From NCBI GenBank assembly GCA_963969365.1, contig OZ017750.1, positions 3,472,001-3,536,000 on the forward strand: a stretch of DNA of 64,000 nucleotides, read 5' to 3'. Shown here piece by piece: positions 1 through 64,000 of the stretch; position 1 is the stretch's first letter, and every line of letters begins with the position of its first letter. The notes below the pieces were generated by a model, which saw nothing but the letters and a program-made list of their open reading frames with translations, did not search any database and was not told where the DNA came from. This DNA comes from Asterochloris sp. CNOR1. Its lineage: Eukaryota > Chlorophyta > Trebouxiophyceae > Trebouxiales > Trebouxiaceae. The translations under genes and the position numbers were made by a program.

Positions 1-402
1 AAGTTGAAGGCGCTCAAGACCTTATCCACTAGCATTGATTGGCCAATTGCCACCTCCGTATGTGCACCATGCATGGTCATATGACTCCATCAGTTTCGAG
101 TGTGCACCGCATTTTTTTCATTCACGCATTGCATGTCGCCGCCCGGTTCAATAAAGTACTCCTCTTGCAACCTTGAAGGACATGTTGGTCCAAGTGAAAG
201 ACGTCAAGCAGCCTTGAACAGTAATGGACATGGGCAAAGGCTGTGGGCACACACATCTTCTATAGCAAGCTGGGTGCTGAGTAAGGACAAAGTTTGTTTA
301 CTTCAGGATTGTGGACACATTGACCAAAATATCAAAACATGCGCTGGTAAGCACCAACTCGCTGATAGCGGCCTGAAATCGAAAGGCCACAAGAGGATGG
401 GA
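1..402. other. 3' flank of the aminotransferase gene, no gene seen
   Basis: This stretch lies downstream of the stop codon of the minus-strand aminotransferase. I see no exon with convincing coding character on either strand. No TGTAA polyadenylation motif stands out. It is probably 3' UTR plus intergenic DNA. Confidence 0.5.
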
Positions 403-3400
403 TCAGCCAAAGTTCACTTCCTTCAAGGCCTTGCTCAGCTTGTCCAGCGCTTCTGTGACCTCGCTCTCACTGATATTGAGAGGTGGCAGGAATCGCACCG
501 TCTCACGTGCTCCTGCAGCACAATGAAACAACTGGAGCACGTGTCAAGAGGAGGAGGAGGCTGAGGCACCTTTCTTTGACATCATGCTTCCAGGATGCAG
601 CTGCTTGGCACACAAACAGTGCTTCACAAAGCCCATCCTGCTCACCAGCTGTAAGGAGCAGCATATCATGCCGCATGGCAGCCTTGGTCAGTTCTGAGGC
701 CACTCCGTACTTTGGCGTCATGCCACCATCCTTCCCACCAAATTCTGCCGCCACCATGAGGCCCCGGGCCCTGACATCAATGATGGGGTAATCCTTGGCC
801 AGGTCCAGCAGCCCCTGCAGCACATCGAAGTAGACAGCTATGCCGGCAACAGAGGGACGTGCCTCTACTGTGGGGCTACACAGCTGCAGCTGAGAGCCCA
901 ACCAAGCCTTACAGTGGGGCTACACAGCAACAGTAGATGAGAGCCCCATCAATCCCTGCTGTGGGGCTATACAGCACCAACAAATCAGAGCCCGAGCCAA
1001 CCTTGCCGTGGGATAATACATTACCAGCAGCTGGGAGCCCAACAAAGCCTTGCTGTGGGGCTAGGCATTGTCAACAGCTGCAAGTCCAACCACGCCTGCT
1101 TTTGCAGAGGCAGCACAACGCTTCTTGCATGAGGGCCACACCTCCAGCCTAGACTCACAGCAAGCAAGAGCCCTGGGAGCTGCCGTTTGCTCAGAGGCTC
1201 GCCTGCTGACTGCAGAGGCGCCGCAAGCTAAAGGTACATGACTGGCCCCAGACAGCAGGCAAGGGGTGCAGAGCTGATGAATTTGCTGTACTTGCGTCAT
1301 ATCGAACGCCCTGGGGGTGGGATCAACCTGCAAGGGCTGGGTACCCACATCAGCAGCCAAGGGGTGACCACTGACAGCAGGCCCCACGGCTGTGCTGCAC
1401 CCCACCTTGGTGAGCTGGATGCCCCGCTGCTGAGCGTTTTCCAGCATGCCATCCTCATCAATGGCGTCCAGTGTGGCGTTGGCGGCTGCGCATCCGAGAA
1501 TGCTGCCGCCATATGTGCCGCCCTGCAGCAACAACAGCGCTGTACTCTGCTGCAGATGGCACAGCTGGGGCAGAGAGCCAGCAGAGCGGCACTGCCAGCA
1601 CGGTGCACACAGTCAGGCAGCGATCGAATGCGGACATTCTGCTGGTGACTCTGCTGCATAGCATGATTGAAAAAGAAGACTGTTGGGATGCGACACCCAA
1701 CGAAGACGATCCTGCACATTGCATCAGTGCTCCTGGTGCAGATTGCTTGTTTCATTCCAAATCGGGCTGATAGTGTGCATGGAGGAGCAGGGGTAGCCTG
1801 CGCCACAGAAACAAAATCTGCCATCTCAGCTGCCTTGTGTCCCTTGGTGCATGGTGCCGCCTCCAAGCGCTGCTCATTCCTGAACATGACGACGGTACTC
1901 AGAAGACAGCGCTGCTGATGTCCAAGGGTTTAGGGTCTAGGGCCGGCCCATGCTCACCAGCATACCAGCTGTCAGGTTCTCATATATCTCCCCTGTGGCT
2001 GCCACGCCAGCCATGGGGAAGCCGCTGGCAATGCCCTTGGCAAAAAGCAGCATGTCGGGGCGGCACTCGGCAAAGTGCTCGTGGCCCCACCACTTGCCAG
2101 TGCGCCCCACACCCGACTGGACCTGCAGAGAGGCACCAGAAAGTTCTCCTGAGCAGTAGCAGATCTTGAGCAATGTGCACGTCCCTGCCAACACCACAGC
2201 ACAAGGCCTCCGCCCCCTCCTTCCTCCCCAAAGAAAGAAGAGCTCTCTCCCGGAGACTTGCTGCTGCTAAGTCACTGATTCTGTGCTCATTGTAGAGCCG
2301 CCACAAGGTTTTCCAAGCACCTCTCTTCACTGCACACATGCAAGCCTACCCAGCCGCTGCTGCTGCACAGGCCACAACCTCTGCAGAGCGCCTCCCTGGG
2401 CAGGCCAGCCTGCGCTGGCAGAGCCCTGCCTTCATCACAGCCCAGGCTTCACATCATCACGCGACGACACCCCCCCTTGCTCATTGTAGTGCCGCCAGAG
2501 AGTCCCCACTGTCTCCACCACTTCAGATACTCACTGCACACCGAATGGTGTGGTGCTAGCTCACCTCATCCATGATCATCACAATCCCATGCTCGTCGCA
2601 GTGCTGCCGGATGGTCTTCAGGTACTCCGGCGGGGGTGCCAGGAACCCGCCCTCCCCCAGGATCGGCTCGATGATCATGGCCGCCGTCTCGCTCGGGGCC
2701 GTCGTCTGCTTCAGCATCCAGTGCAGGGCCTCATGGGGGCCCTGACAGCACTTGCGCGCGTTCCAGGCCTCAAAGGGAGGCCCCACGTTAGGTGCCAGCT
2801 GCAGCACAGGCACACTGCAGCTGGGGCGAGCACAGCAGTGACAGACTGCCTTTGAGGGCCCTTGCCGCACTTCCACATGTGACAGCCCTTCGAGGGGCTG
2901 CATGTTGAGCACGAGGGCAGGCACCCTGGGGGAGCACTGGAGGCTGCAGTGTCAGGAAGACTGTATGGCACAGTTGTTTGATGGTATGAGCTGGAATTTG
3001 CAAGAAATGGCACTAGTGGAGGCGGCCTGCAGCCAGGGGGAACACCGCAAAGCCCTGCAGCCATTCTGTCCGAAAGAGAGCCCCTGCAAGCGGCAAAAGT
3101 GCAGAGCAGGTGAGATTGTGGGGCAGCATACAGGGCTGCAAACTGCCACAGAGGTGATGTGTCTGGTTGTTTTGATGCTGGCTGCTGCAGCATTTGGCGC
3201 AAGGTGCACGGCAAGCAGTGCACACCGTGGTGGAGCACACAGAGCTGCAAGCTCCACAGGGTTCCTTTCTCATGCTGGCTGCAGCAACATTGTGCGCCGG
3301 GTGCAGGGCATGCAGCAGGCCAGGCAGCGCGGGGCAGCATGGGGGCCTGCAGCAGAAGTGCATCTGCTGCCCTTCCTGCGTGTTGCCTCGTACAGAAGCC

Positions 3401-5251
3401 TGCGGTGCAGTGCAAGTGCCTGCAGTCAGGCTGAGCACATCCAAGTTGTAGGGCGCCACGGTGCAACACCCCTGTGCAGGATAAGCCAACAAGGGCCTAA
3501 AGACGTGGTGGGACTCTGAAGGCACATCCGTCCTTCAGGCCGACAATGCATGCAGACACCCAGTTAGAGCTGGCACTGCCCAGATCAGGCATTGCCTGGG
3601 CTGCCGCAGCACCACCCTCCTCAGAAGCTGTGCACAAGTGACTGCCAAGGCCCCTCAATGGCCGGGTCTGCAGGGCATGCAAAAAGGGTGAGCACTGCAT
3701 GGCAGCCCACCTTATACCAGTCCTTGCCATCAGGGGCTGCCTGCCTGGCCTTGCAGTGCAGGCAGTAGGGGTAGGGGGCGATGAAGGTTTGAGGCATCAG
3801 AGGCCCAAAGTTGGCGCGGTAGGACGCCTTGGATGTGGTCAGCGACATTGCCCCATACGTCCTGCCGTGAAAGCCATTCTGCAGTGGCATGGGTCACCGC
3901 TTCAGTGTTCAGTCCTGGGTTATTGAGCACAGCATGTGAGCAGGAGCAGCACTCGGGAACAGGAGCCAGGGTTCCCCCTGGTGTCTCAGCAGGGCTCAGC
4001 ACACAAAGAAGGAATGCAGCAGATACTGCAGATCGTAGTCTGATTGTCTGCCACAGCCAACAGCGGCTGGGTGTGCTGCAAAGGAAGGCAGCAGCTTCTG
4101 CATGACTTGGGCTCATCTTCTACCACAGGCAGCACCAGCTTTATTTGCAGGATTGGCTCAACAACACCACTGCTGCAGCTCTGCAGCTTCATCAGGCAGT
4201 GTGCCCAGCAGGGCATCACCTTAACAGCAATGACCTTCTGTTGCCCTGTGTAGGCAGCGGGGCAACAGCTTTATTGCTCGAGTACTGTGATCAGCAGGGC
4301 ATTACCTCAAAAGCTATGATGTTCTGCCGCCCTGTGTGGGCTCGTGCGATCTTGACAGCGTTGTCCACTGCCTCCGAGCCGCTGTTGGCAAAGAAGAACT
4401 TGTCCAGCCCCTTGGGCATGATGTTGGTCAAGCGCTCTATCAGCCCCAGCTGCAGGGCAGGAGGCAGCGTTGCTCAGAATTGCCCAGCAGGTGTGGCAGC
4501 ACTAGTTGCATGCCAGAGCACCCCACTGCCGCGTGCAACACGGCACACTCTGCAGCATCAGACTTGCTGGGCAGGCATCAAGGCAGCGGAAGCTGGCCTG
4601 GCATTCTCCTGAGAGCTGCACGCCAGCACAAGCACCGAGCACCCCTCAGGGGCTGGACATCCCACAAGGCAGCCTCATCTGCACAGGCAGTGCTGACATG
4701 CTGATGGACCGCTGCCTGATGAAAGCACAGCGCAATGCTTGGCATCACAAGCCCGGCACAGCCGAGCATGAAGACAGGTCCCCGGCACAGCAGCTACCAG
4801 GGATGCCCCTGGCTCCCCACCATGGGCTTGCTGGCCAGAAAGACGTTCTGCTGGGCCATGATCATGTTAGCTGCCTGGTCCTGAATGGCCTTGACCACCT
4901 TGGGGTGGCAGTGGCCCGTGGAGACAACGCCAATGCCTGCAAGGAAAGGCAGGGTGCGTCAGTGCAGGCTGGTGTTAGCAGTCAGAGTGCAGGTTTGGCA
5001 GGAGCTCTTACCCGTGGACATGTCAAGATGTTTGCGGCCATCGCTGGTCCAGACGTAGCTGCCTTGGGCCCTCTCAGGGATGTATTGCTGCAGCACAATT
5101 GTGCAGAGGGGTCAGTCAGCCATCAGAAAGCATTTGTGCTTCAGGGTATGCAATAGCTCACCGAGAAGTGTGAGACAGCTGGGGAGAGGTGCTCCAGCAC
5201 TGCATGCAGATGAGGCCCATCCCTGAAGGCTGTGGCAAGCCTGCCTGGCAT
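403..5251 (-). CDS. Class III PLP-dependent aminotransferase (GABA / alanine-glyoxylate type)
   Basis: Transfers an amino group, through pyridoxal phosphate, from an omega-amino acid or alanine to a keto acid such as pyruvate or glyoxylate. Ten exons keep phase throughout (complement of 5251-5162, 5087-5012, 4936-4821, 4449-4306, 3878-3711, 2798-2565, 2122-1958, 1522-1406, 814-646, 512-403) and give 462 aa, a normal family length. Seen: SGSEAVDNAVKIAR (PLP phosphate region), GFHGRTYGAMSLT, the DEVQSGVGRTG motif with the PLP-ring aspartate, and FAKGIASGFP, whose lysine (about K305) is the Schiff-base residue. The chosen ATG opens MPGRLATAFRDG, a short basic amphipathic start that could be a mitochondrial presequence. 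The substrate cannot be told from sequence: GABA aminotransferase and alanine-glyoxylate aminotransferase 2 are both possible. The start of exon 6 (2798) is the least certain junction. Confidence 0.9.
870..1100. repeat. Intronic minisatellite, five copies of a ~46-47 bp unit
   Basis: Five diverged tandem copies begin at 870, 914, 961, 1008 and 1055. Each opens with GTGGGGCTA or a close variant, and most continue with ACAGCA and later GAGCCC. The array lies in the last-but-one intron of the aminotransferase gene, between the exons ending at 1406 and starting at 814. Confidence 0.75.
4206..4259 (-). repeat. Decayed duplicate of the 3' end of aminotransferase exon 4
   Basis: On the minus strand this intronic stretch reads YTGQQKVIAVK followed by a GTGATGCC donor-like sequence. 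The true exon end at 4306-4345 reads HTGRQNIIAFE followed by GTAATGCC. The two are about 87 bp apart and share the same spacing to CAGCAGGGCAT. No acceptor or upstream coding part is present, so this is a partial exon duplication left in the intron. Confidence 0.6.
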
Positions 5252-5695
5252 TTGTGAGGGCCCTCAGGCAGCTTTTAGGCAGGTTTGCAAACCCTGTCTG
5301 GAGTAAACGGTAACCGCGATGTGATAGTCTGATCCAGCTATGCAAAACTAATGAGTACTAGCCTATGCTGAGATACTTCACTGTGAACATAATAACCCAT
5401 CTGGTTAGTTGGCCACAGCTGGGGTGCCCAACGACTTATATCATTGGACGACCTTACCAGTGGTTTTCGCTTGGTGCACAGATGGATCACGCCGAGCAGA
5501 CGGGATATAGTACTGCTGTCAGTGGCGCAGAGCAGGTGTCGGACGAGGCAACCTAGCACACCGCCCAGCGTGAAGAAGCCCACGGTTGCAGTGTGAGCTG
5601 CGCAGGACCTGCTTGTCTGCCCTGGGCAGACAAGATGTCAGTGCTTGCAAGTGTCTGCCAGGACATTGGAGTCTGCATGTTTGCAGACACCATCC
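5252..5695. promoter_or_regulatory. Divergent intergenic region between the aminotransferase and the P-loop NTPase locus
   Basis: A 444 bp gap separates two genes transcribed outward. It should hold both promoters and 5' UTRs. I see no clear TATA box or other recognisable element. An open frame runs upstream of the plus-strand ATG at 5696 but has no earlier in-frame ATG. Confidence 0.45.
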
Positions 5696-8600
5696 ATGAC
5701 GCGCGTGAGGGTGTTCTCGGTGCCAGACATGGCAGCCCCGACCCCAGCAGAGCAGGAGATTTTCTACATTGAGCACGCCTCCATCGCAAGAAGCGACGAT
5801 TTGGCGAAGGTGGTGCGGGATGCTGGTCGATTTTCAGAAGCAACAGCACTGTGGCTGCAGACAGAGATTGGCTGGAAGAACATCAGGAGCCTTGCTCAGG
5901 TGCCCTACGATGACCTGCTCGTCAAGGCGGTGGTGGGACAGTCAGGTGGGCACACTTTGGCCGCTGTCAGGGTGAGGTTCTGGCTGCCAGGCTCGTCTCA
6001 GTATGGGATGTCCACAGACAGGCTTACTGTGGGCCGCATGCTGAAAGGGCTTTTGTGCCATGCCAGTTGGGGCTGCTTTCGTTCTTGCGTGGAGCAGGCA
6101 GCACTGGAACTGTGTCAGCCACATTGCAGACCTGATCTGGCACAGTGTGCGGCAGCCTGCAGCATGCCTGGTTGGGGACACTCTCTGGGCACCCCAGATG
6201 TTGACCATGAGGTGAAGACTGTCCTCCACCTGCTGGGCTTGTGTAGATACGCGGAGCTGAGGGCAAAGGCCCGCCTGCTGATTGCGCAGCAGCATCTGGA
6301 GGTGAGCCTGTGCGTGTGAAGGCTGTTGCATGCATGCTGTGCCAGGTGAACAAGGCACGTTGTCTCGTGGTGGGGGCAACATCACAAACATAGCATGGCC
6401 GGACCTGGCCATGATCAAGTTTTGATGCCGGTCTGGTCAAGTAAGTCGCAGTTTCTGTGCTCCCTCACCACGGTGGATGCTCCCAGGGACATGGACCCAT
6501 CTCCTTCTGACAGGGTAACATGGTCCCATGTCCAGTGGCTGCACTTTGTTGGTGATGCAGTCTCTAGAGGCCAGAGCATGGGCGCTCCTTGCGGCTGTTT
6601 GCTGGCTGGTGCTGCAAATGGCCGACCTGATGGGTGGACTGGGCTTCAGAGGCGCTGCTGCTGCCGCCATGGCATCAAGATGCCCTGATGCCTGGCAATG
6701 GAAGCAGCTCCTCATCACCCACTGCATGTGTGTGGCGTCCAGCAATGGTATTGTGCACTCTACTTGGGCTGCTCATTGTAAGTGCTCAGATGTCCGAGTG
6801 CTTCAGACTGCAGGGGCACCTGCAGCCACCACACATCCAGTGGCTGAGGCAGGCACCATGATGCACCAACCTTTGCGACACATTGCAGTACGGCAGTTCT
6901 GTCTAACTGAAGGGTCGGGTTATACAGGCAAGCGGCGCCGTGAGAACAGCGACGAGGGAGATGACGAAGCTGGCCCCAGCACGAGGCCACGCACAGGTGT
7001 CTGAGCATGCTTCTCATTGTGCTCACGTTTGCACCTTGGGCATTCAAGGGCAGTGCACCCTTGTATGGGGTGTTACGGGCAGTGCTTGGCCTTCTTGCTT
7101 ACCTGGCCTGCCTGATGAGCTTTAGCAGTCAACTTGTGTCATGCCAGAGTTCCCCCAAGCCTTCAGCACTGCATTTGATGTCAGATGTGCTGGAACAGCG
7201 CACACAACTGTGGGAAACAGGCGGGGGCAAGGAGCACCTACTGAGTTAGTGCATGAGTCACTGAGCCTGCAACACACCTGATACAGAGCCGCAGTCTCCA
7301 ACAACCTCAGCTGCTAGTGCTCAGCCATTCTTAAGGGCGGCCTGCGAGCCTGTCTGATGTCAGCACCTAAGCAGCGTGTTTCCATATGTGCAGACGTGGA
7401 CGAAATGAGTAAACGCCTGTTGAGGCAGATCAGTATCGGGAAGGATGTGGCAACTCTAAATCTCCCCCTGCCACTAAAACTGAAGCTGGTGAAGGCAGCC
7501 AGCTTGCTGCCAGGTACACTACAGATATTGCAGCTCCCCTGTTTACTGTTTCACATGGGCCAGCAGGCTCTGCAATTTTTGTAGCATGTCCTCCACTTAA
7601 TATGCCTGCAGCCGGTCAGCAGCTGTGCTGTGCGCCCAGCTGTGCACAGAGTTGTCTTACATGTTGCCTGTCCGTGCAGGTGCAGGTGCGGGCGGCTCCC
7701 CCAAAGCAGCCCTGTTTGTCGAGGTGCTGATAGAACTCTTCAGCGAAAATTCGGGCCTGGCATTGAGATGTCAGACCCTGAGCGGAGCGGGCGCCTTGAT
7801 AGCCCAGTCATCTGGGGGCTTGGAGACACTTTCTCTCTAATGGAGCGCGAGACATCTGCCAATCCCCTGTGCACCGCGCTGGAGTACATTGAGGCCCGGA
7901 TCAAGAAGTCTGAGCAAGCTCGAAAACACCTCCACCGTTGAGGAGGGAGTGGCATTTGCAGGTCAGTGCTAGATTCCTGGTTCATGGCAGGCTGCAGGCT
8001 TTGAGGGTCACTTGGCTAGGTGCTGGTCATCTGCTCTCTGCATGCAGCCAGCACGTTGGCATCCTGCTAAAATGTGAGTCTAAAGCGGGTCCAGCTCTGT
8101 CACACATGCTCTGCATCGACCTGCAGGCCTTATTGGGGCTCCTGGAACGGGCAAGAGTGCAGCGCTGAAGGGGCTGCTGCCGCTTGCGTGCCAGATGGCC
8201 AAGAAAAACCCCAAACTTCTGCGGGGGGACATCCTGCAGAAGATAGAGGCCTGTTGTCAGGGACGGTTGCACTTCGTGTGAGCATGCAGCACACTGTGAC
8301 TCTAGATGCTGGCATGCCCGCAAGCAGTCTGCCTTGCTCTGTCCAGGCTGACTGCCTTGACAAATCGTTGAACTCCTGTGCAACCCTTCTGACCCTAGCA
8401 GGTCCTTGGCGCTGTGGCCTCTGCCATGCAGCCATGCTTCTTGCTTGTGCTTTAGCTGCTACTGGTTTGATTCCAGCCCAGCCTGCCTGTGATAGGGAAT
8501 CTTGGGAGGCAGGCCAGATGCGGTGCCATTGCAGCATGGCTATAATGGGTATCTGCTTATGGTAAGTTGGAATTGATGACAAACAGGGTCACTGCTCATC

Positions 8601-11343
8601 TGTGACAGTGCCTGCTCTTAGGCCAAGGCATTAGCAGGCTTGCCTTGCCTGCAGATTTGATTGCAGCAAGGATGGTAACGGGCCTGAAGTGGACACAACC
8701 TTTGGGCTTTCGCCGGGCCTGGCTCTAGCTCTGCGGCAGCTGTACATGGTGTGCTCAGCATCCCCAAGTACCGCAGCCTCGAGCACTTCTTGGGACAGGT
8801 CTCCCAAGGGCCGGCTTGGCAGCTCTTTAAAACTGAGCTCAGCGCGCGACACGTGGCCATCGCCTATCGGCTGTATCTGAAGGTAGGCCCCACTTCCAGC
8901 AATGATAGCCAGTCACTCTCTGGGCGGCTGCGGTGATTGCAGTTGCCAACACGTGTGGCTGTCATGGAGTGGCATGCTTAGTATGTCTTAGCCGCCGGGG
9001 GCAATGGGTTGGGCCTGGGACAGAAGTGAAGAAATACTAGATTGAAAACGGTTCTGTACTGTGTTTGCCTCTAGGATTGGGTCGCCGCTGACTGTAGCAT
9101 TGCCTGCTGCAGAGGTCCGACTCCCCTGCCTGGGATGCCCTGATTGGGTGGAGCTTCGTTGAGGCACGAGTCCATTTTGAGCTCAGTCAGGCTGAGCAGG
9201 CCCTGGACAATAGCAAAGCGAGCCGGTTCCGTCGCATGCTCAGCTCATATGCGAAGGAGCTGCTGCATGAGTCGCAGACTGCATTTGTCCCAGATGCAGG
9301 CCTGCAGCTGCTGGTCTTGGCAGGCACAAGGACAGACATCATGCTCCTTGATGGCGCGATTTCAAGCGGTGAGGCAACTTGAATCCCGGTCTTCTGCAGA
9401 GCTGCCAGGCGCCAACAAAGCAAATGCATTGTTGCGTACTCTCTGAGAGTGCAGTCTCGACAGGGTTGCCTGTACATTGTTGTCTCACAATTGCAGCCAC
9501 TGGAAAGGCCAAAGCAGTTCACATCCCCATGAGTCTCCTCAGCTTTAAGGCGCTGCTCAGCATTGCTGAAGATCTCCTCCAGCGGTTGGATGGGGACGTG
9601 CTCAGCCCGACAGTGGAGATGCTGGCAAACTATGCGGGCGGCAATCCCAGGGCCTTTGAGACCCTGCTTGTGGCTGGATGCCATTGCTTGTGCCCAGAAC
9701 GTGGCAGGCAGGACCTGCAGCAGAAGCAAACGGCACTCAGTCGCACAACAGTGGAAAGCAAACTGCTGAAGCAGGTGTGGCTGTGCTGCCACATCCTCTG
9801 CATGAAGCCGCGTGGCTCCTGTGGCGTTTGTTCATGCTTTGGGCGGCCTCCTGGAGCTGTGATGGATTTGTTGCAGCGTTTCAAGCCCACCTTTCTGTGC
9901 CTGCAGCTGCTGGAGGGCCAAGGGTGGTCGCGAGACTTTTTGAGGCATCTGTGCATCCACGCGGATTGGCTCCTCCGTTCTCGGCAGGACCATATGACCA
10001 AGTGGCTGAAGAATGCGTACTTTCCTGTGGCGCAGGCCATCATCAGGGTACAGCTGATGGCCACAGAGGTCCGCTGGCAGGACCCTGTGATGGGCCCAGG
10101 GGCACCTGCTCCCCTCGCAAGGCTCACTTGGAACAATTTAGAATGTGAGTTGCACCCTGTGCCAGCCTTGCCATGCCCTCTGGATTGCAATTTCTCATGT
10201 GTCGTCCACCTGTCTGCAGCGGATGGCCTGCTGGCCCTTCAACCAGTCCCCTGGAGGCAGAGTTCAGACCCCCTGACGCTGTCGCAGGATGTTGTTTGGT
10301 GCATTGTCTTTATGCCCTACATGGTCTTCCTGATCTGGACCAGAGAGGTGCACAGATTGTCACCTGGCCCCACTTTTGCTTTTGCTCTTGACGCTCCACA
10401 TCACATCTTGTGAAACCATCAACATGTGTTGCCTCTGCTCTGCAGCTCACAAAACAGTATTCCATGGACCTGCTGCCCACTCATGTGCTGACGCAGAGCT
10501 GGGAGCCAATGTTAACATTCCAGGATGCGAGTGCATTGACCTAGGTTGCCTGCTGGGCCGCATGTTTGTGGTATGGCATTGGCTGCGCAAGTCCACCTTT
10601 ACGCTCCCAGAGCTTCTGTCCCTCACCGCCAACAGCCGTGGGAAGCATGCCCAGGTCTACAAAGCCTTTGGTGGATATCATCTTCTGGTGAGAAGATTCT
10701 CTGCGTGCTGGCAGGGTGTACCTTGGGGAATGCAGCTCACAAATGGGGCTGCTGGTCCTCATGACGCTGTCGTCATCCTCAGCTTCTCAGTAATTGGGCA
10801 ATTGTATCAAGATGCGACCCATGGTGCTGTAGGTGCCAGTCAGCAGCTCACAGCGCTTTGACATCGCCCAGAAGCACAGGGTGATGCCACCCAAGGACCT
10901 GCTGCGCATGTTGCAGCAGGCAGAGTGTGACTCATCCGCACCACCATTTGCCATCCTTGGCCCAGGCAACGAGGCTGGACCTGACTGGCTGGTCATCCTC
11001 AAGATTGACCAGCAGAAGAGCACTGGGGCTGCCAAGGAGCACAGGTGGCTTGTCATCCAAGGCCAATCTCAGATGAGGGATGCTCTGGGGAGGACGACTG
11101 TCAAGGCGACCAAGAGTTGGGAAGAGCAGCAAAAGCAGTACTGCTTGGGCAAAACAGCTGCTACCCTGTTATGTTTGTGACAGACGACAAAGTACCAGTC
11201 GACGAGTGTGATGAGCCAGATCTGCTCTGCATTGGTCAGGAGCAGCATATGGCATTTTATGGCCCCATTGGTTGCCTCAGGCGCCGAGCCATTGCTGATT
11301 GCTTGGGAGCACAACCAAAAGAGACCATCATGAGCATGAGGTA
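5696..11343 (+). pseudogene. P-loop NTPase with Crinkler/RHS-like layout, probably decayed
   Basis: Readable coding blocks lie at about 5696-5945, 6198-6301, up to 6996 (a basic-acidic patch KRRRENSDEGDDEAGP that looks like a nuclear localisation signal), 7394-7513, 7680-7960, 8127-8277 (Walker A motif GAPGTGKS), 8655-8748, 8750-8880, 9113-9368, 9497-9774 (GGNPRAFE, like the conserved GG-P-R motif after the ATPase core of CRN and RHS proteins) and 10830-11343 (a possible degraded nuclease-like C-terminus). P-loop NTPase plus a nuclease-like tail is the arrangement described for Crinkler effectors and trypanosome RHS proteins. The family call is an inference from motif order. Several blocks do not follow one another in a consistent reading frame, so I treat the locus as a broken or fossil copy with perhaps three or more interruptions. 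Consensus errors in the assembly are the alternative. Confidence 0.4.
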
Positions 11344-11742
11344 ACTACAAACTTGGTCCCACTACAAGTCTGGAGAACACGTTCGATTGCTGGCAACACT
11401 GGCTGCTGGCTTCACAGCTGTGCAGCCACTGCAAACTTAGCAGCGCATGCGAGCCAAACTGTGGAACGCCATTCTGCTCCATTGCTTCTGGACCTGAAGG
11501 CCACTCAGGCTTCGAAGCACCACAGCCTGCCTGTACCAGCACGGCATCCTCAGATGATGGGTGGTGCATGAGGACAGCTCTGGTCTGCACGACAGAGCAC
11601 GTGCAGATTGTTTCCAGCCACCTTGACAGTAGCAGATGAAAGCCCTGCTCTGTGCCAGAGGTGAAGCTGGTGCAGAAGCCATGTGGTTCCCGGAGCAGAT
11701 GCCCCTTGCTTTCTTGTCAGCCTGCCTTCTGAGAGCCCGACA
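11344..11742. other. Intergenic region upstream of ARG9
   Basis: About 400 bp between the stop of the P-loop locus and the ARG9 start codon. It probably contains the ARG9 promoter and 5' UTR. No exon or clear motif was recognised. Confidence 0.4.
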
Positions 11743-16650
<4,908 letters not shown>

Positions 16651-17131
16651 AGTGTGCATCTGCGGACGGGTCCCCTTTATAAATGCAGAGCTCGCCTAGT
16701 GCCTTTAGCCAAGTCATGTGAATTGGACTTCTTTAGCAGCTTTTCCAAGGTTTCAATTGACGGAAGCGTGCATGTACAGACAAGCAAGCAATCTCAAGCC
16801 ATATGCAGCTGGATTATATGTCATTGCTCTTCATTTGTGTATGATATTGCAGCAAGCACTGACAAGCAAGGCATGAACGCAGATTGCAACCACAGACAGA
16901 CTCAGGGTGCAATTGAACCTCAAACACAGCAGACCTCACTTTCAGTAACTACAAGGCGAGGAACAAAGGAATGCTGGAAGTTTTGGTGGAGGGTCCTGAC
17001 ATTGCTCAGTTTGCAGGCATCTGCAGACACGTCATGTATTCTGGCAGGTTGGAACATCGCTGATCTGAGGTGCTATGCACCAAGCAAGGCTTTCAGGTGC
17101 TGGCCATTTTACAAAAAAGTAGCTTAGAACC
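16651..17131. other. Shared 3' intergenic region of ARG9 and lipase A
   Basis: The two genes converge on this 481 bp stretch. Its sequence recurs, inverted, at 48,609-49,110 and at about 51,576-52,081, which shows that it was carried along in the segmental duplication. Shared landmarks include CTCAGATCAG and GTCTGCAGATGCCTGCAA, read on the minus strand here and on the plus strand in the other two copies. Confidence 0.7.
17109..17113 (-). terminator. TGTAA polyadenylation signal of lipase A
   Basis: TGTAA on the minus strand 18 bases past the lipase A stop codon. TGTAA is the usual polyadenylation signal of green algae. Confidence 0.5.
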
Positions 17132-20100
17132 TCATGCCCGTGCCTCCATGACTGTGACTGGCAGGGGCTGCTCATAGGGCTGCTCTGCTGAGTGGTGGAA
17201 GGCGTGGGCCTTGGGGTCCACCGGCGACTGGGGCGACTTCGGCGACAGAGACTCGTCGTCGCTGCTGCCTTGCTCCTCGTCCACCTGCTGCTTCATGGCC
17301 AGGTTGGCCACTGGCATGCAGGCCAGGAAGTTTAGCAAGCTCCACTCGCTGCCGCCGGTCTTGGGCATGCGCACATTCTCTCGCTCGGAGTCCCTCTCTA
17401 TGTCTGCGCTGTCCCGCCCGAGGGGCCGCGCCTTGGCAGACCTGCCCCTGTCAGTGCTGCTGCTGCGCCGGTGCAGCTTGGGGTGCGGCAGAGGCATTGA
17501 CTCTAACCCTCCCGGAGCGTGAAGCCAGATCCCTGCAGCATGAGAGCAGGTGATGTCAGCGCAGACAGTTGGGCAGCAAAATTGATTGCAAAGGGCGCAT
17601 CACACAGAAGCATGCACCAGCTGCAATGCATGAGCCAGCATACACCAGGTATGCACCCAGACTCAGCCGCAGCCATCTGTGATAAGGGTCGACAGGCTGT
17701 GCCTGATGGTGGCGTGTGAATGCTGTTGGCTCACCGGCGTTGTATCGCGCCACTGTGTGGTCAGCAAGGTTGAAGCGCAGCTTGAAGTGCCAGGGACGGT
17801 GGCGCAGGTGTATCTGGTCCTTCAAGATGTGCATGCAGTTGTCCACATGCTTGTAGCTGCACAGCAGGGGAGGTGAAGCCTTTAGGGTTGTGGCCAGCGC
17901 AGTCACTTGTCAGCAGGTGCTAGTCAACAGGGCCAGACCATGGAGAGCACACCCAGCAGCTCTCTGGACAAGGCAGCAGCGCTTGCTGAGCATGCCTGGA
18001 GATGTCAGGCAAACATCAGCCCTGACATGCCCCGATTCAAAAGTCCAGACATTGTTGCACCAAGGAAAAGGAAAAGGCTCTCATTTGCATTGTGTCGGAG
18101 AACTGCAAGGTTGGATGTCCTGAGATGCAAAAGCCGATGCAGTCTTGCACTGAGGGACAAAGAGAGGCTGTCACTTGCTTTGTGATGAAGTGATGCGAAG
18201 CTGGAGGCACTCACTTGAACGCGGGAGGCAGGGTAGGCACAGGGTCTGCGCCCTGGATGATCCGGTAGCTGGTGCCCACCAGAGTGTGGAAAGCCTTCTT
18301 GAAGACTGAGTTGCCCACCCTGCAGGTCAAACGGCTGAGTGGTAACCGGTTGCATTCTGGAGCTGCATGAGGGAGGGCACAGGGCCGCGCGACCTTGAGA
18401 AGGGCAGGCAAGCAACAGTAGGCTTGACATGGCTCATGGCAACATGCTGAGGCTAAAGGGCTGTGAATTGCATGTGCTAGCACAGCTGTTGAGGCAGCTC
18501 AGGTCAATAGCCTGCCCCATGATTGGTTGAGCAGCAGTGATCCTGTACAGGAGGAGGCAGCCTGCCAGAAGCGGGGCGCAGTAGGCTGCCATCATGCAGC
18601 TGCCATGTGCGGCCAGAAAGAGAGCAGCACTTTACCTTGGGCTGCCAAAAGTGATGCACCTCACGTCTGCCTGGGGGTACTCCAGAGCAGCCCAGGCAGC
18701 ACCTGCACACAGGCACAACAGCTGTTGCCTTCCACAACCCTTGAGGTCCAGGCAGTGGTCTTGTAAAGCAGGGGGGCATGGCCCACTTTTGCTGGAGCAG
18801 CAGGCAACAAGCAGGTGCAGCTGTTGGCCACTGGGACAGCAGCTAGGAGGTTGGCGCAAGTCAGATTGCAGTCTGCGTGGCCTTGGAGAATGCTGGCTCA
18901 TGCTGCTTGCCATAGAGGGCACCCACCTAGTGTTGCCAACGCTCCACCAAGACTGTGCCCACAACAGAGCACGCGATTTGGGACCGCTCCGCCCGATAGC
19001 TCCTTCAGCACCTCTGACAGGCTGTTCTCTGGGTCAGCAAGGGAACTCACGGCTGCAAACTGCTGCAGGAAGCCTGCACACGCATCAACATGTCTTGAGC
19101 CTACTGGACAGGTGCAGCAGGAATCCTGCACACACATTGGATGGTCTCACTGGGTCCATACTCTGGCAGCTGCTGCAGAAATATCGGTGCCCTGACTGCT
19201 GAGCCTTGAGGCCAAGCAAGACGTTTGCACTTGACAAGCTGGCGCTGCAGCACCCACCTACGTGCGCCTTGACCCCTGGGAACAGGTCCTGCAGGTAGTC
19301 AATGTTGCGACGCATGATCTTCACGTCCTGAAGCCCATCCTGCGCCGTGTCTGTGCCCCGAAAAGCAAAGACAGCAGTGCCCTCTGGCAGCCACCCCACG
19401 TGGACCTGCAGGTGTGACAATGACATGATAATAAGCATCGACTGCACATTCAGTGGCGGGGCAGGCAGAGCACTGGAGCGACTTCCAGCTGTGGTGCTGT
19501 TGTGGCCATTGATGGCCGCAAACAGATCGATGGCGCCATCAGACTTAGCCCCATGCAGCAAGGTACCAACTGCTGCTTCACACATGCTGCTGCTGGCCTG
19601 ATGTGCAGCATGCTGCTGTCAGTGCTCATCAGCACAGGTGGCTGCTTGCTGCTGCAGCATGCTGTTACAAGGACTCCACAGCACAGATCGCTCCTTGCTG
19701 ATGGGCTGAGGTATGTCATGCTGCTGTCACTCAACCTCAGCATACTAATGCTTGCTGCTGAGCCACGGTGCAGCAAGCTGCTGTCAGTGTTCCTCAGCGC
19801 ACAGCAGACCTCATGCTGCTGGGCTATGTGCAGAGAAACATCACGGCTGCTCACATGGCAGTCCTTGTTCTTCTTGTCCACCACTAGGCGGCTGTTGGTG
19901 ATGCCCGTCCGCTCCCTGAAGGTGGCTTCATCCCTGTAGGCCGCCGCAGCGATGACCACTGCCTGGCTGAGCTTGCCCACTGCCAGAATCTGCAGGCGCC
20001 AGTAGAGGGGAAGGTGAGCAGCCTTGCAGGGGCTGCAGCTGTTTCAGTCATCACAGTTTGGCTAAGCTTGCTCTTTGCCGGGCACCAGCAGGGGAAGGGC

Positions 20101-23100
20101 AAGCGGCCCCTGAGTATACTGTTGCTTGGCTGAGCTAGCCCATTGCTGACATCTGCAGGCAGCTGGCAGGGTTCGGTGAGCTGCCTTCACTGCCTGCAAG
20201 TGCTCTTACATGTACCACCGAGCACGCCCACTCCCAGGATCTGCAGGCATCAGCAACATAGTTGCCACACCGCATGGTCGCTGTGGGCTGTAGCCATGCA
20301 CTTGCATGGCCAGAAACCACAGTGGCTGCCTGTTACCCTTACACGAGGTGCCAATCAGCAGATGCAGCCGCCCTGAGAGCCTTCCACCGATGGCAGGCAG
20401 AGCACCTGCTGCACGTGCTGTTTTTGTCCCAGGCAGAGGGCAGGCAGCGGACTCCAGGCAGCCACTCCAGGCCCACCTTGGCCATGGAGTCCAACTGGTT
20501 CAGATCCACCTCCAGGTCCTCCTTGTCCAGCATGGAGAAGGCGCGCTTCAGCCACACCGAACCGCCGCCCTCGCCATCGGATGGGCCGATGCCTGCAGGC
20601 GGGAGCAATCATGAGCACTCTGAAGCGTCCCCTGCTGTCTTGAAAGGGGCCACTTGGCCCCGCTCCCAGGCAGCCAGCATGTGTCAGTGCACAGTGCACC
20701 CTCATGCAACTATTCCTTCATCTCAGAATCCTCTGCACTGCCACCCTGAGCTTAGGCACAGCACCTAGCAGTGTTTGTGCAGGTGCTGGCAGAGTGCAGA
20801 CTGGCAGCAGACAGCAGGTGCAGCAGTCTGAAGGCTACTGATGCTTTGCAACACTATGGGCATGCATGGTGGTACTGGCAGCAGTGACACCGCTTGCTTC
20901 GCACAAGGGAGCACTCCATTCAACTCTGTGCCATCGGTGGCGTGGGAGCACATAGATAGGGGTGTGCTCTACGTGCATGGCAGGGGCAATGAAGGCGACC
21001 AACAATGTTTTGTTGGGATCTCAGAGTGCAGACGACTTGCTGCTGAGCATGGCAACGCCAAGCTGTAGCCACGCCCTGGCAGCAGAGCAAGGTGGCTGAC
21101 TGCCTTGGCCTGAGGTCAAGCTGTAGACTCCATGATGTCTTCAGCAGACTTGCTCCTGCACAAACGCGGCTTCGCTCACCTGCATTCATGCCGCCGGTGG
21201 CCTCGTCCACCACCCCGGCCACCACATTGCGGGCGGCGCTGTTGCCCAGGGCCCCCGAGCCCTGGGACTTGGTCTGCTGCAGCGTGGGGCGGTGGTCCCA
21301 CTGCTCCCCACCCTCAGCTGCTGGGCCGGGCCCCTCAGCGCCTGTTGCAGCTGCATCAACGGCAGCCTCACCCCCATTGGCCTCGCTCCCATTTGCCTCG
21401 CTCCCATTTGCCTTGCCTGCAGAAGAGGGCACATCAGAGCTGAATGTGTCACAGCCTGAGAGCTGAGGAGGGAGCAGCGAGAGCGGCGGCCATCCAAAGC
21501 TGCGGTGCTTCCAAGAAGCATGTGGCTGTCCTGAAATGGCGTCACAGAGCTCTGGACTGCGGACAGCCTGACCCACACTGCTATGCGTGCAGCATCACCT
21601 ATCACAAGAGATGCTTGAGCGGCCATAGTGTCCTGCAGCAGACGCCCACTGCTGCTGCCCAGTCTGTGCTGCAGTCCATGCAGCATGTGTCTGCAGTGAT
21701 GGAGGCCTGGACGGCTCAGTTGCAGCAGATGCCTGCTGCTGCTGCCCCTCCTGTGCTGCAGTCCATGCGACATGTGCATATTTCTTGAAAAGCTGAAATG
21801 GCCAATGTCACCTGCAGCACGCTGCTGCTTCTGCCGGAAGTACTCTGCCTTGATCTCGCGGAGGCGACTGGCCTCGGCCTCTGTGCCCAGCAGTGATGCG
21901 TGCAGGAAGGCCTGCCCCAGCTCTGCCATCTGCGCCTCACTGCACTTGGGGCTCTGCACACAGCCAAGGCCTCACGTCAGCACCCAACAGTGGATTGCAG
22001 GTTGTGCCACAAGCCTGGGCACCTGACGCTCAGCCTAGGGCCCGGCAAGCCTCTCTTGACGCTGCTTCACTGTCCAAGGGTACACCAGCTCCCACACCTG
22101 TCGGCTTGACGACCAACAGCCTGTCACTGCCCAATCCACTGCAAGTGGTTGAGTCGGTGTCAAACTGATGGCTTCCTGCCCAGAAGACAAGAAATGGCGG
22201 GAGCTGCACCTCAGAGCCACCAGCGACCACGGCATACCCGCCAAGATCTCGTCATGGTGGCCGAGCTGGTGCTGTGCAGCTCCATTCGATGCTGGCTGCA
22301 TGCCAAGCAGATGCGGAACAAGCGCAGTCGCACCTCAGCGCCATCCGCGACCTTGTCACTCCCCTCGGCTGCCTGCACCATCTGCTGCTCGTCCGACACC
22401 TGCTGGGGGGCGGCAGGCGCGGTCCACCCCATGCGCCTCTTCATGTCCTCCAAGATGGCCGCTGGGCTGGTCTTCTCCAGGGCCGCGCTGCCAGACTCAG
22501 CCGCCTGTCCTGGCTCAGAGGTTGAGGCCTCCTGTGACGATGCCTGCCTGCTGGGCACAGGTGGACTGGGCTCAGCATGCAATTTGAGCATGCACAACAG
22601 CAGCTTTGAAAGGATTGAAGGCACCAGGGTAGGTTGGGCCCAACATGCACTGAGGGAGTGATGAAAGCCAGCCTGACAGAGCAGGACATGGAGGGCCTGG
22701 ACTCAACGTCTGCTGCAGCATCAACAACAGCACAGTTGACAGCAACATGACGCAGGGGGACACGTCGCTGATCATGCACTGTGAGCAACCAGGTACCGCA
22801 CCCAGGTACACGCAGGCGCTGAGAACACGCCAAGGCATCGATGACGGAGAGCTGGACAGCATGGACCACACAGGTACATGCAGGGGCACATGGCTGAGCA
22901 AGGCACATACCCACTTGCAGCTCGCACAGTCAGGCAGGTGGCTGGTGCTGCGTGGCATAGCGTGCCCTCCCTGAGCAGGGCGCGCCACTCCTTCTGCACC
23001 TTCAATGCACGCTCCCAGTGGCTCACCTGGCGGCCAGCTTCCTCTGGCGCTCCTCATCCTCCAGCTGCTCCCGCACAGCCTGCACAGCACAGAGCATGGC

Positions 23101-26100
23101 AGTCTGAATGTGGATACATAGATCTGGAGGGGCAGCAATTGGCAGACTGTGCAGTCACACAGTCAGCGTCGGCAACTCGAAGCTGGATGAGCACAATGCA
23201 CTGTTACAAAGACTGCACCGCCCTTGAACGCAGCTGGTGCAGCGCCAGCTCCATACCAGGTCTAGGAGTGGAATGCATAGGCTCAGGGCGTGGCCACCTA
23301 CCAGTCACGTGACAAGCCAGTAGTCAGCAGCATGCTCCGCCTGATGCCTGCTGCTTTACCTGATAGAGGCCATTGTCTCGGATGTCTGGGTGATTGAGGT
23401 GCAGCTTGGGCATCACTGACACCTCTACTGCCATTGGCTGCTTGGAAGAGGCCGCCTTGTGCTGCTCGTTGTAGGCCTTGTCCAGGTGCTCTCCAAAGGA
23501 CGGGCCAAGCTCCATGTCATCGCCAGCTAGCTTCATATAGCACGTAGCAAAAGTGCTGTACAGGGAGCCTGCAGCCAGTAAGCAAGAGGAGGGTGCTGAG
23601 CAGGCCAGCATTGCCAGCGACCAGTTGCAGTGCAGAAGCAACTCCCAGCAATGACAGCAGCTGGGCAGCTGCGTGTGCGGCCAGACGCCTTCAGCAGACC
23701 CAAGGGGAGCCTTTAGACTCTAGAGGGCCTTGACACCAAAGCACCAGGTGCATCCTGGCCCCTCGGACCCACTGCGGCATCCCTCAGGTCATCAGCACAG
23801 CGCAGGAGGCATTGGCGTGCAAAAAGCAAATACCCACCTGGAGTGTCAGCTGCCAGCCGGAGGTCAGCTGTGCGCGTGACCACCAGCATCTCACAGGCCA
23901 CTGAAAAGGGGACGCTTCAACCTACTGCAGAGGTGTGCAACCCCTTGCGGGACACATCCTGCTCCACACTTTGCTGCCTTAAATCACTCCTTTGAGCAGC
24001 ATGCCCGATTTGCCTGAGTGTCCCTCTTCTGGGGACACGCGCGGCTCTACAATCCTCAGCTGACCTCGTTCAACCTGTGAGGGCCAGGCCCCACTGCCTG
24101 CTGGCCTAGCCGCTTCGCGCTCAAAGCTCACCTCCCAGAGCGCCTTTGCATGTGAAAGCCCCTTGTCAGGAGACACACACAGCTGCGCAAGTCTCTGCTG
24201 CCTGCCATCAATCCTGTAAGGCCCACCCTCCCCTGCATGTTGTCCTCAGCTAGCCCCGGTGGGGCCAGAGCTCACCTCCCAGAGCGCGGTCGCGCTCAAA
24301 GTGCCGCAGGCACACCGCGTGGACGGCCTCCGCATATCGCTCAAAAGCGTGGTCAGCGATGGTTGTGTTCAGCTTGGCAGAGGCAGGCCCCTCCCCTGGC
24401 TGCATCTCCCCGTCGCGGACATAAACGGCGCCATGGACGTGCCTCAGGAAGGCGCTGCGCACCGACATGCCGGCAGGGATTGAGTCTTTGCGATAGATCA
24501 CCCGGTAGCTCATTGCCACCAGCCACCTGCAGGGTTCAGGCAGAAGGGGTTGAAGTGATGGCCGCCACCAACCACCTGCAGGGATGAGGCGCGGGGGTGA
24601 AAGGGTGTGCAGTTGGGTTCTGGCTTCAAGGGCAAGCGTGTGGGCTTGTGATGCCAGCCACCTGCACCCTCAGGTCTGGACACTGTGAGAAGCTGGCTGT
24701 CACGGCATGTCCATGGGCTCAAAGTCACGAGTCACTTGTGCAAAGGGTGTTGGCAGTGAGCTGCTTGCTGTGAGGGAATGCCTCTGAGCTCATTGCCATC
24801 AGCTCCCAACACTGATAAGCCAAAAGAGGGTCGTTGTTCATGTTTTGGAATGATGGGTTTGAGGCCAAGGCAGTCAGATCTTGCATGCAGTGATGCAAGG
24901 ACCATTGTGTGGTCACACTAAGGCCATGGCCACCACTTATATGCAGTCTCACGTCAGGAGACTGACATGCTGCAGTCTGGGCCACATCCAGGCATGCATA
25001 ACTGCCCTGGCAGAGCGCCTGCAGACAGCGGGGTGCATGTGCAAACCCCTGGCTGTGGGTGCTGCATATGGGAGGACTGCAAGCAGCGCACCGAGGCACC
25101 TAGGAGAAGCTGCCGGAACCCTGCAGACTGTGCAAGACAAGGGACCTGAGTGGCTTGCCTGAAGACCTCTGTGAAGGCCGCATTGCCAACTTTGGGGCTG
25201 CCGAAGGTGATGCAGCGCACATCTGCGGTGGGACACTGCAGTGCCATCCACAGCGCTGTCACAGTGGCTGCGGCTGCCCCGCTGCAGTAGCCCGAGCAGA
25301 AGACCTTGCGGGGTGTCACGCCCCCTGCAGAGCAGTAGTGAGCACCTGCTTGTGGCCAACCAGCCACAGCACATGAATGCTGATGCAGGGCTGTGACGAT
25401 GCCCAAGACTAGCAGCTAGACCAGATCATCTGACTTGCCTCCACAGTATCAGCAACAGCTGCATATGACCAGCCACCATGAACCAAGTGGACCCTTGCGC
25501 CCCCACCTGACACAAACATAATGGCAGCAGACACAGCTTGCACAAGCAGCCTGTGCCAGAGCATAAGCAGCTGCGGCAGGCCAGACCGTGACGGCTCAGC
25601 TCTCGACCCTCAACCAAAGCACCAGGCTCACGGCAGTGCGGCCGGATGGCCTCCATTGGCTGGCTGGACATGTGCAGGTGAACATGTCCTCTCTTGCCTG
25701 AATAGCCTGTGCCAGAAGATGGACAGCTGCAGAGGCGAGCCCACAGAGCGAGCCACAGAGGGCTCTGACAGTGGCCCCCAGACACACAGGCGCGCCGCAA
25801 TAACACAGGCAGATGGAGTACAACAGCTGGCTGGACATGTGAAGGTAAATCGGCCGCACCTGTTGCAGCCTTGATGCAGTCGGCCAGGTTCCTGTGGTTC
25901 TCATCCCTCAAGCTGTCAAACATGTCCAGGAAGACCGTCACAATCTCAGCGCCCGGCCAGACGCCAGCCAGCCACTTGGGCTGCATCGTCTCTGTCTGCA
26001 CTTTCATGGACTCCTTGCAGGCACCCTGCAGCAGGGCACAGCATTGTTTCTGGTACCTGCTCACCCTTGTGCAGCTTGCTGATCAGTAGCTCCAGGAGGC

Positions 26101-27612
26101 CAGGCTGATGCAGAGAGAGCACGGCGGCAAAGCCAGACGCAGCTGTGCACGGCAGCGCCGGCAGACTCCTGTGCTTGCCATGCATAGATGCTGACATGCA
26201 CGTCGCACAGCTCTGGGATGTGAGTGAAGCGCTCTCTGCTGTGTGCAGAGGGCTGCTGTGCATGGCAGCGCTTGCCTACTGCACTGCCTGCCATGCAGGT
26301 CAGCATGCCGCACAGCTCTGTACTGATGGTGAGGCAGCAAACAGCAGAACTGTGCCGGAGATGCTTGCCTTCATCGCCATTGCCAGCATGCTTTTTTCCT
26401 TGAAGTAGGCCATGTGCAGCTCCATGCCGTGCTTCCCTGCAGGGCAGGCGCTGCGCATCGAGCAGGGCATCCACAGAGCACACATGCCCCAGTCTAGTTG
26501 CTGGCCATGTGCAGCTCCAGGCCATGCCTTTCAGCAATGAAGGCGCAGCACATCAGGCAGGGCAATTCCTTAGCCCTCCAGAACACGCAGGGGCGTTCCT
26601 CATGCACAGGTGCGCCATCCAACTGCTCGTCAACTCAAGGGCGATCAGCTTCATGCAAGCCAGGTGCTGCGCGAAAACAGAAATTCCCTGGACTGATCTG
26701 CGACTGACGTTTCATCCAAGCTCAGTGCGAAGCAAGTGCTGCACTTGTGTGCGCGGAGAGGAGCATGCGTGCCGGGCCATTGATGCAGTGCAGAAAGCAT
26801 CTGTTGTTGCTTGCTTGCTGGGTGACCTGGCAGCACAGGCATGTCACAAGAGGGGGGCCACCATGGCCTGCATCTCAACATAAATTGGCAGACACGGCAA
26901 GACACCGTCTGCATGAGCTCACCTTTCAACACCAAGGTGCGCCGCCCGAAGCCCTTCTGCCGCTCGATACACAGCTTCAAGGCTATCAGCGTCGGCTTGA
27001 TCTTGGCGAGCACTGGGGAAGCAAGCTGCTCTAGCTGGCCTGCAGTCCATCAGCGCAGCATTGTGCTGTGTTTCGGCAGCATGTTGGCAGCTTCCGCTGC
27101 CACAGTTGGTGCCTGTGGCCTGGTAACATCTGCCGGCAGCTGCCACCAGGCCGTGTTGCCATGGCAACCATGTTGAAGGCCTGGCGAGCCGGGTTTGCTC
27201 AAGGCCTTGCGAGCTGGGCTACACAGGAATCAAGAAGCTGAGACAGTAGGTGTGCCTCCATGGACCAGACGGCCTGATCTTCTGCGCACCAGCCGTGCAG
27301 TGGCTAGCATCTGAATGCACAGATTACACCCCACGTGCATCCTCACATGAGGGAATCCAGACTCACCAAGAGGTTCATCCTCTTGCACTGTTGAAAGCGC
27401 TGTGCTAGCCATGCCTGCTTGGCGTCAGTCTTCGGCGACAAGCACGATGAACAGAACTTCACACTGAACGAGGACTTTCCCCCTTCTTGGGTCCAAACAA
27501 GGGCGAGGCACGCTGGGCAAAGATGCCGCAAGTCTGCGTCAAGCTGACTCCGTTCTCGTCTGTGGAGTTTTTCTGTGCTAAGACTTTTCGGGGCTGACAT
27601 GAGGCAAGACAT
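17132..27612 (-). CDS. Two-domain class 3 lipase (copy A)
   Basis: Predicted alpha/beta hydrolase acting on acylglycerols or polar lipids. Exons (complement): 27612-27367, one unresolved small exon, 27039-26923, 26436-26369, 26104-26057, 26025-25860, 25324-25159, 24526-24276, 23900-23838, 23568-23360, 23079-23027, 22547-22334, 21953-21812, 21416-21180, 20592-20477, 19989-19855, 19405-19258, 19073-18927, 18702-18636, 18319-18215, 17856-17735, 17532-17132; about 1,075 aa. Exon 1 carries a CPAC...CSSC zinc-ribbon-like pair. Domain 1 (about 190-330) has GYCSGAAAA where a lipase has GHSLGGALA, then ITFGSPKVGNAAF, a KDSIP acid motif and ADHAFERY. Domain 2 (about 700-930) has CGHSLGGALA, ITFGSPRVGN, GADPVPTLPP and ADHTVARY, a complete Ser-Asp-His set. 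An Ala/Gly/Glu-rich linker joins them. The tail is acidic with SP motifs. Introns at 25158 and 26368 start with GC. No signal peptide was recognised. Confidence 0.85.
26486..26530 (-). repeat. Decayed duplicate of a lipase exon inside the intron (copy A)
   Basis: On the minus strand the stretch GGAGCTGCACATGGCC repeats the core of the nearby exon 26436-26369, which encodes MELHMAYFKEK. It sits just upstream in the preceding intron. The same relic is found in copy B at about 38,915-38,960, so it predates the segmental duplication. Confidence 0.55.
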
Positions 27613-27650
27613 CCTACCTGACACTCCTGAGTACCCGGCCTGTGAGCAGC
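27613..27650. promoter_or_regulatory. 38-bp head-to-head spacer, lipase A / LRR-A
   Basis: Only 38 bases separate the two outward-facing start codons (27612 minus, 27651 plus). If both starts are right, the transcripts must overlap at their 5' ends or both genes need an upstream non-coding exon. The same arrangement, with 50 bases, is kept in copy B. Confidence 0.5.
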
Positions 27651-29378
27651 ATGGACGAGAACACAGATCAGGGCAGCTGCTCAGATCAAGGTGTGCTGGT
27701 GTCGCGTCTGGGAACCGTTCATCTGCTGTGTGAAGTGCGCCCTTCAGCCAGTGATGAGGTAGCTCTTGCTCCTTCTACCTGCCGATGTGGTCACAGTGTT
27801 GCTGCACACAGCAAGGTCAGCCATGCCAACCTGTGTCTGTGCTGTTGCAGACTCTTGGCCTCCCCACAGACATATTCCAGGCTGTGCTTGCCAAGTCAGT
27901 GCAGCAGCGCGGCACTGCATCAAGCCTGAGGCTCAGCAGCCGCAGCTTGGCACATGGGTGTGGAGCAGCATTGGTGACAGGCAAGGTGGCGCGCCAAGCA
28001 CAGATTCTTCCTCCTTCCCAGAGATTCCCAGGATGCTCTGCATACCCCCAAGCTCCGGGTTGATCTGCTGTCCCCTTGAACTGCAGGCACCTTCCACCTC
28101 AGACCACCGCACCTGCATGGCCCGCACGGAGAGCTTCAGTGCTGGCTATGGCAAGTGGGCATCCTACAGCGCGCCTTTCCCAACAGCACCCTTAGAATGG
28201 ACAACGTGGTTCGGACAGCAGATGCGGCAAGCATCCATCAACTGCTCAACTGCACTGAGCTCAGGGACGTCACTATCTGCCCCACATCAAAGCCAGTCAG
28301 GCGTGCCAGGCAGTGGCAAGCACTTGCCGCTCTGGACAGGCTACATGGCGGTCGCCTGCAGCTCCGGGTGTCGGCACACGCCTTCCGGATGCTGGCGGCA
28401 GAGCCTGCGCTGGCCGCTCACGTCTCACAGGCGACACTGGCATGGGGCGCAGGTGCCGGCAGCAGCTTGGCGGACCAGGTCAGCAGCTTGAGCAGCCTCA
28501 CCAAGCTGACGCTGCGCAACCGGGACTCACCGCTGGGGGCAGCAGGCATGCTGGACGCCCTGCGGCAGCTGTCAGCGCTGCAGTCCCTGCACTGCCTGGC
28601 CAGTGCCATGCGGATGCTGCTGGTCAATTCAGTCCCCAGCAGCTGGCCACTGCTGACAACACTGCAGCTCAGAGACTTCATATGCGAGCCTCAACCACTG
28701 AACTGGTCCCTTGTGGAGCAGCAGTGCCCCCAGCTGCAGGAACTGACCATGTACGAAGCTGTCCCACTGTGCCTGACCGCCCTGACCAGCCTGACCTGCC
28801 ATCACTGGGAGCCTCGAGACACAGACAGCTTGCAGTGCTCTCGGCTGGGCCACCTCCATGTGCTGTGGAGTTTAGATCTCAAAGTGTTGCCTAGCACACT
28901 AACAAGCCTCTCCCTGCACCATGGTGGTAGACACCCCTTGCACCACATCCCAGATCAGCACCTGAGCAGCCAGCAGTGCCTGGTGCACATTAGTTTTACG
29001 TCTGTGTTGTGGGACCTTTCAGACATTCCAGGGCTGATTCCAGCCATTCAGCGCCCTGCTCTATCCCCTTCTGTGACATCTGTTCAGCTCTGCATTCGCC
29101 CACAAGCCCTCATCCTGCCAGACATGAATGGCAGCATGGCGAGGCAACACTTTCATCATCTTGTTGCATGGTTTCCACACCTGCAGCGCTTACATATTCA
29201 CTTGCCCAGCGGGCACGTATCAGGGGAGCTTTTGATATCAGCTGAATGGCTCCCAGCACACTGCAGACTTGTCGTCACTCACAACCTGACATGCCCGGTC
29301 CGTGTTGTGAAGTATCCCTCTGGCTGCTTGTCGCTTCCCCTGGCGTCACGCCCTGTTGATGAATGGAGAAGCTATTAG
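27651..29378 (+). CDS. F-box/LRR-like protein (copy A)
   Basis: Three exons: 27651-27758, 27851-27980, 28087-29378; 509 aa. Residues about 37-78 (LGLPTDIFQAVLAKSV, then SLRLSSRSLAHGC) resemble an F-box. The remainder is leucine-rich with irregular repeats such as LTKLTLRNRDS and LRQLSALQSLHCL. F-box/LRR proteins usually act as substrate receptors of SCF ubiquitin ligases; that role is inferred only. Intron 2 starts with GC (27981-27982, GTGACAG|GCAAGG); a GT site five bases on would put exon 3 in the wrong frame. Copies B and C lie at 36,260-37,996 and 49,126-50,875. Only copy A keeps a single uninterrupted frame, so it is probably the working gene. Confidence 0.75.
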
Positions 29379-29864
29379 CATGGAGGCCTGTTGATGCGCC
29401 TGCCTGACACACTGTCTAACATGATATATCCAATTGGCTTGCTGCATGCAGCAAACAGTCAAAGTAAAAGCATTTGCTTGCCACCTTCTCGAATGGTGAC
29501 TTCCCTTCAGAGAATAATTCATTCACAAGAACTGCACAGCCATGAATTTGAAGCAACAAACACAGTCAGAACAAATCAAATGGACTGGGGACAGGGGGTC
29601 AACAATCTGGGTGGCATATACAGCATATGTGAGCAGTTGGTGTCAGTCACAAAAGGGTCTAATGCCACAGGTGGCTGCCTGCTCTTTAATGACGTCGTGA
29701 AGCTGCCTCCTGGTGGAGTTCATCAGTTGACCTTCTGGGCCTTTGAATTCATCAACTGCTCAATGTCCTTCCTAAGCAACACCTGGATGGTCACAAACAC
29801 CTTTGCAATGCCAGTGCCACAGGCGATGCATCTCCAGGTAAGAAGGTGCAACAAGCCAACCTAC
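29379..29864. other. Convergent 3' region between LRR-A and the b561 gene
   Basis: About 490 bp with no convincing exon. It marks the inner edge of arm A of the inverted duplication. Beyond the LRR 3' end I see no match to the region next to LRR-B. Confidence 0.4.
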
Positions 29865-30818
29865 TCATGGCTGTTGGAGGCCAATCTTCACCAGCGTCTG
29901 GTGCAACTGGTGGCTAGCAGCACTGCAGGGTGTGCGGAATCAGTATGCCAGTGTGTGTTGGTCGCCATAGTGAGACTAACAACTACCAGCATCAACCACA
30001 TATTCTGGTAGCAAGCTGCTCTGCGTATGCAGGGATGCAGCATGGCAGTGCTGCGGCTCACCACCATGAAGAGGCCAATGACCACGAGCGCCTGCCATAT
30101 GTAGTAGGGAATGGGGGCCTGGCCGATCGTGAGCCCAATGAAGATATTGACCAATGCCAAGGCCAGTGCGCCCTTGCCCAGCGTCTTGTGCCAGGTCTGC
30201 CAGGCCTGGTGCAGCTGCGCGTCCTGGCCAGGTCGCAACACAGCTGTCACCCACTGCAGGCTGCCCAGAGCTGTGATCGTGTATCCCAAAGTCCTGCAAC
30301 AAGTGGGTGGCCCGGCACTTTGAATAAGGTCCAAATCGGCGATCAAGGCACCTGTGTGCCGCAGTCATAAAGCTTTGAGCGGGAATCTCACTTGTGCGTC
30401 TGCTCTAGCGCTATGTTGTTGGCTGAAATTGCTACTTTGATGCCGACCAGCGAGATAAGGAACGCGACTGTCTGAATGGCGCGGTGGAGGTGGAACCAGC
30501 GCGAGCTAAGCTGCTTTGTGTGCCGCAGAACTGCCACAACAATTGCCAGTGGCACAAGAAAGCCGTAGCTGAGCAACATAAGCTTGCCTGTAGACAGACA
30601 TAACAATTCAGGCCATGCAAAGCGCTATGAAGCTGAGACTGGTATGCTATGGTAGCAGCCAGCAGCCACTACGTGCCACGACTTGGGTGACAGTGCAGAG
30701 CTTCTACTTCATGAAGCTGCTACATAGGTGGCTCACCATGTAGGGGAATTTCTCTACGAACTCCTGCGCATGCACCTGAGTGGCTCTCGATGCCTGCACA
30801 CATCTCTGACAGCTCTGC
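29865..30818 (-). CDS. Cytochrome b561-domain protein, partial model
   Basis: Ascorbate-type transmembrane electron carrier with two b-type haems, acting in an organelle or plasma membrane. Clear exons (complement): 30818-30737, 30587-30392, 30293-30062. A last exon 29906-29865 (ending in TGA) is a guess that fits phase. Seen: LHGKLMLLSYGFLVPLAIVV, FHLHRAIQTVAFLISLVG, THKTLGYTITALGSLQ and WHKTLGKGALALALVN. These hold four histidines at the spacing expected for two haems, within at least four hydrophobic helices. The first exon as read begins in phase 0 after a CTGCAG acceptor, with an internal ATG at 30803, so an upstream exon may be missing. I saw no DOMON domain in the window. It is a single-copy gene between the inverted duplicated arms. 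Confidence 0.75.
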
Positions 30819-31149
30819 CTGCAGACAAACATGTCAGTTGACATCTGACGGCTGGAGGCCTGTTCAAGTTGTTGACTGAGGCAGGGCACCACACTGATGA
30901 GGATTGCATGTGTGTTTTAAAATCAGGCCCAGCCAAGCACCTGTGAAGAGGCACCCATGTTGACTGTGTTTGCGACAAATTGATTTGGTTAACTCAACGC
31001 CTCTCAGAACAGGTTACTGCAGGTCGGAAAGTGTATCACTGTTATTACAAGCAAACTTTGCTTTGTGCCGGTGTGGTGTTTGATTTTAGAGTCCAGTGAC
31101 GTGATGTGGTTCACATGCATAGCAGCTCGAGCATCCTGAATGGTTGAAG
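30819..31149. other. Region between the b561 and Nudix genes
   Basis: About 330 bp between two minus-strand genes. It holds the Nudix 3' UTR (TGTAA at 31,045-31,049) and probably the b561 promoter, possibly with an unseen first b561 exon. Confidence 0.4.
31045..31049 (-). terminator. TGTAA polyadenylation signal of the Nudix gene
   Basis: TGTAA on the minus strand about 100 bases past the Nudix stop codon at 31150. Confidence 0.45.
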
Positions 31150-35473
<4,324 letters not shown>

Positions 35474-36259
35474 GCTTCTAAATGGCACGCAAACCCGGTG
35501 TCGATGGCGAACGTGCCTCAGGCAGTAAGTGCGAGGGAGCAGCAGCCGGATCCGAGCCCCTCTTGAGCAGATGAACATGGACTGGAAATTTTGGGCTTCA
35601 TGCAAGACCTAACAAGTGTGCCTATGAGACTCGACCCTGCCGGGACTCCAGGACTGGCGACACAAGGTAACTGCACCAAAGATGGAGTTGGTGGCCATGC
35701 AGCCCTTGACAGTTCAGAACGGTTACCTGACCAGCAGCTGGATGGATGCAGCGGCCAGCATCAAGGGGTCCAAAATGTGCTGCAAAGGTGCAGAGCCATC
35801 CCAACAACTTGGGCTGCTGCAACCACATGGGCTGGAGTGCTCTTGCACAGGCTCTTGCAACTGGTACTGCAGAGAGGCAAGCAAGCAGCAACCATGCACA
35901 TCTGTGTGGCACATGTGATGCAGCAGCAGTCCTGTAGTTCTTTTGTAACACTGCATATGTGCTGCTCTGGCTCCTGTGCTGCGCCCCAGATCTGCATGCA
36001 GCCCACGCCCCATAGCTGCAGCCGACCCACCCTTGCATGCAAGACGTCTTCTCCGCACAGCTCCATTGCTCAAAGTGAAGCTCACTTCAGCCTAGGCATG
36101 GCGCCGTTTGCAAGCTCATGAGGCCAGTACTACACCAGCTGAGGACCAGTGTGAATGCCTTACTGCGCGGCAGAGCTTAGCTCAGTGGCCCAACCCTGTA
36201 CCTGCATAATGCTTCATGTGCAGAGGCGCACCTTGGGCTTTAAGGCGTGCATCTCAAAT
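35474..36259. other. Region between the Nudix gene and LRR-B
   Basis: Nearly 800 bp. It should include the Nudix promoter at its left end and the 3' end of LRR-B at its right. I see no further gene and no match to the region beside LRR-A, so it marks the inner edge of arm B. Confidence 0.4.
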
Positions 36260-37996
36260 TACATGGTATCCGTTCATTCATGAGCCAGGCTTGAAGAGGG
36301 GAAGCGACAAGCGCCCAGAGGGACACTTCACAATACGGACTGCACAATACGACAGCTTGTGAGTGACAACGAGTCTGCAGTGCGCTGAGAGCCATGCGGC
36401 TGATATGAGAAGCTCCTCTACTCATTGCGGCAATGTGCTGGCATGTGCAAACGCTGCATGTGAGGAAACCATGCACAAAGATGATGGAAATGTTGCCCAG
36501 CCATGCTGTTGGTTACGTCTGGTGAGAGGAAGGCTCGTGGGTGGATGGTAAGCTCAACAGACGTCACAGAATTGGCTAGCATAGGGTGCATGGCTGGCAC
36601 AAGGCCCAAGATGTCTGAAAGATCCTCCAACTGGGACGTGAAACAGATGTGCACCAGGGACTGCTGGCTTCTCAGGTGCTGATGTTGGAGGTCGGCCATG
36701 ACCGGAGGCAGCCGAGGAAAGGAGGTCAGAGAGAGGCCGGTAAGTGTGCTGGGCAGCAGGTTGAGGTTGGCTCTGAGCTTCACGTGGAGGTGGGCCAGCT
36801 GAGAGCACTGAAAGCTGTCTGTGTCTTGAGGCTCCCAGTAATTGCAGGTCAGGCTGGTCAGGGCCGTAAGGCACAGTGGAATGGTCTCGTGCATGGCCAG
36901 TGCCTGCAGCTGGGGACATCGCTGCTCCACAAGGTACCAGTTCAGTGATTCAGGCTGGTCCACGTAGTCTGTGAGCTGCAGTATTGTCAGCAGTGACCAG
37001 CTGCTGGGCACTGCGTTGACCAGCAGCATCCGCATGGCACTGGCCAAGCAGTGCAGGGACTGCAGCGCTGACAGCTGCCGCAGGGCGTCCAGCATGCCTG
37101 CTGCCCCCAGCGGTGAGTCCCGGTTGCCCAGCTCTAGCTTGGTGAGGCCGCTCAAGCTGCTGACTTGGTCCGCCAAGCTGCTGTCGGCATCGTCAGATGC
37201 GCTCCATGACAGGCTCGCCTGTGAGACGTGAGCGGGCAGCACAGGATCTGCCTCTAGCATCCAGAAGGTGCCTCTCGTCACCTGGAGCTGCAGGCGACTG
37301 CCATGTAGCCTGCAGAGGGCGGCAATTGCCTGCCACAAGTCTCTTCGCCTGTCTTGCCCACCCCGTAGCTTCTCTACGGGGCAGATGGTGACATCCCTAA
37401 GCTCCGTGCAGCCGAGCAGGCGAGGGATGTCGCTTTCAGCCTGTGTAGATCACATCGTCCAGTCTAAGGATGCTCTTGGGGAAGGCGTGCTGGAGGACAC
37501 CCACTTGCCATAGCCAGTAGTGAAGCTTTTCGGGTGGCGCTCTACTGAGGTAGAGGGTGCCTGCAGTTTGTGGGGATGGCAGATCACCCCAGAGCTTGGG
37601 AGTGTGCAGACCATCATGGGTTGTCTCGGGGAGGAGGAAGCATCAGTGTTTGGCACGCTGCCTCACCTGTCACCAGTGCTGCTGCACATTTGTGGGCTAG
37701 GCTGTGACAGGTGAGTCTCAGGCTCAATGCAGTGCCATGCTGCTGTGCTGCCTTAGCAAGCACGATCTGGAAGAGCTCTGTGGGGAGGCCTAGAGTCTGT
37801 AACGGCACCGATACCGATTTGGAAGGCTGATCTGGCAGTGCGCAGCAACGCCCTGACCACATCTGCAGTTGGAATGACCAAGAGCTACCTGGTCATTGGA
37901 CGAAGGGCGCACTGCACACAGCAGACTGAGCGATCCTAGTGGGGAGGCCAGCACATGTTGATCTGAGCAGCTGCCCTGATCTGTGCACCTGTCCAT
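36260..37996 (-). pseudogene. F-box/LRR-like copy B, broken
   Basis: Inverted copy of the LRR-A gene. Exon 1 starts MDRCTDQGSCSDQ at 37996 and exon 2 reads LGLPTELFQIVLAK. Exon 3 matches LRR-A until about 37,440, where a net one-base change shifts the frame and a TGA follows at once (after DDVIYTG). The LRR core from 37338 to 36418 is again open for 306 codons. Near 36,420 the frame is lost once more, and the final 60 or so codons of copy A match only out of frame. Its second intron begins with GT (37,666-37,665), where copy A has GC. The duplicate is probably non-functional, though a shorter protein of the LRR core alone is possible. Confidence 0.7.
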
Positions 37997-38046
37997 GCTG
38001 CTGACAAGCCGGAACTCATGAGTGTCAGGTAGGATGTTGTGGCCTG
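37997..38046. promoter_or_regulatory. 50-bp head-to-head spacer of copy B
   Basis: Equivalent of the 38 bp spacer of copy A, between the LRR-B ATG (37996 minus) and the ATG matching the lipase first exon (38047 plus). It shows the shared promoter was duplicated with the pair. Confidence 0.4.
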
Positions 38047-38914
38047 ATGTCAGTCCCGAAAAGTCTTGGCACAAAAGTTCTCTGTCAGACCGAGAAGTGA
38101 GCCAGCTTGACGCAGACTGCTGATTGTCAAGCACGCCTCGCTCCAGATTGGACCCCGAGAAGGGGAAAGCAAGCCTGCGATCCACGCTGCTTGAAGTAGA
38201 AGACTAAAGCCAAGCAGGATGGCTAGCACAGCACTTTCTGCAGTGCAGGAAGATGAACCTCTTGGTGGGTCTTGATTCCCTCATGAGGGGATGTATGTGG
38301 AGTCCAACAATGTTGCTGTGTCAACATGACCTGTCGTCAGCTGCTGGACGTTGCCAGGCAATTAAAGCTGGCATGATACTGCTGAACCACACCACAATGC
38401 TGTGTTCATGGGCTGCAGGCCAGCTGGAGCAGCTTGCTTCCCCAGTGCTCGCCAAGACCAAGCCAGCGCTGATAGCCCTAAAGCTATGTATAACACGGCA
38501 GAAGGGCTTCGGGCGGCGCACCATGGTGTTGAAAGGTGTGCTCGTGCGGAAGGAATCTTGCGTGCCTGCACCACTCTGTTGAGATGCTGGCCACGGTGGG
38601 CCCCTGCTGTGACATGCATGTGCTGCCAGGTCACCCAGCAAGCAAACAACAACACATCCGTTGCACCCAGGGCCCGGCTGCGTGATCCTCTCTGCACAAT
38701 ATGCAGCATCTGCACTGAGCTTGAACAGGACATCAATGGCCGATGAGCACTGAAGTGGAGTCCTGTTTGTGCGCAGTGCCTGGCTTGCAGAAAGCTGTCC
38801 GCTCTGGGCCTGAACAGGAGTTGCATGGCATACCTGTGCATGAGGGACGCCCCTGCCAGTTGTTCTGGACGGCTAAGAAAGTCCCTTCCCTGATGTGCTG
38901 CGCGTGCACTGCAG

Positions 38915-38960
38915 GGAAACATAGCCTAGAGCTGCACATGGCCAGCGATCAATTTGGGGC
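38915..38960 (+). repeat. Decayed duplicate of a lipase exon inside the intron (copy B)
   Basis: After a CTGCAG-like acceptor the intron reads GAGCTGCACATGGCCAGC. This repeats the core of the exon at 39011-39078 (MELHMAYFKEK) and matches the relic of copy A at 26,486-26,530. Confidence 0.55.
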
Positions 38961-40217
38961 GTGTGTGCTTGTTGAACTCCCTGCTCGATGCGCAGCTCCA
39001 TGTCCTGCAGGGAAGCACGGCATGGAGCTGCACATGGCCTACTTCAAGGAGAAGAGCATGCTGGCAATGGCGATGAAGGCAAGCGCCTCCAGCACAGTGC
39101 TGGCTGCCCTCTGATGGAGGCACGATTTGCTTCACCATCAGCACAGAGCTGTGCAACATGCTGGCCTGCATGGCAGGCAGTGCCATAGGCAAGCGTCGGC
39201 ACTTCCAGCAGCCCTATGGTTGTAATAGAGTCTGCTTCTTGTCCAGCACAGCTGTGCTGACATTGGTGTGCATTTATGAAAGATGGCACTCCACTCTCAC
39301 CTTCAGGTGCTGCCCTCTGATCACAGCAGAGGATGCTTCACACACATCACAGAGCTGTGTGATTGCTTGTCAGCATCTTATGCATGGCAGGCACAGGAGT
39401 CTGCCGGCGCTGCCATGCACAGCTGTGTCTGCTCTGCCGGCGTGCCCCCACTGCACCAGCCTGGCCTCCTGTTGATCAGCAAGCAGCGCTACCCAGGGGT
39501 GAGCAGGCTGCTGGAATAATGCTGTGGCACTGCTGCAGGGTGGCGGCAGGGAGGCAATGAAAGCGCACGCGGAGACGGTGCAGCCCAAGTGGCTGGCTGG
39601 CGTCTGGCCGGGCGCTGAGGTCGTGCCGGTCTTCCTTGACATGTTTGACAGCTTGAGGGATGAGAACCACCGGAACCTGGCGGACTGCATCAAGGCTGCG
39701 ACAGGTGCGGCTGATTCACCTAAACATGTCCAGCCAGCGAGTGAAGGCCATCTGCCTGTGCTGCCGCAGCGCACCTGTGTGTCTGAGGGCCACTGGCAGG
39801 GCCCTCACTGGCTTGCCTGCCGCAGCTGCCTAGCTTCTGGCACGGGTTCCTTATGCAAGATGCACCTCTTGCTGTGTGGCAAAATCATGTTTGTGCAAGG
39901 TGGGGCCGCAAGGGTCTACTTGGTCCACAGTGGCTGGTCTCCTGCAGCTGTTGCTGATACTGTGGTGGCAATCAAGGCGGTCTGGTCTAGCTGTCACTCT
40001 TTGGGCGTTGTCACAGCCCTGCATCAGCATTTAGGTGCTGTGGCTGGTTGGCCACCCGCAGGTGCTCACTACTGCTCTGCAGGGGGCGTGACACCCCGCA
40101 AGGTCTTCAATGTGGGCTACTGCGGCGGGGGAGCAGCAGCCACAGTGACAGCACTGTGGATGGCACTGCAGTGCCCCACCGCAGATGTGCGCTGCGTCAC
40201 CTTTGGCAGCCCCAAAG

Positions 40218-40426
40218 TCGGCAACGCGGCCTTCACAGAGGTCTTCAGGCAAGCCTCCCAGGTCACATGTCTTGCACAGTCAGCAGGGTCCCTGCAGCTC
40301 CTCATGGGTGCCTCTGTGCGCAGATCAGCAATGCGGCCTTCACAGGATCTACAGGCAAGGTCTCCTGGTCACTTGTCTCACACAGTCTGCAGGGTTCCTT
40401 AAGCTCCTCCTGGGTGCTGCAGTGCG
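40218..40426 (+). repeat. Tandem duplication of ~103 bp across an exon-intron junction, copy B only
   Basis: Two similar blocks, 40218-40320 and 40324-40426, each start with an AAYGCGGCCTTCACAG-like exon end and run through the intron start to a TGTGCG or AGTGCG end. The first block contains the working exon end (40248, followed by GCAAGC). The second is intronic. Copy A has only one block at this place. Confidence 0.65.
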
Positions 40427-41824
40427 CTGCTTGCAGTCCTCCCATATGCAGCACCCACAGCCAGGGATTTGCACATGCACCCCGCTGTCTGCAGGCGCTG
40501 TGCCAGGGCAATTTCACATGCCTGGATGTGGCCCAGACTGCAGCATGTAGTCTTCTGACCTGCATGTGTCTGGTGGCTGTGGCCTTGTTGAGACCATCTG
40601 ACAATGACCCTGCATCACTGCTTCCAAAACCTGACTGCATCAACCTTGCAGCCATCACGTCAAAGCGGTCACCTACCCTCTCATGCCCTCATGATTGCTG
40701 GGAGCTGACAGCAGTAAGCTCAGCAGCATGCCCTCACAGCCAGCACCTCACTGCCAACCCCCTCCAATAAGTGACTGGTGACCGTGAGCCCACAGGCATG
40801 GCCTCACAGCTAGGATTTCACAGTGTCCTGACTGCAAGTGACTGGTATTTACGAGCCCTCATGCTTGCCCGTACAGCCTGAAAACTCATTGCAGACCCCC
40901 CAACCACACACTTCCTCTGCCCTCACCCCTGCAGGTGATTTGCTGCATCGAGCTCACGGCCATCCCCTCACCACCTCTTCTGCCTGAACCGTGCAGGTGG
41001 CTGGTGGGCGTGAGCTACCGGGTGATCTACCGCAAAGACTCGATTCCCGCCGGCGTGTCAGTGCGCAGCGCCTTTCTGAAACACGTCCATGGCGCCGTTT
41101 ACATCCGCGATGGGGAGATGCAGGCAGGGGAGGGGCCTGCCTCTGCCAAGCTGAACACCACCATTGCTGACCACGCTTTTGAGCGGTACGCAGAGGCCTT
41201 CCACGCAGTGTGCCTCCGGCACTTTGAGCGCGACCGCGCTCTGGGAGGTGAGCACTGGGCCCACCGGGGCTGGGTGAGGGCAATAACAGGCAGGGGAAGG
41301 TGGTTCCCAGGGGGTTTGATGGTGGCCAGCAGAGACTTGCGGGGCTGTGTGTGTGTCCCCTGGAGAGAGGCTTTCATGTGCAAACGCGCTCTGGGAGGTG
41401 AGCTCTGGGCGTAAAGGGAGCGGGCACGCAGGCACTCAGGACTGGCTGACTGAGGGTGGCAGAGCCTTGTGGAGCTGTGCATGTCTCCACAAGAGGGCAT
41501 TCAGGCTGGACCGCGCTCTGACAGATCAGCACTGGGTTGAAGGGGCCTCCTTGGGGCAGCAGGCAATGGACAGCGCCCCTCACAAGGTCGATACAGGGCA
41601 GCAGATGTCTGTAGGGCAGGGGCGTCATGCAAGTGTCTTCTGAGCAGGACCTGGGAGATATGAGCAGTCCAGACACTCTAAGGATGTTTGATTAGACAAC
41701 TGATCTGAGAGCAGCAGCCTGGGAGCGCGGGAGCTGCACAACTTTGCGGCAGGATGAAGCGCAAACTGTCCAGTGGCCTGTGAGGTGCTTACACAGAGCT
41801 GCCCTCTGGCTGGCAGCCGGACAC

Positions 41825-41876
41825 TTCAAGTTGCCCTTGAAGGGCAAGGATTCAAGTTGCCCTTGAAGGGCAAGGA
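41825..41876. repeat. Two perfect 26-bp palindromic repeats at a lost splice donor
   Basis: Two identical copies, 41825-41850 and 41851-41876. Each contains TTGCCCTTGAAGGGCAA, an 8-bp inverted repeat around one base. The first copy begins exactly where the donor of the lipase-B exon starting at 41774 should be. Copy A has a normal CCAG|GTGGGT at the matching place (23838). Confidence 0.8.
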
Positions 41877-44800
41877 TGCACCCTTGCCAGCGTGATGGCC
41901 CTTGTATTTAGGTGTCCCAGGGGTCTGCGGAAGACCTCTAGCCGTGCACTCAGCTGCCCAGCTGCCGTCAATGCAGTGGATCTGCACATCACTGCTCGCC
42001 ATTGCTGCCAGTGCTGGCAGTGGTGGTAAGTCCAGCGCTGTTCACTGCCTGCAGGCGCCCTGTACAGCAGCTTTGCTGCGTGCTACTTGAAGATGGCTGG
42101 CGATGATATGGAACTTGGCCCGTCATTCCAGAAGCATGTCGACAAGGCCTACATGGGTCAGCAGAAGGCAGCAACTTCGCAACGGGCAGCAGATGCAGGC
42201 GCGATCCCCAAGCTGCATCTCAATGAGCCAGAGATTCAAGACAACGCCCTCTATCAGGTAAAGCAGCTTGCATCGGGGTGCATGCTGCTGATCCCTGGCT
42301 TGTCGTGTGACTAGCAGGTGGCCATGCTTTGAGGCTGTGCATCTACTCCTAGGCCTCAGAGGGCGCTGGCCCTGCATCAGCCGATTTCAGGGGCTGTACA
42401 GTCCTTGTAAAGGTGCACTGTGTCAATTCATTCTGGGTTGCCAATGCCAATTGTGTAACTGCAAAGTCTGCCAGTCGACATATTCCGTCTCCAGCTCTGT
42501 GCATCTACATTCACACTGCCATGCTCTGTGCTGTGCAGGCTGTGCAGGACCAGCTGGAAGATGAGGATCGCCAGAGGAAACTGGCAGCAAGGTGAGCAAC
42601 TGGCAGTGTGCGCCAAAGGTGCAACAAGAATAGTGTGCCCTGCTCAGGGAGGGCACGCCATGCCACGCAGCTCCCACCACCTGCCTGCCTGTGCAAGCTG
42701 CAAGTGGGTCTGCAGCCTTGCTCAACCATCCGCCCCTGCATGTACTTGTGTGGTTACTGTCACTGATGCCTCAGTGTGTTGGCAGCGCCTGCTTGCTGAT
42801 TGCTCATAGCGCATGATCTGTGACGTGTCCACATTACGTCATGCCGCTGTCAACTTTGCTGTCAATGATGCTGCAGCAGACATCAGGCCCAGTCCCTCTA
42901 TATCCTGCTGTGTCAGGCTGACTCTCATCGATCTCTTAGTGCATATTGGGCCCAACCTACCCTGGTGCATTCAATGCTTTCTCAAAGCCGCCGTCGTGCC
43001 TGCATGACCGCATGCTGAGCCCAGTGCACCTGTGCTGTACAGGCAGGCGTCGTCGCGGGAGGCTACGACCTCTGAGTCAGTACAGGCAGCTGAGTCAGGC
43101 AGCCCAGCCCTGGGAAAACCCAGCCCAGCGGCCATGTTGGCTGACATGAAGAGGCGCATGGGGTGGACACAGCCTGTTGCACCCCAGCAGGTGTCAGACG
43201 AGCAGCAGATGGTGCAGGCAGCCGAGGGGAACGACAAAGTTGCTGATGGTTCTGAGGTGCAATTGCGTTGATTCCGCATGTTTTGGCTAGGCAAGAAGCC
43301 GGCATTGGACACACTGCATCATTTTGGCCGCCATAAGGAGCTATGGGCAGCCAACTGGGTTATGCTAGGGCAGCTGACAGCTCTGAGGTGCGGCTGTGGC
43401 TGCTTGTTGTGTGCCAGGCAGCAAGCCAGAGCTGCATCACTTTTACCCAGACTTAGCCAGAATGAGATGGTTGGGGCAATGACAGGCTGCAGGATGTCAA
43501 TCTGACGGGTGTGGGAGCTGGTGTACCCTTCGGCAAGGACACAGCGGTGAGAGGCCTGCCAGGTCCGGAGGCAGGGCCAGCTCCGTGGCGCAGCTTAGGT
43601 GCCCAGCCTTGTGGCACAACCTGAAGTCGACTGTTGGATGCTGACATGAGGCCTTGACTGTGCGCAGAGCCCCGAGTGCCATGGGGAGCGGATGGCCCAG
43701 ATTGGGCAGGCTTTCCTGCACGCATCACTGCTGGGCACAGAGGCTGAGGCCACTCGCCTCCGCGAGATCAAGGCTGAGGTCTTCCGGCAGCAGCAACAGC
43801 GGCGGGCCTTTGCTGGAGGTGAGATCAGCAAATTCAGCACCTGCAGGAATAGACACATGTTGCGTGGACTGCAACACAGTTTTGAGCAGCAGCACTTGGC
43901 GTCTGCTGCCGGAGTTTCTGCATGGCCACTCAAGCAGCTGTTGACAGGGGCAATGCAGCACAGACTGCAGCCTTGGTTGAGCAGCTCCCAATTAAGGGGC
44001 CTGTGATGCCTTTCCAGGCATCACGACCACATGCTTGTTGGAAACAGCACAGCTTGGCCAGCTCCATGCCCTGGCTGTGCACCACTTAGCGGTAAGGCTG
44101 CAACACAGTCAATTCTGATTCTCTTGCTTTGCAGTTGAGGCAGCTGGGCCTGAGGCAAATGGGCGCGAGGCAAATGGGGTTGCAGCTGCCGTTGATGCAG
44201 CTCCAGCAGGCGTGAATGGGGCCGGCCAAGCAGCTGAGGGTGGTGAGCAGTGGGGCCACCGCCCCACGCTGCAGCAGACCAAGTCCCAGGGCTCGGGGGC
44301 CCTGGGCAACAGCGCCGCCCGCCGCGTGGTGGCTGGGGTGGTGGACGAGGCCACCGGCGGCATGAACGCAGGTAAGCGAAGCTGCCTCACATGCAGGAGC
44401 TAATCTGCTGGAAGATTGTTGTGGAGTATACAGCTGAAACACAGGCCATGGCAGTCAGCCACCTGCCTCTGCTGCCAGGGCGTGGCTGCAGCTTGGCACT
44501 GCATGATGGCAGCAAGCAGGCAGCAGTTCATGACCTTAGCGTATCATTGGTACCATTGCCTTCATCGTCCTTGGCACGCACGAATACCACACCCCTATCC
44601 ATGTGCTCCCACAGCACAAGCTGTGGCACAGCCGGAAACGAGTGCTCCTTGTCCAAAGCAAGTGGTGTCACTGCTGCCAGTACCACCATGCGTGCCCTTG
44701 CTGTTGCTATTCACCGGGAGCCTCTGGACTGCCTGCACCTGCTGTCTGCAGCTCATCTGCAGCTCATCTGCACTCTGCCCGTTGCTGCACAGACACTGCT

Positions 44801-47800
44801 GGGTGCTGTGCCCAAGCCCATGCTGGCAGTGCAGAGGATTCTCAGGTGGAGGAGCAGCCGCATGGGGTTGCACTTTGCACTGACGGGTTTTGGGCCGGGG
44901 AGCGGGGCCAAACACTCCTGCACGAGAGCAGGGGATGCTTCAGAGCGCGTTCAAGCCTGGTCCAGTGCTGCAGGCATCGGCCCATCTGACGGCGAGGGTG
45001 GCGGTTCGGTGTGGCTAAAGCGCGCCTTCTCCATGCTGGACAAAGAGGACCTGGAGGTGGATCTGAGCAAATTGGACTCCATAGCCAAGGTGGGCCTGGG
45101 GTGGATGACAGGGCTCCGTGCATGCACTCTGCCCCTGACTTGCTCCATGCAGCTCCGTCTGGCCAGGGTGGACAACCACCTGGGTGCATGACAGGCTGTT
45201 GCTCTGCTGCCTTACTCTGCCTGGAAGTAGTGACAGCATGTGCAGCAGGTGCTCCGCCTGCTTCGGTGGAAGGCCCTCAGCGCAGGCGCATCTGCCGGTT
45301 GGCACCTCATACAAAGCTGTTGGGCAGCTGCTGTGGTACCTGGCCATGCAAGTGCACAGCTGCAGCCCCCAGCAACCATGCAGTGCGGCCACATCCTGCA
45401 GCTGCCTGCAGATACTGGCAGTGGGCATGCTTGGTGGTACATGCAAGAATAGTGGCAGCCCCTGCAAGGCTGCTCACCTCCCCCCTGCTGGCGCCTGCAG
45501 ATTCTGGCAGTGGGCAAGCTCAGCCAGGCAGTCGTCATTGCTGCGGCGGCCTACAGGGATGAGCCCACCTTCAGGGAGCGGACGGGCATCATCAACAGCC
45601 GCCTGGTGGTGAACAAGAAGAACAAGGACTGCCACGTGAGCAGCAGAAATGTTTCTCTGCACAGCAACCCAACACCACGGGGTCTGCCATGCAGCAAGGG
45701 GTCTGCTATGCAGTAGAACATTGACAGCAGCTTGCTGCACCGTGGCTCAGCAGCAAGCATGAGTATGCTGAGGACGGAGGACAGCAGCATGCTATACTGT
45801 GGCCCCTGAACAAGGAGGAATCTGTGCTGAGGGGTACTGCTAACAGTATGCTGCACCTTGGCCCAACAGCTGGGAGGCAGAGCACTTAGTGACGTTTGTG
45901 CTGAGGAGCGCGGACAGTAGCATGCAGCACCTCAGCCCAGCAGCAGCAGGTGTGAGGCAGCACACTTGGCACCCTGCTGCAGGGGGCCATGCACTGGCAA
46001 TGTCTCATGGTGTCATGGATCTGGTCGCGGCCATCAAGGGCCACACTAGCACCACAGATGGAGGTCGCTCCAGTGCTCTGCCTGCCCCACACCTGGTTGT
46101 GCACTTAAAGCCTATAGAAGTATTGTTGCCACACCTGCAGGTCCACGTGGGGTGGCTGCCAGAGGGCACGGCCGTCTTTGCCTTTCGGGGCACAGACACG
46201 GCGCAGGATGGGCTGCAGGATGTGAAGATCATGCGCCGCAACATCGACTACCTGCAAGACCTGTTCCCAGGGGTCAAGGCGCACGTAGGTGGGTGCTGCC
46301 AGCCTGTTCAGCACACCTGTCCTGCTTGGTGTCAAGCCTCAGTCGTGGAGGTAAAGGCACGTCTGGGTCTGTGCTGCAGCGTCAACCTCTGACGCACATG
46401 CGTTGCACAGCAGCCTCAGGGGTAAAGGCTCATGTGCATGATTGCAGCAGCACTGACCTGCAGCATCTGTCAGGATGGGGATGTCTGAGATAGTTTCAAA
46501 AGTACACCTTTGCACAGCACTTATGTGTTCTCCACGTGCTTGGCTTTGCTAGACACGCAATAATAACAGCATTATACACGAGATGGCTACCAGCTCATGG
46601 ATGGCACTACGCTTACTACCTTTGATTTTTTACATAGAGTGTCTGCAAGGCTCCATGCAGCAGCTGTCAGCATTGGGATGTTCGAGACATTTCTATGTGC
46701 GAGCATGTTTCTGCAGTGGCTATTAGGATTCGGATGATAAAGAAATGTTCATGCATGTGCAGGGTTCCTGCAACAGTTTGCAGCCGTGAATTCCCTTGCT
46801 GACCCAGAGCATAGCCTGTCAGGGGTGCTGAAGGAGCTATCGGGTGGGGCCATCCCAAATCGCGTGCTCTGTTGCGGGCACAGCCTGGGTGGAGCACTGG
46901 CAACATTAGGTGGGTGGGCCCTCCATGGCAAGCAGTCTGGGGCAGCATGCTTCTCTTGAGGCCATGCAGACTGCCTCCTGCCTGGCGCCAAGCTCTTCTG
47001 CTGCTGTTTGCTGGCCAACAGATCATTGGCCAACAGCTGCACCTGCTCAATGTCTGCTGTTCCAGCCTATCAGAAATGCCCCTGCTTGACTGTACCACCG
47101 CTGAACTTCAGAACTGGACACTGCAACAGCCATTGTGCCTGTGTGCAGGTGCTGCCTGGGCTGCTCTGGAGTACCCTCAGGCAGACGTGAGGTGCATCAC
47201 TTTTGGCAGCCCCAGGTGAACTGCTGCTCTCTTTCCGGCCGCGCATGGCAGCGGCATGATGGCAGCCTTCTGCGCCCCGCTTCTGGCAGGCTGCCTCTTC
47301 CTGTACAGGATCACTGCTGCTCAACCAATTATAGGGCAGGTTATCGACCTGAGCCGCCTCAACAGTTGTGCCAGCACATGCAGCTCGCAGCCGTTCAGCC
47401 TCAGCATGTTGCCATGAGCCATGTCAAGCCCACTGTCGCTTGCCTGCCCTTCTCTTTTTGCTGCGCGGCCCTGTGCCCTCACTCATGCAGCTCCAGACTG
47501 CAAATGGTAACCACTCACCCCCTTGACCTGCAGGGTGGGCAACTCAGTCTTCAAGAAGGCTTTCCACACTTTGGTGGGCACCAGCTACCGGATCATCCAG
47601 GGCGCAGACCCTGTGCCCACCCTGCCTCCCGCGTTCAAGTGAGTGTCTTTGACCTCGCAGTTTCCCGACACAATGCAAGTGAGAGCCATTCCTTTCCTTG
47701 GTGCAAAAATGTCTGGACATTTGCTTTCCAGGACATATCCTGGCTGATATTTGCCTGACGTCTCCAGGCATAGTGGGCAAGCGCTGCTGCCCGTTCAGAG

Positions 47801-48608
47801 AGCTGCTGGGTGTGCTGTCAGTAGGCTGGCCCTGTTCACTAGCACCTGCCGGCAAACCAATGAGCTCGCCAGATCCTAAGAAAGGCTTCACCTCCCCTGC
47901 TGTGCAGCTACAAGCATGTGGACAACTGCATGCACATCCTGAAGGACCAAATACACCTGCGCCACCGTCCCTGGCACTTCAAGCTGCGCTTCAACCTTGC
48001 TGACCACATGGTAGCGCGATACAATGCCGGTGCGCCAACAGCAGTCACTCGCCACCACTGGGCACAGCCTGTTGGTCTACGACACAAATGATTGTGGCAG
48101 GGCATGGGTGCATGCGCAATTTTGCTGGCTCATGCATTGCAGCTGGTGCATGAATCTATGGGTTACACCCACCGAAACAAGTTGCTGCGCAACTGCCTGG
48201 ATTCCTCCTGCTGCAGGGATCTGGCTTCACGCTCCAGGAGGGTTGGACTCAATGCCCCTGCCGCACCCCAAGCTGCACCGCAGCAGTGACACGGGCAGGA
48301 CTGGCAAGGCGCAACCCCTCGGGCGGGACAGCGCAGACATACAGAGTACATCCCGCCGGGAGAGATGCCGCATGCCCAAGACCGGCGGCAGCGAGTGGAG
48401 GCTGCTAAATCTACTGGCCTGCATGCCGGTGGCCAACCTGGCCATGCAGCAGCAGGTGGACGAGGAGCAGGGCAGCAGCGACGATGACTCTGTGTCGCCC
48501 AAGTCGCCCCAGTCGCTGGCGGACCCCAAGGCCCACACCTTCCACCACTCTGCAGAGCAGCCCTATGAACAGCTCCCGCCAGTCACAGTGGTGGAGACGC
48601 GGGCGTGA

Positions 48609-49125
48609 GGCACTGGCATTGGTGTCTGTAATTGTTGCAGCACCTGAAAGTCTCATTTGGTGCACAGCGCCTCAGATCAGCCCTGTCTCAGCCAGCCAGC
48701 TACATGATGCGTCTGCAGATGCCTGCAAAACCTAGCAAATATCAGGGCCCTCCATCAAACTTCCAGCATTCCTATGTTCCTCTCCTTGTTGTCACTTAAA
48801 AAACTGCAAATCTTTGTCGCTGAGATTTTGGAACACTGAGGATTGCTGCTGCTGAGATTCAATTGCAGCCTGAGTCTGTCTGGCTTGCACTCTGCATTTG
48901 TGCACTGCTTGTCAGTGCTTGCTGCAATTTTGAAAACAAATAATTGAACAGCAGTGACATACAAAGCACCAGCTGCGTATGGCCTGAACTTGCTTACTGT
49001 CTATGATATGCATGGTCCTGACAACCGAGAACTTGAGTGAGCTGCCACATTTTTTGATGTACACGAATTGGCTGACTTGGCCAAAGACACCTAATACGCT
49101 CATGCAAATCAACTAGAGGCCCCCA
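48609..49125. other. 3' flank of lipase B, duplicated intergenic DNA
   Basis: Similar to the ARG9-lipase intergenic region at 16,651-17,131 in inverted orientation. The similarity stops at about 49,110, just before the ARG9 exon would begin, and is followed at once by the 3' end of LRR-C. This marks the B/C junction. Confidence 0.6.
48627..48631 (+). terminator. TGTAA polyadenylation signal of lipase B
   Basis: TGTAA 18 bases past the lipase-B stop codon, the same distance as in copy A. Confidence 0.5.
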
Positions 49126-50875
49126 TTACATGTTGTCCAGCCATTCATGAGCAGGGTGAGAAGAGGGGGAAAGCGACAAGCAGTCAGAGGGACACTTCAC
49201 AACACGGACTTGGCTCTTAGTCAGCTTATGAGTGACAAGAAGTCTGCAGTGCGCTGGGAGCCATGCGGCTGATATCAGAACGTCCCTTGCTACCAGACCA
49301 TCAAACATCGTATACTTGTTTTGCAAGTGAATATGCAGGCGCTGCAGGTATGGGAACCAAGCACAAAGATGCCGAAAGTAATGCCCATACATGATGCCAT
49401 CCATGTCTGGCGGCTTGAAGGCTCCTGGGTCAATGGTGAGCTCAACAGACGTCACACCAGTGAGGACAGGGTGACTGGCTGGCACAAGCCCCCGGATGTC
49501 TGAAAGATCCTCCAACCAGGACGTGAAACAGATGTGCACCAGGGACTGCTGGCTTCTCATGTGCTGATCTTGGAGATCGAGCGTGACCGGAGACTGCCAA
49601 ATAGAGTCCAGTGAGAGGCTGGTAAGCATGCTGGGCAGCAGGTTGAGGTTGGCTGCCCCCCGCACATGGAGGTGGCCCAGCTGAGAGCACTGAAAGCTGT
49701 CTGTGTCTCTAGGCTCCCAGCGAGTGCAGGTCAGGCTGGTCAGGGCAGTCAGGCACAGTGGGACGGCCTTGTTCATGGCCAGTGCCTGCAGCTGGGGACA
49801 CTGCTGCTCCACAAGGGACCAGATCACATTGTTCTCATCATAACCAGATTCCCGTTCTGGCCTGATGATCTGCAATCTTGCGAGCAGTGGCCAGCTGCTG
49901 GGGACTGAACTGACCAACAACGTCTGCATGACGTCGGCTAGGCAGTGCAGGGACTGCAGCGCTGACAGCTGCCGCAGGGCGTCCAGCATGCCTGCTGCCC
50001 CCAGCGGTGAATCCCGGTTGCCCAGTGTCAGCTTGGTGAGGCTGCTCAAGCTGCTGACCTGGTCCGCCAAGCTGCTGCCGGCACCTACGCTCCAGCTCCA
50101 CGGCAGTGTCGCCTGTGAGACGTGAGCGGCCAGTGCAGGCTCGGCCTCCAGCATAGGGAACGCATGCGCTGCAGGCGGCTGCCATGGAGCCTGCCCAGAG
50201 TGGCCAATGCTTGCCCGCCTGGCGTAGGTGTGAGGCAGATAATGACACCCCTGAGCTCTGTGCAGCTGAGCAGGTGATAGATGGATGTTTTGCTCATCTG
50301 CTGTGCAAACCACAGCATCCATCGCAAGGGTGCTGTTGCGGAAGAGGCGCTGGAGGACGCCCACTTGCCATAGTCAGCGCTGGAAGTCTCTTCTGGACAG
50401 GCTATGCAGGTTTGGCGATTCCAGGTAGATGGTGCCTGCAGTTTGCACATACAGCAGATTGGCCCAGACCTTTTGGGTATGCAGAGCAGCATCGCTTATC
50501 CTCTGGGATGAGAAAACACAAGTGCTTGGCGCACTATTTCACCAGTGCTATGTCACCAGTGCTCCACATTTGCGTGCTATGCTGCAGCTTGTGAGCCTCA
50601 GGTCTGATGCACTGCCATGCTGCTGCACTGCCTTAGCAAGCATGGCCTGGAAGAGCTCCGTGGGGAGGCCTAGAGTCTGCAGCACAGAAATATATTGAGA
50701 TGGCTGATCTGGCAGTGCGCAGCAACACCATGACCAGATCTGCAGGTAGAATGGCAAGGGCTACCTGATCATTGGCTGAGGGGCGCACTTCACACAGCAG
50801 ATTCAGCGACCCCACTAGGGGCGACAGCACACCCTGACCCGAGCTGCTGCCCTGATATGTGCATCTCTCGTCCAT
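49126..50875 (-). pseudogene. F-box/LRR-like copy C, broken
   Basis: Third copy of the LRR gene. Exon 1 starts at 50875 (MDERCTYQGSSSGQ) and exon 2 reads LGLPTELFQAMLAK. In exon 3 a tryptophan codon of copy A (CWLWQVGIL) is replaced by TGA just before LWQVGVLQ. From 50364 a frame of 412 codons runs to the stop at 49126. Between about 50,300 and 50,160 it reads out of phase with copy A, then returns, so two compensating small indels are likely. The C-terminus (HEWLDNM) matches copy A in length. The gene is probably dead as a full-length protein, but the long 412-codon frame leaves room for a truncated product. Confidence 0.65.
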
Positions 50876-50899
50876 GCTGCTCACAGTCAGCAAGTGTTT

Positions 50900-51575
50900 G
50901 ACGCAGAGTTGCGGCGCCTGACCTAAGAAGGGGGAAGCATCATGCTTGACGTACAAGACTGCGCCACGCAGGCATGGCTAGCTCAGTGTGTTCAACAGTG
51001 CAGGAAGAGGATCCTCTTGGCGCCTACTGCATCACTTATGTGGGATGCATGTGGAGTCTGAGCTGTGCATGCAGATGCCAGCCACTGCAAGGCTGATGAG
51101 CCGGTCATCTGCTGTCTAAGCTTCTTGACTGCTTTGTAGCCCAGCGCCAGGGCTTGAGCAAATTCAGCTCGCAATAGTATTGCCGTGGTCAATATGACCT
51201 GATGTCAGCTGCCGGACGTTGATAGGCCAACGCATGAGCTGTGGCAGCAGAAGCTGCCATGATGCTGCTGGACCACGCCACATCCTCTGGTGGGACAGCG
51301 CAGACACAGACAAGGGCTCCCTTCGCGATAGCTGTGGCATGCCCAAGACCGGCGGCAGCAAGTGCAGCCTGCTGAAGTTCCTGGCCTGCACACCAGTGGC
51401 CAACCTGGCCATGAAGCAGCAGGTGAACGAGGAGCAAGGCAGCAGCAACAATGACTCTTGTCGCCCAAGTCACTCCAGTTGCTGATGCACCCCAAGGCCA
51501 ACACCTTCCACCGCTCAGCGGTGCAGCCCTACGAGGCAGCCACTGCCAGTCACGGTTGTGGAGATGTGGGCATAA
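50900..51575 (+). pseudogene. Lipase relic (copy C), both ends fused by a large internal deletion
   Basis: The left part (about 50,900-51,290) matches the first exon and first intron of the lipase, including GGCATGGCTAGC and the CTGCCGGACGTTG region of the intron. The right part (about 51,290-51,575) matches the last exon: GMPKTGGSKCSLLKFLAC, then VANLAMKQQVNEEQGSS. The roughly 10 kb between these parts in copies A and B are absent. The relic lies head-to-head with LRR-C, as in the other copies. Confidence 0.75.
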
Positions 51576-52081
51576 GGCTTTGAGCTTTGTTGTGGCGCAC
51601 GACCTGGAAGCCCCAGCACCTCAGATCAGCCCTGTCTCCATGAGGCAGATATGTATACAAGACGTGTCTGCAGATGCCTGCAACTGAGGTAATGTCAGGG
51701 CCCTCCAGTGACCAATCCAAATGCCAGCATTCCTTCACATTGTCCCTAAAAATTGAAAATTCTTGTCACCGACACGTGTCGGACGTGCACGTCCTGAGGA
51801 CTACTGCATTTGGATTTCGTTTGCACCCTGAGTCTGCCATTGATTGCGCTCTGCATTCATGCCTTGCTTGTCACACAACAACAATTGAACAGCAGTGACA
51901 TACAAATCACCAGCTGCATGATGGCCTGAAATGATTGAGTAGTCTTTGCATGCAAGGACCTGACAAGTTGAAGTTTGAGTATGCTGCTGAAAGTATCTCA
52001 TGTACACCATTGTAGTGACTTGCAAGTCAGTTGGCCTAAGGCACTAAATAAGCTGTGCAAATTGCAAGAGACCCCTTGGCA
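51576..52081. other. Third copy of the ARG9-lipase intergenic region
   Basis: Resembles 16,651-17,131 (inverted) and 48,609-49,110, with the same landmarks and order. No gene is seen. It connects the lipase relic to the ARG9 exon relic. Confidence 0.6.
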
Positions 52082-52280
52082 GGTGCACACTTCAGAACCA
52101 CCTTGGCACAGTGGGCTACGGTCTCATCACACCTGTCAATGTTCACATTGGGGACAATGAAGAGGGGGACTAGCTTGACAAACACTGCCCTTGCCTTGCC
52201 AGATGTGATCACCAGCAGATACTCAGTTCTTGCCTTTTCAAACAAGGACCTCACCCAGGGGCCTTCACTGTGTGTCGGAG
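52082..52280 (-). pseudogene. Relic of the last exon of ARG9
   Basis: Minus-strand reading LLVITSGKARAVFVKLVPLF, then NVNIDRCDETVAHCAKVVLK, matches the ARG9 C-terminus LLVITAGKGDVVRLVPPLIV, then DADIDKCIEILARCAKQVLK. The normal TGA stop is replaced by TGT, and no other ARG9 exon is present upstream, where SOQ1 begins. It fixes the outer end of duplicated unit C and shows that the duplicated block reached into ARG9. Confidence 0.8.
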
Positions 52281-55200
52281 CTGAAGTGGCACCACAGATT
52301 CTGTACTAGCTGGCGCAAAGGTCACCTCAAAGCATGCTTCATCAAAGAGGCAGACATCCTCTTCCTGACAGAAGTAAATTTTGACAAATGTCCTCAACTT
52401 CACTGGGTTCTGCAGGGTCGCTGTGCGCCGGAAGCGCAGCTGAACAGCAGGCCTTCCACCACTGATGTCCAGGTTGCCTTGTTGGGGCGTCACTTCCACG
52501 CCGCTGCCCACCAGCTTGACCTCAAATCTGTTCGGAGCCCCTGCCGTGAAGTGGTAGGTGTCTGGCAGGTGAATGAAGAGGTCCACGCTCCCTGACGCAG
52601 ATGTGACAGGCTCTGGAGCAGCCACCAGCGTGACCTCAGCTGGCAGTGCCTCCAGGTTGCCATCCTCAGCTGCCAGCCTGGTGAACGGAGAGGCTGGCGG
52701 AGGGGGCACACCCTTCAGCTGCAGCGTGGTGACCGAGCCGCTGGTGACACTGAGCAACCTGCAGACGCCAGTCCTGCTCTGCAACACTGATATGTTGGGG
52801 TGCTGTGAAGGGCTGATGTGCAGTCATGATAGGCTGCCTTGGCTGACAGGCAGCTGACAAAAGGCAGCAAGCCATCGACTCTGGTCGAACCAACTCGCAT
52901 GCACTTTGCCATAGACAGCACAGCCTGTGCAGCAGATGACGGCTCAGAGCCATGCAGCAGCCCAGAGCCTGAACACATCCATAGAGGAGAGGTGCACCTG
53001 ACGAGCCCATTGTTGGTGTCAGCTACCAATAGGGAGCCGTTGGGGCCCTCAGCCAGGCCGCTCGGCTCAGAAAAGGAAGCTGACTGGCCCTGCCCATCTG
53101 CAAAGCCGGCAGTGCCTGTACCTGCCACAGTGGACACCTTATTTCCCTCTTGCAGGACCTGCAGGCACTGCAAGCTTGCATCTTGGTGTTGGAGTTGAAC
53201 CAGCTCGACATGTCGCAGCAACATGTTGCAGCACCCCCACAGTTGCTATGCTGGCAGTGACAGCAGAACCTGAAGTCTCTCCTGGCCAAAAATGTCCCAT
53301 GGTGTGCATGGTCAGATCATGCAAGGTGATTGTGGATAATCACCAGAGGGTCAGCTCATGCTTCAACACTTTTGAGCAAGCAATCTGGGCACTTGCCTTG
53401 AGGGAGTGGTTGTAGGAGTCGGCGATCCAGACATTGTCGTCAGAGGTGGCCAGCACTGCCAGTGGGTGTTGCAGCAGGGCTCTGGTGCCGGCGCCATCCT
53501 GGTTGCCGAATCTGAACAGGTTGTCTGCAAAGACTGCATCGCCGCCAGCATGTGCCTGCATCGAGAAGTGGGGCCAGATTTTGATTTCCTTTGCAGGCAA
53601 GATGCATGCAAGGCACACCTGCTCTTGCCAGCACATGCTGGGACAGGCTGGACAGGCTGCCCAGCTTGCAGAGCGTGTGTAGGGCCCTCAAGCAAGTATG
53701 GCGAACAGAACATGCAGCTCACATTGCCAGTCAGGTGGCAGCCCAGATCAGCAGGGCACACAGCACCAGCAACCAGGATGTGAGCTTGGGGCTCCAGTGT
53801 GGCACAGGGTTATGGCCTGTAATCACAATTTGGGTAGCCAAGAGGATGACCTAGTGCTAGCTAAGCTGAGCTGGACAAGCTAGGAGGCAACAAGCAACCC
53901 ACCCTGCCTGCTCCGGTGGCTAGGCTGCAGCTGCGGATGGCGCTGCTTTCGCTGTCTGCCACCCACAGCTCGGCACCATCTGCAGACAGGGAGAGCCCTG
54001 ACGGCTGCGCCCAGCTGGTGCTGCGGCCATCCCTGCAGCAAGGGCACAGGTGCTGGTGGCTGTGACGAGGTGGCAGGAAGCACTGTTGAGAGCACAAGTG
54101 CTTGCTGGGCTCCCTATGGGTTAGGCCCATCTGGTGCTGCTATCTGATGCAGGCTGGTATTGCTGGACTGTCTGACTGTTGGACAATGCACAGGTTTCAG
54201 CTAAAGTGATGTTCATAAGGCTAGCTGTTTCTGACAAGTCAACCTTGAGCGTCATGCTTGCACCACAATGCATTGCGCAGAAGTGGCACAGACTGTCAGT
54301 GCTTGGACATTGCAGCGGGGCAAGCAATGCGCCACACTTGTTGTGTGGAGCCACTGGGAGGAGACTGCCACACCTGCCATTGAAGTTGCGTTCTGAGCCA
54401 TCTCCACTGAACCGCGCAGAGACGCCACTGGCAATGTCATGCCGCCAGATTTGATGCTGGCCTGCCAGAGCAACGTACAACTGCTCCTCCTGCGGGCACA
54501 CAGGCTGCGCAATAATGACGTGACTTATCGTTTAGGGGTTCCTAATTTGTACATGTATGCTTGGCTAGGAGGGCCAGGTCACTCTTGACACCAAATTTGG
54601 CTGCTGCACTGGCAGCACAGCTTCTCTCTTCAGCCACGAGAAGCTTGCTCAAGAGCTCCAGGGGCTCCCCAACTACTTTGCAGGCGGGAGCAGCCATCTG
54701 TAGGCACAAACTCCACCTGAGTATCCATAACGACATCCCAGGGTGAGTTGAGCTGCTGCTCACGTCCAGTCCGGCCGCCCTCATAGTCGCTGCCTCTGAA
54801 GCCGTTTCCTGCCAGGGTGCGGACTCTCCCCGAGGTCAAGTCTACCTGCAGCAAAGGTAAAAAAACATAAACGACGTGTACCCTTGAAACTTCTGCTGGC
54901 AGCGAGGTTTGCACAGGGAGGGGCTTGAGAAAGCTTGTAGAGTGCTGCACTGTGCACAGTGTTGACTGTGTGCAAGGGCTTGCTGCACACTTCTGCAGGT
55001 GCTGGACCAAGCTGTATCCCCACAAATGCTGCATTGAACAGCAAGCATACTGCCGACGCCTCATGAAGCCACCACCCCAGAAACAGCAGAGGCGGTGACC
55101 CCAAGGCAGATAGCCACGCACCTCCCGCAAAGCATGGTTTTCAGTGTCTGCCACATACAGCACATTGAGTCGCCTGCAGTAGGCCAGGCCTTGCGGCGCA

Positions 55201-58200
55201 AAGAAGGCTGCCTCGCCAGGGCTGCCGTCCCTCAGGCCAGCGCCATTGCCCCCAATCTGCACTTGGAAGGCCCCCGCCAGGTCCGTCACCACAATCCTGC
55301 ACATGCAAAAACCCCGGGCTGTGCACATCAGCGCCTGACTGCATGCTGCAGAGTGTCTGAGATGCGGAGACAGACCACAGGCAGCACAACAGGCCGCAGC
55401 TGCACTTGACTACCTTCATCACTGACACACAGCCTTTCCAACGGAACAGGGAATGCCCAAGGAGAGACAGTACAGATTGGCATTGACAGCAGTGTTGACT
55501 GAAGTGACAGTCAAAACTGGGCAGCCCTGCAAGGAAAACTAAAGCCCCTGCAACATGCCTGTGATTGCCGGTGTCAGCGATGAATAGGCGCCCGCCAGCC
55601 AGGTCTGTGGTCAGCTTGCCAGGGAACCTCAGCGGGGTTGCTGTCTGCCTGCAGGCAAAGGCGCTCTGTGTGAGGGCAACTGCAAGGAGCCCAATGACTG
55701 CAGTGGGTAGTCCTACCCCGGCCCATGTGCATCTCTAGCCAAGCAGACAGCGGAGTTATCTCTTGCATTTCAAGCAACACTTTTGAGTGCGAAGCAGCAC
55801 ATGACCTTTCTGCATGTTGTGATGCTTCCAGACTGCAAGCCACTGGGCAGAGCAGCATCCCGAGACGCTGCAGGGCACAGCACAAGCGGCTTGCCAGGCC
55901 TGCAGCCGGCTCAGCCTGCTGGGCACATTTACATGACGCACTCATGCATGCTGCTGCTTAAGAGCACAAGTTGCCTGGACTCATTCAGCACAAATGAGTT
56001 GATCTGACTCAATTCTCGCATGATGTGCAGGCTGCCTGTAGCGCCGTGTGCCGTTTGCAAACCCCAACAGCCTCCTGTCTGCCTGCCTGGTGTCCCTGTT
56101 GCGCTCCAGCGTGAGGGGCAGGGGCGTGGCGCTCAACTCCCCGCGTTCCCCATACACCTCCAGGGCAGCAGTGATGAGGTCGTCCAAGTCCTGCTTGTGG
56201 CCTTCGCCTGCCAGCATGGTGATGACTCGCCCCTGCAGCATCACAACAGATTCCCCTACAGCAGCGCTGTCATGGCGTGCATCGCCATAGCGGTGAGTGA
56301 CAGTCCACAACCAGGGCAGGCATAGGGCTAATAGCATTCTGCAGGACTGCCAGCATTACAGCTGCTATTCACTGCAAGAGTGATGAGTGCAGAATGCTTT
56401 TCTCACGGTCCCACAGCAGTGCCAGCAGGGAGGCTGATCACCCTTGCAGCAGATCCAGCATGCAGGTGGCCTGACCCTGCAGCTGCAGACCAGGTTGACC
56501 ATGCCCTGCAGGAGTGTCGGCAACATGGTAGCCTGTTTTATCACGTCTGACAACTTGTTGAAGCAGATGTTGGGCCGCTGCAGCACCAAGGTGGCCATGC
56601 TGTCCTTGCTACATGATCTGATGAGTGCCAGCACGGCCTGTATGTCAGCTATGTCAGCTGTTAGGCCATTGATCACCCTCAGGGGACGTTGCAGTGCCCA
56701 CCCCAAAGCTTGAAGTGCTGCCCTGTCAACATGGCACAGCGCAGCAGGTGACGACAAGCCGCTGCAGCACCAAGAGGAACCAGATCTGTGGTGCCGGCCC
56801 AGCCCTGCATGGACGCTGCCCCAGGTGGCCTGCTCAAGAGCATTCATTGCAAACTGCAAGGTGGCATTGCTGGTCTGGACAGCTCTTCCCAGCTTTCAGG
56901 CACGGTTCAGCAGGTTGCGACATGGGTTATGCCAGGACGCTCTGTCATGAGCACACATGCTGGTCAAGGCAATGGGACCGGGCAGCACTTCACATTACTG
57001 GAGCTGACCTGCGGGCTCAGGACTGCGAATGTGGGCCAGGACGCTACTCCCATTGACCTCCACATGGCCATGTCGCCATCATTGACCACAGGGTGCGTGA
57101 TGCCATAGCGCAGCACAGCGTTCCTGATGGACTCGCTGTCCTGCAGGAGAATCTCTTTTGTCAAAAGAAGTCGCGCCGCCAGCTTTGTCGTGCCACCAGA
57201 GCACTTGCCCCTGCCCCAGTTGCTCATGCTGGTCAGAGGCAGGTCATGCCAATGCGCCCACCACGGCAGCATTTGGGTGGTCTTGCCCCGTTTTTATGGC
57301 CACCAAATGCCCAATTTTTAGCTCTGGCAGGCAATGAAAGCCCTGATGTAGCACTCCCACCTCAACACTTTGAATCCTCAGGAACTGCCAGATGTTGAGG
57401 CAGATGGCAGCCAGCAGCACCTTTGCGTTGTTGCCTTCACCTTGCAGTCTGAGGCTGTGAGAACAGTCTGAGGCTGTGAGACAATCAACAAACCCACCTT
57501 CTCGTTGTCAAACTTGGCTGAGTGGATGCCCACCACAGCAAAGGGCTGCCCCTCAAACTTGGCCTCCAGCGCTGCCAGCTCGGGCAGAACGTGCAGGCAG
57601 TTGATGCAGCAGAAGGTCCAGAAGTCCAGCAACACCACTTTGCCGCGCAACTCCCTGCAGACAGCAGTAATAGGTCTTGTTGTCAGGCAGGGTGCGGCAT
57701 GCATGTGCTAATGTCATACCAGGCGGCCAGCAGCAACAGTCTGCTCTGCGCTACCTTGATCTGCAACACAACCTACCTACACGCAGCAGCCCTGACACCT
57801 ACTCTGGCAGGTGCAGGCAGCTGTCGCTGCACCATAGCCCCATGCTTCCTAGCAGAAGAGGGAGGCAACGAATGCCAAGCTCACTGTGAGATGCAGCCTG
57901 CCTCATGCCTCAGGGCATCCACTGGAGGCGGCTCAGCGCGACAGGCACTTGACACTGGCCCTGGCGGCGCTGGCAGTAACAGCTACAGGGGATGCACGGG
58001 CTGTGGAGCGCCCCCAGAACAGGCAGAGGCACCCCCGGCAACAAGCAAACTTGAGGCTGGCCCCAGCAGCGGCAGCTGCAGGGGCTGCTGGGGCTGTGGA
58101 GCAGCCATGAAACAGCAGGTGCTGACTCAGTGCTCTGCTGAGGCACTGCATGAGGCAGCCAGCATGTGCAGGCACACCCGCTCAGCTTCAGAGGCGGTGC

Positions 58201-61200
58201 GTTGAACCACTGGAGGCCAGCTGGGAACTCGGGGGCCTGCTCCCCTCCCCCCCTCTTCTCCAGGTCTGTGATGAAGCGCTGGAAGGCGGCCACCCGCGTG
58301 CCCTCCACATCTGAGGGTGAGGGCCGCGGCGGGGCGGCCTGGGGCAGCAGGGCTTTCAGGACAGCCTGGGGGCTTACGTAGGACAAGGCCTGCAGGGCAC
58401 AGGAAGGGGTCACTGTCAGGAAGCTGAATGGCACACAGCCTGAGATGTGGACTGTGAGCAGGAGGCCTTGAAGCAGCCTGTGACTACACAGAGCAGCACA
58501 GCAGCCCACAGGCCATCCAGCCGCTGTTGTCTGACCAGCGCCCCTGCCTTTGCGATACAGGAGCTGTCCACTTGGGATGATGTGGGGTCTGCAGGGTACA
58601 GGCAGGGGCCAGGGAAGCATGCGCAGACAGACATGTGCAGATCTGGGCAGCAGTCTGTGGGCGTGTCGGCGTACGGCAGCAACATATCAGGCCACTTGTC
58701 AGGACACATGAGCAGTGCCCCAAAGACTGTGCACAGGCAGGGAACAAGCCTGACAATTGCTGGGAGCCAGCTTCACTGTCATGAGCACATGGTAGGCATT
58801 GCTGGCCCCTGTCATGCCAGGCAAATGGCAGGGCCTGTGTCACATAAGCCAGCTCAAAACAGCTTCAGCCCGCCACCGTAGACACAAAGATCTGGGGCTC
58901 TGACAAGGGCTAGTACGTCTTCTGCTGGACATGAAGGCTCATGCCCGCAGCTGGAACGGTCGCAGTCTGCAAGCTATCCAGCGGGGACAGCATAGCAGCC
59001 ACAGCTCAGCAGCGCTGCAAGCTGTGTCCATCAAGTAGTCGCCATACTCCCCTAACCCTGAGGCACACGGCATGCCTGCTCCTCTCCTGACCTTTTGCCA
59101 GTAGGTCCAAGCCCTGAGCACATAGCCAATGACTGCAATCTGGATCAGAAGGGGCACCTTCCAGCGTCTCAAGAAGCGCCGCACTGCTGGGTCGGCCTGT
59201 TCGCAGCCAGGCACAGGCGCATTCAAGCAGCTGCTGTGGCTAGAGTGGCCCTGAGGCGTGGCAGCTGTGCATCCGCCGCCAGCGAAGAGAGTTCCAGCTG
59301 GACAGTTACAGGAGCACTAGCACTCACTTCATCGGCACAAACGCAGGCCTCAGCACTGCCCACACAACAAAGTTCATGGTTTGACTGGGAGCAACATGGG
59401 ATCACCTTGGCGCGGCTCAAGACTGCGTAGCCTGACGCCGCTGCTGCTCCCAGAGACAAAAACTTCAGCAGGTCACGTCGGGTGGTGCGATAGCCAGCTG
59501 GCAGCTGAACAATGCCCTCCAGGAAACCCTCACGGGCCTGCACCACGCAAGCATCAAGTTCTTTTGGGCACCCAAGGCACTGCTCAGCGTGCTGCCAGGA
59601 GCCCTTTTGATTTTATGCTGTGGAGGTTCTCATTTGGCACAGTCTGCAGAAGCCTCACACAAGCCTGGGCCAGACAACAACATGCTCAGGTCCCTGCAGA
59701 ATGTGGCAAAAACTCCCAGCCAGCGGTCAGACTAGCAGCATTCTTACTCTCAGAAGCTTATTGCCATGCCCTGCTTTGCTGGGCAAGACCTGATGAAGAC
59801 GAGGACGCAACTGCTGCGACCGACTTTTACATTACAGTGCAAACGCAGTGCTGCAGGGACTCAGTTTGCAGTTGAGGCCCAGCAACTGCCTCTGCTGTGC
59901 AGGCCAAGTCGGGACTGACCTGCACAACATGCATCAAGCCCCCTGCGGCAGGGCACACCTGCACAACATGCATCAAGCACCCTGCAGCAGGGCATACCAG
60001 CACAACATGCATCAAGCACCCTGCAGCAGGGCTGGCTCACATGCCTGCTCAGCGCCTGAGTCCGCCTCCGGCTTGGCCAGGCCCACAATGTCTGGCACCG
60101 ATACCTGGGTGATGCTGGGTCGCACAAGGTCGGGCCGGCAGCCCTCCACGCTCTGCTTGTCCATGGTGGTGTGGACGCCAATGCACAACATGCCTGCACA
60201 GCAGGGAGCAGGACAATTCAAGAAGGTATGAACAGGCAGGCCTCATGGCAGGGACACCAGCGCACCGCATGCCCGTACAACATCTATGACATCCACTTGA
60301 CTGATCATGCCAGGGCATGGTCGCATGCACACCAGGCCTGCACTCCAGCCAGCAGCGTTTTCCTCGTGGAGCACCACAACAGCAGTCGGTGGTGTGACGC
60401 CGATGCATAGCATGCCTGCACAGCAGGCGGGCAGAAGGCCCTGGAACAGTTTGCAGGGCATGCTGCAACTGCCTGTGCACAGTGTAGGTTGCAGCGAGCA
60501 GCACTGGGCTCAGCAGTAGGCTGCAATCCATGTTGGGCTCGCCGCCAAGGCACCAATTGCATGCAAAGTAGGGCAGTGGCGTGTGTCAGCATTAGCCAAG
60601 CTGTGGTCTGCCTGATGTGCAGGTGTGTACCCACAGGCAGGGCAGCAGGGCTTGTGCTGCATTCCTGGGCTTGGCGCTGATGACTCAAGAGCCCCCATCA
60701 CCAGAGGGTGGCAGCTCGGCTTTGCATGATAAAAGCGCAGCAGGCACGGCATAGGGTTATGGAGTTGATGCTGGTGATGATACAGGCGGCACGCCCCCAC
60801 CTGCTGCCTCGACAGCCTGCATGGCTGTGATGGCTGGCCCACGATGCATGACTCTCTGACTGAATGGCTCTCAGCACGACACAAAGAGGACCCCCTCACC
60901 TGCTGCCTGGACGACTAGCACCCTCAAGATCCATGGAAGGAGGCAGGATCCTAGCTTTGCACAACTTGCTGGGCAGGGCTTTACATGTCTGTTTGCCACA
61001 CAGTATCTTTGCTGGCATCCCAGCCGCCTGCTGAGGAGATCTCACCAGCTGCCTGCGCAGCCTGCATGCCTGCCCGGGCATCCTCGAGAACCACACAGGA
61101 GGCAGGGTCCGCCCCCACTCTGGAGGCTGCCGTCAGGAAGATGGAGGGGTCCGGCTTGTTGCGGGTGATGTCGTTGCCAGTCACTATGACGTCAAAGTCG

Positions 61201-61481
61201 CCGTCCTGGAAGCCGATGGCCCTCAGGGTCACCACCACCTGCAGCAGGTCACTTCAAGAGTGCTGGTGTGAGAGGCAGGAGGTGAGCATGGCATGCAGAG
61301 ATGACAGCATCTGTGTTACCAGCACCGGCAGCAAGTCAGCTCAGCAGTGTTGTGTGTGCAAAGCTGTGTGGCGCCACACTGCACAAGGTGGGGGCTGGTT
61401 GCCCTTGCGGGCGTGACCAAGACCTGCACCATGTCATTTTAGGAGACTGCCCGCCAGATTTTGTCGAGCACTTGGTGCAGG

Positions 61482-61513
<32 letters not shown>

Positions 61514-63116
61514 GCCAGCCTACGCCGCTTGCCAAGACCTTCAGCAGCCGGCAGCCAGCGTCGGGGCGACCTCAACACATGCTGCCCTTTGTTGTTGTCT
61601 CGCTTTGGCCTGCCCACAGCGCACCAGCCTGGCACTGTGCCACAGCTCAAGACACTTTTGTGAGAGTCCAGCTGCAGAGACATGTTGTGATTTCCTTGCC
61701 TCTGGCAGCACACCTTGTTCTTGTCGGCGCTGGATGGCCACAGCAGTCTTCAGGCCAGCCCTTCTGCACGCCATGACCAGGTCTCTGGATCCTGCAGGAG
61801 CGCGGCGGAGTCAACACGTGCAGACGGCACCATCCCCTCGTCTTGACTGTCAAAACATCCACCACAATGCTCTCGGCGGGGGAGTGCTGAAGTCTGTCCG
61901 TACCGCGAGGTGCCCAACTGTATGCCAGGACACACTGCTTTGCACAGGCAGGCAGACAGTTTGGATTCCACGTGCAGCCTGGCTGAGTCCAGCGTGCCTG
62001 TTTCAGCATTGCAAAGCAGAGATGGCCAGTGAAGCATTGCAGGAGCTCAGCTGCTCAATTACAGTGATAGCTCATGCAGAGTGGCCACCACCAGGCTTCT
62101 GGTGCCAACTGCTCTGGTTCCTGAGCACATCTTGGCCCTGCACACTCGTCCAGCCTCTCGATTCTGCCAGGCCCAAGCAGTCAGCTCACCTTCGTATGAG
62201 ACCTCGCTGGGGCCCTGGTTCAGGCGCTCAATGGCCAGCTCCAAAAACATCTTCCGAGTGCGCTCCGGATCATAGCCTTCCACGGAAAAGTCTTTAGCAA
62301 TGCTGTTCAGGAAGGTGGCCTCCCCTGTGCCAGCATAGGGGAATGAAAGCCTCTGGCGCCACCTGCAGCAGGGCAGGTTCTGGGAGTGAGGGCGCAGCAA
62401 GGCTTGCCATGCAGAAAAGTGGCTTTGGCAGTGGTTTCAGCCGGGGCCACCTGCAGATGTGGGCAGTGAGTGCACCTCTGCAGTGGTGCCAGCATGTGGC
62501 CCTTGCAATCACGTGCAGCATGGCAGTCCCAGGTCTTAGGAGCGAGTGGGACATTCAGCATTGGTGGGCAATTTGGCGGAGGAAAGTTGGTGCCTGTGGC
62601 AGACCAGTGGCAGAGGAGCATATGCCAAGCCGCAGGAGTCGCATGGCAGCCCACAGGTCCCGCATGGCACGGCCTCAGTCGGGTCCTGTAGCATTGCAGT
62701 GCTCGGTGGCCCATTACCTCTGTACCATAGATCCGCTTGAACGCCTGCGATCCTGCCCTGCAGATGTACATGCAGGTGCTTGGCATATTATGTGCCTGTA
62801 TAGATCAGAGCAACAATCTAACTCACCAACAAGCAATCTCCTCAGTGTTACAGAGCACACCGTCCATGTCAAATATCACAGCCTTTATGCTGTCTGTATC
62901 ATCTGCGAGTTCAAAGCCTGGCACCTGCTCTGTGTCTGTGCTTGTTGCATGCATGTGCCATCCTGATCTGCAGCAAGAGCGGCCGGGCTGCCCCAAGGAA
63001 GAACAGGCCCTGCCGCTGTCGCCATTGCCTTTTGCACTCTGGTGCCAATGCATGCCAGATAGGGCGGTGCCCGAGGGTCTTGGGCAAGCATGCCCACTAA
63101 TTGAGGGCAGCCTCAT
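52251..63116 (-). CDS. SOQ1: SOQ1 homologue: HAD phosphatase - membrane span - thioredoxin-like - NHL propeller
   Basis: Plant SOQ1 is a thylakoid membrane protein that prevents slow antenna quenching (qH); its HAD part faces the stroma, the thioredoxin/NHL part the lumen. Exons (complement): 63116-62827, 62757-62718, 62362-62190, 61791-61714, 61238-61046, 60193-60045, 59537-59406, 58389-58178, 57654-57498, 57140-57009, 56232-56087 (or -56063), 55648-55559, 55296-55119, 54845-54717, 54489-54374, 54032-53903, 53555-53397, 53158-52998, 52758-52251; about 1,056 aa, as in Arabidopsis. Seen: transit-like leader; HAD motif DMDGVL (D83, D85); [34 protein letters not shown] before the span; CCINC at about 437-441; NHL blades such as [14 protein letters not shown]-terminal [13 protein letters not shown] donors follow 60045, 55559 and 53397. 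Exons 3 and 4 each seem to hold one extra base. Confidence 0.9.
59921..60037. repeat. 39-bp minisatellite, three copies, abutting a SOQ1 exon
   Basis: Copies start at 59921, 59960 and 59999. Each contains CACAACATGCATCAAGC and a CCTGC-GCAGGG part. The array ends a few bases from the SOQ1 exon end at 60045. Its GCATGTTGTGC (minus strand) also equals the first bases of that exon, so the unit may derive from exon-edge sequence. Confidence 0.75.
60245..60415 (-). repeat. Decayed duplicate of a SOQ1 exon inside the intron
   Basis: After a CTGTGCAG acceptor the minus strand reads [15 protein letters not shown], matching [16 protein letters not shown] at the start of the true exon (60193-60045). 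Later parts such as [10 protein letters not shown] echo [10 protein letters not shown]. The rest has diverged and phase does not fit the next exon, so it is probably a dead exon duplicate, 5' of the working one. Confidence 0.6.
61483..61512. repeat. Run of 30 guanines
   Basis: Uninterrupted G homopolymer on the plus strand (poly-C in the sense of the SOQ1 transcript), inside the intron between SOQ1 exons 61791-61714 and 61238-61046. A run this long is hard to sequence and may be length-variable or an assembly artefact. Confidence 0.9.
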
Positions 63117-63271
63117 ACTTTCAACAGCTCAATGCGATCTATCCTGCTTGAATCAAAATGGCGACTTTCCTTCCGCTGTCACAAATAAGAGGCTGTGATT
63201 ATTGTTGGCTAGTCTCCTGCAGAAGGATCCTGCAGCACGCTGTTAAACTCTCTAGCACCAAGCCACTCGCC
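63117..63271. promoter_or_regulatory. 155-bp divergent promoter region, SOQ1 / unknown plastid gene
   Basis: Two outward-facing start codons (63116 minus, 63272 plus), each followed by a transit-peptide-like leader, are separated by 155 bases. A shared promoter is likely. No sequence element was recognised. Confidence 0.45.
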
Positions 63272-64000
63272 ATGGCCTCAGCACTGGTGCGTGCATGTTT
63301 GCTTCATGCAACCATGCCAATGTGCTGCTGTGGTCAATTGAACATCCAGTGTGCATGCAGATGTTCTACTCCTGTCATTGGCAGCCGACAGCTGGCAGGG
63401 CAGTCTGTGCAATGCAAGCAATGGCATGCAGCACCAGCACGGCGCACAGTGACAGTATTTGCAGCAGACGAAGATGATGACAGGCCCAAGTTCAGCTTTA
63501 GGCCCAACCAGAGAGCAGTGAGTTCCTGCAGCCGGTGCCTCCACTCCGTCGTTTTCCTCACAAGGTCTGTGCTGATAGCCGCCTCCCTTTCGAGCATGCA
63601 ATTGCACCTTGCCACATTGTCGCCCTGGCTGAGGGTGCAACGGTCCTCATGAGCCTGTGCGAGGGGCCCAGTCTTGCCACTGCACGTTCATTTTGGCCTT
63701 TGCCCGCCACAGCTGTCAGCAGCTGTGCCTGTGCATCCCTCAGGTCATGACTCGTGGCAGGGGCCCCAATGCTGCCCTCTGCGTGTGTGCTTGGCCTCTG
63801 CCATGGCCTGTACCTGGCTGCACCTCGACGTCAGACATGTACCAGGGGCCTGACCCTGACTATGCTTGTGCAGGCCCGTGGTTACCAGGAGGAGGATTCT
63901 GCAGGCCAGACAAATGTGTTTGCTGTCGAGGTGTGCCTGACTGCACTCTCTCGGTAGTCCGTCAGACAGGAGGCAGCCTTTCAATGAGGCTGTGCCCGGT
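63272..64000 (+). CDS. Unknown protein with plastid-type leader, 5' part only
   Basis: Exon 1 (63272-63517, 82 codons) starts MASALVRACLLHATMPMCC. It continues as a Cys/Ser/Arg-rich, acid-poor leader up to APARRTVTVFAADEDDD, where a stromal processing site is plausible (VFAA). The following residues DRPKFSFRPNQRA lead in phase to exon 2 (63874-63930), ARGYQEEDSAGQTNVFAVE. The gene then runs off the window. I do not recognise the family. The leader and the head-to-head position with SOQ1 suggest a plastid protein, by inference only. Confidence 0.6.

Follow-up and report, generated by a model that had tools for sequence, protein, structure and literature searches.

The window analysed here, a 64-kb stretch (64,000 nucleotides) of the Asterochloris sp. 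CNOR1 genome, contains two intron-rich genes in opposite orientation, A and its inverted paralogue B (Table 1), each comprising two class 3 lipase (Lipase_3) domains and a linker, and the first domain of each has cysteine in place of the nucleophilic serine of the family. This domain (domain 1) may be a working cysteine acyl-enzyme in a tandem class 3 lipase family, to which we give a little under an even chance. On a fuller reading, held more tentatively, it would be a class 3 lipase that exchanged its Ser nucleophile for Cys and has long kept a working triad, a natural cysteine lipase or acyltransferase joined in one protein to a serine lipase from the same family. If it is true, a single polypeptide would combine two distinct acyl-enzyme chemistries.

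Both halves of the protein match the Pfam family Lipase_3 (domain 1: E 3e-16, 59.9 bits in A and E 2e-14, 54 bits in B; domain 2 of A: E 1e-27, 96.8 bits), and the first domains that were scanned whole, those of A and B and of two further tandem genes (D and F), score 54–59.9 bits, above the gathering cut-off of 22 bits. A profile-profile alignment of domain 1 with domain 2 (E 2e-37) sets Cys on Ser, Asp on Asp and His on His. The two tandem lipase-like domains proposed by a sequence-only reading of this DNA are borne out. That reading had also placed the cysteine at the nucleophile position, where it indeed aligns both with the Ser of domain 2 and with residue 146 of a solved fungal lipase (1dt3), the domain 1 Asp aligning with residue 201; we take these two residues to be the catalytic Ser and Asp. 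All the motifs it quoted are present: GYCSG (25292-25278, minus strand) and GYCGG (40115-40129, plus strand) in domain 1, GHSLGG (18960-18943, minus strand, and 46876-46893, plus strand) in domain 2, ADHAFERY in both copies of domain 1, and ADHTVARY in domain 2 of A (ADHMVARY in B). Domain 2 has the hallmarks of a class 3 lipase (GHSxG, RGT, DxxP and His), and in A it is canonical throughout its motifs (GHSLGG, DPVP and ADH; Ser codon 18952-18954). Alignment to solved lipases favours an alpha/beta hydrolase fold with a nucleophile elbow for domain 1; an AlphaFold model of the 54-aa elbow exon fragment (pair A/B) consisted of helices only, with a pLDDT of 52.6 and a pTM of 0.28.

We reconstructed the exon chains from codon-substitution patterns between A and B together with splice sites, which in many cases are found again in tandem genes C, D and E. 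Between A and B, the domain exons show 92.4% identity and not a single gap column over 1655 columns; for introns plus linker the identity is 78.2%, with 1849 gap columns. The domain exons are thus coding and under selection. A start of gene A at 27612, as first proposed, could not be upheld, since the first supportable coding exon begins at 27412; the 3' end lies near 17132, and TGTAA, a green-algal polyadenylation signal, occurs on the sense strand at 17113. Two exon assignments within domain 1 of A were dropped: exon e5 (25516-25415, FVSGGGARVHLVHGGWS) as the HxGF segment, because it is absent from C, D and E among the matches listed and because in A-E the elbow exon joins cleanly to e4, and e4 itself as carrier of the oxyanion strand, in favour of e3, which aligns with VHVGWLPEGTAVFAFR. 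No Pfam family matched the linker of A at E up to 1, and two of the linker exons (e11 and e12) have counterparts in D and E. No Rfam family matched at gathering score within the 64-kb window.

Table 1. Features of the tandem lipase genes A and B, in positions of the whole window
Feature	Positions	Strand	Remarks
Gene A: tandem Lipase_3 (domain 1, linker, domain 2)	17132-27412	-	A/B codon-substitution score, recurring splice sites, Lipase_3 in both halves
A exon 1, MASTALSTVQEDEPL	27367-27412	-	Kept in B at 38219-38264; junction TTG/GTGAGT to CTGCAG/GCC
A domain 1, N-terminal part	26923-27039	-	Counterpart also in C, D, E
A domain 1, oxyanion strand exon e3 (ELHMAYFKEKSMLAMAMK)	26369-26436	-	Aligns with domain 2 VHVGWLPEGTAVFAFR; followed by GC-AG intron
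A domain 1, lid region and next helix, exon e4 (GACKES..QPKWLAGVW..CIKAAT)	25860-26025	-	
A domain 1, nucleophile elbow exon, GYCSG..ADVRCITFGSPKVGNAAFTEVF	25159-25324	-	Cys on 1dt3 residue 146 and domain 2 Ser
A domain 1, Cys codon TGC at nucleophile position	25284-25286	-	
A domain 1, Asp/His exon (YRKDSIP .. IADHAFERY)	24276-24526	-	Asp codon 24484-24486, His codon 24349-24351
A linker exons: about 23568-23360, 23103-23027, 22547-22334, 21929-21812, 21320-21180	21180-23568	-	A/B splice junctions, some weak
A domain 2 exons: 20592-20477, 19989-19855, 19405-19258, 19073-18927, 18702-18636, 18319-18215, 17856-17735	17735-20592	-	
A last exon, C-terminal tail (RMPKTGG...)	17132-17403	-	Kept in B; weak acceptor GCGCAG/ACA common to B
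Gene B: inverted paralogue of A, same layout	38219-48608	+	End coordinate approximate (about 48600)
B domain 1, nucleophile elbow exon GYCGGG	40083-40248	+	Cys codon 40121-40123
B domain 1, Asp/His exon	40997-41247	+	Asp codon 41037-41039, His codon 41172-41174
B domain 2 exons: 44974-45089, 45501-45635, 46141-46288, 46763-46909, 47149-47215, 47534-47638, 47908-48029	44974-48029	+	Ser codon 46882-46884

Five further tandem genes (C-G) occur in the same genome, the one from which all tandem copies come, for a total of seven. At the nucleophile site of domain 1, A-F have Cys and G has Gly (elbow motifs GYCSG in A, GYCGG in B, C and D, GYCGA in E, GFCIG in F and GVGTG in G); domain 2 has Ser in all seven. 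Six of six Cys-bearing domains have Tyr or Phe instead of the His that precedes the nucleophile, giving the pattern G[YF]Cx[GA]. Asp (D-x-[IV]-P region) and His, which the sequence-only reading had found kept in A and B, are invariant in A-F; with 63 of 219 ungapped domain 1 columns invariant, the probability that three random columns would all be so is, as a rough figure, about 0.023. Alignment A1 was made without G, and alignment A2 and its PDB search without E and G. The first domains of A-F form one clade (support 100/99), and the trees of the two domains are alike in pairing A with B and in placing C, D and E together; the branching order among C, D and E is not the same in the two, and only the domain 1 tree resolves F as outside. 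In the partly modelled domain 1 of G, Asn aligns with the Asp and the exon read contains no His; the branch is very long and tree placement failed. This domain looks dead, in contrast to the Cys copies, because Asp and His are apparently lost as well and because of that very long branch.

It had been argued that retention of Cys in both A and B speaks against random decay. These two genes are a young duplicate (dS about 0.28-0.30), and therefore their shared Cys is weak evidence by itself; the argument gains its force from the four additional paralogues that keep Cys, Asp and His. Homologues with random residues at this site had been named as grounds for refutation, and the Gly of G, one of seven copies, touches on that criterion, but Asp and His are apparently gone from G as well. 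Elsewhere the residue is Ser, both in the remaining Lipase_3 elbow exons read in the genome (36 Lipase_3 matches were read, three of which stop short of the elbow) and in 80 of the 80 prokaryotic relatives kept from 169 confirmed. Ten prokaryotic loci were tried for the tree, and one (L093), which had no usable frame, was left out. Viral contigs yielded 14 pattern matches and 0 relatives.

Domain 1 is under purifying selection, with dN/dS values of 0.17-0.18 (A/B), 0.20-0.26 (D/E) and 0.27-0.35 (C/D and C/E). Synonymous distances from A exceed 1 for D and F (for distant pairs, dS is from NG86 only), and Cys, Asp and His are still kept. Given this retention at dS above 1, the absence of indels from the A/B domain exons and the low dN/dS, domain 1 represents a lineage-fixed Ser-to-Cys switch and not decay. 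It seems to us very improbable that this domain is instead in decay or owes its place to faulty annotation, the locus being two separate genes or a pseudogene. The introns are long, the gene models derive from genomic sequence alone, weak splice sites are seen in the linker (e8-e9) and at the final acceptor, and TGTAA lies between domain 1 and domain 2 in A, B, D and E. However, C has no such signal between its domains, linker exons recur in D and E, and none of the 12 spliced domains of A-F contains a stop. Further against it stand the gap-free A/B domain exons, the groupings common to the two domain trees, and the order of domain 1 and domain 2 on a single strand in 7/7 genes spread over four places in the genome.

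RG[ST] is the oxyanion-hole motif of class 3 lipases; domain 2 has RGT in A-E and AGT in F, and the corresponding position in domain 1 reads KGA (A), KGG (B), KMS (C) and KTS (D, E), so that RG[ST] is absent from domain 1 of A-E, just as the Ser nucleophile of GxSxG is absent from domain 1 of A-G. Domain 1 of F has no resolved lid exon. Relative to class 3 lipases (PF01764, fungal TLL type), with which the domains scanned (domain 1 of A, B, D and F, domain 2 of A) share the Asp and His motifs and an FGSP-VGN block, domain 1 thus differs in its Cys and its divergent RG[ST], and the protein differs in having two such domains. Because this oxyanion and lid segment is divergent, we favour a Cys-His-Asp acyl-enzyme only narrowly over a pseudoenzyme, in which the lipase fold would serve domain 2 as a module for regulation or binding, perhaps as a fatty acid or membrane sensor or as a dimer interface, with a non-catalytic Cys. 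We regard the latter as a serious but lesser possibility. Besides the degenerate RGT motif and lid, it would account for the faster protein evolution of domain 1, whose dN/dS is ~2-4 times the domain 2 value in the young pairs A/B and D/E, and for the resemblance of paralogue G, with Gly at the site, to a plain dead domain. It also fits the presence of the plant lipase-like proteins EDS1, PAD4 and SAG101 among the solved matches of domain 1 (E 2e-6 to 0.07), a family in which lipase-like triads are kept without need for catalysis. These proteins carry an EP domain and not a second lipase domain, and Pfam scans of the linker and of the domains covered gave no EP domain. Lost catalysis, however, does not predict Cys, Asp and His that are invariant in six copies, some separated by dS above 1, nor does it predict that the sole copy without the Cys would apparently lack all three triad residues.

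The simplest explanation of the tandem family is that a Lipase_3 domain was duplicated within a single gene. Domain 2 then remained a canonical Ser-Asp-His lipase, and the domain 1 nucleophile became Cys (GHSxG to G[YF]Cx[GA]) prior to the divergence of A-F, with Asp and His retained. If domain 1 is a cysteine acyl-enzyme, an Asp-oriented His would turn the elbow Cys into a thiolate, which could be acylated by an ester or thioester to give a thioester intermediate; the acyl group would then be handed to water or to an acceptor, as in dienelactone hydrolase or PHA synthase. Domain 1 could in this way serve as a thioesterase or acyltransferase alongside the hydrolytic domain 2, and the two might act on the same lipids. 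Sequence, gene structure, alignment, conservation and selection are observed directly, and from them we infer the fold of domain 1, the thiolate activation, the acyl-enzyme, the substrate and any cooperation between the domains.

Dienelactone hydrolase is likewise an alpha/beta hydrolase with a Cys-Asp-His triad, and its elbow box is similar to that of domain 1. Its profile (PF01738) is the second, sub-threshold Pfam match of all four first domains scanned (E 0.03-0.26; 11.3-14.2 bits, below the cut-off of 21 bits), and the Cys with Asp and His of this type is seen in domain 1 by alignment to lipases only. Since domain 1 is Lipase_3 by sequence, the resemblance is convergence at the elbow. PHA synthases have, like domain 1, a G-x-C-x-G box, and no match to the PHA synthase family was found in domain 1 of A, B, D and F (Pfam, E up to 1). 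PHA synthases and PhaZ depolymerases also share with domain 1 the Cys-Asp-His triad (PMC11878206), and Ser and Cys versions are described side by side in other alpha/beta hydrolases (PMC9825947, PMC11878206).

A plain Ser-to-Cys exchange is stated to inactivate most serine hydrolases, which speaks against a working Cys in domain 1, and in 2019 a lipase was shown to be evolvable to a Cys nucleophile, which speaks for it (PMC6642262). The resulting laboratory-evolved CALB S105C variants share with domain 1 a Cys-His-Asp triad in a lipase, but they are engineered and based on another lipase, whereas the domain 1 switch is natural, fixed in six paralogues and known from genes. The same 2019 paper ends by asking whether natural cysteine lipases exist (PMC6642262), and the passages on Cys triads in a survey of alpha/beta hydrolases name dienelactone hydrolase, PhaZ and PHA synthase and none for class 3 lipases (PMC11878206). 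Our literature search of one open library found, among the papers listed, no report of a natural cysteine class 3 lipase, nor of a green-algal class 3 lipase with a cysteine nucleophile. Domain 1 is a candidate natural cysteine lipase that can be tested, and the family provides a built-in experiment, with Cys, Gly and Ser domains that descend from a common ancestor and sit in a single genome. An active domain 1 would reveal the changes (H to Y/F ahead of the nucleophile, remodelled oxyanion and lid) that enable Cys in a lipase; an inactive one would be a clear example of triad retention in a pseudoenzyme.

We consider it improbable that the elbow Cys instead controls domain 2 as a redox or lipidation switch, through reversible oxidation, glutathionylation or S-acylation. 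A Cys activated by His and Asp is prone to oxidation, and the active Cys in the crystal of the engineered cysteine lipase was oxidised to sulfinic acid (PMC6642262); against this, the sequence offers no pointer to redox partners. A second Cys lies four residues upstream of the elbow Cys in five of the six first domains (A, C, D, E and F), but it is not specific to them, because B has Asn there and domain 2 of A-F has Cys at the equivalent place (CCGHS).

Both lipase genes of the window, the inverted paralogues A and B, carry two Lipase_3 domains in tandem, and in domain 1 a cysteine had been placed at the nucleophile position by the sequence-only reading. Domain 1 matched the Lipase_3 profile above its cut-off of 22 bits in A (59.9), B (54) and two paralogues from elsewhere in the genome, D (56.8) and F (58.2), and domain 2 of A scored 96.8 bits against the same cut-off. 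When a domain 1 profile built from six copies (A-F) was compared with solved structures, it matched the lipase 1dt3 (E 9e-7), with the Cys aligned to residue 146 (within GHSLGG) and the Asp to residue 201, which we take to be the catalytic Ser and Asp; this alignment ends before the His. The domain 1 and domain 2 profiles aligned over 237 columns (E 2e-37), so that the Cys, Asp and His of domain 1 coincide with the Ser, Asp and His of domain 2. Judged by its sequence, domain 2 is an ordinary serine lipase; domain 1 is by profile a Lipase_3 domain, yet lacks the nucleophile feature of that family.

Queries with each domain against the genome that contains the window uncovered five further tandem genes (C-G) with the same domain order, each on one strand; the models of F and G are partial, and the family evidence comes from this one genome. 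The domain 1 nucleophile position holds Cys in six of the seven genes (TGC in A, B, E and F; TGT in C and D; the box reads GYCGA in E), whereas G has Gly there (GGC). All seven domain 2 copies have Ser, its codon being AGY for A, B and F but TCG for C, D and E, two groups that no single silent change joins. A Pfam search of the genome returned at least 38 Lipase_3 matches; of the 38 read (two in the window and 36 others), 35 extend to the nucleophile elbow (28 Ser, 6 Cys, 1 Gly). Once the domain 2 elbows of five tandem genes (A, B, C, D and F), absent from that family search, are added, the tally is 33 Ser, 6 Cys and 1 Gly. Among these elbows, Cys is confined to domain 1 of the tandem genes. 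Ser was present in all 80 prokaryotic relatives kept (of 169 confirmed), and the 14 Chlorella vulgaris lipases of one study (PMC7910983) are described in it as GXSXG.

Positions of the tandem lipase genes and other features
Feature	Sequence	Position	Strand
Genes C, D, E	C6	3.178-3.210 Mb	
Divergent pair D/E	C6	3.1896-3.2101 Mb	
Gene F	C1	4.015-4.023 Mb	
Gene G	C6	2.607-2.611 Mb	
GC-donor introns, domain 1 of A	window	26369/26025; 25159/24526	minus
GC-donor introns, domain 1 of B	window	39078/39539; 40248/40997	plus
Truncated third copy	window	49141-51954	plus
Long open frame	window	28080-29378	plus
Copies of this frame	window	near 36.3 kb; near 49.1 kb	
Other open frame	window	15301-15633	plus

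Exons of A and B were located by codon-substitution scoring of their alignment, and splice junctions were picked for their fit to the consensus and their reappearance in other paralogues. In the domain exons 1529 of 1655 columns are identical with no gap columns, as against 5602 of 7165 in introns and linker, where there are 1849 gap columns; all 12 domains of A-F, once spliced, are free of stop codons. Two domain 1 introns have GC donors in A and B (AAG|GCAAGC and CAG|GCAAGC) and GT donors in C, D and E. Several features argue indirectly that both domains belong to one gene rather than two: domain order and strand are constant in all seven genes, the junctions of exons e7-e8 and e12-e13 are clean in A and B (the latter repeated in D and E), the linker exons e11 and e12 recur in D and E, and TGTAA, which we take to be a green-algal polyadenylation signal, is absent between the domains in C, although it occurs at least once in A, B, D and E. 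Pfam gave no hit to the linker of A with E up to 1.

Domain 1 is constrained, less so than domain 2; in the young pairs A/B and D/E its dN/dS is 2-4 times that of domain 2. The dN/dS values (NG86) are 0.18 (A/B), 0.26 (D/E), 0.35 (C/D) and 0.31 (C/E) for domain 1, for which YN00 gave 0.17-0.30, and 0.08, 0.07, 0.20 and 0.25, respectively, for domain 2. For domain 1, comparing D with A or B gives a synonymous divergence of 1.2-1.5, and comparing F with A or D gives 1.3 (high values, from NG86 only); the Cys, Asp and His common to these copies are therefore old. In a tree of both domains of A-F with nine prokaryotic sequences, the domain 1 sequences clustered with support 100/99 and those of domain 2 with 88/87, and both clusters jointly stood apart from the prokaryotes (87/88). 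In either domain A is paired with B, and C, D and E fall into one group; F lies outside A-E in domain 1 (96/96), its position being open in domain 2. Most simply, the tandem arrangement arose once, before genes A-F split; branching inside C-E is unsettled, since domain 2 joins C/D (93/88) and domain 1 joins D/E (91/87).

Cys, Asp and His are all invariant in the six Cys copies; invariant columns number 63 among the 219 without gaps, and P is about 0.023 that three columns taken at random would all be of this kind. In G, the sole copy without a nucleophile, the partner residues also seem to be gone: Asn aligns with the Asp position (NSTS versus DSIP), and no His was found in the exon read of this partly modelled domain. 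We therefore tentatively favour an active domain 1, in which the Cys would form an acyl-enzyme with Asp and His as partner residues. That domain 1 is instead a pseudoenzyme seems possible but rather less than probable; it would fit the faster evolution of domain 1 and its degraded oxyanion/lid segment, where domain 2 has FRGT and the five domain 1 copies compared read MKGA (A), MKGG (B), VKMS (C) or FKTS (D and E), F having no resolved exon there. Plants offer a precedent in lipase-like proteins that are catalytically idle.

With respect to a cysteine acyl-enzyme, Tyr or Phe replaces His before the domain 1 Cys, so that the box resembles that of dienelactone hydrolase, a family that also came second, below threshold, when four domain 1 sequences were scanned against Pfam. 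If active, domain 1 would be alike in chemistry to dienelactone hydrolase and PHA synthase, although it is a member of neither. Ser and Cys both occur in this fold, in thioesterases, N-acyltransferases and dienelactone hydrolases (PMC9825947), and Cys triads are named for dienelactone hydrolase, PhaZ and PHA synthase in another paper (PMC11878206). In our search of open-licence papers, no class 3 lipase with a natural catalytic cysteine came to light.

Domain 1 of G had a branch length of 4.25 over few columns, and its position in the tree was not obtained. It also carries several N-x-S/T sites, and a Pro/Ser-rich stretch (SPRPSPSPSPSPPP) separates the two domains, as in secreted glycoproteins.

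Contig C5, which carries the window, belongs to a 56.4 Mb genome in 21 contigs; the G+C content of the window is 55-61% (2-kb steps) and its genes are intron-rich, as in green algae. Gene A is on the minus strand and gene B on the plus strand of an inverted duplicate with 80% identity across 11771 aligned bases, introns counted, and both young pairs, A/B and D/E, are divergent, head-to-head inverted duplicates. The truncated third copy of the segment comprises the flank and lipase exon 1 followed directly by the last exon, with the gene body absent and the frames interrupted. The long open frame, segments of which we take to be leucine-rich-repeat-like, adjoins each lipase copy and was duplicated along with it; the other open frame presumably resembles an aminotransferase.
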